Position numbers and translations under genes: made by a program
The notes under the pieces: generated by a model
Database searches by the model: none
What the model was told of the DNA's origin: nothing
What the model saw: only the letters and a program-made list of their open reading frames with translations
Shown here: positions 1-64,000 of the stretch, in pieces
How the letters are laid out: the number at the start of each line of letters is the position of its first letter
Position numbering within the stretch: position 1 is the stretch's first letter
NCBI RefSeq assembly: GCF_003584685.1
Contig: NZ_AP018549.1
Span: 1,488,001-1,552,000, forward strand
Length of the DNA stretch: 64,000 bases
Origin: Lactobacillus paragasseri
GTDB taxonomy: Bacteria > Bacillota > Bacilli > Lactobacillales > Lactobacillaceae
Direction of reading: 5' to 3'

Positions 1-724
1 GTTCTTGCTCATTTAGCTTAACTAACTCAGTCTGAACTTTTTTTAAATTTTCTTTTTCTACAATTAGTTTCTTTTCAAGTTCACGATAATCTTTAAATTC
101 ATTATCTGTTTGAGCCAAAACTTCTTTTTGCTTTTGAATCTGATTAATTAACTGGTTAACTACAGGTTTACGGCCGCTCTTTTTAAAAAGCTTTTGCGCA
201 TTATTTGAAAATTCATCCCTTAAATCGAGTAATTTATGACTTTGCGAAGCTCCTAAAAAATAAATCTGTTCCATCAACTCTGCTTGAGATAGACCAGTTA
301 CTTCACGCATCATATCTTGGTTGAAAATAAAGCTATCAGTGTAAAAACTACCATCAATATTTTGAATTCGATCAAAAAATACGCTTTCTGGTACGACTTC
401 ATCATTTAAATTGACAGTCAAAACACCCTTTTTAGGATCGCCTTTAGCATATAAGCGACTTAAAACAAAAACATCATTTTTATCTTCAAAGGTCAAACTA
501 CCACCCATCGGACTTACATGATCTAGGGGTTGATAATTCTCAAAAAAGGGGGATTTATTAGTTCTCAAGTGAAAGCCAAATAAAACCTGCTTAACAAAAG
601 CAACTGTCGTACTTTTACCCGCTTCATTTGCACCTAAAAAGATTGTTAAATCTTTGTTCAAATTAAAAGTTACATCATTTAATTTTCCAAAGTGAATAAT
701 TTTAATTTGGGTTAGTTTCATCAT
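1..724 (-). CDS. YhaN-like AAA ATPase, 3' end outside window (partial)
   Basis: N-terminal ~241 codons of an SbcC/RecN-type ATPase, truncated by the window edge. Translating the minus strand from the ATG at 724 (a second ATG follows at 721) gives MMKLTQIKIIHFGKLNDV, then the Walker A segment FLGANEAGKST, typical of the head domain of YhaN/SbcC proteins. From about residue 170 it becomes rich in K, E, Q and L, as at the start of a coiled-coil arm. An AAAGGA ribosome site sits about nine bases upstream. It overlaps the end of the metallophosphoesterase gene by 23 bp, the usual yhaO-yhaN arrangement; the pair is thought to act like SbcD/SbcC on DNA ends. That function is inferred from family and context. 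Confidence 0.8.
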   Translation of the reverse strand, partial: MMKLTQIKIIHFGKLNDVTFNLNKDLTIFLGANEAGKSTTVAFVKQVLFGFHLRTNKSPFFENYQPLDHVSPMGGSLTFEDKNDVFVLSRLYAKGDPKKGVLTVNLNDEVVPESVFFDRIQNIDGSFYTDSFIFNQDMMREVTGLSQAELMEQIYFLGASQSHKLLDLRDEFSNNAQKLFKKSGRKPVVNQLINQIQKQKEVLAQTDNEFKDYRELEKKLIVEKENLKKVQTELVKLNEQE

Positions 725-1925
725 CCATATCCTTTAACTTTTGTCCCAATTTAACTTGTGCTAATTCTTTTACTTCGTCAATAAATTCTGGCTGTTTCAA
801 CAGATCAGCAACATAATCGCTCTTTTTGCTTAAATCATTAGCTAAAGAATAAATCTTATCTAGTTCAAAAGTTTCATTCTCTGCTTGATCAAAAGCTTCT
901 TTATCAGCCGTCTTAAGTTGAAGTTTTTCATTATTGGTCAAATAAACTTTCACAAGTCGCGAATTAAATTTTAAAGAATTAGCAAGCTGAAGCCAATAAT
1001 CACTATCATTAATTAATTCTAGCTCTTGTTCACTTAAGTATTGGGCACCTTGAATTGTCAGGCCAAATAAAGTTCGCTGCGTATTCTTTTTAGTTAAAAC
1101 TTCAATTATTTGCTTTGTTAAATCTGTTTGAGAAATTGCTTGATCTAAATTCAAAGTCACCATTTGCCAGATAATTGGGGCTGTTTCAACAAAATCAAGG
1201 TTTATTTCTTTGGTGGATTCATCTACTGTACCGATATAAACACCCTTAGCTCCCTGCTCATTAATGTGTCTACCTTGTAAATTACCACTATAAACAATTA
1301 GTGGCTTCTCACTCAAAGTCTGACGCAAATGAATATGCCCCAAGGCAAAGTAATTATAATTGAGGTCTTTAATTTCTGCAGTTGTAAATGGAGCGTAGAC
1401 ATTTTGATAAGTTGCTGTTGTCTTAGCCCCAGCATGCATCAAACCAATAGTAAAATTGTCGCCCCTTTTTGAAAATTCGCTAATTTTGTCAACTTCAATA
1501 TGGTTATGTTGATAAGAAAAGCCAGTGACTGTATAAGGAAACTCAGACTTAGTCTTAAAGTCTGCGGTTTCTACCTGTTCATCAGGACCTAAAAGCTTAA
1601 AATACGACGTTTGTGGCAAAATCATTTCGTCTGGATTTAAATAATCGTGATTTCCCAAAATCATCACAACTTGTATTTCTTGATCAGTAAGTCTTTTAAC
1701 TTCACGATTAAAGAACAACTGACTTTGCGGACTTGGATGAACTGAATCAAAAGTATCACCCGCAATTAAAACTAAATCTACCTTTTGATCTAGTGCTGTA
1801 TCTATTGCTTTAGTAAACGACTTTTGGGTTGATTGCTTAATATTATTAAACTCATTAGATGGCAAAAAAGATAGTCCTTGAAAAGGACTATCTAAATGCG
1901 CATCGGCTAAATGCATAAATTTCAT
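702..1925 (-). CDS. YhaO/SbcD-like DNA repair metallophosphoesterase
   Basis: Calcineurin-like phosphoesterase of the SbcD/Mre11 type, 407 aa. The five metal-binding motifs are visible in order: DAHLD near residue 8, GDTFD near 57, GNHDY near 92, the LMHAG histidine near 164 and GHIHLRQ near 197. The ~200-residue C-terminal part is charged and would form the capping and partner-binding region. The next gene downstream, overlapping by 23 bp, is the YhaN-like ATPase, so the two probably form a nuclease-ATPase complex acting on DNA ends in the cytoplasm. The gene follows the YheA-like gene by five bases. Family assignment is firm; the substrate is not known from sequence. Confidence 0.85.
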   Translation of the reverse strand: MKFMHLADAHLDSPFQGLSFLPSNEFNNIKQSTQKSFTKAIDTALDQKVDLVLIAGDTFDSVHPSPQSQLFFNREVKRLTDQEIQVVMILGNHDYLNPDEMILPQTSYFKLLGPDEQVETADFKTKSEFPYTVTGFSYQHNHIEVDKISEFSKRGDNFTIGLMHAGAKTTATYQNVYAPFTTAEIKDLNYNYFALGHIHLRQTLSEKPLIVYSGNLQGRHINEQGAKGVYIGTVDESTKEINLDFVETAPIIWQMVTLNLDQAISQTDLTKQIIEVLTKKNTQRTLFGLTIQGAQYLSEQELELINDSDYWLQLANSLKFNSRLVKVYLTNNEKLQLKTADKEAFDQAENETFELDKIYSLANDLSKKSDYVADLLKQPEFIDEVKELAQVKLGQKLKDMDDETNPN

Positions 1926-1930
1926 ATTAA

Positions 1931-2284
1931 CTATTTTGCCTTTAAATCATCGTATAAATCACCAATTGGCTTAGTCATAGCTTGTTGAACATCATTAATC
2001 ATTTGGAAGAGAGCTTGTTCCTTAGTAATCATGTCCTTTAATTCGTCGTTATTACGAACTTCTTCATTAATCTTTTGGTATTCTTTCTTAACATCGTCAG
2101 AAAGTGGTTGACCTGAATTTTGAGCAGCCAAGATTTGTTGTTGAAGCTTATCCATTCTTTGGTATAAGTCTAAACTTTCTGGCTTGTTCTTCAAATTTTC
2201 AAGAGATTTCTTTAAATCCTTAAATTGTTCAGTTTCTTGTAAGTCCTTTGCCATTTGGTTGGCATTATCATAAATATTAACCAT
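1931..2284 (-). CDS. YheA/YmcA-YlbF family protein (UPF0342)
   Basis: Small helical protein of 117 aa rich in K, E, Q and D with no membrane segment. Its layout ([18 protein letters not shown] at the start, then a long charged helix and an [14 protein letters not shown] segment) matches the YheA/YmcA-YlbF family, which are cytoplasmic helical-bundle proteins. In Bacillus YmcA and YlbF work with YaaT on RNase Y-dependent mRNA processing, but the UPF0342/YheA branch has no assigned role. AAAGGAG lies a proper distance before the ATG. It sits between the PBP gene (25 bp upstream) and yhaO (5 bp downstream), so all four minus-strand genes probably share a transcript. Confidence 0.8.
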
Positions 2285-2309
2285 TTTTATAATTAAATCT
2301 CCTTTATTT

Positions 2310-4367
2310 TTACTGACCTAAAAGTCCTTTAAGATTATTATACCATTCGTTAAACTTAGACCCAGTATCATTGATTCCTTTTTGTACTTGTTTTCCAATA
2401 TTACCAAGCCAGTCCGAATTTGCACCTGTATCTTGAGAAATTTGTTGAGCGCTCTTTTCTTTAAATTGCGTTTGCGAAGTATATGGAAGCAGGCGTTCTA
2501 ATTCAGACTTATAAAGGTGCGTAATTCCTGTTTCAGAAATTCCCTCCATATAATGATTTTGATCCGTCTTATCAAAACCAACCCAAGTTGACAAAACAAC
2601 ATCTGGAGTATAACCAACAATCCATTGATCCTTAGTACCAAAACCATAACTATCTGGCACTTCTGTAGATCCAGTTTTACCAGCTACTCTAAAGTTTGCT
2701 GGCTGTGCTGATCTACCAGTACCAGAAGTGAAAACACCTAAGAGCATAGAGGTCATCTCTTTAGCTGTATTAGTAGAAATAATTCGATGACTGCCAGGAT
2801 TTTTATTTTGAACAATTACATTTCCGCTAGCATCAGTAATTTTAGTAATGCAGTAAGACTGATTTGGTAAGTTTCCTTCATTAGCAAAAGCACTGTAAGC
2901 TCTCGCCATCTGCATTGGAGAAACTCCTGTCGACAAACCACCTAAAGCTAAGGCCAAGTTTTGGTCGCTCTTATTAACATGAATGCCGAAGTTTTCAACA
3001 GATTGAACACCCTTGCTGACACCAATTTTGTCTAATAGCCAAACAGCTGGAACATTTTTACTTTGTGCTAAAGCCTCATACATTGGGATCTTATTTGAGT
3101 ATTGATTATCAACGTTCTTTGGCTCATAACCATTTTTGCCAAATTTTTGTAATTTATTAGAAAGCTCCGAATCGTAGTGATAGCCACTTTGAAGAGCTGG
3201 TGAATAAACAGCCAGTGGCTTCATCGTTGAACCAGGCTGACGCTTCATCTGCGTGGCACGATTATAGCCTCGAAAGACATGTTGACCTCTTCCGCCAACT
3301 ATTGCCCGAACGGCTCCCGTCTTTGGATCCATCGCAACGCTTGCTCCCTGAACTTTAGTTCCATCGCTTGCATTTGATGGGAAATTCCAGCTTTCTTCAA
3401 AGCTATCTTGTAAAGCACTCTGATAACCTGTATCAAGAGTAGTGTAAATCTTTAAGCCCTTGTTCATTACATCTTCTTCTTTTAAGCCATAACGATCAAT
3501 TGCTTCATCCACAACTGCGTCAAAGAAGTAAGGATAGCGATAACCATCTTCTTGAGAAAATGTATCTTCTAAAGTTAATGTCGTCTTTTTGGCATTATCA
3601 GCTTGAGTTTCTGAGATCTTCCCTGTATCAGCCATCAAGCCCAGAACCACATTGCGCCGTGAAATTGCATTATCCATATGGTCAATTGGATTATAATAGC
3701 TTGGACTTCTCAGCATCCCGGCAATGGTAGCTGCTTCACCTACAGTTACATCACTTGCATTTTTACCAAAATACCGCCTTGCAGCATCTTGAACTCCCCA
3801 AACACCATTACCAAAATAAGCGTTGTTTAAGTACATCGTTAGAATATCTTTTTTAGAGTAAACACGATTAATTTCAATTGCAAAAAAGAGCTCTTCTAAC
3901 TTTCTAGAAAAAGTCTGCTTTTGTGTTAATAAAGCATTCTTAGCTAATTGCTGCGTTAGTGTTGAACCACCACCAACAATACCATGGTGAATTACACTAC
4001 TTATGGCTGCTCTAGCCATTCCCTTAACACTGAAGCCAGGATTTTTATAAAAAGTTCGGTCTTCTGTCGCAATAACGGCATCCTGAATATAAGGTGAAAT
4101 CTGACTTAATTCTACAAAAGAACCTTTTTGCGAATAAAGTGACCCCGCCTTTTGATTTTTATTGTCATAAATAGTAGTTGTAGTAGAAAGAGCTGCCTTC
4201 ATGTTAGAGATGTTTGAAGTTTTTACCTTAACGGTATAATAAGTACAAACGAACAAACAACACGACAGCAATATTAAAATTAACCAACGCCAAATTTGAA
4301 AGCGGTGGTTGAAGTTTTTAATCGCTAAATGTACGCGATGCCAAAACTCATGATTTTGGGAATGCAT
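2310..4367 (-). CDS. class A penicillin-binding protein (PBP1A/2A type)
   Basis: Bifunctional peptidoglycan synthase, 685 aa. A short cytoplasmic tail is followed by one transmembrane helix (about residues 28-48, [18 protein letters not shown]). The GT51 glycosyltransferase domain follows, with the [10 protein letters not shown] motif near residue 95 and [13 protein letters not shown] near 127. The transpeptidase domain has the nucleophile motif STMK near residue 380, SKN near 436 and KTGS near 562. The tail ends in a low-complexity polar stretch with no PASTA domains. It acts at the outer membrane face, polymerising and cross-linking lipid II. It starts the minus-strand operon that continues into the YheA-, YhaO- and YhaN-like genes, and is divergent from the RluA gene. 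Confidence 0.92.
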
Positions 4368-4473
4368 AAAATTAAAACTCCCTTTTCGTCAATAAACCTA
4401 ATATGACGATTTTAGCATATCTTTATTTGAAAAATAGTATTTTAAAAGTTAAAAATTAGATAAGGTGGAAAAG

Positions 4474-5322
4474 ATGACCTCATACCATTATTTTCTTACA
4501 TATCCTGCAAATTTAGGACCAATAAGCGTTGACGAATTAATGCGCAAATTATTAATTCCAAGAAAATGGCGTCATTTTTTACGTACTGAAAATCAGATTT
4601 TAATTAATGGACATTACTTACCACTTAATTTCTTAGTAAAAGCTGGTGACAAGATTGATATTTATCTAGATCATGTCGAAAGTGAACAACAAACTTATAC
4701 CGCTAGTGGAAGTTTACCTGAAGTTGTATATGAAGATTCAGATATTCTAATAATTGATAAACCCGCTGGGCAAAAAACACACCCGAATTTAAATGAAAAA
4801 GACACTGCATTAAATGATTGTGCTACTTATCTAGGCTACAGTCCCTTTATTGTTCACCGCCTTGATATGCTTACAAATGGCTTATTATTAGTGGCTAAAA
4901 ATCCTGCTGTTGTTCCCATCTTAAACCGGCAATTAACTAATAAAACCTTGCACCGAGAATACTTAGCATGGGTTTCTAAATCAAATCAGTTAAAACAAAG
5001 TGGAACAATTTCTTTGCCCATTGGACATGATCCTAATGATCAAAGAAAAAGAATGGTACGACCCGATGGTCAAAAGGCTATTACTCATTATGAAATAGTT
5101 AAAGAATGTGAAAATAAGGCACTGGTAAAACTTACTCTAGAAACGGGACGCACACACCAAATTAGAGTTCATTTAGCAGCACTTAACGCCCCTATTATTG
5201 GTGATCCTCTGTACAATCCTAATTATCAAAAAGGAGAGGGTTTACAACTAACTGCTTATCAACTTACTTTTATGAGGCCTTTTAAGTTTGAAAGTAAAAC
5301 TGTTAAATTGAAACAAAAATAA
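4474..5322 (+). CDS. RluA-family 23S rRNA/tRNA pseudouridine synthase
   Basis: Pseudouridine synthase of the RluA/RluD/YlyB group, 282 aa from this start. The N-terminal ~65 residues resemble an S4-type RNA-binding domain. The catalytic motif is HRLDMLTNGLL, with Asp as the nucleophile, and the later RTHQIRVHLAAL segment is the conserved RluA C-terminal signature. An upstream in-frame GTG at 4465 could add three residues, but it lies inside the AAGGTGG ribosome site, so the ATG at 4474 is the better start. The gene is monocistronic, divergent from the PBP gene, and ends in a bidirectional hairpin. Which RNA position it modifies cannot be told from sequence. Confidence 0.88.
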   Translation: MTSYHYFLTYPANLGPISVDELMRKLLIPRKWRHFLRTENQILINGHYLPLNFLVKAGDKIDIYLDHVESEQQTYTASGSLPEVVYEDSDILIIDKPAGQKTHPNLNEKDTALNDCATYLGYSPFIVHRLDMLTNGLLLVAKNPAVVPILNRQLTNKTLHREYLAWVSKSNQLKQSGTISLPIGHDPNDQRKRMVRPDGQKAITHYEIVKECENKALVKLTLETGRTHQIRVHLAALNAPIIGDPLYNPNYQKGEGLQLTAYQLTFMRPFKFESKTVKLKQK

Positions 5323-5353
5323 AAGAGATACGCAAAATGCATATCTCTTTTTT
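5322..5353. terminator. bidirectional rho-independent terminator
   Basis: Stem AAAGAGATA (5322-5330) pairs with TATCTCTTT (5342-5350), with a T run after it on the plus strand and A/T-rich sequence on the other side. It would end both the RluA gene (plus) and the tRNA-Leu transcript (minus). Confidence 0.8.
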
Positions 5354-5357
5354 CATG

Positions 5358-5441
5358 TGCCTCAAACAGGAGTCGAACCTGCACTCACTTACGTGAACAG
5401 CGACCTGAACGCTGCGCGTCTGCCAATTCCGCCATTGAGGC
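5358..5441 (-). tRNA. tRNA-Leu (anticodon CAG)
   Basis: Minus-strand class II tRNA of 84 nt. The acceptor stem is GCCTCAA/TTGAGGC with discriminator A. The anticodon stem CAGCG/CGCTG closes the loop TTCAGGT, giving anticodon CAG. A long variable arm (GTTCACGTAAGTGAGT region) and the T-loop GGTTCGACTCC are present, as expected for leucine. The 3' CCA is not encoded, since CAT follows the discriminator. Confidence 0.95.
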
Positions 5442-5515
5442 AACCTCTAGAACATATCTATCATACCAAAAAGTTGGCAAAATTGAAAAGTCAAATAATT
5501 TAAAAATAATCTAAG

Positions 5516-5568
5516 TTGCATTTGCGAACTATTGTTCGTATAATATTAATCAACAAGAACAAGTGTTC
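5516..5568 (+). promoter_or_regulatory. SOS promoter with LexA box for the Y-family polymerase
   Basis: A -35 TTGCAT (5516-5521) and -10 TATAAT (5539-5544) are separated by 17 bp. The spacer holds CGAACTATTGTTCG (5525-5538), an exact fit to the Gram-positive LexA/DinR pattern CGAAC-N4-GTTCG. A second, weaker dyad GAAC-AAGT-GTTC lies at 5557-5568, just before the ribosome site. LexA bound at the first box would block RNA polymerase, so the operon should be DNA-damage inducible. Confidence 0.85.
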
Positions 5569-5586
5569 AGCTGGAAGGTAATTATT

Positions 5587-6906
5587 ATGTATGACTATCG
5601 CTACGAACCGCATCGCTTAATTTTTATGATTGACAATAAAAGTTTTTTTGCCTCTTGTGAGGCGCTTCGTTTAGGTCTTAATCCGATGGAAGCTTGTTTA
5701 GCCGTTGTATCTAGGCAGCCAGACAGTTGCTGGGGATCTGGCTTAATTATGGCGGCTTCTCCTTTAGCTAAGAAAAAATATGGTTTGCATAATGTCATGC
5801 GTGTTCGCCAGTTGCCACCTAAATGGAAAGCTCCCGATTTAAAGCTAGTTGAACCACATATGAATCTTTATATTAAGCGCAGTATCCAAGTCCTAGATAT
5901 TTTTAGAAAATATGCAGCTAACGAAGATATCCACATGTATTCTATCGATGAAGGGATAATCGACATGACTGATTCCTGGAGGCTCTTTGGTAATGATCCC
6001 TATTATGTTGCCCGTAGAATTCAAAAAGATATCCATGATACTTTAGGCCTTTACACTACTTGCGGGATCGGTGAAAATCCTCTTTTGGCCAAACTAGCAA
6101 TGGATAATTCTGCTAAACACAAGAAATCAATGCTTGCTTTTTGGCATTATCTTGATGTTCCCGATACTATCTGGAAAATAGAAAAATTAGAAGACGTTTG
6201 GGGAATTAATACTCGCACTGCTAATCGTTTAAGAAAAATCGGAATTAACAATATGTATGACTTAGCTCACTCCAAACCCTATCTTCTAAAAAAAGAATTT
6301 GGGATTATTGGCGAGCAGTTATTGGCAGAAAGTTGGGGCGTCGATCGTAGTATTATCAGACAAAAATACCACCCCAAAAGTAAAAGCTATGGTAACTCTC
6401 AAACTTTAACGCGGGATTATTTCAATCAACGTGAAATAGAACTGGTTATTAGAGAAATTGGTGAACAAGTTGCCGCTCGTATCCGCGCCCATAATTTACG
6501 AGCTGGCAAAGTTAGTCTATATATTGGCTTTTCTTTATTTCAATTGGCGGAAACTACTAAGCGCGGTGGTTTTGGCGTTCAACGTAAAATTACCCCAACT
6601 AATGTAAACCATGACTTAGTAAAAGAACTGATCGCCCTATTTCGTGAAAACTGGCATAGAGAAAGTGTTCGAACCATTAGTGTTAGCTATACTGACTTAT
6701 CACCTGATGGTACTCAACAATTAAATATGCTTGAAGACTTTGATCTGCAAATTAAAAGATATAAATTAGACCACATTGTTGACCAAATACGAAAAGAACA
6801 TGGTTTTACTTCGCTAGTCAAAGCTTCTAGCCTCCTTAAAGGCGCAACTGCTATTGAACGCAGTAATTTAGTTGGCGGTCATAATGGTGGTAACGCCTAT
6901 GAATAA
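5587..6906 (+). CDS. Y-family DNA polymerase (UmuC/DinB-like, UvrX group)
   Basis: Translesion DNA polymerase, 439 aa. The palm begins with HRLIFMIDNKSFFASCEA (metal-binding Asp and the FFASCE signature) and the second catalytic motif is YSIDEGIIDMT near residue 118. A helix-hairpin-helix-like segment (WGINTRTANRLRKIGI) and a little-finger region follow. I chose ATG 5587 because GGAAGG lies eight bases before it; the GTG at 5563 is inside the promoter and second LexA dyad. The next gene, of the YolD family, overlaps by 8 bp, the normal pairing for this polymerase branch in Firmicutes chromosomes and plasmids. Expression is probably SOS-controlled, as the LexA box shows. Confidence 0.92.
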   Translation: MYDYRYEPHRLIFMIDNKSFFASCEALRLGLNPMEACLAVVSRQPDSCWGSGLIMAASPLAKKKYGLHNVMRVRQLPPKWKAPDLKLVEPHMNLYIKRSIQVLDIFRKYAANEDIHMYSIDEGIIDMTDSWRLFGNDPYYVARRIQKDIHDTLGLYTTCGIGENPLLAKLAMDNSAKHKKSMLAFWHYLDVPDTIWKIEKLEDVWGINTRTANRLRKIGINNMYDLAHSKPYLLKKEFGIIGEQLLAESWGVDRSIIRQKYHPKSKSYGNSQTLTRDYFNQREIELVIREIGEQVAARIRAHNLRAGKVSLYIGFSLFQLAETTKRGGFGVQRKITPTNVNHDLVKELIALFRENWHRESVRTISVSYTDLSPDGTQQLNMLEDFDLQIKRYKLDHIVDQIRKEHGFTSLVKASSLLKGATAIERSNLVGGHNGGNAYE

Positions 6907-7282
6907 TGCAAATTTTGATAAAGAGATCCAAAATTTCTTCAAAAACTATCACGACCGCGGGATGCAAAAATGGGGTGGTTTTTTCTTAAGCGATCATACT
7001 GTTCAAATAAATAAAGATAATCAGAAAGCTAATACTACTTATAAAAAAGAAACAGAAATGGACTTGCAAGAAATAAGTAGAACATTATTGAAAGCTTTTA
7101 GCAACCATTATAAAATTCGACTGCAACTTAAAAATCGTAACTATAATAACGAATTTAGAAAAGATATTACTGGTTTTGTTAATGGTTATCATAATAGTCA
7201 GATAATTATTTCAGGTTACGCAGTTGAAATTGAGGATATCAATCATGTTGACATATTAAGACCAAATAAAAATGGAATATGA
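6899..7282 (+). CDS. YolD-like family protein
   Basis: Small soluble protein, 127 aa from the ATG at 6899, which overlaps the polymerase stop codon region. A longer reading from 6872 exists but lies fully in the polymerase gene; GGTGG before 6899 gives a weak ribosome site, and translational coupling is likely. The segment RGMQKWGGFFLSDHT and the beta-rich C-terminal half (NSQIIISGYAVEIEDINHVD) match the YolD family, whose genes lie beside UmuC-like polymerases. A regulatory or accessory role, perhaps UmuD-like, has been suggested for the family but is not established. Confidence 0.82.
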   Translation: MNNANFDKEIQNFFKNYHDRGMQKWGGFFLSDHTVQINKDNQKANTTYKKETEMDLQEISRTLLKAFSNHYKIRLQLKNRNYNNEFRKDITGFVNGYHNSQIIISGYAVEIEDINHVDILRPNKNGI

Positions 7283-7312
7283 GCTTAACAGCGTTCATAT
7301 CCCATTTTTATT
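7265..7312. terminator. bidirectional rho-independent terminator between convergent genes
   Basis: An 18-bp stem with one mismatch: AATAAAAATGG-ATATGA (7265-7282) pairs with TCATAT-CCATTTTTATT (7295-7312). It overlaps the stop codon of the YolD gene on one side and the end of the NUDIX gene on the other, with T runs in both directions. Confidence 0.8.
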
Positions 7313-7832
7313 TATAATTGCTTATTAGTTTTTCCGCTTGTTTGAGAATTGGTAATTCTCGATTAGTAATTAATTGTCCTAATTTGGCATTAGTTTGCTT
7401 TTCATACGCATCAACTGCTTCATCATAAGTTAGTTTTAGAGTTGATAAATGAAAATCTTCAATTTCTGCTTGTGTTAAGTGCTTTTTACCAAAAGAATTT
7501 ATTTTACATAGAAAATAATTATTAATGTTGTGCCGATGAATTAAGTTATAGTAGTCACTTACCACGCCGATTTTACAAAGAATGTCAACATTTGCGCCCA
7601 GTTCTTCTTTTAGTTCTCTTTTAAGCGCTGTAGTTAGATCTTCACCTGCTTCAACTCCGCCACCAGATGTTTCAATAAAAGTACCTTTACCGAAATCATC
7701 GTCTCTTTGTACTTTTACAAAATAAAAATTCTGTTCATCATCAACCACAATTGCACGAACTATTTGCCGATCATGATCGATATAGGTTTTCGGCCATTGC
7801 GTGTCTTGCAATTCGAAATTTAGTTCTGGCAT
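7308..7832 (-). CDS. NUDIX hydrolase
   Basis: Nucleoside-diphosphate-linked hydrolase, 174 aa from ATG 7832, which follows AGGAGA at the right spacing. An in-frame TTG at 7859 would add nine residues but would put the ribosome site inside the gene. The NUDIX box is readable as GGGVEAGEDLTTALKRELKEELG (a GX5EX7REUXEEXG pattern) near residues 75-97. The substrate cannot be predicted. It lies 16 bp downstream of a 48-codon ORF on the same strand and ends at the bidirectional terminator. Confidence 0.88.
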   Translation of the reverse strand: MPELNFELQDTQWPKTYIDHDRQIVRAIVVDDEQNFYFVKVQRDDDFGKGTFIETSGGGVEAGEDLTTALKRELKEELGANVDILCKIGVVSDYYNLIHRHNINNYFLCKINSFGKKHLTQAEIEDFHLSTLKLTYDEAVDAYEKQTNAKLGQLITNRELPILKQAEKLISNYK

Positions 7833-7848
7833 TCTTTCTCCTAATAGT

Positions 7849-7995
7849 TTATTTTTCAATTTTAATCTTAATTGGCCAAGACAATTTAAAATTCTTGATA
7901 CTCTTTTTCAAAATTGCCATCACTTCTGAAAAATTATAAATAGTTGCAGAAGCTTTAAAATTCTTATTTTTATTTTGATATTCAAACTTTTTCAT
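7849..7995 (-). CDS. small hypothetical protein (48 aa) upstream of the NUDIX gene
   Basis: Short ORF with ATG at 7993-7995, preceded by AAAAGGAAAAAGT, a credible ribosome site. The protein begins MKKFEYQNKNKNFKASATIY and ends WPIKIKIEK. It is very basic and Lys/Asn/Ile-rich, with no membrane segment, signal peptide or family I recognise. Its stop lies 17 bp before the NUDIX start, so the two would be co-transcribed and perhaps translationally coupled. It may be a real small protein, a leader peptide or chance. Confidence 0.45.
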   Translation of the reverse strand: MKKFEYQNKNKNFKASATIYNFSEVMAILKKSIKNFKLSWPIKIKIEK

Positions 7996-8020
7996 ACTTT
8001 TTCCTTTTCAAACTTCATTT

Positions 8021-9061
8021 CTACAATCCAAATCCTTCACCCATATAATGATGAAGCAGATAATCAGAAGCCTTCTTCAATGTTAAGTAATTAATATTAT
8101 TAGAAAACAACATAATCATTTCCTTAGTTTTGTAGTTAGCTACAAAGCAAGAATTATAACCAGGGATACTACCTTCTGCACGAATAACATCCCCTTTAAA
8201 GTAAACTCCACCATAGTAAGCTACTGCCTGACGTCTAGCTTGCTGAGCATACTCGTTAATCATCTTAGGATCTTTCAACACTTTGTTATACACAAACTTC
8301 CAATAATCATTAGGTGATATAAACAAGTTTCCAGCTCCAAAATCAGATGATGTAGTCACAACTACCTTATGCCAATCGACATTGCTGCTCATTGGTTGAG
8401 GAACCTCATTTTGCTTAACTTCAGAATAATCCTTAATTTGACGTAATTTTAACTGCTTAGCAAAATTTTTTTGAATATAGTCGTTATAGCTTATGCCACT
8501 TTCTTTACTAATAATCGCTGCTAACAATTCATAATCCACATCTTGATAATCCCAAGTGTGTAAATGATCATTCTGCATGTATTTGAGCATATAAGCAATC
8601 TGCTCTTCTTGATTTTTAAGCGGCTCAGACGGACGAGCATTATTAATCAATCCACTTGTATGATTCATTAGTTCATGAATTGTTATATCGCTGCTACCTG
8701 AAACTTGTGGATAATATTTAGATAAAGGCGTATTCCAATTTAGCTGACCTTTTTGTTGCAAATTATAAATCGCAGTTCCTGTCATAATCTTTTGAAGAGA
8801 AGCAGTTGGAAATAGCTGATTCGCATTCACTATGTCATTTTTGCTAGACGTTTCATTATTTTGAATGACAATTGGCTTGCCATCTTTTCCACTAACAAGC
8901 ATCACTCCATTGATATGATTTGATTTCATATAATCTTTGAGCAGCTTTTGTGAATTTTTTAATCCAGGATCTATCCTGCTTCCCGAAGGCACAATAAATA
9001 AAAACACTGAAAACATACAGAGCGCCAAAAAGATATAGACAATAATTTTTTTATGATGCAT
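8021..9061 (-). CDS. serine hydrolase, beta-lactamase/PBP-like family
   Basis: Membrane-anchored or secreted class C-type serine hydrolase, 346 aa from ATG 9061. AAAGGAAT lies just upstream, so the ATG at 9076 is inside the ribosome-binding region. An uncleaved signal anchor (KKIIVYIFLALCMFSVFLFIV) covers residues ~5-25. The nucleophile motif is SLQK within FPTASLQKIMTGTAIY, followed by HELMNHTSGL; the second motif is probably the DYEL tyrosine, and the KTG-equivalent is less clear (RAEGSIPGYNS). Such proteins are often esterases or D-Ala-D-Ala carboxypeptidase-like enzymes acting on the cell wall. No antibiotic resistance role should be assumed. Confidence 0.82.
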   Translation of the reverse strand: MHHKKIIVYIFLALCMFSVFLFIVPSGSRIDPGLKNSQKLLKDYMKSNHINGVMLVSGKDGKPIVIQNNETSSKNDIVNANQLFPTASLQKIMTGTAIYNLQQKGQLNWNTPLSKYYPQVSGSSDITIHELMNHTSGLINNARPSEPLKNQEEQIAYMLKYMQNDHLHTWDYQDVDYELLAAIISKESGISYNDYIQKNFAKQLKLRQIKDYSEVKQNEVPQPMSSNVDWHKVVVTTSSDFGAGNLFISPNDYWKFVYNKVLKDPKMINEYAQQARRQAVAYYGGVYFKGDVIRAEGSIPGYNSCFVANYKTKEMIMLFSNNINYLTLKKASDYLLHHYMGEGFGL

Positions 9062-9242
9062 AACTATTCCTTTCATTTACCGCGCAAAGTACAATGATGA
9101 TATTTTTTGCAGAATTTCCTTTTATCACTTTTCTTTAATTGTATGCCTAATCTATCAGTCTACTCAAGCAACCAGCATAAATAAAAAAATGTACTAATCC
9201 GATCATTTATGGAAAAGTACACTTTCTACTAGTAAATTTTAT

Positions 9243-10592
9243 TTATGATTTTTTCTCAAGCACCGTCACTGCTTCAACATGAGGAGTTTGGGGAAACATA
9301 TCCACAGGATCAATCTCGTTAAAATCATAGCCTTGCTCACGGAATAATTGCAGATCTCTAACCATTGTAGCTGGGTTACATGAAATATAAACAATCTTCT
9401 TAGGATCAGTTTCAACAGCTGCATCAATAAATTCTGGCGTTAATCCCTTTCTTGGTGGATCAACGAAGATAACATCAGTCTTAAGCCCCTCTTTAGCCCA
9501 ACGCGGCATTACTTCTTCTGCTTTACCAACAACATATTCAGCATTCATGATCCCATTTAATTTTGCATTTGCATTAGCATCATCAACAGCTGGCTTGATA
9601 ACTTCCATCCCCTGCACTGCCTTAACATGCTTAGCAACTGACAAGCCAATTGTTCCAATTCCAGAATAAGCATCAATTACCACATCATCTGGTTTAAGAT
9701 CAGCCTTTTGAATTGCCAAGTCATACAAGCGCGGAGTTTGCAATGAATTAATTTGGAAGAAACTTTGCGGTGAAATTTTAAAACTAACATCTCCAATTTT
9801 GTCGGTAATTTGAGGCTCGCCCCAGAGCAAATAGTCTTTTTTGCCCAAAATCACGTTAGTCTTCTTAGGATTATGGTTCAAAACTACGCTTGTAACGCCT
9901 TCAATTTCGCTAATTTCTTTAGTTACCTTCTTTAACTGTGGAAAATCCTTGTGTAAACAAACCAAAATTACCATGATTTCCCCAGTAGCCTTTGAACGAC
10001 GAACATCAAGATAACGCACTTCACCCTTATTGTGGATTTCATCATAGGCTGGGACATGATTCTTTCTTAAAATATCATGAACTTTAATTAAAACTCGGTC
10101 AATCTCTGGATCAGTGGTAAAAAAGTTAGTTAACGGAACTAAATCATGCGAATGCTTTCTAAAGAAGCCAATATCAAGCTTGCCGTGAACCTTACGAACT
10201 GGTACTTGCGCTTTATTACGATAGCCAGTTTCTTCTGGACTAGGTAAAGTCTGACCAACCTTAATCTTATCTAAATCAGCCTTATGCAATAAGTTCACTA
10301 CTTGATTGCGTTTAAAATCAAGCTGCTTGTCATACTTGATATGAGCAAGAGATGCTAGACCTGTTTGAACCCATTGACGAAGTTCAACGTTAATTCTATC
10401 TGGACTTTCTTTCTTGATTTTTTCAATTTTAGCAAAGGCAAAATTCTTCTTTACCTTTAAAATTTTAGCTGAAACAATTTCACCTGGAAGAGCATTATTT
10501 ACAAAGACAGTCATACCGTCTAAGTGAGCAACCCCCATTGCTTCATAAGATAGGTCGGTAATTTCTAAGTCGACAATTTGATTTTTTTGCAT
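9243..10592 (-). CDS. rlmD: 23S rRNA (uracil-5-)-methyltransferase, RumA/RlmD family
   Basis: SAM-dependent RNA m5U methyltransferase, 449 aa. The N-terminal ~60 residues form a TRAM domain (DLEITDLSYEAMGVAHLDG). The Rossmann SAM-binding motif is DAYSGIGTIGL near residue 310, and the catalytic Cys405 is in YISCNPATMVRD. The four cysteines that hold an iron-sulfur cluster in E. coli RumA are absent: the matching region reads VELRQWVQTGLASLAHIKYD. Firmicute relatives such as Bacillus RlmCD modify two 23S rRNA sites, so the exact target here is open. The gene appears to stand alone, 46 bp downstream of the ABC permease gene. Confidence 0.9.
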   Translation of the reverse strand: MQKNQIVDLEITDLSYEAMGVAHLDGMTVFVNNALPGEIVSAKILKVKKNFAFAKIEKIKKESPDRINVELRQWVQTGLASLAHIKYDKQLDFKRNQVVNLLHKADLDKIKVGQTLPSPEETGYRNKAQVPVRKVHGKLDIGFFRKHSHDLVPLTNFFTTDPEIDRVLIKVHDILRKNHVPAYDEIHNKGEVRYLDVRRSKATGEIMVILVCLHKDFPQLKKVTKEISEIEGVTSVVLNHNPKKTNVILGKKDYLLWGEPQITDKIGDVSFKISPQSFFQINSLQTPRLYDLAIQKADLKPDDVVIDAYSGIGTIGLSVAKHVKAVQGMEVIKPAVDDANANAKLNGIMNAEYVVGKAEEVMPRWAKEGLKTDVIFVDPPRKGLTPEFIDAAVETDPKKIVYISCNPATMVRDLQLFREQGYDFNEIDPVDMFPQTPHVEAVTVLEKKS

Positions 10593-10638
10593 AATTTCAA
10601 TCCTTTTTAGATACTTGCTACTATTTTACTAAAAAATA

Positions 10639-11322
10639 TTATTGCTTTTTAAAAGAATAGGCACTAAAGATACTTAAAATAAACCCTAAAATCAAGCTAC
10701 AAATAATTAAGCTCCAAGTTCCGAAAGCAAAATCACCCTTAAGCCACATATTATTTAAAAGCATTCCCCAATCAAACGGCCACCACATACTAAAAGCTGT
10801 CCGACTTAAGAACATTGCCAAAATTGAACTTAAAAATCCAATTCCTAGGGCAAAATATAAGTTAGTAATGCGGCACAGCCATGAATAAAATGGAACTAGC
10901 CAAATAGAGGTGAGCAAAATTCCAACTATAGAGCCAGCTATTAATCTAATTTCTTCACTACTTGAAAAAATAAATCGTACACAAATTACCAAAACCAAGA
11001 AAACTGCACTCATTAAAATTGTTTGCAACATTCCGTGAATAATGCGACCAATTTCATAAGTAAAAAGATCTTGCGGCGAAGTTAAAATTTCTTTGAATTT
11101 TGTAGCTTGTTTTTGATAATACGTACTAATTCCGATTACGAGAGCAATTGACATATTTAACCAAAAATAACTCCATTGTCCCATCATTAATTGCACTGAA
11201 TATTGATTATCCCAGAAGACAGCAGTCATCATCAAAATGGCAATTAATGGCAAAAGCCAAACTAGTGAGCGAACAACAGTATGCTTTGTTTTTAAAAACT
11301 CAACTTTTAAAATATTAGTCAT
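10639..11322 (-). CDS. ABC-2 type permease (lantibiotic-immunity-like)
   Basis: Membrane protein of 227 aa with about six hydrophobic segments and a short N-terminal cytoplasmic part (MTNILKVEFLKTKHTVVRSL). The KxxxLKTKHT start, followed by TM helices of this size, resembles the MutE/EpiE/NisE type ABC-2 permeases that export lantibiotics or other membrane-active peptides. It overlaps its ATPase gene by 8 bp, so the two form a transporter. No bacteriocin structural or modification genes lie nearby, so an immunity or general peptide-stress role is inference only. Confidence 0.8.
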   Translation of the reverse strand: MTNILKVEFLKTKHTVVRSLVWLLPLIAILMMTAVFWDNQYSVQLMMGQWSYFWLNMSIALVIGISTYYQKQATKFKEILTSPQDLFTYEIGRIIHGMLQTILMSAVFLVLVICVRFIFSSSEEIRLIAGSIVGILLTSIWLVPFYSWLCRITNLYFALGIGFLSSILAMFLSRTAFSMWWPFDWGMLLNNMWLKGDFAFGTWSLIICSLILGFILSIFSAYSFKKQ

Positions 11323-12019
11323 GCTTTATGCCTGCCTTTTCTAGAGTTGAAATAAATAGGTCCTCTAAATCTGTCTTCTGGTCATAATCCTCTTCCAGCA
11401 ACAGCTCACCATTACCCAAGATTGCAATGCGATCAGCTACTTTTTGAATTTCAGAAAGCATGTGACTAGCAATAATGATTGTTTTACCTTGCTTTTTTTC
11501 TAGCATTAAAAGTTCACGTAATTCATGAATTCCAAATGTATCAAGGCCATTTGTTGGTTCATCCAAAACTACTAAATCTGGGTTTCCCATAAAAGCGAGC
11601 GCAATACCAAGCCGTTGGCGCATCCCTGTTGAAAAGCCTTTAACCTTTTCCTGATTATGATCGCCAAAACCGAGCATGTTCAAGATTTGCTCTTGATCCT
11701 TATTTTCAACATGGTGCAGCTTTAATTTCAATTTGATATTATCTTCAACAGTTAAATTATCAAATAAGCCTGGTTCTTCGATTAATGAACCAATAGTTTT
11801 TAAATCTTCTCGCTTCCAGTTTTCACCCTTAAAATTAATATCGCCTTCAGTTGGCTTTTCAATTCCACTAATCATTTTCAAAAGAGTTGACTTACCAGCT
11901 CCATTTGGTCCCATAATGCAGTAAATTTTTCCTTCAGGAACATGAATATTGATTTGATTCAAAACATGTTTATTTTTGAAGTTTTTGCCTAATTCTTTGG
12001 TGGTTAAAATATCAGTCAT
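11315..12019 (-). CDS. ABC transporter ATP-binding protein
   Basis: ATPase subunit of 234 aa. Walker A is GPNGAGKST near residue 37, the signature motif is a variant, FSTGMRQRLG, near 129, and Walker B is LVVLDEPTNGLD near 148; a switch histidine follows in IIIASHMLSE. The sequence is of the drug/peptide exporter type paired with ABC-2 permeases. The permease gene overlaps its 3' end by 8 bp, so they should be co-translated. Upstream is the divergent intergenic region shared with the T-box leader. Confidence 0.88.
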   Translation of the reverse strand: MTDILTTKELGKNFKNKHVLNQINIHVPEGKIYCIMGPNGAGKSTLLKMISGIEKPTEGDINFKGENWKREDLKTIGSLIEEPGLFDNLTVEDNIKLKLKLHHVENKDQEQILNMLGFGDHNQEKVKGFSTGMRQRLGIALAFMGNPDLVVLDEPTNGLDTFGIHELRELLMLEKKQGKTIIIASHMLSEIQKVADRIAILGNGELLLEEDYDQKTDLEDLFISTLEKAGIKHD

Positions 12020-12129
12020 CTTAATCCCTCAATTTATATTTATACTTTTTCTATACCTATCTATTTTACCGCTCAAAGTGCATAATTCGAAATTCTAATC
12101 ATTTTTATTAATAAATTCATTGACATCTT

Positions 12130-12370
12130 TTTTTAAGCTTGTTATCATAATTGCAACAATTATCGTCACAGTAGTGCTTATGTTAAGCGTCAGAGAGCTG
12201 GTGGTAAAGTGCGAACCAGTCAGGCATAAGTTACGAATTACAGCGATCAATCTTTTATTCGGCCACAATCAGTGCCGTTATCACCTGATGAGAGTGCTGC
12301 AAACATGCAGTAGATAGGTGGTACCACGGTAATGCGTCCTGTTGATTAATTTCAACAGGGCTTTTTTTAT
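12130..12370 (+). promoter_or_regulatory. tyrosine-specific T-box leader with antiterminator/terminator
   Basis: The T-box core AGGTGGTACCACGG is at 12316-12329. Upstream is a Stem I: CTTATG pairs with CATAAG, and the distal part reads AGAGAGCTGGTGG...GAACCAG. The 5' strand of the specifier loop has AGTA and the 3' strand has GAA-T-TAC-A, so the specifier is TAC (12239-12241), a tyrosine codon. The terminator stem CCTGTTGA/TCAACAGG (12338-12359) with a T run ends just before the GGAGG of the carrier gene. Uncharged tRNA-Tyr should stabilise the antiterminator and turn the gene on. An ORF drawn through this leader is not a gene. Confidence 0.9.
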
Positions 12371-12382
12371 GGAGGATTATTT

Positions 12383-13759
12383 ATGAAAAAGAAAGTATCT
12401 TTTCTAGAAGCAATTATTATTTTACTTTTGCTTTTAATTATTCTAGGCATTTCAGTAATTAAATTTGGTTTAATGCCAGAAGTTCCAGTTTTATTCACCG
12501 TTTGCTTATTAGTCTTCTGGCTCAGACTACGTGGAAATGACTGGGCTTCTATTCAAGATGGAATCAAGGAAGGAATTGGCGTTGCTATTATTCCAATCTT
12601 TATTTTTATCCTAATTGGGGCCTTGATTGGCTTATGGATCAAGGGCAGTATCATCCCTTCAATTATGGTTCTTGGCTTTCACTTAATTAGCGGACAATTC
12701 TTCGTTCCTTCTGTCTTTATTGTTTGCTCAATCGTGGGGCTAGCGATCGGAAGCGGCTTTACTACAATTTCAACCGTTGGAATTGCCCTCTTCGGAATTG
12801 GTGCCAGCATGAATGCCAATCCTGCTCTTGTTGCTGGAGCAATCATTTCTGGAGCCGTATTTGGCGATAAAATGTCTCCTTTATCCGACTCTACCAACCT
12901 TTCTTCTGCTGTTGCAGAAAGTGAATTATTCGCCCATATTAAAAATATGATGTGGTCAACAATCCCTGCTTTTATCGTTTCTTTAATTCTTTTTTGGATT
13001 TTAGGAAATAGTGGCTCAATTGATGCTTCAAAGATTAATCATACTGTCGCAGTTTTACAGCATAACTTCATTATTACTTGGTGGGCAATCATTCCAATTA
13101 TCTTAATGTTAATTTGTGCCTGGAGAAAAATCCCCGCTATTCCTACTTTATTTTTAAATATTGCTGTTACTGTCATTATGATTTTTATTCAAAATCCTCA
13201 TCAATCTCTTACTGACTTAACTAACCTCATTATGAAAGGGTTCGTTGCCAAAACTAGCGACTCATCAGTGAACGCTTTGCTGACTCGGGGTGGTATTTCC
13301 AGCATGATGGATACGGTTGGCTTAATTATTGCTACCTTATCTCTTGGTGGTTTATTAATGAAATTTAACATTGTTCAAACTGCCATGGAGCCTCTAGTTG
13401 AACACCTTAAAAAGCCTGGTCGTTTAGTAATTACTACCATTCTTTCAGGTATCTGCATTAATTTATTTGTCGGTGAACAATACCTATCTGTTATCTTGCC
13501 AGGACGCGCCTTCAAGCAAGCATATGACAGAATTGGTCTTGCACCCCTTGCTCTCAGTCGTGTTCTTGAAGATGGAGGCAGTGTAATTAACTACCTAATT
13601 CCTTGGGGAGTAGCTGGTTCTTTTGCAGCTTCTACTCTTGGAGTTCCAGTTTTAGCCTTTATTCCATTCACATTCTTTAGCTTACTTTCTCCTGTCTTTT
13701 CAATTCTTTCTGGGGTCACCGGAATTGGTTTAAAATGGCAAAATAAGGCTGAAAAATAA
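12383..13759 (+). CDS. NhaC-family carrier, probably a tyrosine transporter
   Basis: Integral membrane protein of 458 aa with about 11-12 hydrophobic helices. It belongs by composition and motifs (SGAVFGDKMSPLSDSTNLSSA near residue 158) to the NhaC Na+/H+ antiporter family. However, it is directly controlled by a T-box whose specifier is a tyrosine codon, so its physiological substrate is more likely tyrosine than a pure sodium/proton exchange. T-box-linked NhaC relatives have been proposed as tyrosine transporters in lactic acid bacteria. GGAGG at 12371-12375 precedes the ATG. Substrate assignment is inference from regulation. Confidence 0.82.
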   Translation: MKKKVSFLEAIIILLLLLIILGISVIKFGLMPEVPVLFTVCLLVFWLRLRGNDWASIQDGIKEGIGVAIIPIFIFILIGALIGLWIKGSIIPSIMVLGFHLISGQFFVPSVFIVCSIVGLAIGSGFTTISTVGIALFGIGASMNANPALVAGAIISGAVFGDKMSPLSDSTNLSSAVAESELFAHIKNMMWSTIPAFIVSLILFWILGNSGSIDASKINHTVAVLQHNFIITWWAIIPIILMLICAWRKIPAIPTLFLNIAVTVIMIFIQNPHQSLTDLTNLIMKGFVAKTSDSSVNALLTRGGISSMMDTVGLIIATLSLGGLLMKFNIVQTAMEPLVEHLKKPGRLVITTILSGICINLFVGEQYLSVILPGRAFKQAYDRIGLAPLALSRVLEDGGSVINYLIPWGVAGSFAASTLGVPVLAFIPFTFFSLLSPVFSILSGVTGIGLKWQNKAEK

Positions 13760-13771
13760 TTTATCGTTAAT

Positions 13772-13818
13772 AAAATCCGTACTATATGCGCTTACATAGC
13801 AAAATAGTACGGATTTTT
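13772..13818 (+). terminator. rho-independent terminator after the NhaC-family gene
   Basis: Long stem AAAATCCGTACTAT (13772-13785) pairing with ATAGTACGGATTTT (13804-13817), with the T run inside and after the second arm. It cleanly separates the carrier gene from the next operon. Confidence 0.85.
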
Positions 13819-13884
13819 CATTGACGAAACTTTTAATACATTGTAAATTATTAGTAATTAAAAACATATTAAAGGAGGAATTTG

Positions 13885-14730
13885 ATGGAAACAAATCATT
13901 TTCTAGTACTACAAACCGACTTCGGCTTAAAAGATGGTGCTGTTAGCGCCATGCACGGCGTAGCTCATTTGGTTGCTCCGCACGTTGTTGTTTCAGATTT
14001 AACTCATGAGATTCCGCCTTATGATATTTGGGCTGCATCTTACCGCCTCTATCAGACAATCAAGTATTGGCCAAAAGGCACAACTTTTGTTTCGGTAGTT
14101 GATCCAGGTGTTGGTTCAGATCGAAAGAGTATTGCAGTTAAAACCAAAAGCGGACATTTTATTATTACACCTGATAACGGCTCATTAACTCATGTTGCAA
14201 CTTATATGGGACTTGAAGAAGTAAGAGAAATCGATGAACAAAAGAATCGTCTTCCTTATTCTTCAGAAAGTAACACCTTCCACGGCCGTGATATTTATGC
14301 TTACAATGGTGCCCTTCTAGCTGATGGTGAAAAATCCTTTGAAGATCTAGGAGAGCCATTAGATCCAGCTTCAGTTGTAAAATTACCACTTACTGAAGCT
14401 ATATTAGAAAATAATCATCTAAAGGGATCAATTGATGTATTGGATATTCGCTTTGGTTCTTTATGGACGAATATTCCTTATGACTTAGTTAAAAAAGCTG
14501 ATATCAAACGCGGCGACAAACTTACCGTCACAATTACTTATCAAGGTCAAACTTATTATCATGATACAATACCTTTTGTTACATCATTTGCTGATGTAGC
14601 AATCAAAGATCCTTTGATGTACATCAATTCATTAGTCAATGTAGGTATTGCGCTAAATCAAGCTTCATTTGCCGATACCTACAAAATTGGTACTGGAAAT
14701 GATTGGAAAATTGATTTAACTAGAGAATAA
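13885..14730 (+). CDS. S-adenosyl-L-methionine hydrolase (SAM hydroxide adenosyltransferase, DUF62)
   Basis: Enzyme of 281 aa that in characterised relatives hydrolyses SAM to adenosine and methionine; the family also holds the fluorinase and chlorinase. Family motifs are LQTDFGLKDGAVSAMHGV at the start, HEIPPYDIWAASYRLYQT near residue 48, VVDPGVGS near 73, TPDNGSLTHV near 96 and NTFHGRDIYA near 130. ATG 13885 follows AAAGGAGG; the TTG one codon earlier is less likely. It is the first gene of an operon with a full ECF transporter (S, double ATPase and T). A link between SAM breakdown products and the imported compound is plausible but unproven. Confidence 0.88.
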   Translation: METNHFLVLQTDFGLKDGAVSAMHGVAHLVAPHVVVSDLTHEIPPYDIWAASYRLYQTIKYWPKGTTFVSVVDPGVGSDRKSIAVKTKSGHFIITPDNGSLTHVATYMGLEEVREIDEQKNRLPYSSESNTFHGRDIYAYNGALLADGEKSFEDLGEPLDPASVVKLPLTEAILENNHLKGSIDVLDIRFGSLWTNIPYDLVKKADIKRGDKLTVTITYQGQTYYHDTIPFVTSFADVAIKDPLMYINSLVNVGIALNQASFADTYKIGTGNDWKIDLTRE

Positions 14731-14751
14731 TTTATTTACGGGGGAAAAATT

Positions 14752-15309
14752 ATGAACAAGCAAAAAGGTTTATCAGTAAAAAGCGTCGTTGCAATTGGTA
14801 TCGGAGCAGCAATCTATGTTATTTTGGCACGTTTCACATCAATTCCAACTGGAATTCCAAACACTAATATTGAAATTGTCTACCCATTCTTAGCTTTACT
14901 TGCCACTATTTACGGACCTGTTGTCGGCTTTTCTGTTGGTTTCATCGGCCATGCACTAGGTGACTTCTTAATGTATGGTCAAACTTGGTGGAGCTGGGTT
15001 TTAGCTACAGCTGTTTTAGGTTTGATCATCGGTCTTTACGGTATGCGCCTTGACTTAGATAATGGTGTCTTCACTGTTAAGCAAATGGTTGGCTTCAACG
15101 TGGTCCAAATCATCGCTAACGTTATTTCCTGGTTAGTAATCGCACCAGTTGGCGATATCTTAATCTACAGCGAACCTCAAAACAAGGTCTTCTTACAAGG
15201 AGCCACTGCAACCATCACTAATTCACTTGCTATTCTTATTTTAGGAACCATCTTGCTTAAAGCTTACGCAGCAACTAAAGTTAAGAAAGGTAGTTTACGT
15301 AAAGACTAA
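14752..15309 (+). CDS. ECF transporter S component, UPF0397 family
   Basis: Small hydrophobic protein of 185 aa with about five or six helices, matching the UPF0397 group of substrate-binding S components (MNKQKGLSVKSVVAIGIGAA start; GHALGDFLMYGQTWWSW near residue 64). It is followed within 22 bp by a two-domain ECF ATPase and then by the T component, so this is a group I ECF transporter with its own energy module. The substrate of UPF0397 proteins is not firmly known. Placement behind a SAM-hydrolysing enzyme points to an adenosine- or methionine-related or vitamin-like compound, but this is inference. Confidence 0.85.
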   Translation: MNKQKGLSVKSVVAIGIGAAIYVILARFTSIPTGIPNTNIEIVYPFLALLATIYGPVVGFSVGFIGHALGDFLMYGQTWWSWVLATAVLGLIIGLYGMRLDLDNGVFTVKQMVGFNVVQIIANVISWLVIAPVGDILIYSEPQNKVFLQGATATITNSLAILILGTILLKAYAATKVKKGSLRKD

Positions 15310-15330
15310 TCACGAAAGGTTACTCAATTA

Positions 15331-17052
15331 ATGACAGAACCGATTATTGAATTTAAAGATTTTTCATTTAAATACAATAGCCAAGCTGAACCCACTCTTA
15401 AAAAGATTAATCTCAAAATTAATAAGGGTGAGAAAATTCTCTTGGCCGGACCTTCAGGCAGCGGCAAATCTACAATTGGTCGCTGCCTTAATGGTCTTAT
15501 TCCAAATATTGATCAAGGCAACATCACAGGTAAATGCTTAGTAAACGGAAAAGATATTACTAAAACTAGTCTTTTTGACTTTTCATTTACTACTTCCACA
15601 ATCTTACAAGATGCGGATAGCCAATTTATTGGTCTAACAGTTGGCGAAGATATTGCTTTTGCTCTTGAAAATGATTGCCAGCCTAAAGCCAAAATGCATC
15701 ACACTGTAAACCAATGGGCGGAAGAACTCCAAATTAAAGAGCTTCTTAAACAATCGCCGCAAAGCCTTTCTGGCGGTCAAAAACAAATTGTTGCCCTAGC
15801 CGGCGTCTTGGTCGATGAATCACCAATTTTACTTTTCGACGAACCGCTTGCTAACCTTGATCCTGCTTCCGGACTCAAAACAATGGCTATTATCGATAAA
15901 ATCCAAAAAGAACTTAATGCCACAGTTATTATTATTGAGCACCGTGTCGAAGAAGTTTTGAGTCAGCCAATTGATAGAATAGTTTTAGTTAATGATGGTC
16001 AAATTGTCGCCGATGAGCCTACTAATCAACTTCTTCATGAGAATAGTTTAGAAAAAATTGGCGTTCGTCAGCCGCTTTATTTAAAAGCGATGACAGCCGC
16101 AGGTATTAACTTAAGTTCAATTAAAAAGCTAGATAAAATTGCAGACTTACCTACTTCTGACTCAATTAGCCAAGAATTAGAAAATTGGGTTGATCAAGTT
16201 CCAGTTAAAGAAAGTACAGCTACTCATCAACCTTTATTAAAACTAGACCATGTCGGCCACCAATATAATAAAAATCAGCCTTATCCTTTAAAGGACGTTT
16301 CTGCTACCATCAATCAAGGCGATTTTATCTCAATTGTCGGTCAAAATGGTGCCGGTAAAACCACTTTATGTCGCATCATTTGTGGTTTTATTTCTAATGA
16401 AGGCAAAATTACACTTAAAGACCAAGATCTAGCTAATTTATCAATTAAAGAAAGAGCCGAAAAAATTGGCTATGTAATGCAAGATCCTAATCAAATGATC
16501 TCGCAAAAAATGATTTTTGATGAAATAGCTTTAGGATTACGTCTGCGTAACGTAGATGAAGAAACGATCAAACAAAAAGTAAATCAAACTTTAAAAATTT
16601 GCGGTCTTTATCCTTTCAGGCACTGGCCAATTTCTGCTCTTAGTTTTGGGCAGAAAAAACGTGTAACAATCGCTTCAATTTTAGTCTTAGAACCAGAAAT
16701 CATTATTCTAGATGAGCCAACTGCTGGTCAAGATTGGAAGACATATACCGAAATTATGGGCTTTTTAAAACACTTGAACAAGCTAGGCAAGACCATCATT
16801 ATCATCACGCACGATATGCACTTAATGCTCGAATATACTACACGCTCGCTTGCCTTCACTAAAGGAAAACTAATCGCTGATACAAGCCCGATTGAATTAC
16901 TAACTAATCCTAAACTAATTAAAGAAGCGTCTTTAAAGAGAACGAGCTTATTTGAACTTGCGCAGCATTACGACTTGCCTGATCCAAATAAATTTGTGCA
17001 AGCCTACATTAATTCTGAACAAAAGAACTGGAAGGATGAAGATTATGAATGA
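15331..17052 (+). CDS. ECF transporter double ATP-binding protein
   Basis: Fused EcfA-EcfA' type ATPase of 573 aa with two complete ABC domains. The first has Walker A GPSGSGKST near residue 40, signature LSGGQKQ and LLFDEPLANLD; the second has Walker A GQNGAGKTT near 340, a variant signature LSFGQKKR and IILDEPTAGQD. Fusion of the two ATPases is normal for dedicated (group I) ECF systems. The last codons overlap the start of the T-component gene by 8 bp. It energises uptake through the neighbouring T and S components. Confidence 0.92.
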   Translation: MTEPIIEFKDFSFKYNSQAEPTLKKINLKINKGEKILLAGPSGSGKSTIGRCLNGLIPNIDQGNITGKCLVNGKDITKTSLFDFSFTTSTILQDADSQFIGLTVGEDIAFALENDCQPKAKMHHTVNQWAEELQIKELLKQSPQSLSGGQKQIVALAGVLVDESPILLFDEPLANLDPASGLKTMAIIDKIQKELNATVIIIEHRVEEVLSQPIDRIVLVNDGQIVADEPTNQLLHENSLEKIGVRQPLYLKAMTAAGINLSSIKKLDKIADLPTSDSISQELENWVDQVPVKESTATHQPLLKLDHVGHQYNKNQPYPLKDVSATINQGDFISIVGQNGAGKTTLCRIICGFISNEGKITLKDQDLANLSIKERAEKIGYVMQDPNQMISQKMIFDEIALGLRLRNVDEETIKQKVNQTLKICGLYPFRHWPISALSFGQKKRVTIASILVLEPEIIILDEPTAGQDWKTYTEIMGFLKHLNKLGKTIIIITHDMHLMLEYTTRSLAFTKGKLIADTSPIELLTNPKLIKEASLKRTSLFELAQHYDLPDPNKFVQAYINSEQKNWKDEDYE

Positions 17053-17875
17053 TAGTAAAATTTTAGGCTACCAGCCAGGGAATAGTTTTATCCATGCCTT
17101 GAATGCTACTACAAAGATGATCTTTTTAATTCTAGTTTCAGTTGCTTGCATGGTTACTTATGACACTCGCTTCTTAATTGCAATCTGTATCCTATCCTTG
17201 ATCTTACTAAAAATAGCAGGTATTAGATGGAAACAGGTTTCTTTCATTGTTAAGTTCATTATTGTTTTTGCCATAATTAATATCTTGGCGGTTTTCATCT
17301 TTCAACCCACTTATGGCGAAAGCTTATACCATTCAAGAACAGTTTTAATCAATGCGGGATACTTTACCTTAACTGCTCAGGAATTATTTTATTTGCTTAA
17401 CGTTAGTCTGAAGTATATCTGCTCTATTCCCCTAGTTCTGCTCTTTTTATTAACAACCAATCCTAGTCAATTTGCTGCTAGCTTAAATAAAATTGGTGTC
17501 AGCTACAAGGTTTCTTATGCTGTTTCTTTAGCCTTGCGCTATATCCCTAATATCCAGGAAAGTTACTGGTCAATTTCTGCTGCTCAACAAGCACGGGGAA
17601 ATGAACTTTCTAAAAAAGCATCTCTTGGCAAGCGAATCCATGGAACATTAAACATTGTGACCCCGCTTATTTTTTCAAGTCTTGACCGTATTGATACGAT
17701 CAGTACTGCCATGCAGCTTAGACGTTTCGGCTCAAAGAAAAAGCGGACTTGGTATGTAGCCGAAAAATTTAGCTTAGCTGACTATTTAGTTACTAGTCTA
17801 GCTTTCATTCTTGTTTTAGTTGTTATTTTGCTCTTTAAAGTCAATTCAGGACGCTTTTACAATCCATTTGTGTAA
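17045..17875 (+). CDS. ECF transporter T component
   Basis: Membrane protein of 276 aa from ATG 17045, which is preceded by AAGGATG inside the end of the ATPase gene; a longer reading from 16952 lies inside that gene and is not needed. It has about five to six hydrophobic helices. The cytoplasmic coupling-helix region contains the T-component signature AAQQARGNE near residue 181, followed by the second AMQLRRFGS motif. It completes the SAM hydrolase-S-A-T operon. No clear terminator follows; the Bax-inhibitor gene begins 62 bp later, so read-through is possible. Confidence 0.9.
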   Translation: MNDSKILGYQPGNSFIHALNATTKMIFLILVSVACMVTYDTRFLIAICILSLILLKIAGIRWKQVSFIVKFIIVFAIINILAVFIFQPTYGESLYHSRTVLINAGYFTLTAQELFYLLNVSLKYICSIPLVLLFLLTTNPSQFAASLNKIGVSYKVSYAVSLALRYIPNIQESYWSISAAQQARGNELSKKASLGKRIHGTLNIVTPLIFSSLDRIDTISTAMQLRRFGSKKKRTWYVAEKFSLADYLVTSLAFILVLVVILLFKVNSGRFYNPFV

Positions 17876-17937
17876 AAGTTTCTTTTACTGTTAAGATACG
17901 TTAAAATATATTAATAATAATGAAAGAGGGAGAGCTT

Positions 17938-18651
17938 ATGAATAACTTTTCACAAGAACCAGAACGTCGTACAATCGTTGACGTAACTGGCTTAAATAGA
18001 TTCTTAAGCAGAATGTACGGTATGATGACAATTGCCGTTTTAGTTTCTGCTTTAAGTGCTTACTTAACAATGACTGTCTTTAGAACTCAAGTAATGACTT
18101 TATTTGCTAGCAACCCAGCAATGACTTGGATTTTATTGCTAGTTCCACTTGCATTAACTTTTGGAATTAGCTTTAGAGCAACAAGAAATCCCGTAGCTAG
18201 CTTCGTCATGTTAATGATTATGGCAATTGTTTACGGAGTTGAATTCTCATTGATTGCTGGTGCCTATACTGGTCGCAGCATTGCTTCCGCATTCGTTGCT
18301 TCATCAACTGTTTTCATTACGATGGCAGTAATTGGTACAACTACTAAGAAGAACTTAAATAATCTCGGCTCTTATGCTTCTGCTGCCTTGATTGGTTTAA
18401 TTGTTGCCATGCTTATCAACATGTTCTTAAGAAATCCAATGGTTTCTTACGTCTTTTCATTCATCGCAGTTATTATCTTCACTATCTTAACTGCTTGGGA
18501 TGCACAAAGAATGAAGCAAATTTACGAAAACTACGGTGGTCAAGTTTCAGTTGATGGTTTGGCTGTTGCAGGTGCTTTAGCACTTTACCTAGATTTCGTT
18601 AACCTATTCTTACAATTCTTACAAATCTTTGGATTTAGCGACAGAAATTAA
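17938..18651 (+). CDS. Bax inhibitor-1/YccA family membrane protein
   Basis: Integral membrane protein of 237 aa with seven hydrophobic helices. The C-terminal region reads TAWDAQRMKQIYENYGG and GALALYLDFVNLFLQFLQIFG, which is the Bax inhibitor-1 family signature; the two acidic residues in that area form the pH-sensitive pair in Bacillus YetJ, a calcium leak channel. I used ATG 17938 because GAGGGAG precedes it; the ATG at 17920 lies upstream of that site. It is followed by a strong terminator. The role in this organism is unknown, though YetJ-like ion leak is a fair guess. Confidence 0.88.
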   Translation: MNNFSQEPERRTIVDVTGLNRFLSRMYGMMTIAVLVSALSAYLTMTVFRTQVMTLFASNPAMTWILLLVPLALTFGISFRATRNPVASFVMLMIMAIVYGVEFSLIAGAYTGRSIASAFVASSTVFITMAVIGTTTKKNLNNLGSYASAALIGLIVAMLINMFLRNPMVSYVFSFIAVIIFTILTAWDAQRMKQIYENYGGQVSVDGLAVAGALALYLDFVNLFLQFLQIFGFSDRN

Positions 18652-18662
18652 TAATATTTATG

Positions 18663-18701
18663 AAAAATGCGAGGTGCTTTTGAAAGTTACCTCGCATTTT
18701 T
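18663..18701 (+). terminator. rho-independent terminator after Bax-inhibitor gene
   Basis: Perfect 13-bp stem AAAAATGCGAGGT/ACCTCGCATTTTT (18663-18675 and 18689-18701) with a T-rich end. Confidence 0.88.
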
Positions 18702-18785
18702 GTTTTGTGTTCAAATTTACAAAAAATTTCAAAATTTTTTTGTCCCTCTTCCTCCCCATTCTCATGCAATTTTTCCCAATACAAA

Positions 18786-18832
18786 TAACAATCTATAGTG
18801 TTTTTATTCAAGAAAAATACTAGATATTGTGT
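18786..18832 (+). promoter_or_regulatory. tandem NrdR boxes upstream of ribonucleotide reductase
   Basis: Two 16-bp near-palindromes, TAACAATCTATAGTGT (18786-18801) and ATACTAGATATTGTGT (18817-18832), match the NrdR consensus (ACAC-WATATATW-GTGT type) at roughly 13 and 14 of 16 positions. Their starts are 31 bp apart, about three helical turns, the usual spacing of NrdR box pairs. NrdR with bound ATP/dATP would repress the downstream B12-dependent reductase operon. The promoter probably overlaps the boxes. Confidence 0.7.
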
Positions 18833-18881
18833 TATCCTCTTAAGTGTCGACAAGATATTGTACTTAGGGAGAGATAAAAAT

Positions 18882-21116
18882 ATGTCTGATTTGAGAATCA
18901 CACTTGATCCAGATTTCATTGCACAAACTAAAAAAGAAGTTACTCCTCACTGGGGTGAACTTGGTTGGGTTACTTATAAACGTACTTATGCTCGCTGGCT
19001 TGATGATAAAAATCGCTCTGAAAATTGGGACGAAACTGTTAAACGCGTGATCGAAGGTAATATTAATCTTGACCCACGTTTAAAAAATGATCCTAGCGAA
19101 AAGACCATTCATGAATTAACAGCTGAAGCTAAACAGTTATTTCGCCTAGTCTATGGTCTAGCTGCTACTCCATCTGGTCGAAATTTATGGATTTCAGGAA
19201 CTGACTATCAAAAGAGAAACGGCGATTCACTAAATAACTGCTGGTTTATTGCCATTCGTCCACAAAAATATGGTAATAGCCACATTGTTCCTGCTTATCT
19301 TACACAAGACCAAATTGCACCATCAATGCCTTTTTCATTTTTATTTGACCAACTAATGAAAGGCGGCGGCGTAGGCTTTTCTGTAGTTGACGAAAACATT
19401 AACCAAATTCCAAAACTTGATCAAAAAGTAGATTTGGCTATTGTTATTGACAAGAAGAGTAAGTCCTATGACGCATCCCTTAAGTTAGGCGCTACTGATC
19501 TTGATGAATGGAAAAAAGCTAATCAAGGAACAGAAGATTACATTTACTACAAGCTCCCTGATACTCGTGAAGGTTGGGTCTTAGCGAATGCTCGTTTAAT
19601 CGACATGCATTTCAATTCAACTAATCCTGAGAACAAGAAAAAACTAGTACTTGATATCAGCGATATCCGCCCTTACGGAGCTAAAATTCATGGATTCGGT
19701 GGTACAGCTTCTGGTCCAATGCCACTAATCGAAATGCTCTTTGACATTAATCAAATTCTTAATGATCGTGCTGGTCAAAACTTGACTGCAGTTGATGCAA
19801 CAGATATTTGCAACTTAATTGGTAAAACCGTCGTTGCTGGTAACGTTAGAAGAAGCGCAGAACTAGCACTTGGTTCAAGCGATAACCAAGACTTCATTAC
19901 TATGAAGCAAGATAAAAAGAAACTTTACCACCACCGCTGGGCATCAAATAATAGTGTTGCAATTAATTCTGAGTTTGATAATTATCAACCAATTGCTGAC
20001 AGTATTCTACACAACGGTGAACCTGGTGTTGTTAATTTAGAATTATCTCGTAACTACGGCCGCATCAAAGATGGTTACCAAGCTGGAATTGATGGTGAAG
20101 TTGAAGGAACTAACCCTTGCGGAGAAATCTCCTTAGCTAATGGTGAACCATGTAACTTGTTTGAAGTCTTTCCTTTCATTGCTCAAAAACAAGGCTGGGA
20201 TCTGAAAGAGGCCTTTAAACTAGCTGCTCGCTACACCAAGCGTGTTACCTTTAGCCCATATGATTGGGAAGTATCTCGTAGGATCATCAACAAGAATCGC
20301 CGGATTGGTGTTTCAATGTCTGGAATTCAAGACTGGATTTTATCTACTTTTGGTCACCGCGTAGTGACTGGCTTTAAGACTGCTACTGATTCAGAAACTG
20401 GTAAAGAAATTAAAGATCCAGTTTACGACCCTGAAATTATTAAAACAGTCGATGGTCTCTACCAAGCTGTTGTTGATGCTGACAAAGACTATAGCCAAGA
20501 ACTAAACTGTAACACCTCAATTAAGCACACTACAGTTAAGCCATCTGGTACTGTTGCTAAACTTGCTGGCGTTTCTGAAGGGATGCACTTCCACTATTCA
20601 GGTTACTTGATTCAACGCATTCGTTTCCAAGAAACTGACCCACTTCTTCCAGCACTAAAAGCCTGTGGCTATCGAACTGAACCTGATATTTACACACCAC
20701 ATACCATCTGTGTTGAATTTCCAATTAAGGCTGCCAATGCCGATAGTAGCAACTTTGCTTCTGCTGGAACTGTTTCAATTGCTGAACAATTTGCTACTCA
20801 AGCTTTCTTACAAACTTACTGGTCAGATAATGCGGTAAGTTGTACTATTACATTTCAAAATGATGAAAGCGATCAAATAGCTCCATTATTACATCAATAT
20901 CGTCATGCGATTAAATCTACTTCACTTCTGCCTTACTATGGTGGCTCCTTAAAACAAGCTCCAAAAGAACCGATTAGTAAAGAGAAATACGAAAAAGCAG
21001 ATAACCACATTACTGGTAATGTCGAAATAGTCTTTGAACAAACTAATGATGATCAAAAGGGTCTTGAATTAGTAGATCAAAGCGATTGTGATAATGGTGC
21101 TTGCCCAATCAAGTAA
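18882..21116 (+). CDS. nrdJ: adenosylcobalamin-dependent ribonucleoside-triphosphate reductase (class II RNR)
   Basis: Monomeric class II ribonucleotide reductase, 744 aa, closely following the Lactobacillus leichmannii RTPR type. It starts MSDLRITLDPDFIAQTK after AGGGAGAG; an upstream in-frame extension to 18798 crosses the NrdR boxes and is not used. Key cysteines are visible: LNNCWF (redox partner), GTNPCGEIS (active-site thiyl Cys with its Glu) and the C-terminal DCDNGACPIK pair that is re-reduced by thioredoxin. It makes dNTPs from NTPs using adenosyl-B12. The following genes supply B12 and adenosylate it, so the operon is functionally coherent. Confidence 0.97.
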   Translation: MSDLRITLDPDFIAQTKKEVTPHWGELGWVTYKRTYARWLDDKNRSENWDETVKRVIEGNINLDPRLKNDPSEKTIHELTAEAKQLFRLVYGLAATPSGRNLWISGTDYQKRNGDSLNNCWFIAIRPQKYGNSHIVPAYLTQDQIAPSMPFSFLFDQLMKGGGVGFSVVDENINQIPKLDQKVDLAIVIDKKSKSYDASLKLGATDLDEWKKANQGTEDYIYYKLPDTREGWVLANARLIDMHFNSTNPENKKKLVLDISDIRPYGAKIHGFGGTASGPMPLIEMLFDINQILNDRAGQNLTAVDATDICNLIGKTVVAGNVRRSAELALGSSDNQDFITMKQDKKKLYHHRWASNNSVAINSEFDNYQPIADSILHNGEPGVVNLELSRNYGRIKDGYQAGIDGEVEGTNPCGEISLANGEPCNLFEVFPFIAQKQGWDLKEAFKLAARYTKRVTFSPYDWEVSRRIINKNRRIGVSMSGIQDWILSTFGHRVVTGFKTATDSETGKEIKDPVYDPEIIKTVDGLYQAVVDADKDYSQELNCNTSIKHTTVKPSGTVAKLAGVSEGMHFHYSGYLIQRIRFQETDPLLPALKACGYRTEPDIYTPHTICVEFPIKAANADSSNFASAGTVSIAEQFATQAFLQTYWSDNAVSCTITFQNDESDQIAPLLHQYRHAIKSTSLLPYYGGSLKQAPKEPISKEKYEKADNHITGNVEIVFEQTNDDQKGLELVDQSDCDNGACPIK

Positions 21117-21135
21117 TAAGAGGAGAATTCTAATA

Positions 21136-21522
21136 ATGAAAAACACTAAAAAGTTAAGTATTTTTGCTGCAATTATTTTATTTTTTACCTTTAGCCTAAC
21201 TGGTTGTCAAAATAATCAAGAAAAAGCTAAACCCAAAACTGACCAAATTACAGTTACTTACACACTAAAAGATAATAAAAAGACTTTTGCTAATAAAAAA
21301 GTTCACCTTAAAAAGAACTCTACTGTAGCTACTGGTCTTAAGAAAAACTGGAAAGTAAAGAGCCAAAAAGAATTTATTACTGCTATTGATGGTAAAAGTC
21401 AAAATCCTCAAAAAAAGATTTACTGGACTTATACAGTAAATGGCAAAATGGTAAACAAAAGTGCCTACCAACAAAAGCTTAAGAACAAGGATAAGGTAGT
21501 CTTTACCCGGAGTAAATATTAA
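21136..21522 (+). CDS. DUF4430 lipoprotein, putative cobalamin-binding
   Basis: Predicted lipoprotein, 128 aa. A signal peptide (KKLSIFAAIILFFTFSLTG) ends at the lipobox LTGC, with Cys about residue 22. The mature part has a DUF4430 domain, a fold that resembles the C-terminal beta domain of transcobalamin and intrinsic factor (KIYWTYTVNGKMVNKSAYQQ is typical). It lies 20 bp behind the B12-dependent reductase and its last base is shared with the CbrT-like gene. An extracellular B12-capture role feeding the S component is therefore a good inference, but no binding has been shown here. AGAGGAG precedes the ATG. Confidence 0.82.
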   Translation: MKNTKKLSIFAAIILFFTFSLTGCQNNQEKAKPKTDQITVTYTLKDNKKTFANKKVHLKKNSTVATGLKKNWKVKSQKEFITAIDGKSQNPQKKIYWTYTVNGKMVNKSAYQQKLKNKDKVVFTRSKY

Positions 21523-22043
21523 TGGCTACCGAAGAACTAGCTGGAACTAAGAGGCTCGCACTCTTAGGAGTTTTGACCGCCTTATGCGTTGTTTTGAGAA
21601 TTTTCAAAATTATTCCGGTTCCTAATGTTCAACCAGTTACAACAATTATTATGCTTACTACTCTCTTTGTAAGTGGAGGGATGGGATTTGCCCTAGCTAT
21701 CTTAACCATGATTATTTCTAATATTTTTCTTGGTTTTGGTATTTGGACAATTCCGCAAATTCTAGCTTACGGTGGTTGTGTTTTAACAATTCTACTATTT
21801 AAAAAGCTAACTCCCCTAACGAAATGGTTCTGGCTGCAATTAGCTCTGGTCGCATTTTTAGGAATTGAATATGGTATTTTAGTAGATTTAGGAATGACGA
21901 TTTTCGGTGGTTTACCAGCCTTTATTGCATACTGGGCAGGTAGCATTTTATTTGATACCTATCATGCAATCGGCAATGTTGTTTTTTACTTACTTTTATA
22001 TAAACCTATCTCTTTAGCACTTAAGCACTTTTTTGAGGATTAA
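21522..22043 (+). CDS. cbrT: ECF transporter S component, CbrT-like (cobalamin)
   Basis: Hydrophobic protein of 173 aa with about six helices, of the ECF S-component type. Its start overlaps the lipoprotein stop (TAATG). It resembles CbrT of Lactobacillus delbrueckii, which imports cobalamin with a shared EcfA-EcfA'-EcfT module; no energy module is encoded here, so it is a group II S component that uses a module encoded elsewhere. Its position between a B12-dependent enzyme, a transcobalamin-like lipoprotein and a cobalamin adenosyltransferase supports the substrate strongly, though sequence alone would not settle it. Confidence 0.82.
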   Translation: MATEELAGTKRLALLGVLTALCVVLRIFKIIPVPNVQPVTTIIMLTTLFVSGGMGFALAILTMIISNIFLGFGIWTIPQILAYGGCVLTILLFKKLTPLTKWFWLQLALVAFLGIEYGILVDLGMTIFGGLPAFIAYWAGSILFDTYHAIGNVVFYLLLYKPISLALKHFFED

Positions 22044-22044
22044 T

Positions 22045-22581
22045 ATGACACTTAAAATTTATACTAAAGTTGGCGACCAGGGAAAAACCAAGCAAGTTAG
22101 CGGTAAGATGGTCCCAAAATATGACTTACAAATTGAAACTCTCGGCAATCTTGACGAACTCCAATCTTACTTAGGCGTAACAATCGCCAACTTATCAGAT
22201 AATTGCCAGGTCTTAAAAGATGAACTACAAAAAAGGCAAAAAGAACTATATCAATTCCAAGCTGATATTGTCGTCAGACGGCATCAAGAAATTACTCCAG
22301 ATAAGGTAAAAGAATTGGAAAGTAGAATTGATAAGATTACACAGCAATATCCTAGGATTCCAGCTTTTATCCTTCCTGGTGGTTCACCCACCGCTGCCAA
22401 TTTGCAGTATAGCCGTACATTGGCACGGCGCGCTGAACGGTCATTAGTTGAACTAAATGATAAAAAGCAGCCAATTTCACCTTTTAATCTGGAATATATT
22501 AATCGCCTATCTGATTATCTCTTCACGCTAGCACGCTACGCTAATGTCTTAGATGGATATCAAGAAATCAAAAGCAAATAA
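22045..22581 (+). CDS. pduO: ATP:cob(I)alamin adenosyltransferase, PduO type
   Basis: Enzyme of 178 aa that attaches the adenosyl group of ATP to cob(I)alamin, making the cofactor of the class II reductase two genes upstream. The family signature is LKIYTKVGDQGKTKQVSG at the N-terminus, with the ATP-binding GDQGKT, and ARRAERSLVEL and NRLSDYLFTLARYAN near the C-terminus. ATG 22045 follows GAGG and sits just after the CbrT stop; an in-frame start at 22033 lies inside that gene. A strong terminator follows, so this is the last gene of the B12 operon. Confidence 0.93.
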   Translation: MTLKIYTKVGDQGKTKQVSGKMVPKYDLQIETLGNLDELQSYLGVTIANLSDNCQVLKDELQKRQKELYQFQADIVVRRHQEITPDKVKELESRIDKITQQYPRIPAFILPGGSPTAANLQYSRTLARRAERSLVELNDKKQPISPFNLEYINRLSDYLFTLARYANVLDGYQEIKSK

Positions 22582-22586
22582 AAATG

Positions 22587-22621
22587 AACTCCGTTAGAAT
22601 AAGATCTAGCGGAGTTTTTTT
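22587..22621 (+). terminator. rho-independent terminator of the B12 operon
   Basis: Stem AACTCCG (22587-22593) with CGGAGTT (22610-22616), extended by TAG/CTA pairs around a mismatch, and a run of seven T at 22615-22621. Confidence 0.85.
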
Positions 22622-22693
22622 GTGATAGTTAAATTTGTAAATCAATTTTGCCTGCCCTATACTTAATTTATAAGTTTATATAAGGAGTTATTT

Positions 22694-23707
22694 ATGACAG
22701 TTCATATCACGAATTTATATGGCATGGCAATGAATAGTGTTGCGCAATTAGCACAACAAATGGTCGCTAAAATCGGAGTCCAAATGGGAATGAACGAACT
22801 CGGTATTTACGCATACCATTGGAAAGAAGAACCAGACCAAGCTAAGAGTACTCGTTTTGACGGCATTATTGCCTCCTTATCAGTCGGCGATACTGTTATC
22901 TTCCAATCCCCTAATTGGATAGCAATTGAATGGGATCAAGCTTTGATTGATCATGTTAATATCTATCCAAATGTCAAAAAAATCATTTTTATCCACGACG
23001 TTATTCCCTTAATGTTTGAAAGCAATCGATACTTGCTTCCTCAACATATTGACTACTACAACAAGGCAGATGTCTTAATCGTACCTTCTAAAAAAATGTA
23101 CGACTTTTTAAGAGAAAATGGTCTAAAAGAAAAACCTTATGTTGTACAGCATTTTTGGGATCACTATCCTTGTCAAATTAATTATTTTGTTACCCCGCAA
23201 AATAACAAGGTAATTAATTTTGCTGGTAATGCAGACAAGTTTGACTTTGTTAACAATTGGGGAAATCCACGCGTTAAGTTACAAGTCTTCTCAGATCCAT
23301 GCAAAAAATTTGAAGATCAAAACTTAGAATTTATGGGTTGGAAAAATGATCCGATCTTACTTGAAGAACTACGCAGATCTGGTGGCTTCGGACTAGTTTG
23401 GTCAGAAGAACCATACTGGTCAGAATATATGACAATGAACACTTCTTATAAACTAAGTACCTATCTGGCTGCAGGAATTCCAATTATTGTAAATAGTAAA
23501 ACGCCGGAAGCAGAAACTATTAAACGTAAGAAACTAGGAATTATTGCTGATAGTTTAGCTGAAGCACAAGCCAAGGTTCTTCAGATCAATGACGATGAAT
23601 ACAAAGAACTAACTGATAATGTAGAAAGTTTTGCTAAGTTAATTCGTGAAGGTTATTTCACCAAGAAAGCATTAGCAGATGCCGTAGTTAAAGCCAGATA
23701 CGAATAA
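22694..23707 (+). CDS. gtf3: Gtf3/Nss-like sugar transferase for SRR adhesin glycans
   Basis: Glycosyltransferase of 337 aa resembling Gtf3 (Nss) of streptococcal Fap1/GspB loci, which adds the second sugar, glucose in the studied cases, to the GlcNAc placed by GtfA/GtfB. Features are [18 protein letters not shown] at the N-terminus, [15 protein letters not shown] near residue 96, and the nucleotide-binding [20 protein letters not shown] region near residue 255. AAGGAG precedes the ATG. It is on the plus strand, convergent with the minus-strand glycosyltransferase group, and separated from it by a bidirectional terminator, so it is expressed separately. Confidence 0.85.
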
Positions 23708-23755
23708 ATTTTGTTCATTGTATGCCGAATTTAAATTAATCCATAATCTATATAC

Positions 23756-23796
23756 AAAAGGGTTGCTAAGCTTTCAAATGCTCAGCAACCCTTTTT
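23756..23796. terminator. bidirectional terminator between gtf3 and the GT2 gene
   Basis: AAAAGGGTTGCT (23756-23767) pairs with AGCAACCCTTTT (23784-23795). There are A/T runs on both sides, so it serves both converging transcripts. Confidence 0.85.
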
Positions 23797-23797
23797 A

Positions 23798-24682
23798 TTA
23801 GTTTTTCCACTTTTCAAGAATAGCCAGTTTTTGTAGTGTATCTCTGTATTTCAAATATTCTCCCTTATCTAACGCATGATTTTTCCATTTTTCTAACCGA
23901 TACCGATAAGCAGATTCTTCATTACTCGTATCAAAACCAATTAAACGTAGAATTGTAATTCTTTCCTCAATTGATCGTAAAGGAAAGACATCAGTTTCAC
24001 TTACACTGGCTGATACGCTTGATTTTAAAATACGATGCGTATAAATCGCTTTATTTTCATACGCAATTTTATTTGCAAGTAAATATATCTTCCATGTAGT
24101 CAAATCATCTTCTACTGGAACATTTTCAGGATAAACTATATTTTTAAATAAAGAGCGTTTATACAATTTATCCCATGGAACGGTAAAAACTAAAGACATA
24201 TTGTAGTAATCAGTGCGATACTGCAAGCTAAACCATTCTTTGATTGAATAATCTTTTTCAAAATAGCTATCTTTATTTAGCCAATAAGCAAAAGTCGACT
24301 TATCATCATAAAAAATGTTGAAATTCCCTGCTGCTATATCAGCCTTATTTTTTACGGCTAAGTTATACAAGTCTTCAATATGATGTTGATCAAGCCAATC
24401 GTAATGATCGACAAATAAAACGTATTCGCCAGTTGCTAGGGCAAGGCCTGCATTTCTGCTTGAACCAACCCCCCCATTTTTCTTATGAAGAACTCTGATT
24501 TGATTATATTTTTCACGATATTTTTCACATATTTCTGGCGTATGATCAGTTGAACCATCGTCTACCAAGATAATTTCTAAATCAGAATAAGTTTGAGCCA
24601 AAACACTGTCTACACACTGTCTTAAATATTTTTCATCGTTATACACAGGGATAATTACAGAGACTTTTTTACTATTTTCCAT
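23798..24682 (-). CDS. family 2 glycosyltransferase
   Basis: GT-A fold GT2 enzyme of 294 aa, with the opening VSVIIPVYNDEKYLRQCVDS, the nucleotide-binding LVDDGSTDHT and the acceptor-side GGVGSSRNAGLALATGEYVLF. The metal-binding DxD site is changed: instead of the common VDSDDW it reads VDHYDW (residues 91-96), keeping the first Asp and the last Asp. The start is ATG 24682 (AGTAGGT upstream); a TTG at 24697 would overlap the preceding gene. It is the last gene of the four-gene glycosyltransferase run and probably adds an outer sugar to the adhesin glycan. The donor is unknown. Confidence 0.85.
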   Translation of the reverse strand: MENSKKVSVIIPVYNDEKYLRQCVDSVLAQTYSDLEIILVDDGSTDHTPEICEKYREKYNQIRVLHKKNGGVGSSRNAGLALATGEYVLFVDHYDWLDQHHIEDLYNLAVKNKADIAAGNFNIFYDDKSTFAYWLNKDSYFEKDYSIKEWFSLQYRTDYYNMSLVFTVPWDKLYKRSLFKNIVYPENVPVEDDLTTWKIYLLANKIAYENKAIYTHRILKSSVSASVSETDVFPLRSIEERITILRLIGFDTSNEESAYRYRLEKWKNHALDKGEYLKYRDTLQKLAILEKWKN

Positions 24683-24689
24683 CTTAAAC

Positions 24690-26708
24690 CTACTCAATTC
24701 TCTCTATTATTTGATTACTATACATTTTGTCATGAATTGGTGTGATATTTACATCTCGATTAAATTCGGCCGTGTGCTTATTCTTTAATTTTACTTTATC
24801 AGTAACTCCCATTTTGAACCATTCATATTCTGAATCAATATGACCAATGTCAATCTTTTGATTATTAAGATCTTGCAAATCATCTACAATAACCTTAGCT
24901 GTAGGTCCAAGCATTAATAAGATCAACCGATTTTGGGCATTATTTCTAATTGCCTGTTCAATTTGATCAATCTTTTCATATGAATTCTTAGCTGGACACA
25001 AAATTCTCTTAATTGAATTTGCATTATCAAATAAATTGTTTCCTACGCCAGAACGTGAATATTTTCCTTCAACAATTAAAACATCACGTTGATTCCAAAT
25101 CCGTCTTAACTTTTCAAAATAACCAGGACTTTCGCTTTTATCGACTAAGTCAATATATGGTCTTGATACAAAAGTAGAGCCATACCAATTCTTAGTTTGT
25201 TCTATTCGCTTCAAGAAAGAAGCATTTTGCGGGAAAAAGCGCTTCTTATAAGTTCTTTGAGCATAGTCATTGTAGCGTGCCAAATCTTCAAATACATCTG
25301 GCAAACAAATCAGCGTATTGTCGTAATTGCCGCTTAAAATAATACTTTCTAAGCGTAGAGCTAATTCTTTATTGTAATCTTGATAAAAAATGGATTCACC
25401 GCGAATAATATTAAACTCGCCATCTCCAAAACGAATGACTGACTTATGTTTATTCAAAATTAAGTCTAATGATTCATCAATATCTTTTACTTTAATGTCA
25501 AAAGCAGAAGTTTCCTTTTTCTTATCAATTATTTTTTTAATTGCCTCTACCATTTCATCTTGAGCGTCATTTGCGAAAACATAATATTTATCATAAGAAA
25601 TATTATTATTTTTCGTTTCTTCAAAAGAAAGAATTGGCTTTTGCTGGTTAATAATTTTTTCGGTAACATCATCTTCCTTAAGATAGTTAATATCTAAAGA
25701 AAAGTCAGCATTGCTAATTAAATTATCTAAAGTTGGATTCATGACAAATGGATATAATTGGACATTGTCATACTTTACCAACTTTTCTAGGAGCCACGAC
25801 ATATTAGTATATGAAGCAATATTAAAACGTACATTAGATAATTTTTGAATTAATAATTCTAAATCTTTAGTTTCAGCAACACGAGCAAAAATAAATGCTT
25901 CAGCGTCAAATTCTGGTCTTCTAACCTTGCTCTTATCGAATTTACCATAGCGCTTAACAATATCTGACCATTCCAAATTATGATATTGCCACCAATTATT
26001 TCTTAAATCTCCTGTGGAAACCAAATTAAACGGGTTATCATCACCAGAATAGTTAATAATTCGAGGAATAGGCACCCTATTGTAATTATCAAAAACTACT
26101 TGTTTATTATTCCAATAAGCATTCTTTTCAAGACCAATCTGATAATTGTATGATAAGTTTAATTTTCCAATTTTATCTTTAAATACTTCATTAATAATTG
26201 CTTGATCATTTGCTAATCCTTGCTTTTTACTCATTTCAATGAGCTTAGAGCTCATTTTTTCTTCACGCCAGCGTTTATTATTGATTAGCATTACACTCGA
26301 GTTAAATTGGTCTGGATTTTGATAATCATGTACAGCAAACAGCATCTTATCATCAAAATTCATTTGGAAAATGCTTTGAAGATTATCAGTTACAATTAAG
26401 TCTGAATCAAGATAGAGAACCTTATCAGCTGAAATTAAATCAGGAATTAAAAAACGACCAAAAGAAATTTTCTTAATTTGATCAGAGCTAAGCTGAACAT
26501 CACCTAAAAAATTAGGATCTATTTTTTCATCAATTATCTTACTTCCAAATTGGTTTACGTATTGATTAACGTTAACAAACCATTCATGTGGAATATTAAA
26601 GTTAATAATATGAATTTCTACATGTTGATTATGAAGAAAAGTTGACTTAAGCGTTGTCTCAATTTTATTTAAATCGTTAACATCAGCATCTAATGCAATA
26701 GTATCCAT
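24690..26708 (-). CDS. three-domain glycosyltransferase: GT8 + GtfB-type domain + GT-D (DUF1792)
   Basis: A 672-aa fusion. Residues ~1-265 are a GT8 domain with DxD in VLYLDSDLIVTD; the ADYGY motif of its neighbours is altered to DADVND here. Residues ~278-395 match the C-terminal domain of GtfB (FIFARVAETKDLELLIQKL, then SFEETKNNN). Residues ~410-645 look like the GT-D fold, DUF1792 type (SVIRFGDGEFNIIRG with the DxE motif; then GKYSRSGVGNNLFDNA, MLGPTAKVIVDDL). In Streptococcus parasanguinis the DUF1792 enzyme dGT1 adds the third sugar to Fap1. One protein may thus add several sugars. It overlaps no gene; the GT2 gene begins 7 bp downstream. Confidence 0.85.
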   Translation of the reverse strand: MDTIALDADVNDLNKIETTLKSTFLHNQHVEIHIINFNIPHEWFVNVNQYVNQFGSKIIDEKIDPNFLGDVQLSSDQIKKISFGRFLIPDLISADKVLYLDSDLIVTDNLQSIFQMNFDDKMLFAVHDYQNPDQFNSSVMLINNKRWREEKMSSKLIEMSKKQGLANDQAIINEVFKDKIGKLNLSYNYQIGLEKNAYWNNKQVVFDNYNRVPIPRIINYSGDDNPFNLVSTGDLRNNWWQYHNLEWSDIVKRYGKFDKSKVRRPEFDAEAFIFARVAETKDLELLIQKLSNVRFNIASYTNMSWLLEKLVKYDNVQLYPFVMNPTLDNLISNADFSLDINYLKEDDVTEKIINQQKPILSFEETKNNNISYDKYYVFANDAQDEMVEAIKKIIDKKKETSAFDIKVKDIDESLDLILNKHKSVIRFGDGEFNIIRGESIFYQDYNKELALRLESIILSGNYDNTLICLPDVFEDLARYNDYAQRTYKKRFFPQNASFLKRIEQTKNWYGSTFVSRPYIDLVDKSESPGYFEKLRRIWNQRDVLIVEGKYSRSGVGNNLFDNANSIKRILCPAKNSYEKIDQIEQAIRNNAQNRLILLMLGPTAKVIVDDLQDLNNQKIDIGHIDSEYEWFKMGVTDKVKLKNKHTAEFNRDVNITPIHDKMYSNQIIERIE

Positions 26709-26745
26709 TCATTCTCTTCTTTCTATAAGACTAGGTATCTCATAA

Positions 26746-27990
26746 CTACTTGGCTAATTGTCTAATTCTTTGCACCATTTGATTTACTTGATCATCACCA
26801 AATACCTCATACCTTGAATATTTATTATTTTTATCTGCTGTTGATTCAAATGATAAGATTGGAATGTCTTTTTCTTTTATTTGTTCAACAATATCTTTTT
26901 CTTTATTTCCTTCATTTATATCTAGATAAATATTTGTATTCTTAAATAAATAATCCAGACGTTTTCCAATTACAAAAGGATACAAAGTAATATTAGGATA
27001 TTTAGCCAAATGCTTTAAATTCCAAGCCATATCACTCCAAGCCGCAACATTAAAATGAAATTCTGGTAGCTTTTGTACTAATTCTTCTAAATGATCAATA
27101 ATAGCTGAGTTAGTAAAAGTAAATATTTCTCCAGCAAAATGTCTTTCTTTTAGTTTATCCAAATTTAATGGCTTATACTTTTCTACTACTTGGCTTAACT
27201 CTAGATTTCGATAAAACCACCAAGTCTCCCTCATTCTTCCTTCAGAAAAGATATTGAACGGTTTATCATCTGAAATATAATGAATTATTTTTGGATTCTT
27301 TACTTTATCCAATATTTCAGTTGCTGTTTCTGTATTAGAATTATTTGACCAAAATAGAAATCTATCCGCACCAATTTGATAATTATATTTAAAAGATAAA
27401 CTTCCGATTTCATCCTTAAACCAATTGTTAATTGTATCTTGGTCATCTTGCGGAAAATTATTTTTCCGAGCAAAATCTAACAGTTTTTCGCTCAAATTAT
27501 GGTCTTTACGCAATTCCTGATTATTAATTAGTAAAACACCTGCATTTATCGAAGGTACAGGAAGATCTACTCTACTTTCATTTTTATTTCTAACATCAAA
27601 AATATGCGTGACTGCTAAAATCTTTTTTCCATTAAACTTGCGAGAAAATAGTTCATCAATTTCATCATCTACAACAAGATCGGAATCTAAATATAATACT
27701 CGATTTGCTTTAATTAATTTAGGTATTAATAAACGAGCATAAGTCATTTGATTAATATGTTTGAATCCAGAATTCAAATCATGCAATTCTTCGGGATCAA
27801 ATTTCTCGTCAATAATTTTGGAATCAATTTGATTTGCATAACGATTAATATTTGCGAACCATTCTTGGGGAATATCATAGTTTAAAAGATATATCTCTAC
27901 GTTTTTTACATTATATAAAATTGATTTTATTGTTGTTTCAACTTTATCGATATAACCATAATTAGCGCTTAAAGCAATTACTTTTTCCAT
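26746..27990 (-). CDS. GT8 glycosyltransferase with GtfB-type C-terminal domain (second copy)
   Basis: Enzyme of 414 aa, a tandem paralogue of the next upstream gene. The N-terminal half is GT8 (KVIALSANYGYIDKVETTIK, DxD in VLYLDSDLVVDDE near residue 103, QDDQDTINNWF, IIHYISDDKPF near 225). The C-terminal ~120 residues (FTNSAIIDHLEELVQKLPEF onward) align by eye with the C-terminus of GtfB from the same locus. In the cell it probably works on the glycosylated SRR adhesin. GGAAGAG precedes the ATG and the preceding gene ends 5 bp upstream, so the genes are co-transcribed. Confidence 0.88.
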   Translation of the reverse strand: MEKVIALSANYGYIDKVETTIKSILYNVKNVEIYLLNYDIPQEWFANINRYANQIDSKIIDEKFDPEELHDLNSGFKHINQMTYARLLIPKLIKANRVLYLDSDLVVDDEIDELFSRKFNGKKILAVTHIFDVRNKNESRVDLPVPSINAGVLLINNQELRKDHNLSEKLLDFARKNNFPQDDQDTINNWFKDEIGSLSFKYNYQIGADRFLFWSNNSNTETATEILDKVKNPKIIHYISDDKPFNIFSEGRMRETWWFYRNLELSQVVEKYKPLNLDKLKERHFAGEIFTFTNSAIIDHLEELVQKLPEFHFNVAAWSDMAWNLKHLAKYPNITLYPFVIGKRLDYLFKNTNIYLDINEGNKEKDIVEQIKEKDIPILSFESTADKNNKYSRYEVFGDDQVNQMVQRIRQLAK

Positions 27991-27995
27991 TACTC

Positions 27996-29213
27996 TTACT
28001 CTTCCAAATTTTTAATCTCTTGCACCATTCGATCTACTTGGTCATTTCCAAATACCTTATAATTTGAATATTTACTATCTTTATTTGCAGTATCTTCAAA
28101 AGATAAAATTGGAATACCTTTGTCTTCGATTTGCCGTAAAACATTTTCATCTTTTTGATAATGATTAATATCTAAGTACAACTCACATTTTTTAATCAGT
28201 TCTTCTACACGGGCATAGATTATTGCAGGGTAAACAGTGACATTCGGATATTTCATTAGATTCAATAATCCTGTTGCAACTTCTGTATAAGCTGCAATAT
28301 TGAAGTGAACTTCTGGTAATGCCTTAATTAAGCTTTCAAGATTTTGGATATTAGCAGAATAAGTAAAAATTAAAGCTTCCGTAGCAAACTTAGGTGCTCC
28401 TATTTTCATCGAATCAAAGATCGTAAATTTCTGGACAAGCTTTGATAACTCTAAATTACGATAAAACCACCATTTTTCTCGCATTATTCCCAAATAACAA
28501 AAATCTGATGGCTTTCCTTTCATAACATAATGGATGATTTTAGGGTCTTTAACTGAATTAAGAAGATTGATCATTCGCTGATCATTTCTAGAGTAAGCAA
28601 AATATGTCGCACCCACCTGATGGTTGTATTTATGAGGAAGCAAGCCAATCTTATCCTTGAAATATTCATTAATTATTTGCTGATCGCCATTGACGTAATT
28701 TTTACGACTCATTTCAATTAAGTCGCGACTTACATTGTTCTTTTTTAATGCAGCATTATCTAAAACTAAAACTCCGGAATTTATCAAACAGTTAGTCGTT
28801 GCATCTCCTTGATCGTCTGAATCAAAGATATCGCCTACTCCCAATATTTCTTTTCCATTAAAAGGAATTGTAAATAAGTCATCAATGGCATCATCCACAA
28901 TTAAATCACTATCTAGGTATAAAACTCTATCTTCTGGTACCAATTCCGGAATTAAAAATCTAGCAAATCCCATTTCATTAATACCCGGTCTTGGACCCTG
29001 CGAATCGTTTAAAATTCCATGATCAAACTTTGCATCAATTACTTCAGAGCCAATCTGGTTAACATACTGATTAATATTAACAAACCATTCCTGTGGAATA
29101 TCACAATTCAAAAGATAAATCTTTACATACTGGTTGTTATATAAAATTGACTTAATCGCAGTCTCTGCTTTATCCAGATACCCATAATCTGCGCATAAAG
29201 CGATTACTTTCAT
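27996..29213 (-). CDS. GT8 glycosyltransferase with GtfB-type C-terminal domain (first copy)
   Basis: Enzyme of 405 aa and first gene of the glycosyltransferase run. The GT8 domain covers ~1-260 with ALCADYGYLDKAETAIKS at the start, DxD in LYLDSDLIVDD near residue 100 and the HYVMKGKPSDF region near 215. The C-terminal ~120 residues (LESLIKALPEVHFNIAAYTE, ELYLDINHYQKDEN) closely parallel GtfB residues LQEIVEALPNINFHIAAITE and DIYFDINHGNE. GGAG lies before the ATG. The IS element ends 134 bp upstream of the start codon, so transcription may now depend on a promoter in that gap or in the IS. The sugar donor is not predictable. Confidence 0.88.
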   Translation of the reverse strand: MKVIALCADYGYLDKAETAIKSILYNNQYVKIYLLNCDIPQEWFVNINQYVNQIGSEVIDAKFDHGILNDSQGPRPGINEMGFARFLIPELVPEDRVLYLDSDLIVDDAIDDLFTIPFNGKEILGVGDIFDSDDQGDATTNCLINSGVLVLDNAALKKNNVSRDLIEMSRKNYVNGDQQIINEYFKDKIGLLPHKYNHQVGATYFAYSRNDQRMINLLNSVKDPKIIHYVMKGKPSDFCYLGIMREKWWFYRNLELSKLVQKFTIFDSMKIGAPKFATEALIFTYSANIQNLESLIKALPEVHFNIAAYTEVATGLLNLMKYPNVTVYPAIIYARVEELIKKCELYLDINHYQKDENVLRQIEDKGIPILSFEDTANKDSKYSNYKVFGNDQVDRMVQEIKNLEE

Positions 29214-29347
29214 AACCTACTCCGCTTTCTATCTTTGTTTTATAACTATTATCTATTAATAATTATAATACTAATTATTAGTTATATATTTCAAATTTTA
29301 AAATAATTCACACACATGTTATTAATAATAAAAATAGCTCTCTAAAG

Positions 29348-29373
29348 TGTAGTGACCCACAAAAATTGGACAC
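29348..29373. repeat. IS3 element terminal inverted repeat, left copy
   Basis: Reads TGTAGTGACCCACAAAAATT followed by GGACAC. It differs from the other end at only a few positions. Confidence 0.9.
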
Positions 29374-29383
29374 TTTATTAATA

Positions 29384-30775
29384 TTATGCAACTAAGGATT
29401 GATTCCGATATTGAATCGGAGTCAGTCCTTTTAGTTTACTCTTTGTTCTTTCGTAATTATAAAAGTGAATATAATCTTTAATCGCTTGTTCTAATTCATT
29501 CAGATTGGCATAGTTTGATTCTTTGCCATAAAACATCTCTCTTTTAAGTATGCCAAAGAAGCCTTCCATAAGCCCATCGTCTGGAGAACAGCCTTTCCTA
29601 GACATACTTTGTTCAATGCCACGTCTTGCAAGTTCATATTGATAAGTCTTATGTTGATATTGCCAGCCACGATCTGAATGAAATACTAATCCATTCAATG
29701 AATCATTAACTTTAAATGCATCATCAAGCATAGTCAGTACCTGCTGCAAGTTGGGACGACGAGAGATATTATAAGCGACAATATCTCTCCCACAGCCATC
29801 GATAATAGGCGATAGATAAAGCTTTTGTCCTCTTAAGTTGAATTCAGTAATATCCGTGTACCACTTCATATTTGGTCTAATAGCAAAGAAGTTGCGTTTA
29901 ATTAAGTTAGGTTTAATTCTTCCTTCAATTTCACCCTCAAAGCTGTTGTAGCGTCTTCTACGTTTCATACGATATCCAATCAAATTAAGTTTACGCATTA
30001 AACGATAGACTGTTTTTCGATTGATTATAAAGCCTTCACTATGTAAGTGATCAGTTATTGTTCGATAACCTGGAGCAGTGTATCTATCTTTAAGTTCAAA
30101 GAATATTTCTTTAATTCGTTTAATTAGACTGTGGTGCTTTATCTCATCTTGATCTTCGCGCTTTAAAATATTGTAATAATTGCTTCTGGATAAGCTAGGT
30201 AAAGCATTATTCGGATCATTTAAAATCGACAAGATAGTTTTAACACCCAACCCAAGTTCTAGCCTTAATTCTCTAACAGCTTGTGCTATTTCTGTTTTGG
30301 TTGGTTTTTTCTCTTTTGAACCAAGGCATCCAATTTTTTTATAAATGCATTCTCGACAGTAAGCTTTAAATTCTGGTGACGCAATTCTTCGTTTTCTTTC
30401 TTCAATTTCTCTAGCTCTTTGTTCACGGGTTCGTCGTCCTTTCCTCTTGATAACGACATTATACCCGTTTTCTTTATAAGAGCGAATCCAGTTAATAAGC
30501 ATCCCTTGACTTTTCAAGCCCAATTCTAAAGATACAGAGTAAGCAGCTTCATGATTGACTAAAACCCGATTGATAGCTTCTAGCTTAAATTGGGCTGAAT
30601 AATAAGTATGGGGCTTATCTAATATATCCATTCCATGCCTATGAATGAGTGAAACTAAGTACTTAATACTAACTGAGCCTATTCCATACTTTTTACTTAA
30701 ATATGTCGATCTTTTATTTTCAATAGTCCATTCTTTATAAATATTCAATTTATCTTTTTTAGTTAATTTAGACAT
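29384..30775 (-). CDS. IS3-family transposase, single unbroken ORF
   Basis: Transposase of 463 aa. The N-terminal part has helix-turn-helix segments (STYLSKKYGIGSVSIKYL; AYSVSLELGLKSQGMLINWI). The middle has the helical HTH_21-type segment, and the C-terminal half is an rve integrase core with the catalytic triad D (WYTDITEF), D368 (FHSDRGWQYQ) and E404 (DDGLMEGFFGILKRE); the last two are 35 residues apart, the DD(35)E of IS3. Many IS3 elements make OrfAB by a -1 frameshift, whereas here it is one frame. The gene appears intact, so the element may still move. Confidence 0.95.
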   Translation of the reverse strand: MSKLTKKDKLNIYKEWTIENKRSTYLSKKYGIGSVSIKYLVSLIHRHGMDILDKPHTYYSAQFKLEAINRVLVNHEAAYSVSLELGLKSQGMLINWIRSYKENGYNVVIKRKGRRTREQRAREIEERKRRIASPEFKAYCRECIYKKIGCLGSKEKKPTKTEIAQAVRELRLELGLGVKTILSILNDPNNALPSLSRSNYYNILKREDQDEIKHHSLIKRIKEIFFELKDRYTAPGYRTITDHLHSEGFIINRKTVYRLMRKLNLIGYRMKRRRRYNSFEGEIEGRIKPNLIKRNFFAIRPNMKWYTDITEFNLRGQKLYLSPIIDGCGRDIVAYNISRRPNLQQVLTMLDDAFKVNDSLNGLVFHSDRGWQYQHKTYQYELARRGIEQSMSRKGCSPDDGLMEGFFGILKREMFYGKESNYANLNELEQAIKDYIHFYNYERTKSKLKGLTPIQYRNQSLVA

Positions 30776-30794
30776 AGTAAAACCCCCGAAATCC

Positions 30795-30820
30795 GTGTCC
30801 GAATTTCGGGGGTCACTACA
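30795..30820. repeat. IS3 element terminal inverted repeat, right copy
   Basis: On the minus strand it reads TGTAGTGACCCCCGAAATTC then GGACAC. It is followed by the second AAG target copy. Confidence 0.9.
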
Positions 30821-30869
30821 AAGCTTTTAAAGGCCTTAGAGAGCTATTTTGGTATTTATTTTGAACAAG

Positions 30870-30902
30870 AAAAAGCCATAGCAAACAAGCTATGACCTTT
30901 TT
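30870..30902 (-). terminator. rho-independent terminator of the SRR adhesin gene
   Basis: On the minus strand, AAAAAGGTCATAGC, loop TTGTTT, GCTATGGCTTTTTC, starting a few bases after the adhesin stop codon. Confidence 0.85.
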
Positions 30903-31369
30903 CTGTTATCTTCTTCTCTTTCTATTCTTTTTACGTCTTAAACCAAGTAAACCACCAACAGCAGTTGCAAGTAGACCAAGTAATGATGACGAATTCGTAG
31001 AAGCACCAGTTTGTGGCAACTTACGACGAGTATTCGTTCTTACCCGATGTTTCTTAGCACTAACTTGTTGTTCAGTTGATTCTGCTGGCTGTTTTTCTGG
31101 AGTAATGTTTACGCTAGTTTGTTCGCTGACAGATTCAGCAGGACGTGAAATAGATGGATTCGTAGTACTATTAATTGATTCTGAATTATTAGTATTACTG
31201 TTCGTTTCAGAAGTACTCTCAATTACTTCTGAGTGAGTAGAAATTGAAGTTGATTGACTAATTGAATTACTAATTGAAGCTTCACTTTCACTTAATGAAT
31301 TGCTTAGGCTTCCACTCTGGCTTGTTGAACCTTGTGAATGTCTTGGAGTATTAGAACCTGAATTGCTTA

Positions 31370-34300
31370 AGCTGTTACTCAAACTCTCGCTTTGGCTCAA
31401 TGAGTTACTCAAGCTTTCACTCTGACTTAATGAGTTACTTAAGCTTTCACTTTGACTTAAGGAGTTAGACAAGCTTTCGCTCTGGCTCAAGCTGTTGCTC
31501 AAACTCTCGCTTTGGTTCAAGCTGTTACTCAAGCTTTCACTTTGGCTCAAGCTGTTGCTCAAGCTTTCACTCTGACTTAAGCTTTCGCTCTGGCTGAGTG
31601 AGTTACTTAAGCTTTCGCTTTGACTCAAGCTGTTACTCAAGCTTTCACTCTGGCTTAAGGAGTTACTCAAGCTTTCACTTTGACTCAAGCTGTTGCTCAA
31701 GCTCTCACTCAAGCTGTTGCTCTGGCTTAAGGAGTTACTCAAGCTTTCACTCTGACTCAAGGAGTTGCTTAGGCTTTCACTCTGGCTGAGTGAGTTGCTC
31801 AAGCTCTCGCTTTGACTCAAGGAATTGCTTAGACTCTCACTCTGACTCAAGGTGTTACTCAAGCTTTCGCTCTGGCTGAGTGAGTTACTCAAACTCTCGC
31901 TTTGACTTAGTGAATTACTTAAGCTCTCGCTTTGACTCAAGCTGTTACTCAAACTCTCACTTTGACTCAAGGAGTTACTTAAGCTCTCGCTTTGACTCAA
32001 GGAGTTACTCAAGCTATTGCTCAAACTCTCACTCTCACTTAAGGAGTTGCTTAAGCTTTCGCTCTGACTTAATGAATTACTCAAGCTCTCGCTTTGACTC
32101 AAAGAGTTGGACAAGCTCTCACTCTGACTTAAGGAGTTAGACAAGCTCCCACTTTGGCTCAAGCTGTTGCTCAAGCTCTCACTCTGACTCAAGGAGTTAG
32201 ACAAGCTCTCACTTTGGCTGAGTGAATTACTTAAGCTTTCGCTTTGACTTAAGCTGTTGCTCAAACTTTCACTCTGACTGAGTGAGTTACTCAAGCTCTC
32301 GCTCTGACTTAGTGAATTACTCAAACTCTCACTTTCGCTTAAGGAGTTGCTTAAACTTTCGCTCTGGCTTAAGGAGTTACTCAAGCTCTCGCTTTGACTT
32401 AAGGAATTGCTTAGGCTTTCGCTTTGGCTGAGGGAGTTACTCAAGCTTTCACTCTCACTCAAGGAGTTACTCAAACTCTCACTCTGACTCAAGCTGTTAG
32501 ACAAGCTTTCGCTCTGGCTGAGGGAGTTACTCAAGCTTTCGCTTTGGCTCAAGCTGTTACTCAAACTCTCACTCTGACTCAAGGAGTTAGACAAGCTTTC
32601 ACTCTGACTCAATGAGTTAGACAAGCTCTCGCTTTGACTCAAGCTGTTACTCAAGCTTTCACTCTCACTCAAGGAGTTAGACAAGCTCTCACTCTGGCTT
32701 AAGGAGTTACTCAAACTCTCGCTCTCACTCAAGGAGTTACTCAAGCTCTCGCTTTGACTGAGTGAGTTACTCAAACTCTCACTCTGACTCAAGCTGTTGC
32801 TCAAGCTCTCGCTTTGACTGAGTGAGTTACTCAAACTCTCACTCTGACTCAAGCTGTTGCTCAAGCTCTCACTCTGACTCAATGAGTTACTTAAACTTTC
32901 ACTTTGGCTCAAGGAGTTACTTAAGCTTTCACTTTGGCTTAAGGAGTTGGACAAACTCTCACTCTCACTCAAGGAGTTGCTCAAGCTCTCACTTTCACTC
33001 AAGCTGTTACTCAAACTCTCACTTTGGCTCAATGAGTTACTCAAACTCTCACTTTGGCTGAGTGAATTACTTAAGCTTTCGCTCTGGCTCAAGGAGTTAG
33101 ACAAGCTTTCGCTTTGACTCAATGAGTTACTCAAACTTTCGCTCTGGCTCAAGCTGTTACTCAAACTCTCGCTTTGGCTTAGAGAGTTGCTTAAACTCTC
33201 ACTTTGGCTAAGCGAGTTACTCAAACTTTCGCTCTGGCTCAAGCTGCTGCTCAAACTCTCACTCTGGCTCAAGCTGTTGCTTAAACTTTCACTCTGGCTC
33301 AATGAGTTACTCAAACTTTCGCTCTGACTTAGTGAGTTACTTAAACTCTCACTTTGGCTTAGTGAGTTACTCAAACTCTCGCCCTGACTCAATGAGTTAC
33401 TTAAACTTTCACTTTGGCGCAATGAGTTACTCAAGCTCTCGCTTTGACTCAAGCTGTTGCTCAAGCTTTCGCTCTGGCTCAAACTGTTACTTAAGCTTTC
33501 GCTTTGGCTCAAGCTGTTGCTCAAACTCTCGCTTTGGCTCAATGAGTTAGACAAGCTCTCACTCTGACTCAATGAGTTACTCAAGCTTTCACTTTCGCTG
33601 AGGGAGTTGCTTAAGCTTTCGCTCTGACTTAGTGAGTTACTTAAACTTTCACTTTGGCGCAATGAGTTACTCAAGCTCTCACTCTGGCTCAAACTGTTGC
33701 TCAAACTCTCACTTTGGCTGAGTGAGTTACTCAAGCTTTCACTCTGGCTCAAGGAGTTAGACAAGCTTTCACTTTGGCTAAGTGAGTTGCTTAGGCTTTC
33801 ACTCTGGCTTAAGCTGTTGCTCAAACTCTCACTTTGACTCAAAGAGTTGGACAAGCTCTCACTCTGACTTAAGGAATTACTCAAGCTTTCGCTCTGGCTC
33901 AAAGAGTTGGACAAACTCTCACTCTGACTCAAGCTGTTGCTCAAACTCTCGCTTTGACTTAAGGAGTTAGATAAGCTCTCACTCTCACTTAAGCTGTTGC
34001 TTAGGCTTTCGCTCTGGCTTAATGAATTACTCAAGCTCTCGCTTTGACTGAGTGAATTACTTAAGCTTTCGCTCTGGCTGAGTGAATTGCTTAGGCTCTC
34101 GCTTTGACTCAAGCTGTTACTCAAGCTTTCACTCTCACTCAAGGAGTTACTCAAGCTCTCGCTTTGACTCAAGCTGTTGCTCAAGCTTTCACTCTGACTT
34201 AAGGAGTTGCTTAGGCTTTCGCTCTGACTGAGTGAATTACTCAAGCTCTCACTCTGGCTCAAACTGTTGCTCAAACTCTCGCTTTGGCTTAGAGAGTTGC

Positions 34301-34960
34301 TTAAACTCTCACTTTGGCTAAGCGAGTTACTCAAGCTCTCGCTCTGGCTCAAGCTGTTACTCAAACTCTCGCTTTGGCTGAGTGAATTACTCAAGCTCTC
34401 GCTTTGACTTAAGGAGTTAGATAAGCTCTCACTCTCACTTAAGCTGTTGCTTAGGCTTTCGCTCTGGCTTAATGAATTACTCAAGCTCTCGCTTTGACTG
34501 AGTGAATTACTTAAGCTTTCGCTCTGGCTGAGTGAATTGCTTAGGCTCTCACTTTGGCTCAAGCTGTTGCTTAAACTCTCACTCTGACTTAAGGAATTAC
34601 TCAAGCTTTCGCTCTGGCTTAGTGAGTTAGACAAGCTTTCACTTTGACTCAATGAGTTACTCAAGCTCTCGCTTTGACTTAAGCTTTCACTCTGGCTCAA
34701 GGAGTTACTCAAACTTTCGCTTTGACTCAGTGAGTTACTCAAACTCTCACTTTCACTCAGTGAGTTACTTAAGCTTTCACTTTGGCTAAATGAATTACTC
34801 AAGCTCTCGCTTTGGCTTGTTGAATGACTTAGACTCTCACTTTGACTGAGTGACCTACTGGTACTTTCACTTTGTCTAATTGAATTACTTAAGCTTCTAC
34901 TTATACTTCCTGAAGTAGCTTCACTAATACTTAATGATTCACTTCTACTTTCGGATCTTT
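31370..34960 (-). repeat. long serine-rich repeat region (about 115 decapeptide units)
   Basis: 30-bp coding units for [10 protein letters not shown], with occasional ESE for QSE variants and rare substitutions such as R, G or N. The peptide is almost constant while the codons vary by synonymous changes (CTC/CTT, TCA/TCG, AAG/AAA and so on). Larger exact duplications lie on top of this 30-bp period. It is coding, not a CRISPR array. Confidence 0.95.
33946..34550 (-). repeat. 155-bp exact direct repeats within the serine-rich region
   Basis: 33946-34100 and 34396-34550 are identical over 155 bp, 450 bp (15 units of 30) apart. A 60-bp tandem copy is also seen at 32741-32800 and 32801-32860, and a 65-bp match links 33160-33224 to 34270-34334. 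These point to recent unequal recombination. Confidence 0.85.
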
Positions 34961-35097
34961 GAATTGAATAACTATTTGAAATACTATTAGATACACTCTG
35001 ACTTGCGCTAATGCTTTGGATATCTGTGTAATGTAAATAAACAGTGAACTTATTAGGACTGTCAATTAAATTACCATAAGGATAAGCAGTTAAATTC

Positions 35098-38000
35098 TTA
35101 AGATCTACTCCTTCTGGGGGGGGTAATTACCTTTCCTGTTTGGTTATTAACAACTTTCTCAAGGCTATAACCTAACTTTTCCAAATATGCCAAAGTATCA
35201 GTAGCATTTGAAAAATCAATTTTACTATCGGCTGTTCCTTGAGCAGTATTTGTTGCAGACACAATCGTAATTGGATTAGCAGGATCATTGTCATTAACAA
35301 ATTCTAGAGTTGCAGTTCTTGTATTAGTTGGATCTACGGCATTTTTAACATCACCACTAGTGTCATACCGAATTAGAGCTGCCCATTTTTGTCCCTGGAC
35401 TCCAGTAGAATCTTTACCAGTTGTATTATTAGTAACTTTCATTAAAGCAATAGGTGTTTTTTCTAACGCATTTAGAAGAGTCTTGTTAGATGTATCTGCA
35501 CCATTAAAATTATCAGCATCTATTAAATGATCGTAATCTTCTTGATAAGTTTTAATATCAGATGGCATCGTAAATTCATTAGAAGAAACAGTTAATGGGC
35601 TAATGCTTCCATCCAATCTGGCATTTGGATTAGATAATTTAATATGATAAACTCTTTGAATTCTACCACTCGCATCAACTGGCGTATCAGTATGTGTAAC
35701 CGTTACTTCAGAGTCAACTTTATCACCATTTTTTTCGTTATTATTCAAATATACATTTGATTCTGAATCTACTGTATTACTTAAATCATTCGTTACATAT
35801 TTAGCAAGGTGATCTTTTATTTGAGTTGCTAGATCTTCATCTGTAGCCCATTGATAATTAAAGACATCATTTTTCCCTACGCTAACGGTAATGTCAAAAT
35901 TATTACTAGTATTTTGATTAGAATTTTTTGCCCCATTTGTAGCAATATTAACAGTTACCCTGTTGTACCAGTTAGTAGCGATTCCAACTTTATTATCTGG
36001 ATACCAAATACGATTGTACGGTTCAACCATACTTGAATAAGTTTGATCATTTCCTTTCAGGTATTGTCCATCATAGACATATTGTCCTTGAATATGCAAA
36101 CCACTAGCATAGCGTTGTCCATTTATTGTGACATCGTTAGTTGGAGTATAAGCAAACTTTGTACCATTAAGAGATAGATCATTGGTATATTTATAAACAA
36201 AGGTAGTACCTAAGTTAGTAGTATTACTGCTACTTTGATCAGTACTAATTGAAGGAGTTTGTGAACCCGGATTACCCCAACTGAGCTTTAAATTCCAAGA
36301 AGGATGGTTATTACCAGTCGTATATTTAGCTGCATTTGCGTTAAATACTATCCTATAATACGTTCCCATATTATAAGCTGTTCCGACTTGAGTACCATCT
36401 GTAGTAGTTATGGCTAAATTATTTCCAAGCTTAGTATCATATTCTTTAATGGAACCATCTGCATTAGGTAAACCTAGTTGTACATCAAAATAATCTCCAC
36501 TCTTTAATTGAGTAGTTGGAGTAAAGGTAAAATGAAGTTGTTCATAACCTGCATCATTAATTGTTTCTCCTTTATAAGGAGTAACCTTAAGATTGCTGAT
36601 ATTATATGAAGTAGTATCTAGTTTAGTACTACCAGCTTGAACGGTATAAGAAACCGATCCGTCATTTTGCTCGTTTACTGGATACTGACTTTTCACTACA
36701 TTTATAGGTGTTTTATCATTTCCAACTTTAAAAGTATATGTGAAGTCACTTCCAGCTGCGCCTTGGTTGGCATCTCCAGCAAGTTCAGATACTAATGGAG
36801 CTGTATTATACGAATATTTATACGAGCCACCATTTTGAGGATCCAATGTTAATTTAACAGTGTTAGTAGGAGAACTCCAAACCGGATTACTGCTTAAAGT
36901 AATTTCAAATAGCTTTTCTCCGTTTGGCCCATAATTTCCTAAATCTTGAACATTTGTAGGATTTACTCCAGCTCCAAATGTTATATCATCTTTTGTAGCT
37001 GTAAAACCTGCAGGAATCATCAAAATAAACTTAGGATTTTTTATAGTGGAATTTCCATAAGTTGATAAACGAAAAGTATAAGTAGGAAGCGTAGCACTAT
37101 TACCATTGTATACTTTTTCATTTGCGTCAAACCACGCAGTACCAGAGAAAGTCGGTGTTTGTGTGTTGTTTATATAGTAAGTTACATCTGTTGCATTGCT
37201 ACTTCTTACAACATCATAAGTCTTGCCATTAGCAGTAATCGTAGCAGTGCCTGCTGTACTTTGACCATCACTTGCAAGTTCAGATACTAACGGCGTACTA
37301 CTACTATTATATGTATAGCTTCCTTGTGCAGATGAATCTAAAGCTAACTTAAATTGTAAGCCAAGATCTTTGTTATTACTTTCTGATGGATTAAAGTTCA
37401 GCTTTACAAGGTATAGTTCTTCACCATTACTATTAGTTCCAATAGATTCAACACTGTAATCACTGCTACTGAAACTGTTAGTTCCTTTAAAATTATCCCC
37501 GAAATATTTACTTACAGTATCTGAAGAGATTAGACTATTGCCTGTTGCTGTGAATCCTTTAGGAATTGCAACAATAAATTGTGGCTTATCGACCGTCGTA
37601 GTACCGTTTGTTGACAACCGAACGTTTAAAGTAGGCAAATCAGTCGTTGGAGTATCAGCTGTATAGTTAGTGCTATTTGCTGAAACAAAAGTTCCATTTG
37701 AAAGATTACCCAAAGTAGCAGTACCAGTGAATGTTGGCTTAAGTGCTTGATTTACAGCATATTGGATTGAGGAAGCATATCCTTCAGTATTTACAACATC
37801 AACATGTTTTCCATCTATTGTAAAGCCCGTAAAGTTCCCGTTATTCCAACCTTGTCCATCACTTGCAAGCTCAGACACTAAAGGTGCAGTATATTCGTTA
37901 TAGCTATATTGCCCCGTGACAGTAGGGTCTAATGTCAGTTTAAATTTTCCACCAAAATTATTGCCCCAATTAGGATTAGCAGTTAGAGTTATACTAAAAA

Positions 38001-39180
38001 GCTGTTCGCCATTAGGTCCTACTTCACCTAAATCTTTAACAGAATATTCACTAGAAGAAAAGCTCTCAGGGCCACTAAATCCAGCGTTAAATGGATAAGT
38101 ATAACGACTACTTCCAAGTTGACTAAAGTCATTGACACTTGATTTAAATCCCTTGGGGATCATTACAAAAAATTGTTGACTATTAGTAGTGTCATTATTT
38201 GCCGTAGAAAGTCGAAAAGCTAAGTTAGGAAGACTTGATGCAGATGTTGAGCTCGTATATGAAATATCACTACCTGAAACATATTTTCCATCAGTACCTA
38301 TATATCCTAGGAGCGCAGTACCTGTAAAATCTGGCTTAGCAACCGTAGCATCAGTAGCTGCCAAAGTCATAAAGTTAGCAGCTAAAGTAACTGGTAATTG
38401 AGAATTTGAATTATTCGAAGTGGAATTATTACTAGAAACACTATTAAAGGCTAATGGTAAGTTAGACAATGAAGAAAGATCATTACTTAAATTAAGACTT
38501 GCCTGTAAGTTGGTCGTAATATCATTAGAAGTAGAAGCATATGTAGAACTCTGTTCTTGATTAGCAGAAGTAGAATTATTTGAAAGAGAGTTTTCGGCAC
38601 TCCGTCTATTATTTTGTCCACTCTTCTTTACATTTGCAGTTTCAGATTGACTCGCTTTATTGTCTGATTTATGTGAAGTACTCGTTGCTTGCTTATTAGA
38701 CTTAGCTTCTTTTTCTTTACTTTTAGCTAAGCTTAATGAATTAAGCGCACTTTCAGATTCACTTAATGAATGACTTAAAGATTCCGATTGGCTAATTGAC
38801 TGACTCAAAGATTTTGAAAGACTTTGAGATAGTTGTGTACTTTTAGAAGCTGAAGTTGATTTAGTTTTATCTTCAGAAGCGCTAATACTAAAAGTCTTAC
38901 TATCAGACTTGCTACCAGTAGTATCTGACGCACCACTCTTGATAAAGTCAGAAACTGATCCAACAACTTGTGACTTTGGATCAACGGAAGTTTGAGCCGC
39001 ATATACTCGCCCATTCGGAAGCAGGGCTCCACCAGTTGCTCCAACGCCAAGAATTGTAGCTAGACCTGCAATATCCTTCAGATAAGAAGTTGCATCATCT
39101 TTGTCATCTCTAATTGCATTAGGATCAACATAATGTTTAACATGTTTTTGAAGTTTTCTATTTTTAAAATATCTTCTCAT
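35098..39180 (-). CDS. SRR adhesin, 5' part: signal peptide, first serine-rich region and binding domains (frameshifted)
   Basis: 1,360-aa upstream half. The ~65-residue export signal has a basic start ([18 protein letters not shown]) and a glycine-containing hydrophobic stretch ([19 protein letters not shown]) ending near YAAQ, typical of accessory Sec substrates. A short Ser-rich region follows, then three ~195-aa repeats starting near residues 281 ([11 protein letters not shown]), 480 ([11 protein letters not shown]) and 676 ([11 protein letters not shown]), each with APLVSELA, then a non-repeat region and the start of a Mub-like domain. The frame ends ITPPRRSRS just after eight C (35116-35123), losing the long repeats and anchor. 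As read it would be secreted and unanchored. Confidence 0.88.
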
Positions 39181-39515
39181 AAGTTATGCCTCTAATGTAT
39201 TTATTCCTAGTAGTAATATTTTAATCATAACTAAGTTATATAACTATTAAATTAATAGCAGTATCTGAATCTATAATACATCATTTGTTATTAAATGACA
39301 CATAAAATTTAATATATTATTTGATGATATTTGTTAATTTTTAGCGAGCTTAAATATATTTAATTAATATTTTTATTTTTCGAGTTCTTCACACCGTTAT
39401 ATTATCTTCTTTCTTGCAAACATAACATCGAACAAACCATTTTTATAAAAAAACGACAAAAAATAAGGCAAAGCACTTTTTTCGATACTTTGCCTTATTT
39501 AATACCTGTTTTTCT
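39181..39515. other. intergenic region upstream of the SRR adhesin gene
   Basis: About 335 bp, very A/T-rich. It holds the terminator of the accessory Sec operon (39462-39499) and should hold the adhesin promoter; AGAGGC lies near the ATG at 39180, but I cannot pick a firm -35/-10 pair. No ORF is supported. Confidence 0.6.
39462..39499 (-). terminator. rho-independent terminator of the accessory Sec operon
   Basis: AATAAGGCAAAG (39462-39473) pairs with CTTTGCCTTATT (39488-39499). On the minus strand a TTTTTTGTC tail follows. It lies just after the small SecE-like gene, so the adhesin gene needs its own promoter. Confidence 0.85.
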
Positions 39516-39698
39516 TTATCTAACAAAAGTCTGCAATAAAATCATTACCAAAATAATTGTAAAACATACCCCCATAATGATTGTTTTCCAAGGAATTTCT
39601 TTTGGCTTTTTTTCGTATGCCTTTTGTTTATTCTTTTCTACTTTTGCCAATCTTTTTAATGCATGTCTTTCAACAAGCGTTTTACCTTTTTCACTCAT
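39516..39698 (-). CDS. small membrane protein, candidate Asp4/SecE-like subunit
   Basis: Protein of 60 aa. A highly charged N-terminal helix (MSEKGKTLVERHALKRLAKV) of ~35 residues is followed by one transmembrane segment (TIIMGVCFTIILVMILLQTF) that ends the protein. This SecE-like layout and the position as last gene of the accessory Sec operon, overlapping gtfB by 8 bp, match Asp4 of streptococcal loci, which is thought to serve as a SecE for SecY2. GGAG precedes the ATG. No second small gene (Asp5/SecG-like) is visible beside it. Homology itself cannot be shown by eye for so short a protein. Confidence 0.65.
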   Translation of the reverse strand: MSEKGKTLVERHALKRLAKVEKNKQKAYEKKPKEIPWKTIIMGVCFTIILVMILLQTFVR

Positions 39699-41019
39699 TA
39701 TTCAGCGCTCCAATTACCTTTTGATAATTTTCAACTGTCGTGTCTCCAGCAGTCAACCGCTGGTCATCAACAAATTTTTGCATCTTTTTTGCGTCTTCTA
39801 GCGCTTCATTAACTCGATGAGCCATATCATTCACTTGATCAACTTCAAAAATACTATCTGGACTTACAAAATTAGGATTATGCAAAGTATTCTTAAAGCC
39901 AACAATTAACATATTTTGCTCAAATGCGCCACGAACAGCATCAAGAATTTCATTACCATGATTAATGTCAAAATAGATGTCGCAAGACTGATATAGATCC
40001 TTCATTCTCTTTGGTGTAGCATTTGGATACAAGTGAACATTGTTATATTTATCAAAAGCTAAAAGCTTAGCCGACATTTCTGTTATCGCTGCAATATGGA
40101 AATTAATATTAGGAAGAGCTTCAACTATTTCCTGCAAGTGTTCTATTTGGTCAGAATTAGTCAAAATGACAGCCTCTGGTCGTAATTTATTCCCACGCGC
40201 ATGCGGATAAATCATCCCTAAAAAGCGAAAATCTAGCTTACCACCCTTAGGTAACTTATTTTTCCACTTCTCCCAATCCAAGTAATTCTCAAATACTACA
40301 TGCTTAGTACGTGTGCCATTCTTTGAAAGATAAGTCATATTACCCGGCAGCTCTTCACCTAACTTTTCATGCCAAAACAGCGTATCCGAGCCTTTTTCAC
40401 CCATGCCTAAGCTAACAAACATTGATTGGTTCAAAGTATTATAGAAAATATGATCTACCTTATAATGGCGTGCTCTTAAATAATATTGCATAAACTGGAC
40501 TAAATTAGAGAAATGTCTTGTTTCATCATCATCAAACAATAAAATATCTCCAGCTACTAAATAATGAACAATTACAGCTTTTCCCTCATTATCAAAGTAC
40601 TTTCGTAAAACTTCTTGTCCATTATTCACATAAGTTTTGGCAAAAATTCTGCCTTCACGATTATAATGATCAATCCAGCTTAATTGCCCCTTGTCATCTA
40701 ACCATCTTACTTCTTTAACTAACCGATTATTATCCGTTGCAGCAAAGACAATATCAGCTTTCTTTTGATGAAGATCGAAAATTTCACCTTTCTGCGCCGT
40801 AGCAACGATACGATAGAACTTAGGTATTTTAACTTTGTCAAAATATAAGGGAGTATTTTTATCTGTAACCTTACAATAAAATTTGATTGGCGAATCTACT
40901 TCTTTAGGTAAGAAACCATCATCATGAATCACGACTGAAGGAATATTAAGCCCAGCGAAAAGTTGCGATCTCAAAAAATCAGTTGATGCAACATCTAAGT
41001 TTTCAAATAAGTTAATCAT
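39691..41019 (-). CDS. gtfB: GtfB, accessory subunit of the SRR O-GlcNAc transferase
   Basis: Protein of 442 aa matching GtfB (Gtf2), the co-activator that binds the serine-rich acceptor and complexes with GtfA to place the first GlcNAc on Ser/Thr. It starts MINLFENLDVASTDFLRSQL, has beta-rich middle segments (TLFWHEKLGEELPGNMTYLS), and a C-terminal GT-B-type half (LTNSDQIEHLQEIVEALPNI, DIYFDINHGNE). Its length is normal. It overlaps gtfA by 8 bp upstream and the small SecE-like gene by 8 bp downstream, so translation is coupled. It acts in the cytoplasm before export. Confidence 0.92.
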   Translation of the reverse strand: MINLFENLDVASTDFLRSQLFAGLNIPSVVIHDDGFLPKEVDSPIKFYCKVTDKNTPLYFDKVKIPKFYRIVATAQKGEIFDLHQKKADIVFAATDNNRLVKEVRWLDDKGQLSWIDHYNREGRIFAKTYVNNGQEVLRKYFDNEGKAVIVHYLVAGDILLFDDDETRHFSNLVQFMQYYLRARHYKVDHIFYNTLNQSMFVSLGMGEKGSDTLFWHEKLGEELPGNMTYLSKNGTRTKHVVFENYLDWEKWKNKLPKGGKLDFRFLGMIYPHARGNKLRPEAVILTNSDQIEHLQEIVEALPNINFHIAAITEMSAKLLAFDKYNNVHLYPNATPKRMKDLYQSCDIYFDINHGNEILDAVRGAFEQNMLIVGFKNTLHNPNFVSPDSIFEVDQVNDMAHRVNEALEDAKKMQKFVDDQRLTAGDTTVENYQKVIGALNNE

Positions 41020-42541
41020 TTGTTAATTCTCCCAATACTTCTTTCCATTGCTTAGCTACGCGATCAGTTAGATAAGGTTCTGCAATTTGATATGATTTTT
41101 CATTAAAGGCTTTTAGATCACTTTGCTTAAACAATTTAATAATTGCCTTGGTCAATAATTCCACCTTGCGATATTCATTCCAATCTTCGTCATACGGCAG
41201 TAAATAACCATTTTCATTATTTTTAATAAAGGTTGGATCTCCATAAGGAACGTCAAAACCAATCATAGCTAATCCCGAGCCAATTGCCTCAAGTAGTGAT
41301 AACCCAAATCCTTCACTAGTTGAAGCAGCAATATAAGCCGGATATTTAACATAAATATCTTTTAAATCATGCTGTCCTTTTAAATGAATATAATCCTCAG
41401 CCTGGTGATTCTTAATCATTTCGTCAAGAGCTGCTCCTTCGCTGCCTTTGCCATAGATATCAAGCTTCAGTTCTGGAATTTGATTCTTAGCAGCAATCAC
41501 AGCTTTAACAATCCAATCAAGATGCTTTTCTTTAGCTAAACGCGATGCAGTAATAAGTGAAAATGGCTCACGTTTCTTAACCGGATACGTTAACTTCAAA
41601 AGACTACCAACCGGGATACAATCAACACGCGGTGTAATATGATAATATTTTTGAAATTGCCCTTCTAATACTTTCTTTTGAGCTGGAGTAGCTACCACAA
41701 AACTTGCTACTTCTGAAGCATGTGAAAATTGATACTCATAAAAGTTATTCCACAAAACATGATGATCATTAGTAAAGTGCTTATCATAGTGATCAGCATG
41801 AACCACAACGACAATTTTAGCAGGACCATGATTTTCAAAGATTAGTTGCCCATTAATTAACGACTTATCTTCATCTTCACGATCTAAGATAATAACATCT
41901 TTTTTAGTGAAACGAAGTGCTTTAAGCATCTTCAGATATAATTCATCTTTAGAATAAATAATTTCGCCATTTGTAAATTCGTACGTTTCTTGATCATTAT
42001 TTAGATGCTGAGTATAAGCAACTGAACCATCTTCATTGTAAAATTCTCTAAAAACTACACGATTATTTTCAGCTGTTCCTAGATAGTACTCAGCCGCATA
42101 CCTAGTATAAGAATAAAAATCACGTCTTAAAATGGTATTATTTTTTCGATAAACAACTTGATCAATAGTTTCTTTTTGGCGATCATGTAATCTTGCAACA
42201 GCATAAAAGTCATCTTTTAATTTATAAACAACTTCTTTGCCATCATTATTAGCCTCTTTAGTGAAATGCTTAAATTTCAAGCTAGCTTCAAAGGCTTTTA
42301 AGGTATAAGAAGTTTTAGCAATCTTAATATCAGTAAAAAAGTTATATAGCCAAATAATGCTTTGATCCTTAAAGCCCATATTAGCAGTCAGATCACCAAT
42401 ATTATTATCTAAAATTAAGTCAGAAAAAATAAATTTAGCGTCAATTCCAGTTTTTCTAAAACTTTGATCACGATACTTCTGTGCATACTCAACACCAGAA
42501 CTTGCCCAACCTATTCCTAAATTTACATTATAAACTGTCAT
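41012..42541 (-). CDS. gtfA: GtfA, SRR adhesin O-GlcNAc transferase
   Basis: GT4-type glycosyltransferase of 509 aa, the catalytic partner of GtfB. N-terminal residues read MTVYNVNLGIGWASSGVEYA, as in other GtfA proteins. The C-terminal GT-B half has SLITASRLAKEKHLDWIVKA near residue 320, GKGSEG, and the nucleotide-sugar site STSEGFGLSLLEAIGSGL near 405 with the conserved acidic residue of the EX7E motif. It transfers GlcNAc from UDP-GlcNAc to the SRR Ser/Thr residues. It starts 9 bp after secA2. Confidence 0.94.
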   Translation of the reverse strand: MTVYNVNLGIGWASSGVEYAQKYRDQSFRKTGIDAKFIFSDLILDNNIGDLTANMGFKDQSIIWLYNFFTDIKIAKTSYTLKAFEASLKFKHFTKEANNDGKEVVYKLKDDFYAVARLHDRQKETIDQVVYRKNNTILRRDFYSYTRYAAEYYLGTAENNRVVFREFYNEDGSVAYTQHLNNDQETYEFTNGEIIYSKDELYLKMLKALRFTKKDVIILDREDEDKSLINGQLIFENHGPAKIVVVVHADHYDKHFTNDHHVLWNNFYEYQFSHASEVASFVVATPAQKKVLEGQFQKYYHITPRVDCIPVGSLLKLTYPVKKREPFSLITASRLAKEKHLDWIVKAVIAAKNQIPELKLDIYGKGSEGAALDEMIKNHQAEDYIHLKGQHDLKDIYVKYPAYIAASTSEGFGLSLLEAIGSGLAMIGFDVPYGDPTFIKNNENGYLLPYDEDWNEYRKVELLTKAIIKLFKQSDLKAFNEKSYQIAEPYLTDRVAKQWKEVLGELTND

Positions 42542-42550
42542 TATTTACCT

Positions 42551-44917
42551 CTAATTAAATACAACAACCAATTGACCTTTTTCATTTATATTAATTTGGC
42601 TCAAAAGCAAATTATCAAAAATTGCTAGAGTAATCTTATCCCAAAACTGTAAATACATCTTAAAGGCTGCTTGGTGTTGCAACAAATCTTGTGGACGACC
42701 TGAATTCGTCCAACCATGCGCCTCAATTTTTAATTTTGAGATCTTATCCACTTCATCAATCCAGCAACCATCCATTGCAGCAATCATTATTTGACGATAA
42801 AAATTATTAAGCTGTTCCTTATTAATTAAAGTTTTCTTTTTCTGGTTAATAACTTTATTAATAATTTCATGCAAATATTTTTTATAGTCTTGGATATTTT
42901 CTAAATCTTCTGGAAGTATAACTTTATTATAGGTTACATGTTCATTAATAAAATACTTCAAGTCGTTCTTGTTTTTTATTTTTTCTTTCTTAAAATATAG
43001 CTCGATCCCTCTATCAATTGCCTGATCAATATCTGCTTGCAAATCTTTCTTTGCCATCACACGATCACGCATATCGTAATAATTTTTTCGCTGCAGAGAT
43101 AAAATTAATTCTTCCTTATTTGTTTCAGTTCTCTGGAGAGCGCTCATTGCTGCTACTCGATCGCGAAGCATATGTAAACTGAACTTAGTAATTGGCGACT
43201 TTAATGTTACTAGATCTTTTCCATTTTGCTTTTTTCTCATTAACCGGCGATAATATTTTTTCTGTCTGCCAGTGTTGTTACTAGAAACAAAATCATCCTC
43301 TAGTGAAATAAAGAATTGACTTGAGCCAGGATCTCCCTGTCTTCCTGCTCTACCAGCGAGCTGCAATTCAACTCGTTTAGGAAGCATTTCAGTACCAATT
43401 ACTGCTAGGCCGCCTAATTCTTTTACGCCCTTGCCTAACTTAATATCAGTACCACGACCAGCCATGTTTGTTGCAATTGTTACTTCTCCCTTTTGACCTG
43501 CACGTTTAACAATTTGTGCTTCATAAGCAACACTATAAGCATTTAAAATATTATGAGGTATTCCCATATTTAGCAGCAATTCAGAAATAATTTCTGAATT
43601 TTCTACTGAACCTGCAACTAGTAAAACTGGCCGACCTGTCTGATGAAGTTTTACGACATAATCGATGGCAGCCATTAATTTATCTCGAGTTGTTAAAAAG
43701 AGTACAGGCTTTTTATCTTTTCTGATAACAGGACGATTAGTTGGAATACGGGTAACTTTTAAATTATAAATATCCAAAAATTCTTCTTCATTAACTTTAG
43801 CAGTGCCACTCATTCCACTTACCTTATTAAACAAACTAAACAAGGCTGGAAAAGTAATTGACGCAGCAGTTTTTTGGATATTTGTTAATTCAACTTTTTC
43901 TTTAGCTTCAATGGCTTGGTGCAAACCAGTACTTACCTGAACTCCACGCTTTAAACGACCACTATCTTCATCTAGTAGGATTACTTTTCCTTTAACAACT
44001 AAATAATCATGGCCCTTACGCATAATTAGATGAGCGGTCATTGCTAAGACAATATGTCGATAAACTGCCCTACTTTGCTCATCAAATAAATCTTTCAACT
44101 TAAAAAAGCGCTCTGCCTTTTCAATTCCATGAGCGGTTAGCCAAAAAACTCCATCGTCTTTACGGAATTCATAATCCTTCTCACTATCTAGTAAATTAAC
44201 AAACTGATCAGCTAAACCATATAAGTTTGATTGAACACTTGGTTTAGATGACACCACAAATGGTGATTCAGCTTCATCCAGTAAAACCTGGTCTACTTCA
44301 TCAATAATGACGAAATTAAATGGTCTTAAATATTGTCTATCTTTTGTACTACTCAAATTATTAAATAAATAATCAAAAGCTAAAGATGAAGCAGTAGTAT
44401 AGGTAATATCGCTTGCATACCATTTACGCTTCATTTGCGGCGTTGCTTTTTGCTCTTCATCATCAGTACTCAAGAAAGCTAAACTAACTGTTAAACCTAA
44501 GAACTTATAAACTGGCGCTAAATCTTTTTCATCCCGGGCAGCCAGATAGCCATTAGGCGTAACTAACATCGCTCCCTTTCCAGTTAGGCCATTTAAATAA
44601 AGCGGCATCGTGGCTACTAAAGTTTTTCCTTCGCCAGTTTTCATTTCTGCAATTGAACCCTGACTCAGCATAATGGCACCTAGAACTTGAACATCATAAG
44701 GATAAAGACCTAACACTCGATAATCTGCTTCTCGAACAGTTGCGAAAGCTTCAGGTAAAATATCTTCTAGCGTTTTTCCTTTTTTAAGAAGCTCCCTAAA
44801 AATCTGGGTTTGATTTTGTAGTTGCGCATCACTCATTTTTCTCATTCTAGGAGCTAGTTTATTTATTTTTTTGAGAATCTTTCTTGGCTTTCTTAGCCTA
44901 AGAGTATCTGTCAACAC
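42551..44917 (-). CDS. secA2: SecA2, accessory Sec ATPase
   Basis: Motor ATPase of 788 aa for the accessory Sec pathway. It has the Walker A region GSIAEMKTGEGKTLVATMPL near residue 90, Walker B VIIDEVDQVLLDEAESP near 210, the GMSGTAKVNEEEF segment, and the ATNMAGRGTDIKLG motif near 480. No C-terminal zinc-binding Cys motif is present, as usual for SecA2. Its position among secY2, asp1-3 and gtfAB identifies it as the adhesin-specific form rather than the housekeeping SecA. The start is 6 bp after asp3. Confidence 0.95.
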   Translation of the reverse strand: MLTDTLRLRKPRKILKKINKLAPRMRKMSDAQLQNQTQIFRELLKKGKTLEDILPEAFATVREADYRVLGLYPYDVQVLGAIMLSQGSIAEMKTGEGKTLVATMPLYLNGLTGKGAMLVTPNGYLAARDEKDLAPVYKFLGLTVSLAFLSTDDEEQKATPQMKRKWYASDITYTTASSLAFDYLFNNLSSTKDRQYLRPFNFVIIDEVDQVLLDEAESPFVVSSKPSVQSNLYGLADQFVNLLDSEKDYEFRKDDGVFWLTAHGIEKAERFFKLKDLFDEQSRAVYRHIVLAMTAHLIMRKGHDYLVVKGKVILLDEDSGRLKRGVQVSTGLHQAIEAKEKVELTNIQKTAASITFPALFSLFNKVSGMSGTAKVNEEEFLDIYNLKVTRIPTNRPVIRKDKKPVLFLTTRDKLMAAIDYVVKLHQTGRPVLLVAGSVENSEIISELLLNMGIPHNILNAYSVAYEAQIVKRAGQKGEVTIATNMAGRGTDIKLGKGVKELGGLAVIGTEMLPKRVELQLAGRAGRQGDPGSSQFFISLEDDFVSSNNTGRQKKYYRRLMRKKQNGKDLVTLKSPITKFSLHMLRDRVAAMSALQRTETNKEELILSLQRKNYYDMRDRVMAKKDLQADIDQAIDRGIELYFKKEKIKNKNDLKYFINEHVTYNKVILPEDLENIQDYKKYLHEIINKVINQKKKTLINKEQLNNFYRQIMIAAMDGCWIDEVDKISKLKIEAHGWTNSGRPQDLLQHQAAFKMYLQFWDKITLAIFDNLLLSQININEKGQLVVVFN

Positions 44918-44923
44918 GCTTTA

Positions 44924-45778
44924 TCACTTCCTCAAATATCGTTCTACATTATTGAGAACCTGTTGTTGATCAAGCTTAACCATCTCTGGAAGAAACCAAG
45001 GCTGTTGCCCTTGATTTTCTAAAGTATAATTCGAAGTTATAAATTCAAAATCACATTTTTTTGCCAATGAATCTTCCAAAATTTGATCTATTTTCTTGTC
45101 ACTGCTAAAGATAAGTACTGTCTCTTCTTCATGTTTTTTCAGCCACGACTCTAATCTAGAAACCGGGTTAAATAATTCTTGCCAACTAATATAACCCATA
45201 AAAATTTGCGTATCTGTAATAGTCGTCTTTAACTCTTCTGGAAGTTCTCTGGCTCTTTTATTATCTGCCACTAAAATTAAGGCTACTTTCTTTACTTCTT
45301 TCAGTTGATTTAATGGCATTACGAAAAATTCATCAAAGGCTTTTTCAGGTAAATCAGCTCTTCCAAGTTGAACTTTAGCAAAGTTAATTTCACTGCATCC
45401 CCCATTAATGATTTCAAAAGTATATGACACAGCTTGACTAGGATAAATAAATTCTTTTTCCATGGATGAAAACACGACTTTACTAATTTCATCAGCTTGT
45501 ATATCAAAGAAACGTAAGCAAAAAATTGCAGTATCTTCAGGATTTACTTTCATATTTATTTTTATACGATATTTTTTGCCACTTAATAAAATTGGTAGAC
45601 GTGGAACTTCTTTATAGGCCTGATAATTAAGCCTAGACGACCAGCGCATAATCTTCTCACCCGACGCCATTAAATTATTTTGGAAAGTAACTGTTTCATC
45701 GATTCTTTTACTTAATTTTGTTCCATACATATAGGTCTCATTAACTCGATCCCAATATATTTGATTAATAATTTTCAT
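44924..45778 (-). CDS. asp3: Asp3, accessory Sec secretion protein
   Basis: Protein of 284 aa recognised as Asp3 by position and by MKIINQIYWDRVNETYMYGT at the start and a beta-sandwich-like N-terminal half (LPILLSGKKYRIKINMKVNP). The C-terminal part has QLGRADLPEKAFDEFFVMPL and an alpha/beta segment. In streptococci Asp1, Asp2 and Asp3 form a complex that binds the SecA2 motor and the serine-rich substrate. The gene shares one base with asp2 and precedes secA2 by 6 bp. Confidence 0.9.
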   Translation of the reverse strand: MKIINQIYWDRVNETYMYGTKLSKRIDETVTFQNNLMASGEKIMRWSSRLNYQAYKEVPRLPILLSGKKYRIKINMKVNPEDTAIFCLRFFDIQADEISKVVFSSMEKEFIYPSQAVSYTFEIINGGCSEINFAKVQLGRADLPEKAFDEFFVMPLNQLKEVKKVALILVADNKRARELPEELKTTITDTQIFMGYISWQELFNPVSRLESWLKKHEEETVLIFSSDKKIDQILEDSLAKKCDFEFITSNYTLENQGQQPWFLPEMVKLDQQQVLNNVERYLRK

Positions 45779-47325
45779 TATTCATACTTTCGTCCAAAAT
45801 TACCCATAATTTCATACAAACGATAAATAAACCAATAGTTAACAGCTGGATCATCATTATGTCGCCCATCAAATCCTTTAATTGAAAACTGAATAGCATT
45901 TCTTACAGCGGGTGACTTTTTTAGTTCAGCCACTGCATGGTCATCATAATCATCATTTTTCATATAAGCTACAAAAAGTCTAGTCTGAGATAAATCACTT
46001 TGACCAAGTTCGTTCATTGTCTTTTGATCTAATTCTTTTAACTTTTCAAAAGATAAAGACCGGTTAATTGCCCCATCAACGTCGAAAATGGTATCAAAAC
46101 CACCTGGTCTATCTAAAGCAGCTCGACGTGCTATATAGCCTAAATTCAATAAGGGCTTAGCTACATTGATTGCGTATGGCTTAAGTTTGGCACCATATTT
46201 TATTGCTGGATAAGTTCCCATGGAAATTCCAGTCATTACTAACTGAGATGGATCAAATCCTAATTTTTTTAGAGTTTGCTTAATTACTTCAATAATCTTT
46301 TTACCAAAGTAACCTTCTGCATCATCATAGAAACCACCAACAGCTAACCGCATATCCGTAAACAAGAGCATTGGAGCATTTAATCTTTTCATTAAGAAAT
46401 ATCCTTCAAAACCTTCTCGTTCACGTGCACCTGAAAAGTAAACATTTAGTGGCGGTTTTAAATCACCGGGATTAAAGTAATATGCAATATCTTCACGAGT
46501 TGCTGGATCAACGATTCGTTTTCCACCACTGATAAAATCACCAGCTCCATCTCGTCCCCAACGTGCGTGAAGTGTACCAATCGTCAACTCACCGCTTCCC
46601 TTTACTTCAAGGCTAATAGTTGCATTTCGATAATATTCAAGCACCTCAAGTTGAGAAAAATACTCATCTTTTTGAAACTTAGTTAAGTCAATAACAACTT
46701 GATCTTTCACATCACCATCTGAACCAGGATTTTGAATAAAAATTCTCATCCGAACTTGGAAGTTATTATTTTTCATCGTTAGCCAAAAGTTAATCCGCTT
46801 ACCCGGGTCAATATAAATACCGGTTTTGTATACTCCAAGATTAATCCATTCGTTATTGGTATCTAAATTCAGCTTCAATTCACCATGACCTAAATATTCA
46901 AAGCTGTGTACTTGCCGATCATTAAGCTTAAAATTAACAGCTGCAACACGCATTCCTGTTTGACCCACAAAGTAGCGCTCTTCTAATTTATTAATTAGAT
47001 ATTGAGGATCTTCAGTAATTTCTTGAGCAGCAATACTTTTCAAAAAGTAGCTTTCCTCGGTATCAGCAATTTCTAGAACTTTAGGTAAATAAAGAACCTG
47101 ATATGGTGGGACTAAACCTTTTAAATCAGCCCAATTTTTTTTAGTCAGATTCGTTGGGCCTGTAATCAAAATTACATCATAATTTTTTATTTCAATCTTT
47201 TTCTTCTTAGGATCCTTTTCATCAACCTTTTCAATAGGTGGAAAATCATTGAAATGCCACTCTAAGTTTTTAGTTAATTCATACTTTTTAGACCAGTCTA
47301 TTGATCCTAATTGTAAGACTCTCAT
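45778..47325 (-). CDS. asp2: Asp2, accessory Sec secretion protein and glycan O-acetyltransferase
   Basis: Protein of 515 aa with a dual role in streptococci: part of the Asp complex and acetylation of GlcNAc on the adhesin. The alpha/beta-hydrolase-like nucleophile motif TGISMG gives Ser368 here, and FDGRHNDD near the end gives His489; an acidic residue in NDDYDDH may be the third member. The order and spacing parallel the Ser/Glu/His triad of GspB-type Asp2. It overlaps asp1 by 4 bp and asp3 by one base. Acetylation of the glycan is therefore likely, but not demonstrated. Confidence 0.92.
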   Translation of the reverse strand: MRVLQLGSIDWSKKYELTKNLEWHFNDFPPIEKVDEKDPKKKKIEIKNYDVILITGPTNLTKKNWADLKGLVPPYQVLYLPKVLEIADTEESYFLKSIAAQEITEDPQYLINKLEERYFVGQTGMRVAAVNFKLNDRQVHSFEYLGHGELKLNLDTNNEWINLGVYKTGIYIDPGKRINFWLTMKNNNFQVRMRIFIQNPGSDGDVKDQVVIDLTKFQKDEYFSQLEVLEYYRNATISLEVKGSGELTIGTLHARWGRDGAGDFISGGKRIVDPATREDIAYYFNPGDLKPPLNVYFSGAREREGFEGYFLMKRLNAPMLLFTDMRLAVGGFYDDAEGYFGKKIIEVIKQTLKKLGFDPSQLVMTGISMGTYPAIKYGAKLKPYAINVAKPLLNLGYIARRAALDRPGGFDTIFDVDGAINRSLSFEKLKELDQKTMNELGQSDLSQTRLFVAYMKNDDYDDHAVAELKKSPAVRNAIQFSIKGFDGRHNDDPAVNYWFIYRLYEIMGNFGRKYE

Positions 47326-48833
47326 TTTGCATCACCTAGTAATTTTTCCCAACGCTTCATAATATTTTCTTCTGAATAACGATTTAGCATTTTAACGTTA
47401 TATACAATTGCATTGTTCCAAGCAGTTAAATTATTTAAATAATCATTAAGTGGCGTATCAATTTCCTCAGCCGTTTGGCAAACATATCCATTTTTTTGAT
47501 GGATTACTGTTTTTGAAGCGAAATTTTGAATTTGCGGTATTCCAATGCTTACAGCTACCATTTGCATTAACTCATCCACGCTGCCCCAGCTAATCAATAC
47601 ACGAGTTTTATCCAATGCCTTAAGCAACTGAGAAATATTAGTCAAACGCAATTCTTTTATTTTAATTTGTGGCAACCCTTTAGCTTTACCTAAACCAGCA
47701 ATTTCAATATTTTCGACTTTTTCCTTTTCATCGCCACTACTAATAATCCACTTTCCTTTACTGTCTTTCTTAATTTTAGCTATTACCTGATTTACCCAGT
47801 TATCTTTATCAAGACTGTAAGTGAAAACTTGGATACTTTTATTCTTAAAATCATGACTTACATATTTGCACAAATGCTTGATAATTTTTTCAATGTCTGC
47901 TTGATTTGCATTTTCTGCAAAGAAGGCAATTCTTTGTACCCGTTCTCTAGAACTATGCCCTAATCGAAATTCAGAATTATAAGCTGGAATTACATTAACG
48001 CTAAATTTTTCAGGATATTGCTGCTCTAATTTATCAGCCAAGTCCGTTTTGCTAACTAGTAAATTTCCTTGATTCAAATTTGACAGCTCTTCTTGATAAG
48101 GCTGCCTTGGATTAATCATAAAAATTGCATTTGAATGATTAAGTTGGTTTAAATCTACTAAACTATCGTTATCGAGGGTCACAATCAAATGATCAGACTT
48201 TTTTAAGTTCGTTTCCAAGTATTGCTGTAAAACCTCATTAATTAAATCTTTAATATTAGAATAGGTCGTTTTTTGATAAAAATTAAAATTAGGATTAATT
48301 GTTACCACACCAGTATCCCTATCCTGCTTAAAACGCCAATTGCCGTACGGGTCATAAAAAATAGCTTCATGGTCTGTATTTTTAGAAGAAATAAATCCCC
48401 GACTATCCATGATCAATGTATAGTTTTCAGACGGCGTATCTCCATGATGCTCAACACGAATAACTTTTCCAGCAAAATCATAAAAGACTTTGGCAATGAA
48501 TTTATCTTTATCTGCTATTATCGTTCTAAATGGAGTATAATCAAAAATTGCATTTTTCGGCCAAGCAAAATCATTTATTTCAACGACTCTACTTTCTAAA
48601 TTGTGGATACCTTGCAAATAATCATAAATTGAAAATAGCTGATCTGGATAATAATTCAATTGATTTAGACGTGTCATTAGTCCGGGCTCATAAGTAGAAA
48701 TAATAATTCCTACCTGATGACCATTATTTTGTAAAATACGCATATGACTTGTAGCATCTAAAATAGTAATCGATGGAATTGCAACAGCCCAATCACTATT
48801 GTCTTCATGCCAAGCTGGGATAAAGTATTCCAT
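47322..48833 (-). CDS. asp1: Asp1, accessory Sec secretion protein
   Basis: Protein of 503 aa of the Asp1 family, with a GT-B glycosyltransferase-like fold without known catalysis. It begins MEYFIPAWHEDNSDWAVAIP, has VEHHGDTPSENYTLIMDS in the middle, and a C-terminal half with the pattern ISQLLKALDKTRVLISWGS that resembles the acceptor-binding halves of GtfA/GtfB. It works with Asp2 and Asp3 to bring the glycosylated adhesin to SecA2. It lies 1 bp after secY2 and overlaps asp2 by 4 bp. Confidence 0.92.
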   Translation of the reverse strand: MEYFIPAWHEDNSDWAVAIPSITILDATSHMRILQNNGHQVGIIISTYEPGLMTRLNQLNYYPDQLFSIYDYLQGIHNLESRVVEINDFAWPKNAIFDYTPFRTIIADKDKFIAKVFYDFAGKVIRVEHHGDTPSENYTLIMDSRGFISSKNTDHEAIFYDPYGNWRFKQDRDTGVVTINPNFNFYQKTTYSNIKDLINEVLQQYLETNLKKSDHLIVTLDNDSLVDLNQLNHSNAIFMINPRQPYQEELSNLNQGNLLVSKTDLADKLEQQYPEKFSVNVIPAYNSEFRLGHSSRERVQRIAFFAENANQADIEKIIKHLCKYVSHDFKNKSIQVFTYSLDKDNWVNQVIAKIKKDSKGKWIISSGDEKEKVENIEIAGLGKAKGLPQIKIKELRLTNISQLLKALDKTRVLISWGSVDELMQMVAVSIGIPQIQNFASKTVIHQKNGYVCQTAEEIDTPLNDYLNNLTAWNNAIVYNVKMLNRYSEENIMKRWEKLLGDAK

Positions 48834-48834
48834 T

Positions 48835-50025
48835 TTATTTTTCTCTTTCTAAGCGGTCATACTTATATGGGAACAAGAGAGTTGCCACTTGATCACGAAT
48901 TCCGCTCATAAACATAACTATCATTACAACATTCATTGGAATAACTGCAAAGCCTGCATATCTCCCCATAAAGCGCGAGCCATATAATCCTAATACCAAT
49001 TGTGCAGCATTCAATATAGCTCCAGGAAAGCCCAGAATCCAAATTAATTTTCGAAGATATGTTTGAGTTGGCCTACCTGGTGCGATTCCTAAGATATAAT
49101 TATGATTATTTCTCATCGCCTTTGCCTGATCTTTAGGATTGAAAGCAACAAACATGAAAAAGTAAAATAGTAAAATTGCCATTACAGTTGAAAAAGTAGC
49201 TGAAAATTGCCAACTATTGAGTAATTTATTAGAACTAAAATATGGTGCAATCATCACCGGCAAAGTTAAAATGGCCATTCCAACCATGTACATCATCATT
49301 GCTGCCATGTTTAAACCAATTGGAACAAGCATAGCTTTGCTTTTCGACGGTAAACTCGGATTAATAACTCTTAATGGATAGTAAGTTTTATTAAATGCCA
49401 TCCAAAATAGAATAAATAGCAAAATAAACATAAGTAATAAAGTAATCCAGATCCAAGAGTTTTTAAACTTTAGCAACATCTTAATATTATTAAAAATATT
49501 TGGAATGGCGCCGGTCATAATACTAGTCAAAATAATTGGAGCACTTGCACCAACTCCATATTTAATATTCCGATAGCATAGCCAAACAACTAGACAAGAT
49601 CCAGCAATTAAAATTACAATCATCTCAAAGTCCCGCCAGAAATCCCTTTGTGGCGTCATACCAAAGACTAAAAGAACTGCTTGTAAAATTGTTAAAGCAA
49701 GTGTAATCACCTGCATAAAAAATTCAATTTGCGGCTGAGATAGTGCATCAAAACCGAAAAGCTTGGTCATCATTAACAACTGCAAGATCAACATTGAAAA
49801 CATAAGTGGATTAAGTCCCACAGAAAAAATTGATATGCGAGCATAATTGGCTCCGCTAAATACTCCTAGCAAGGTAATCGGAGTGTGATTCATAGTTTGT
49901 GCATATTGCTTCGTAATCTCTGCAAACGGCAATGGAATATATGTCCCCATGACATAGATAATTACAATTCCTAAACTGAAACTAACTCTTTTAATGACAT
50001 TCAAGAGATTTTTGTTTTTTATCAA
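48835..50025 (-). CDS. secY2: SecY2, accessory Sec translocase channel
   Basis: Membrane channel of 396 aa with ten hydrophobic helices, starting MIKNKNLLNVIKRVSFSLGI. The plug/helix-2 region has FSGANYARISIFSVGLNPLM, as in SecY proteins, and it is shorter than the usual SecY (~430 aa), which is typical for SecY2. It is the first gene of the operon secY2-asp1-asp2-asp3-secA2-gtfA-gtfB-small SecE-like gene. It exports the glycosylated SRR adhesin across the membrane. Confidence 0.93.
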   Translation of the reverse strand: MIKNKNLLNVIKRVSFSLGIVIIYVMGTYIPLPFAEITKQYAQTMNHTPITLLGVFSGANYARISIFSVGLNPLMFSMLILQLLMMTKLFGFDALSQPQIEFFMQVITLALTILQAVLLVFGMTPQRDFWRDFEMIVILIAGSCLVVWLCYRNIKYGVGASAPIILTSIMTGAIPNIFNNIKMLLKFKNSWIWITLLLMFILLFILFWMAFNKTYYPLRVINPSLPSKSKAMLVPIGLNMAAMMMYMVGMAILTLPVMIAPYFSSNKLLNSWQFSATFSTVMAILLFYFFMFVAFNPKDQAKAMRNNHNYILGIAPGRPTQTYLRKLIWILGFPGAILNAAQLVLGLYGSRFMGRYAGFAVIPMNVVMIVMFMSGIRDQVATLLFPYKYDRLEREK

Positions 50026-50075
50026 AATAAAATGCCTCGTTATTGTATGTTGGAACTTAACTTATTTGTTATACA

Positions 50076-50103
50076 ACTATAGTCTATCATTTTTTAGAGT
50101 TAA
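50076..50103 (-). promoter_or_regulatory. candidate promoter of the accessory Sec operon
   Basis: On the minus strand, TTAACT (50103-50098) and TATAGT (50081-50076) are 16 bp apart, about 50 bp before the secY2 ATG. The -10 is good and the -35 is weak. Confidence 0.35.
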
Positions 50104-50151
50104 CATTACAACTGTTTTGTTTTTTAATATATTAAAATAATTTTTTTGTAA

Positions 50152-50184
50152 AAAAATACCCCTGGCTGCTGTGCCAGAGGCTTT
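50152..50184 (-). terminator. rho-independent terminator after the HAD phosphatase gene
   Basis: Minus strand: GCCTCTGGC, loop ACAGCA, GCCAGGGGT, then A-TTTTTT. GC-rich stem with a T run directly after the HAD gene. Confidence 0.88.
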
Positions 50185-50188
50185 TGAA

Positions 50189-51004
50189 TTAAATTACGAA
50201 TTTTTTAAGTGCTTTTGCGATGCCATTATGGTCATTATCATCTGTAACAAAATCTGCTTTTTCCTTAATATCTTCAATTGCATTGCCCATCGCAATTTTC
50301 TTAAAGCTCGGATTTTCAAACATCGAAACATCATTACCTTGATCACCGAAGACCATGACATCTTCTGGACTAATCTTCAAGCGCTCAGCTAAGTTCATTA
50401 GAGCATTCCCCTTCGAAGCTCCAATTCCATTTAATTCAATACAGTTATCTAAACTACGAACAATATCATAAGATTCAAAGGCCCAGTAAGGAATAGAATT
50501 CCAGAGCTTTTCAATTTGGTCGCTATCTTTTGGACAAGTAAAGCCAACTTTATTGAAGGTAAAGTCTTGCGGAATTTCTTTCCGTTCACGAACTCTAATT
50601 TCATTATCAGTTAAGGCCGCATTAATTTGCATTTGTACTGAAAGATCACGATCTAAAGTCCAAAAACGTTCAGTCGTTTCAAAGTGCAAGTTCACATGAG
50701 CAAGTCGTTGCAAGCGAAGCATTACCTCAAAATCATGATAATCCATCTCTTGACTCATTAAAACTTTTCCAGACAAGTCTTGAACAACAGCTCCGTTAAA
50801 AACAACTGCATACTCTTCTGGCCCTTCAAGTCCTAACTGCGTCTCAAATGGCATTACTCCAGAAAGAGGACGTCCTGAAGCAAGAACAACTTTAATTCCC
50901 ATACCATGCGCTACTTGCAAGGTTCTTAAGGTCTCAGGTGAAATTGCATTACCACTAGTAAGCAAAGTGCCGTCTAAATCTACTGCAATTAATTTAATCG
51001 CCAT
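50189..51004 (-). CDS. Cof-type HAD-superfamily sugar-phosphate phosphatase
   Basis: Enzyme of 271 aa. The start at 51004 follows GGAGT; a reading from 51073 has no credible start. HAD motif I is IAVDLDGTLLTSG near residue 6, motif II is VLASGRPLSG, and motif IV is VMFGDQGNDVSMFENPSF (GDQGND) near 215. The C2B-type cap between makes it a Cof/YidA-like phosphatase, acting on sugar phosphates or flavin/pyridoxal phosphates; the exact substrate is not predictable. It ends at a strong terminator just before the secY2 operon region. Confidence 0.9.
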   Translation of the reverse strand: MAIKLIAVDLDGTLLTSGNAISPETLRTLQVAHGMGIKVVLASGRPLSGVMPFETQLGLEGPEEYAVVFNGAVVQDLSGKVLMSQEMDYHDFEVMLRLQRLAHVNLHFETTERFWTLDRDLSVQMQINAALTDNEIRVRERKEIPQDFTFNKVGFTCPKDSDQIEKLWNSIPYWAFESYDIVRSLDNCIELNGIGASKGNALMNLAERLKISPEDVMVFGDQGNDVSMFENPSFKKIAMGNAIEDIKEKADFVTDDNDHNGIAKALKKFVI

Positions 51005-51012
51005 ACATACTC

Positions 51013-51222
51013 CTATCTTCCAAATATCATATAGAAAATTACATTTAACACAAGTCCCAGCAGTGCCCAGCAAGCTGCTGCTTGAGCCTTGACTTTCTCT
51101 TTCCTTACTAAATATACCAAACTAGCAATGAACCCTACTAGAGGAAAAACTACATAAAAGAATAATATCCATTCACTAATTCCATTGACGTCTGTACTCA
51201 AATTACGAATAATCTTTTTCAT
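51013..51222 (-). CDS. small two-helix membrane protein
   Basis: Protein of 69 aa with two transmembrane stretches (WILFFYVVFPLVGFIASLVY and ACWALLGLVLNVIFYMIFG). The start at 51222 follows GGGGAG at a good distance. It lies 8 bp upstream of the HAD phosphatase start, so they should be co-transcribed. I do not recognise the family; DUF-type short membrane proteins of this kind are common in lactobacilli. Confidence 0.7.
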   Translation of the reverse strand: MKKIIRNLSTDVNGISEWILFFYVVFPLVGFIASLVYLVRKEKVKAQAAACWALLGLVLNVIFYMIFGR

Positions 51223-51234
51223 TTTTCTCCCCAT

Positions 51235-51273
51235 AAAAAATAGAGACTAACAAATTATTAGTCTCTATTTTTT
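51235..51273 (-). terminator. rho-independent terminator after the diacylglycerol kinase gene
   Basis: AAAAAATAGAGACTAA pairs with TTAGTCTCTATTTTTT (51235-51250 and 51258-51273). It starts two bases past the kinase gene's stop on the minus strand. Confidence 0.88.
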
Positions 51274-51274
51274 A

Positions 51275-52183
51275 TTAACCAACATAAAATTCAATATGCT
51301 GCTTCAGATTTTCAAAATCAATTGGTAGATGTCCACCAATTTCGCCATCTAAATTAACGGGAATTGGTTCTTTATCTTTACTGTTATCTAGTAATTCAAC
51401 TTTTAAGTACTTAGTCTTAGTATAGATAATTTGAGGATCATTAACATGATTTCCATTTAAGGCCATCGCCATTAAACGTAAAACATCTACCGGATTTGCG
51501 GTTTTAACCACGATTAACTGGAACAAACCATCAGATAATTGTGCATCAGGCATAATACGCTCAAAACCACCGATTGAATTAGTCATCCCTAAAAGAAACA
51601 TTGATAAGTTTCCTTCATAGACACCATCATCATAGGTTAATCGCATCTTGTTACTGCTTATTTTTGGTAACATTTCTGCACCCTTAAGCAAATATGCACT
51701 ATAGCCAAGAACCGATTTCACTTCTGAAGGAACGCCATAAGTTAATTCGGTTAATGAACCACTGGCCGCAATATTCATAAAATATTGTTTACCAGCACGA
51801 CCGATATCCATCTTTTGCGTTTTACCCGTCAGAATTACTTTAGCTGCATCAACTAAATTATCTCTTGGAATTTTTAAAGCTCGAGCAAAATCATTCGTTG
51901 TACCGGCTGGAATAACTGCAAGTTTTGGTCTTTTTTCTAATGGAGCAACCCCATTAACTACTTCATTAATAGTTCCGTCTCCACCAGCACCAACCAGTAA
52001 ATCGAAACCAGCTAGGGCACATCTTTTTGCTTCATTTTGAGCAGACAAAGGTTCTGGCGTAGTTCTAAAGGCACTCGCTTCAAAACCAGCCTGTTCTAAT
52101 ACGTTTAAAATATCTGCGACATTTTGAAGCATCTGCTCGTGACCTGAAACAGGATTATAAATTAATCTTGCTTTTTTCGTCAT
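51275..52183 (-). CDS. dagK: diacylglycerol/lipid kinase, DagK (YegS/BmrU) family
   Basis: Soluble lipid kinase of 302 aa. The catalytic domain motif is VGAGGDGTINEVVNGVA near residue 62, with the nucleotide-binding GGDGT; NPVSGHEQM near the start binds phosphate. In Gram-positive bacteria DgkB-type enzymes recycle diacylglycerol from lipoteichoic acid synthesis to phosphatidic acid. It lies 24 bp behind gatB at the end of the pcrA-ligA-camS-gatCAB-dagK arrangement common in Lactobacillus. GGGAGG-type ribosome site precedes the start. Confidence 0.92.
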   Translation of the reverse strand: MTKKARLIYNPVSGHEQMLQNVADILNVLEQAGFEASAFRTTPEPLSAQNEAKRCALAGFDLLVGAGGDGTINEVVNGVAPLEKRPKLAVIPAGTTNDFARALKIPRDNLVDAAKVILTGKTQKMDIGRAGKQYFMNIAASGSLTELTYGVPSEVKSVLGYSAYLLKGAEMLPKISSNKMRLTYDDGVYEGNLSMFLLGMTNSIGGFERIMPDAQLSDGLFQLIVVKTANPVDVLRLMAMALNGNHVNDPQIIYTKTKYLKVELLDNSKDKEPIPVNLDGEIGGHLPIDFENLKQHIEFYVG

Positions 52184-52206
52184 CGCCTTTCGCCTCCCTA
52201 AAATGA

Positions 52207-53637
52207 TTAACGACTTTGAAGTTCCTTATTAAGCAACTGGTTAACGACCTTAGGGTTAGCCTTACCACGAGTTTGCTTCATGATTTGACCAACTAAGAAT
52301 CCAATTGCACGATCCTTACCATTCTTGAAGTCTTCAACAGATTGTGGATTGTCATCAACAACCTTAGTTACCATTGGCCCAAGAACAGAAACATCTGATA
52401 ATTGGACCATGCCCTTGTCTTCAACATACTTCTTAGGATCAGTACCATTTTCAATAGATTCTTTGAAGACCTTCTTAGCAATCTTAGATGAAATAGTTCC
52501 ATCTTTGATCATCTTGATCATTTCAGCTAAGTGTTCTGGCGTCAATTTAATATCTGCAATACCAACTTGGTTTTCATTCAAGTAACCATTAACTTGAGTG
52601 TTCAACCAGTTAGCAGCTAAAGTTGGATCAGCACCGGCAGCTACTGCAGCATCGTAGAAATCACTTGATTCCTTAGTTTGTAAAATAACGTCAGCATCGT
52701 ATTCCTTAATACCATATTCTTCAACGTAGCGTTTGCGACGTTCAAATGGTGATTCAGGTAAGCTTTCTGCAATTTCATCGATCCAGCTTTGCTTAATGTG
52801 GTAAGGTGCAATATCTGGTTCTGGGAAGTAACGATAATCTGCGTCACCTTCCTTAACACGCTCTAAGACGGTCTTACCAGTAGCTTCATCAAAACGACGA
52901 GTAGAAAGTTGAACTCTGCCACCAGAAAGAAGTACTTGTTGTTGACGTTTTTCTTCATATGCAAGAGAACGACGAACGTGGTCAAATGAGTTCAAGTTCT
53001 TCATTTCGACCTTAGTACCCAGCTTTTCTTGACCAGCAGGACGGATAGAAATGTTGGTATCAACACGCATTGAACCTTCTTCCATCTTAACGTCAGAAGC
53101 ACCAGTAAATTGAACGATTTGACGTAATTTAGTCAAGTATGCGTAAGCTTCTTCTGGATCTTCCATATCAGGTTCAGAAACAACTTCAAGAAGTGGAACA
53201 CCCTGACGGTTTAAGTCAACGTATGAATAACCATTAGCTCCGTGAGTGTTCTTACCAGCATCTTCTTCGATGTGCATTTCGTGAATACCAATACGCTTCT
53301 TCTTACCGCGAACTTCAACTTCGATGTAACCATCGCGAGCAAGTGGTTGGAAGAATTGCGTAATCTGGTAAGCCTTAGGGTTATCTGGGTAGAAGTAATT
53401 CTTACGGTCAAAGTGAGTTACAGGCAAGATATGTGAATGAGTTGCTAAAGCAACCATAATACCAAGACGGTAAACATCTTTATTTAAACGAGGTAAGACA
53501 CCAGGCATAGCCCAGTCGATAACATTAGTTTCAGTGTTTGCTTCAGCACCATAAGTAACTGGTGATGGAGAAAAAATCTTACTCTTTGTTTTTAATTCGA
53601 AGTGGACTTCTAGACCAATAGTCGATTTAAAATTCAT
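52207..53637 (-). CDS. gatB: aspartyl/glutamyl-tRNA amidotransferase subunit B
   Basis: Subunit of 476 aa that transfers ammonia to Glu-tRNA(Gln) or Asp-tRNA(Asn), as GatCAB. The start [20 protein letters not shown] with IGLEVHxxL is the GatB signature; later [14 protein letters not shown] and [16 protein letters not shown] are family motifs. The C-terminal YqeY-like domain ends with [20 protein letters not shown]. It follows gatA by 3 bp in the gatC-gatA-gatB operon. Lactobacilli use it to make Gln-tRNA. Confidence 0.97.
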
Positions 53638-53640
53638 TAA

Positions 53641-55080
53641 TTAATCCTCCATTCCTGTAGGTGTTTTTTCGTAGAATTTGTTATTACGTTCAATGAAATC
53701 AGCAACCTTAAATACAGTACCTTCATCAAAACGTTTAGCCATAATTTGAAGACCAGCAGGCATACCATCAACTAAACCTGCAGGTACACTAGCGGCTGGG
53801 ATACCAGCTAAGTTAGCGGAAATTGTTAAGATATCGTTGTTGTACATCTTAATTGGGTCTGAAAGTTCTTCGCCAATGCCAAATGCTGGCTCAGTAGTTG
53901 TTGGTCCAACGATAACATCATTTTCTGCAAAGATCTTTTCAAAGTCGCGACAAATTAAAGTTCTAACTTGAGCAGCTTTCTTGAAGAATTCGTCATATGC
54001 ACCTGCTGATAAAGCAAATGAACCAAGCATAATACGACGCTTAACTTCGTCGCCAAAGCCTTCACTTCTAGATTTTACGTAAACATCTAATAAGTTCTTA
54101 GTATCCTTTGCACGGTAGCCATAACGAATACCATCGTATCTTTGAAGGTTTGAAGAAGCTTCACTAGAGGCAACAATATAGTAAGTAGGAACAACATATT
54201 TAGTATGTGGCAATGAAACTTCATTAATAACTGCACCAGCATCCTTCAAGACATCAGTTTGCTTTTGGACAACATCGCACATTTCACCATCAACAGCATC
54301 CATGTATTCCTTAGGAACAGCTATGCGTAAGCCTTTAACATCTTGACCTAAGAAACTAGTAAAGTCAGGTACTTCTTTTTCTGAAACAGTTGCATCATGT
54401 TCATCAGGACCAGCAATTACGTTTAATACTTCTGCTGAATCCTTAACACGTTTACTCATAACACCGATTTGATCTAATGAAGAACCAAAGGCAATCAATC
54501 CCCAACGTGATACACGCCCATAAGTTGGCTTAATCCCAAAAATACCATTGAAAGCAGCTGGTTGACGAATAGAACCACCAGTATCAGAACCAAGAGCTGC
54601 TACAACTTCACCACTAGCAACTGCAGCTGCAGAACCACCAGATGAACCTCCAGGAACTTTTTCTAAGTTCCATGGGTTATGGGTTGCACCATAGTAAGAA
54701 TGTTCAGTAGATGAACCCATTGCGAACTCATCCATGTTAGTCTTACCAACAAAGGTTGCTTGAGCTTTCTTTAACTTGCTAATTACAGTGGCATCATAAA
54801 CTGGCATGTAATTGTAAAGAATATGGCTAGCTGCAGTAGTCTTCATACCATTAGTAATGATGTTATCCTTAATTGCAATTGGGATACCAGCCAATTTATT
54901 TTTAGCAAAATCTAAATCTTCTGCTGGCTTTGCGTCATCGTCAACAGTAATCCAGGCATTAATTTTTTTGTCTGTTTCTTTAATATTTTTAACTGTTTCC
55001 TTAGCTAAGTCTTCAGCTGTTATTTCGCCATCTTGTAATTTTTTATTTAATGAGTCAATGTTTTCATTTAAGTAATTCAT
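53641..55080 (-). CDS. gatA: aspartyl/glutamyl-tRNA amidotransferase subunit A
   Basis: Amidase-family subunit of 479 aa that frees ammonia from glutamine for GatB. The Ser-Ser-Lys catalytic site is visible: Lys in IPIAIKDNI near 72, [16 protein letters not shown] near residue 142 with GSSGGS, and [12 protein letters not shown] near 168. Length is normal. It starts on the last base of gatC and ends 3 bp before gatB. Confidence 0.97.
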
Positions 55081-55382
55081 TATTCATTATCATCCTTATC
55101 AATAATTACTGGCACCTTAATGAAGCCATCAGCTTTTTCAGGAACATTCTTCATTAATTCTGCGCGACTTTCCCAATGTTCAGGCTTGTCTTCTCTAAAG
55201 TCAGTCTCTCGATCAACAACTTGAACAGTTTCAGGAACTCCTTCAGTATCAACTTCGGCTAATTGATGTGCCATATTGATAATGTCACCCATTTGTTCAG
55301 TAAACTTATCAATTTCGTCTTCACCAAACTCAAGTCGAGATAGTGTTGCAACGTGATTGATTTCATCTTTTGTAATTTTCAC
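55080..55382 (-). CDS. gatC: aspartyl/glutamyl-tRNA amidotransferase subunit C
   Basis: Small subunit, 100 aa. The supported start is GTG at 55382, preceded by AGGAGG; the first ATG (55448) lies inside camS. Starting at [20 protein letters not shown] gives the standard GatC length, and the domain ends near KVPVIIDKD. It shares one base with gatA. It wraps and stabilises the GatA-GatB interface. Confidence 0.95.
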
Positions 55383-55392
55383 CGTTTGCCTC

Positions 55393-56532
55393 CTATTCAC
55401 CGCCAAAGACGTGGACATAATAACTATCGTCTGCGGAATTCTTAGCAATTAATGCCTGCGTATCATTAACAGAATTAATCTTAATTTCTATTGGTGCATC
55501 TTTAGGTAAGTACTTCTTAGCAGCTGAAAGCACAAGTCTTGAGAAACTCTCGATCTGTGCATAGCCAAAGAATTGCGTAGTTACAGTAATGTTCATTTGC
55601 GTCAAAGTTTTATTTTGATAGCGAACAGTTGCTGTTACCCCACTAATATTAGGGAAGTATCCTTGAATAGCAGCCTTAAAATCACTAAATGAAGCTGCAT
55701 CAGTAGAATTAATTGCTTTTTCGCTTCCAACAGTCGGTAGTACTTGACTACGATTATTGACTGTTTTCCAATCATTTATTTTACTACTATTTGCATTAGC
55801 AATTCCATATGCAAAGTAATTTCCGCCAACTAGGGAATCTTTACTAGTCTTACTAAATAGTCCAACTAGAATCGGGATATCCTTTAATCCCTTCTTTTTA
55901 CGCAAGTAAGAAACCAACTTGTTAGCTGCTTCCTTACCAAAAGTCTCCTGCTCTGCGCGAGAAATATCCTTATGATATTGTGGACCATCTTTAACTTTTT
56001 GATAGTAATCAACTGAGTTAAGGGCTAAGCCTACACTCATACCACCCATTTTGTAACTAGAATTAGATTTAGTCAAAAAATCTTGTTCCAAAATTTGGTC
56101 TAAAATGACTGGATTATAAGAATCTTTCTTAGTACTCTTTTCCGCATTTAAACCATCTGCATTGCTCTTAGACTTTCTTCCTAGCCAATCAGTCGCATCT
56201 GCAACAGAAATCTTTTGCCCTTCTTGGAAAACATACTTACTACTTGAAAAAGTATTTTGGGATAAATTTATTAATCCAGATTCTAAAGCACGACCGTCAA
56301 CATTATTATCACTAGTATTTTCAGTTGTACCTTCAATTGGACTAGTTACATATTCACCATCTTTTAAGAGGACATTATAACCATTCTTACTTGTACTAGT
56401 CGTTTGATAGCTTTTCTTCTTGGTTGTCGAAGTTGTGGGATTATTGGCAAGATCGGAATTTTTTAAATTGCCACATGCACTTAAGCTCAAACCAGTTGCC
56501 ACTAGCAGTGCTATTTGCAAAAATCTTTTCAA
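55393..56532 (-). CDS. CamS-family sex pheromone lipoprotein
   Basis: Lipoprotein of 379 aa, starting at TTG 56532, which has GAAGGAA upstream; the ATG 14 codons earlier would overlap the end of ligA. A signal peptide ([18 protein letters not shown]) and lipobox LSAC are followed by a Ser/Thr linker ([20 protein letters not shown]) and the CamS domain ([45 protein letters not shown]). In staphylococci the signal peptide is processed to a pheromone; the function of the mature protein is not known. The gene lies between ligA and gatC. Confidence 0.87.
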
Positions 56533-56554
56533 TTTATTTTTCCTTCTTATTTCT

Positions 56555-58576
<2,022 letters not shown>

Positions 58577-58600
58577 CTAAACCAAACTACTTCAATCTCA

Positions 58601-60844
58601 TTATATCTTTTTAATTGGTGCAAAGGCAGCTAAAAGGCGCTTTACTCCTTGACTAGCAAAAGCAATATCTAATTCCATATCTTCTCCGCTGCCGTTAACT
58701 TTGACGACAACACCCTTTCCCCAAGCCTTATGAGAAACTTGATCGCCAACATTCCAGGTCTTCTTATCTGCGCCAACTGCACCACTAGCCTTCTTAGCTG
58801 TTTCAATTCTAGTTTTGGGACGATAAACTTGAGAAGTTGCACGTTCACTACTTTTAGCAAAAGGAATCGACATTGAAGAATTAGATTGAACTGGATTAAC
58901 AAATTCTAGATCCTTATCTTCAATTTCATCAATAAAACGAGATGGCTGATTATTTTGCGGACGACCATACATTGTTCTAGAAAAGGCATTCGTGATATAA
59001 AGTTTCTTTTCAGCACGCGTAATACCTACATAGGCTAAACGACGCTCTTCTTCAAGTTCACTTGGATCGCTTGCCGCTCTTGAAAGCGGGAATAGACCTT
59101 CTTCCATGCCAACTAAAAAGACAACTGGAAACTCTAATCCTTTAGCTGCATGAAGCGTCATTAAAGCTACTTGATTATCTTGATTTTCTAAATCATCTTG
59201 ATCGCTTAAGAGTGAAATTTCTGAAAGAAAATCACCTAAGGCAGTCGAATCTTCATCTTCTGGCTCATAATTATCATCAAAACGCTTAGTAACAGTTAAG
59301 AATTCGTTCAAGTTTTCTAATCTGGTATCAGCTTCAATTGTATGTTCATTTTCTAGGGCTTCTTTATAGCCAAAGTCAGCTAATAATTTTTCAGTTAAAC
59401 CAGTTACGCTATGCGTCTTACTGTACTCAATTGCATCTTTTAGGGCAGTCCCAAAAGTTGCTAAAGTCTTAGCTGGACGTCCTGTAATTGGTGCTAAGCT
59501 TAAGTTCTTAAATGTTTCTTCAACTGTGAAATCATTGTCATTAGCAAAGCCATTAAACTTAGCCATCGTTGTTGGACCTAATCCCCGCTTTGGTACATTG
59601 ATAATTCGATTAAAACTCATCGAATCAGCAGGGTTTGCTACAACCTTCAAGTAGGCCAAAATATCTTTAATTTCTTTTCGATCATAGAATTTATGACCGC
59701 CAACAATTCGGTAAGGAATGTTTGATTTAACTAAAGCTTCTTCGACGTTACGAGATTGGGCATTTGTACGGTAAAGAACTGCAAAATCCTTGTAGTCTCT
59801 GTGATGCCCTTTTATTTCTTCGTTGATCTTTGAAACAATAAAGAGTGCCTCATCGTTACCACTTTGAGCACGATAATAGTTGATCTTATCGCCGTCGCCC
59901 TTATCAGTCCAAAGTTTCTTAGGTTTACGATTTTGATTATTCTTAATAACTGAATTAGCAGCATCTAAGATATGACCAGTTGAACGATAATTTTGTTCAA
60001 GTTTAATCGTATTAACTTCATCATCTTGATAGTCATGCTCAAAATTAAGAATATTTTCCATGTTAGCACCGCGCCAACCGTAGATCGACTGATCTGCATC
60101 CCCAACAACGCAAATATTTTTATATTGAGCAGCTAGTGCCACACAAAGTTGATATTGAGCTTCGTTTGTATCCTGATACTCGTCAACTAAAATATAGCGG
60201 AACTTATTTTGGTAATAATGAAGCGTTTCTTTATCTTTCTTAAACAAGACTAGCGTTTGCATAATCAAATCATCAAAGTCCATAATTTGATCTCGCTTTA
60301 AGCGGTGCTGATATTCTGCATAAACTTGCGCTGTTACTTTTTCAAAAGGACTAGCTGCTTGTTCTTTGAAATCTTTTGGCGTAAGTAAGTCATTTTTGCC
60401 GTTAGAAATAGCACCTAAAATAGCCTTAGGATCATACATCTTAGGATTAATATTAAGATCCTTTTCAATTCGCTTAATTAAAGTTAACTGTTCTGCTGAA
60501 TCAGCAATTGAAAAGTTATTAGAATAGCCGATTTTTTCTGCATCTCGGCGTAAGATTCTCACACATAAAGCGTGAAAAGTTGACATCCAAACACTATCAG
60601 CAGCTGGCCCTAAAAGCTTTTGGACACGTTCTTTCATTTCAGTTGCAGCCTTATTAGTAAAAGTAATGGCTAAAACATTCCATGGCGCAACGCCCTTTTC
60701 TTCAATTAAATAGGCAATTCGACGTGTTAAAACTGATGTTTTTCCACTACCAGCTCCAGCAACTACTAAAAGTGGACCTTCAGTACACTGCACAGCTTTT
60801 TTCTGCTGCGGATTTAATCCTGCAAGAATTGTTTCTTCGCTCAT
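58601..60844 (-). CDS. pcrA: ATP-dependent DNA helicase PcrA/UvrD
   Basis: Superfamily 1A 3'-5' helicase of 747 aa. I start at ATG 60844, preceded by an AGGAAAGAG site, rather than ATG 60874. Motif I is VVAGAGSGKTSVLTRRIAYL near residue 27, Walker B is LVDEYQDTNEAQY near 225, and motif VI is RRLAYVGITRAEKKLYI near 607. The C-terminal RNA polymerase/UvrB-contact region ends with GDQVSHKAWGKGVV. It unwinds DNA during repair and plasmid replication. It begins the operon continuing into ligA. Confidence 0.96.
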   Translation of the reverse strand: MSEETILAGLNPQQKKAVQCTEGPLLVVAGAGSGKTSVLTRRIAYLIEEKGVAPWNVLAITFTNKAATEMKERVQKLLGPAADSVWMSTFHALCVRILRRDAEKIGYSNNFSIADSAEQLTLIKRIEKDLNINPKMYDPKAILGAISNGKNDLLTPKDFKEQAASPFEKVTAQVYAEYQHRLKRDQIMDFDDLIMQTLVLFKKDKETLHYYQNKFRYILVDEYQDTNEAQYQLCVALAAQYKNICVVGDADQSIYGWRGANMENILNFEHDYQDDEVNTIKLEQNYRSTGHILDAANSVIKNNQNRKPKKLWTDKGDGDKINYYRAQSGNDEALFIVSKINEEIKGHHRDYKDFAVLYRTNAQSRNVEEALVKSNIPYRIVGGHKFYDRKEIKDILAYLKVVANPADSMSFNRIINVPKRGLGPTTMAKFNGFANDNDFTVEETFKNLSLAPITGRPAKTLATFGTALKDAIEYSKTHSVTGLTEKLLADFGYKEALENEHTIEADTRLENLNEFLTVTKRFDDNYEPEDEDSTALGDFLSEISLLSDQDDLENQDNQVALMTLHAAKGLEFPVVFLVGMEEGLFPLSRAASDPSELEEERRLAYVGITRAEKKLYITNAFSRTMYGRPQNNQPSRFIDEIEDKDLEFVNPVQSNSSMSIPFAKSSERATSQVYRPKTRIETAKKASGAVGADKKTWNVGDQVSHKAWGKGVVVKVNGSGEDMELDIAFASQGVKRLLAAFAPIKKI

Positions 60845-60899
60845 TGCTTCTCTCTTTCCTGATAACTTAAACACTAAAATAGACCTGTCTATTATAACA

Positions 60900-60937
60900 A
60901 AAAACGACGATAGCTTTTACCTTAACTATCATCGTTT
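60900..60937 (-). terminator. rho-independent terminator of the glucosaminidase gene
   Basis: AACGACGATAG (60903-60913) pairs with CTATCATCGTT (60926-60936) with one G-T pair. On the minus strand it ends in TCGTTTTTTG. It separates the glucosaminidase from pcrA. Confidence 0.8.
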
Positions 60938-60942
60938 CGGAA

Positions 60943-61569
60943 TTAATCATATTGCGTTAAATTGAACTCTTTAATTAAATCAATTAGCTTTTTAGCATAA
61001 CCTGGATCAGTCGCATAACCATCCGTCTCTAAAGCTTGCGCTTGACTTGCATAATCTTTTGCAGCTAAAACATGCTGATATTGATCTTTATTCCAGCTAG
61101 TTCCATTCACAAATAACCGCGTATGTGCCTGAATAGATTCTTCATAAGAATTATAAACTTGAAAACGACCAGTTACAGTTTCCCAGTGATCATTAACAAA
61201 TTCCGAAGTCGTCAGCTCTCGGCTAGTATTAGGATCGGTTCCCTTGACACCGAACAAATTATAATATTTTTTTGAAAGCTCACTTTGACCAAAATTACTT
61301 TCTAAGCATGCTTGCGCAATGGTAACACTTGGAAATAAACCATAAGGCTTATCTGCTCTTTGAGCAATTGGAGCTACTACTTTAATAAACCTTTCTTTAC
61401 TTTGAAGAGCGCGTTCCTTTTCTAACTGCGCTTGCCTTAATTGTTCATTAACCGCGACCTCGTGACGCCAGTACAAAAAGCCTGATAAAATTACTACCAA
61501 AGTAAAGCAAATAGCAAAGGCTCTTGCAATTACATATTGAATATTTTTTTGGCGGCGTCTACGCGGCAT
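60943..61569 (-). CDS. N-acetylglucosaminidase (LytG/FlgJ-like lysozyme-family hydrolase)
   Basis: Secreted or membrane-anchored wall hydrolase of 208 aa. It has a basic start (MPRRRRQKNIQYV) and one N-terminal membrane segment (AFAICFTLVVILSGFLYW), then a glucosaminidase domain with the family motifs SVTIAQACLESNFGQSELS (catalytic Glu in LESNFG), YYNLFGVKG, and the Y-rich end. It cuts the beta-1,4 bond of peptidoglycan glycan strands. It starts 1 bp after the ECF S component ends, so the two form one transcript. There are no LysM or other binding repeats. Confidence 0.88.
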   Translation of the reverse strand: MPRRRRQKNIQYVIARAFAICFTLVVILSGFLYWRHEVAVNEQLRQAQLEKERALQSKERFIKVVAPIAQRADKPYGLFPSVTIAQACLESNFGQSELSKKYYNLFGVKGTDPNTSRELTTSEFVNDHWETVTGRFQVYNSYEESIQAHTRLFVNGTSWNKDQYQHVLAAKDYASQAQALETDGYATDPGYAKKLIDLIKEFNLTQYD

Positions 61570-61570
61570 T

Positions 61571-62188
61571 TTAACTCATCTTCCTTTTCATTACTTGCTT
61601 CAAAGGCATCGCAATTGCTGGCGTAAGGATAGCAGTAAAGATTGCTTCTACAACACCATTAACACCTAAAACACTTAATAAAATTGCAATTAAAGGAGCT
61701 GAATTTTGAGTTTGGCCTAGGCTTTGAAGCAAGGCAGCTGGATTATTCATAAACCATAAACTAGTAATACTAATCACCAGTAAAGTATTAGCAAGTGACG
61801 TACATAAGCCTGCAATTGTATAAACAACGGTCTTCTGAAGTTTTGATTCATCTTTTGCAGCTTGACCAATCATTCCAGCAATAAAGCCAGCTGCTGCCCG
61901 CGGAACTAACGCAATAAAGATATTTCGAAACAACAACATGCTGACAATATCGCCAGGTTGCGTATAAGCAATAAATAAACTTAATAAGCCCCAAAATAAG
62001 CCAATCGACGTACCGAACCCAGGTCCCATTAAGCAACCAGCTAAAGCCACGGTCAAAGGAATAGTTGTAATTGAAGGCAATCCCGGCAGAATTCTAATGT
62101 AGCCGATGTAAGGAACAAAAGTCTGAACTAAAATAATTGCAACAAAAATAGCACTAATAGCAATTCTAAAAGTCTTCTTATTAATCAT
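61571..62188 (-). CDS. ECF transporter S component (substrate unknown)
   Basis: Hydrophobic protein of 205 aa with about five or six helices. The start at 62188 follows AGGAAAG; a longer reading to 62245 runs back toward the tRNA terminator. RILPGLPSITTIPLTVALAG and AAGFIAGMIGQAAKD are typical of small S components related to PanT, the pantothenate type, but the substrate is not secure. No energy-module genes lie nearby, so it should use the shared EcfA-EcfA'-EcfT module. It is co-transcribed with the glucosaminidase. Confidence 0.75.
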   Translation of the reverse strand: MINKKTFRIAISAIFVAIILVQTFVPYIGYIRILPGLPSITTIPLTVALAGCLMGPGFGTSIGLFWGLLSLFIAYTQPGDIVSMLLFRNIFIALVPRAAAGFIAGMIGQAAKDESKLQKTVVYTIAGLCTSLANTLLVISITSLWFMNNPAALLQSLGQTQNSAPLIAILLSVLGVNGVVEAIFTAILTPAIAMPLKQVMKRKMS

Positions 62189-62224
62189 AGTCTTTCCTAC
62201 TTTTATCAAGTATATCTTTAACAA

Positions 62225-62254
62225 AAAAGGAAGCCGCATTTGCAACTTCCTTTT
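62225..62254 (-). terminator. rho-independent terminator downstream of tRNA-Leu
   Basis: AAAAGGAAG pairs with CTTCCTTTT (62225-62233 and 62246-62254). On the minus strand it begins six bases after the end of the tRNA and runs into TTTTTTG. Confidence 0.8.
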
Positions 62255-62259
62255 CTTAG

Positions 62260-62348
62260 TGGTGCGGGCGAGAAGACTCGAACTTCCACGATCTAAAAGC
62301 GATCACAAGATCCTTAGTCTTGCGCGTCTGCCATTCCGCCACGCCCGC
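62260..62348 (-). tRNA. tRNA-Leu (anticodon AAG)
   Basis: Minus-strand class II tRNA, 89 nt with an encoded CCA. The acceptor stem is GCGGGCG/CGCCCGC with discriminator A. The anticodon stem CAAGA/TCTTG closes the loop CTAAGGA, so the anticodon is AAG. The long variable arm (TGATCGCTTTTAGATCG) and T-loop AGTTCGAGTCT are present. An unmodified A34 is rare in bacteria, so A-to-I editing is expected. Confidence 0.93.
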
Positions 62349-62404
62349 GGTACTTAACTAATATACCAAATAATTTTTCTTTTAGCAAATGGAAATTTGT
62401 TTTT

Positions 62405-62863
62405 TTACTTATTTCTTCTAACTAATTTTAGTCTACCACCACATCTGCCGCAGCGATATTTTCTTGTATTTACTTTACGAACACGAGGATATTGAAAATG
62501 GCAGTCTTCACATTCATAAAGATAGTTTTTAACTTGCCTGCGTCTTAACCCAATGTCAGGTGTATAACGACTACCACCAACACGAGCTAATAAGTTCTTA
62601 AAATCACGATTGCGGTGCTGATAGCCTAGTCCCGCTAAGTGTAAATGATAATGCGTCAACTCATGCTTAATTATTCCCACTAAGTCTGAGCGATATTTTT
62701 CATCTAAAAAATGACCATTAATATCAATATGATGGTCATTTAGAAAATATCTTCCTCCAGTTGTCGTCATGCGATTATTAATCTTAACTTCATGCCTGAA
62801 AGGAAGGTAAAAATATTTTAATGAAATTTCTTCTACTAATTTTTGTAATTCTGTTTGATTCAT
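62405..62863 (-). CDS. SprT-like zinc metallopeptidase family protein
   Basis: Protein of 152 aa with a classic zinc HExxH site in IIKHELTHYHLHLAG near residue 65. A following C-terminal zinc ribbon has four Cys (CEDCHFQYPRVRKVN and YRCGRCGG). This is the SprT family as found in Firmicutes (YdcK-like); a protease role on DNA-bound proteins is known for eukaryotic SPRTN, but the bacterial function is unclear. It shares one base with the GT32 gene and lies 56 bp before the tRNA on the same strand. Confidence 0.9.
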   Translation of the reverse strand: MNQTELQKLVEEISLKYFYLPFRHEVKINNRMTTTGGRYFLNDHHIDINGHFLDEKYRSDLVGIIKHELTHYHLHLAGLGYQHRNRDFKNLLARVGGSRYTPDIGLRRRQVKNYLYECEDCHFQYPRVRKVNTRKYRCGRCGGRLKLVRRNK

Positions 62864-63564
62864 TATTTTCGAATTAATTTTTGATATAAACTAGCCTGTC
62901 TTGGAGAGGATATTCTTCTCTTTAGACCGGTCACAATTTTTTGCTTTACTGACTGCTGCCCATCAATCCAAGTACCAGTAAATAAGTGAATAGAGTATGA
63001 ATCTTTACTTGGATTACACAAAAAGCCATCTGGATAAACATGAACGCCATCTTTTAAAAGCTGCTCGCAGTTACCTGTTTTTAGCCCATACTTTTCTTTC
63101 AAAATATCAGTTACTGACAAACTATTCACGCCCGCCATTTGATTATTTTTGTCAAAAGTAAACTCTTTGTCTTGATAATAATCAAGAATATCTTTTATGA
63201 ATGGATGATAGGCCTCTGCACCAAAAATAGCAGCTGACAAGTAGTCATTATTTTCAAAACCAATAAACGCCTGATTCTTTAAAAGTGGATCTAGCTTTTT
63301 AAGAATTCTAACATCTGTATCTAAATAGATTCCGCCCTGTTCATAAATAGCACGAGCGCGAATATAGTCAGACACAAAGGCCCATTTTTTAGCCCGATAA
63401 GCTTCTTCAAGATAGCGATTCTCATGCATATCAAAATTACTTTCATTCCACTCAATAATTTCATAGTCAGGCAACTTCTTTTTCCAAGTCGTAAGACACT
63501 CTTTAATTAATGGCGACTTGGGGTTATGTCCTACCCAGACGTAATGAATTTTTTTAGGAATCAT
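62863..63564 (-). CDS. GT32-family (Och1/capsular polysaccharide) glycosyltransferase
   Basis: Glycosyltransferase of 233 aa. It starts MIPKKIHYVWVGHNPKSPLI, has the DxD motif in YEQGGIYLDTDVRIL near residue 80, and RARAIYEQGG before it, as in the GT32 Och1-like and capsular polysaccharide transferase group. It overlaps the flippase gene by 4 bp, so it belongs to an exopolysaccharide or wall-polysaccharide cluster that continues beyond the window. The donor sugar is unknown. Confidence 0.9.
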   Translation of the reverse strand: MIPKKIHYVWVGHNPKSPLIKECLTTWKKKLPDYEIIEWNESNFDMHENRYLEEAYRAKKWAFVSDYIRARAIYEQGGIYLDTDVRILKKLDPLLKNQAFIGFENNDYLSAAIFGAEAYHPFIKDILDYYQDKEFTFDKNNQMAGVNSLSVTDILKEKYGLKTGNCEQLLKDGVHVYPDGFLCNPSKDSYSIHLFTGTWIDGQQSVKQKIVTGLKRRISSPRQASLYQKLIRK

Positions 63565-64000
63565 CTTTTTACCTTTCTAAGAAAGCGAGTTATAAAGTCC
63601 ATGATATCTTGATTAAAGTCTAACTTCATCATAAACATAATTCCAGCATAAATAATTAACATCAAAATTGATTTAACTGCCATGTTCAAAAAACTTGAAC
63701 TAATTAGGTTAGGCATAAGCATCCCTGCAATTAACGTAATTATTCCAATTAAGAAATACTTTGGCACGTCGCTAAATGCATTTTTAAAACTATAATCATC
63801 TCTCACAATCCAAAGCCGCAAAATTAGAACTACAAATTCCGTAATTAGAATTGCGACTGTTGCTCCACTAGCTCCATATGGTCGATCAAGTAGCGCTGCT
63901 AAGACAACTTCGATAAGCGCCCCAATCACAACTGGAATGGCGTATTCCTTATCTCTTCTGTTAGCCAGCGCAAACTGATTAGCAAATACTCCCCCCATCG
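63561..64000 (-). CDS. polysaccharide flippase (Wzx/MATE-type), 5' end outside window (partial)
   Basis: C-terminal 146 or so residues of a membrane transporter with about four hydrophobic helices (VVIGALIEVVLAALLDRPYG, VAILITEFVVLILRLWIV, YFLIGIITLIAGMLMPNLIS, SILMLIIYAGIMFMMKLDF). The frame remains open to the window edge, so the Met at 63998 is internal. The sequence and the GT32 neighbour fit a repeat-unit flippase of the MVIN/Wzx group. The upstream end and full domain layout are not visible. Confidence 0.8.
   Translation of the reverse strand, partial: MGGVFANQFALANRRDKEYAIPVVIGALIEVVLAALLDRPYGASGATVAILITEFVVLILRLWIVRDDYSFKNAFSDVPKYFLIGIITLIAGMLMPNLISSSFLNMAVKSILMLIIYAGIMFMMKLDFNQDIMDFITRFLRKVKR

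What the first reader, a model, noticed from the sequence alone, without database searches (positions are those of the whole stretch)
24690..26708. Three glycosyltransferase modules fused in one protein (GT8, GtfB-type, GT-D)
This 672-aa protein joins a GT8 domain with DxD, a domain resembling the C-terminus of GtfB, and a GT-D (DUF1792) domain with its DxE motif (FGDGEFNIIRG). In Streptococcus Fap1 loci the DUF1792 transferase is a separate or differently fused enzyme. A three-part fusion could hold the acceptor with the GtfB-like part and add two sugars in order, which I have not seen described for lactobacilli.
Basis: partly seen in the sequence, partly recalled or inferred. Interest (0 to 1): 0.8.

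Follow-up and report, generated by a model that had tools for sequence, protein, structure and literature searches.

The report
Adhesin-sugar enzyme with a failing domain
A Lactobacillus genome carries, in the gene cluster for a serine-rich surface adhesin, one protein that joins two sugar-adding domains through a small linking domain; such fusions also occur in streptococci, but here one sugar-adding domain has lost conserved residues that related enzymes use to bind metal and sugar donor, so that half is likely inactive and is probably kept as a holder.

Summary

New here: this GT8 keeps DxD but lacks the C-terminal metal-ligand His, the Lys of KPF/W and the Gly of FNxG. Key GT8 positions are changed in 41 of 79 single-unit fusions (27 share one change), 0 of 22 standalone units and 3 of 126 units of two-unit fusions. 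GT8 is still under purifying selection (omega 0.24; GT-D 0.06). Against: by raw count the window's GT8 is not more eroded than its GT-D. "Two sugars in order" is doubtful for this copy; a strain-level D558N leaves GT-D uncertain too.

The parts
24690..26708 (-). 672-aa fusion protein GT8 - add-on - GT-D (GlyD-type, TIGR03728)
25944..26708 (-). GT8 domain, residues 1-255; DxD (D101, D103), D168 and Q169 present; C-terminal metal-ligand His replaced (H219N), KPF/W Lys replaced (K225N), FNxG Gly replaced (G138S), N-terminal Tyr replaced (residue 12 Asp)
25512..25919 (-). GtfB-like Rossmann add-on, residues 264-399
24693..25496 (-). GT-D (DUF1792) domain, residues 405-672; DxE (D429, E431) present; D558 of GNDLF replaced by Asn in this strain
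26746..27990 (-). standalone GT8-add-on protein (GlyE-like), 414 aa; all 7 audited GT8 positions intact
27996..29213 (-). standalone GT8-add-on protein (GlyE-like), 405 aa; all 7 audited GT8 positions intact
23798..24682 (-). GT2 protein homologous to CgT, the C-terminal half of S. parasanguinis dGT1 (PDB 5hea/5hec, E 4e-66); the ATG lies 7 nt after the fusion's stop
22694..23707 (+). GtfC/Gtf3 homologue, second-step transferase (PDB 9hu9, labelled Glucosyltransferase 3, E 3e-133)
39691..42541 (-). GtfB (39691-41019) and GtfA (41012-42541), first-step complex
42551..50025 (-). SecA2, Asp3, Asp2, Asp1, SecY2: accessory Sec export system
30906..39180 (-). serine-rich repeat adhesin, the likely acceptor, lying in two ORFs (39180-35098 and 34802-30906) with a change of frame near a run of eight G at 35116-35123

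Best explanation
This 672-residue protein is a GlyD-type fusion of a GT8 domain, a GtfB-like add-on and a GT-D domain whose GT-D part likely adds the third sugar to an adhesin's O-glycan, while its GT8 part, which has lost the metal-ligand histidine and other conserved residues, is predicted to be inactive and to act with the add-on as a holder for the acceptor. Shown: domains, predicted folds, a cluster with accessory Sec and GtfA/B/C genes, and the residue losses. Inferred from homologues: GtfA/B add GlcNAc, GtfC the second sugar and GT-D the third (glucose in Fap1). The next gene (CgT homologue) and the two standalone GT8-add-on proteins would then add the outer sugars. Inferred and untested: the GT8 part is dead, and it is retained because its fold still helps position the acceptor.
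For: Domains and folds. Locus. Synteny elsewhere: 17 of 35 related loci carry SecY2, Asp or SecA2 genes within the fetched flanks; L024 and L027 have SecY2 to GtfB directly before the fusion. Steps: PMC6973325 section 9 gives GtfA/B, GtfC and DUF1792 as steps 1, 2 and 3; passages of PMC6291802 and PMC5063993 agree. GT8 losses: window D38N, G138S, H219N, K225N among 59 conserved GT8 columns; sister genome G021 also lacks the first DxD Asp (D101G) and R85. Key GT8 positions changed: 0/22 standalone units, 1/63 first and 2/63 second units of two-unit fusions, 41/79 single-unit fusions; 13 further standalone rows from Lactobacillaceae genomes, all intact. Metal ligands (101, 103, 219): 10/79 in single-unit fusions and 0 in the other three kinds, needing at least 5 changes on the tree. 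A passage of PMC7826918 reports that mutating GlyE's key residues, Asp-177 and Gln-178 among them, abolished its hydrolytic activity; Asp-177 aligns with D168, which is Thr in 27 of the 79 but intact in the window. Selection: omega GT8 0.24 (bootstrap 0.14-0.43), add-on 0.14, GT-D 0.06 for window vs G021, a GT8 to GT-D ratio of 4; in 20 pairs of other fusions GT8 was 0.06-0.26 and GT-D 0.11-0.48.
Against: DxD, N136, D168 and Q169 are intact in the window's GT8. Loss of the C-terminal His is compensated by water or Asp in some GT-A families (passages of PMC7185993), so H219N alone does not prove inactivity; all eight H219 changes seen are to Asn, which could be a tolerated ligand. K225 is intact in the 99%-identical P0001. 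Changed conserved columns are not concentrated in the window's GT8: GT8 4/59, add-on 3/25, GT-D 6/103 (Fisher p 1.0 for GT8 vs GT-D; P0009 p 0.015, P0054 p 6e-5). GT8 omega 0.24 lies inside the range of the other pairs; ten of those 20 pairs are D168T copies, whose GT8 (0.06-0.18) is not relaxed, which speaks against those being dead. dS differs between domains (0.21 vs 0.46), a sign of recombination. 16 of the 22 standalone units are streptococcal or GlyE itself, so the like-for-like control is 6 of them plus the 13 rows (10 genes). The window's GT-D itself carries D558N. Of eight lactobacillar loci with the GT8 fusion (L021-L027, L035), only L024 and L027 show accessory Sec genes within the flanks held. 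Acceptor binding by the add-on was not tested.
Confidence: 0.5

Rival explanations
1. Both catalytic domains work: GT-D adds the third sugar and the GT8 domain adds the fourth, as recalled for pneumococcal GlyD; the GT8 substitutions only change metal use or donor preference.
For: DxD, N136, D168 and Q169 are intact in the window copy; the GT8 domain is still under purifying selection; changed conserved columns are no denser in GT8 than in GT-D; C-terminal His loss is tolerated in some GT-A families (passages).
Against: Several positions changed at once (G138, H219, K225, residue 12), and the sister lineage has lost the first DxD Asp and R85; none of 22 standalone units and none of 13 rows has a change at the key positions.
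Confidence: 0.2
2. The gene, and perhaps the whole glycosylation cluster, is decaying in this strain: GT8 is lost, GT-D is impaired by D558N, and the adhesin gene is split.
For: D558N at a position that is Asp in 146 of 148 rows; adhesin in two ORFs in different frames; an IS3-family transposase ORF inside the cluster.
Against: The fusion, both standalone GT8 genes, CgT, GtfA-C and the accessory Sec genes are open reading frames matching most or all of their models or relatives; GT-D omega is 0.06; the adhesin's frame change sits near a run of eight G, which could be phase variation or a sequencing error.
Confidence: 0.15
3. The GT8 unit of the fusion is redundant where another intact GT8-add-on unit is present, and drifts without any holder role.
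For: Intact standalone units lie next door in the window and in G021; the D168T copies in G071, G024, G069, G058 and G059 lie beside a copy with intact GT8; G058 and G059 have a third copy whose GT8 part is broken while add-on plus GT-D stays open.
Against: GT8 omega 0.24 (0.14-0.43) is well below 1 between two copies that both already lack H219, and the frame is open in both; G210's changed GT8 has no second unit.
Confidence: 0.2

Closest known systems
GlyD of S. pneumoniae / NCBIfam TIGR03728 'SP_1767 family glycosyltransferase'
   Same: GT8-add-on unit(s) followed by C-terminal GT-D; S. pneumoniae protein P0082 (1077 aa) aligns over all of the query at 37% identity. That GlyD's GT8 and DUF1792 domains act in steps 3-4 is recalled from Jiang et al. 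2017, not read here.
   Different: The two-unit forms listed here (streptococcal where named) keep the audited GT8 positions in 123 of 126 units; the lactobacillar form has one unit, often with changed active-site residues.
GlyE of S. pneumoniae (PDB 5gvv, 5gvw)
   Different: GlyE is standalone and has the His, Lys and Gly that the window GT8 lacks
dGT1 of S. parasanguinis (GT-D plus CgT; PDB 4phr/4pfx and 5hea/5hec)
   Same: Same GT-D domain (52% identity); the CgT homologue is the next gene, 7 nt downstream
   Different: In dGT1 the GT-D is N-terminal and fused to CgT (abstract of PMC5063993); here it is C-terminal, fused to GT8-add-on, and CgT is separate
GtfB (TIGR02919; PDB 5e9t chain D)
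   Different: Only the C-terminal Rossmann half is present; no N-terminal GtfB half
L. reuteri 100-23 GtfD/E/F (described as GT4 plus DUF1792)
   Same: GT-D as the C-terminal half of a fused SRRP glycosyltransferase in lactobacilli (passage of PMC6291802; similar proteins in L046)
   Different: N-terminal partner is GT4 (GtfC-like in L046), not GT8-add-on

Membership tests
TIGR03728 / GlyD-type fused SRRP glycosyltransferase | GT-D part over the curated cut-off of TIGR03728 | tested here: met
   373.9 bits, cut-off 290.75
TIGR03728 / GlyD-type fused SRRP glycosyltransferase | GlyE-like GT8-add-on unit N-terminal to GT-D in one chain | tested here: met
TIGR03728 / GlyD-type fused SRRP glycosyltransferase | lies in an accessory Sec / SRRP locus | tested here: met
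   GtfA, GtfB, SecA2, Asp1-3 and SecY2 in the window
TIGR03728 / GlyD-type fused SRRP glycosyltransferase | transfers Glc or Gal to the disaccharide core | not testable with these tools
   needs an enzyme assay
Active GT8 (PF01501) enzyme | PF01501 over gathering score | tested here: met
   85.7 bits, cut-off 24.3
Active GT8 (PF01501) enzyme | DxD motif and D/E-Q motif | tested here: met
   D101, D103, D168, Q169
Active GT8 (PF01501) enzyme | C-terminal metal-ligand His and conserved Lys | tested here: not met
   H219N (H in 232 of 240 units) and K225N (K in 236 of 240)
GT-D (PF08759) | PF08759 over gathering score and GT-D fold | tested here: met
GT-D (PF08759) | DxE motif | tested here: met
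   D429, E431
GT-D (PF08759) | near-invariant Asp of GNDLF (D558); its role is not established here | tested here: not met
   Asn in the window and P0006; Asp in 146 of 148 rows
GtfB (TIGR02919) | full-length GtfB over the curated cut-off | tested here: not met
   67.4 bits against 338.3, profile positions 278-414 only
dGT1 (GT-D plus CgT in one chain) | GT-D and CgT fused | tested here: not met
   separate ORFs; CgT ATG 7 nt after the stop

The most novel reading that the evidence does not exclude
In lactobacilli the GT8 half of this fused enzyme has repeatedly become a pseudo-glycosyltransferase: its active site is dismantled in separate lineages while its fold is kept under selection, so that a dead GT8-add-on unit presents the acceptor glycopeptide to GT-D, a second 'dead partner' in the SRRP pathway beside GtfB. 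The reverse also occurs (GT-D Asp429 changed to Ala with GT8 intact in L. reuteri-type proteins), so strains would tune the adhesin's glycan by switching single domains of one fused enzyme off.
Probability: 0.3. Interest if true: 0.6.

Novelty: new variant of a known kind. Interest (0 to 1): 0.4.

Why it matters
The fusion itself is known. What a specialist could use is the domain-wise pattern of active-site loss: it predicts which half of each fused enzyme works, and so which sugars each strain's adhesin might carry, and it offers natural variants for testing whether fused glycosyltransferases need both active sites or only both folds. GT-D is also fused, in other loci, to GtfC (step 2) and to a CgT-like GT2 domain (step 4), so the pathway looks like an assembly line whose joints move between species.

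Tried and rejected
Rejected: the middle part as a third active glycosyltransferase (only the C-terminal Rossmann half of GtfB). Rejected: novelty of the fusion. Considered and not kept as main: loss of H219 as proof of inactivity (one search shows compensation elsewhere). Considered: donor prediction for GtfC from PMC12809243; [quoted passage not shown] Considered: the two-unit streptococcal fusion as a simple joining of window-type genes; on the trees the first units of two-unit fusions form one group and the two standalone window units group with other lactobacillar units, so no one-to-one join is claimed.

Literature limits: Jiang 2017 and Zhang 2014 are not held; what I say of them is recalled or comes from citing papers. 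All ten paper searches were used; none listed a paper whose title or printed start of abstract describes active-site loss in these fusions, searches listed nothing, and the library lacks most subscription papers. Only one section of one paper was read whole (PMC6973325 section 9); of the other cited papers I saw abstracts or passages.

Weaknesses: rows are related; 27 of the 41 changed fusions share D168T, and D168E (P0004) may be a normal variant. The 13 units cut by a locus end (10 with D168T) were left out of the 41/79 count. Many rows are unnamed metagenome proteins, so 'lactobacillar' and 'streptococcal' hold where named. Background columns were set without the window's clade and P0054. 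The tree is a quick one (SH-aLRT only); near-identical rows were dropped before it (102 kept), and counts of changes may include regains (P0004 has His inside the clade). One search scored only the 7996 candidates sharing most words and lists 120 of 1556 hits. On checking, two facts against the reading were added (D168T pairs without relaxed GT8; no excess of changed columns in the window's GT8), and I lowered the best explanation from 0.6 to 0.5, the drift rival from 0.25 to 0.2 and the novel case from 0.35 to 0.3.

Full report

SURROUNDINGS. All on the minus strand: SecY2, Asp1, Asp2, Asp3, SecA2, GtfA, GtfB (50025 to 39691), the serine-rich repeat adhesin in two ORFs, an IS3-family transposase, two standalone GT8-add-on genes of 405 and 414 aa (gaps of 5 and 37 nt to the next gene), the fusion, then 7 nt later a GT2 protein whose best PDB match is 5hea/5hec; 5HEC is the code given for CgT, the C-terminal half of dGT1 (passage of PMC5063993). 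Convergent to it lies a GtfC homologue (9hu9). In other genomes these proteins often keep this company: 17 of 35 loci fetched by homology carry SecY2, Asp or SecA2 genes within the flanks held. Of the eight lactobacillar loci with the GT8 fusion among them (L021-L027, L035), only L024 and L027 do.

IS THE FUSION NEW? No. Of the 120 best homologues, P0001-P0066 are lactobacillar where named and nearly all have the same three parts (three are fragments); most of the rest are proteins of about 1070-1080 aa with two GT8-add-on units and GT-D, S. pneumoniae, S. sanguinis and S. suis among the named ones. In 75 same-genus genomes 14 have GT-D; in 397 genomes of the family 38 do. GT-D has other partners too: a GT2 domain after it (L039), and GtfC before it (L043 as one ORF of 607 aa; L042 and L046 weaker). 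From recall, Jiang et al. 2017 described GlyD with GT8, add-on and DUF1792 and proposed that the add-on passes the acceptor along; that paper could not be read here. A review section read here says DUF1792 does step 3 and that a fused GT-A domain branches or extends the glycan (PMC6973325 section 9).

WHAT IS UNUSUAL. Aligned to GlyE, the window GT8 has Asn for the C-terminal His (H219N), Asn for the KPF/W Lys (K225N), Ser for the FNxG Gly (G138S) and Asp for the N-terminal Tyr at residue 12. The C-terminal His is a metal ligand in LgtC (passage of PMC7185993). Relatives in the same clade go further: G021, P0002 and P0003 also lack the first DxD Asp, and R85. An audit of seven GT8 positions over 240 distinct units gave changes in 0 of 22 standalone units, 1 of 63 first and 2 of 63 second units of two-unit fusions, and 41 of 79 single-unit fusions; the remaining 13 units, cut by locus ends, were left out. 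Of the 22, six are lactobacillar and 16 are streptococcal or GlyE. Of the 41, 27 share D168T; that Asp aligns with GlyE Asp-177, one of the residues whose mutation abolished GlyE hydrolysis according to a citing paper (passage of PMC7826918). Restricting to metal ligands leaves 10 of 79, and none in the other three kinds, with at least 5 changes on a 102-row tree. Thirteen further standalone rows (10 genes by their coordinates) from a family-wide scan were all intact. GT-D positions were changed in 9 of 79, four of them with GT8 intact (D429A in P0029-P0031; L012). In G058 and G059 a third copy has a GT8 part broken by stops, while a 394-aa add-on plus GT-D ORF stays open.

COUNTER-EVIDENCE. 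Counting all conserved columns, the window's GT8 is not more eroded than its other parts: GT8 4/59, add-on 3/25, GT-D 6/103, Fisher p 1.0 for GT8 against GT-D; the excess in GT8 is clear only in P0009 (p 0.015) and P0054 (p 6e-5), with G021 at p 0.23 and P0008 at 0.07. So the case for the window rests on which residues changed, not on how many.

SELECTION. Between the window and G021 copies, which both lack H219, omega is 0.24 for GT8 (bootstrap 0.14-0.43), 0.14 for the add-on and 0.06 for GT-D. In 20 pairs of other fusions GT8 is 0.06-0.26 and GT-D 0.11-0.48; two more distant pairs give GT8 0.18 and 0.22, GT-D 0.16 and 0.19. So in this lineage GT8 is relaxed relative to GT-D but still constrained. 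Ten of the 20 pairs are D168T copies, and their GT8 (0.06-0.18) shows no relaxation, which argues that D168T copies may still work. dS differs between domains, as in several other pairs, which suggests recombination and weakens this test.

A COMPLICATION. The window GT-D has Asn at 558, where 146 of 148 distinct GT-D rows, including ones from Clostridia, Bacteroidetes and Haemophilus contigs, have Asp; only the window and the fragment P0006 have Asn. P0001, 99% identical, has Asp. This strain's GT-D may be impaired, or the base may be wrong.

MECHANISM. Best supported: GtfA/B prime the adhesin with GlcNAc, GtfC adds the second sugar, GT-D of this protein adds the third, and the CgT homologue and the two standalone GT8 proteins add outer sugars; the fused GT8 is predicted inactive and kept as part of an acceptor holder. 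Steps 1-3 are inferred from homologues; inactivity and the holder role are inferred from sequence and untested.

VERDICT. The new content is the repeated, domain-wise change of active-site residues in lactobacillar fusions.

Noticed in passing
window 30906-39180: The adhesin gene lies in two ORFs in different frames (N-terminal part 39180-35098; serine-rich repeats with LPQTG anchor 34802-30906) with a run of eight G at 35116-35123 near the change of frame: phase variation, disruption or sequencing error.
   Followed up: partly
window 29384-30775: An IS3-family transposase ORF sits between the adhesin and the GT8 genes.
   Followed up: no
L043:7704-9524: GtfC and GT-D are one 607-aa ORF in Holdemanella porci: steps 2 and 3 of the SRRP pathway in one chain.
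   Followed up: partly
L016-L020, L025, L026 and other tandem loci: Several lactobacilli carry two or three tandem copies of the fusion; the second copy of the five audited tandem genomes (G071, G024, G069, G058, G059) has Thr at the GT8 Asp168 position, as do 27 of 79 single-unit fusions in all.
   Followed up: yes
P0029, P0030, P0031: Three related fusions (P0030 and P0031 named L. reuteri) have Ala for the GT-D DxE Asp while their audited GT8 positions are intact.
   Followed up: partly
L098, L103, L027:10834-12858: Fusion or GT8-add-on genes split over two ORFs in other Lactobacillaceae genomes.
   Followed up: no
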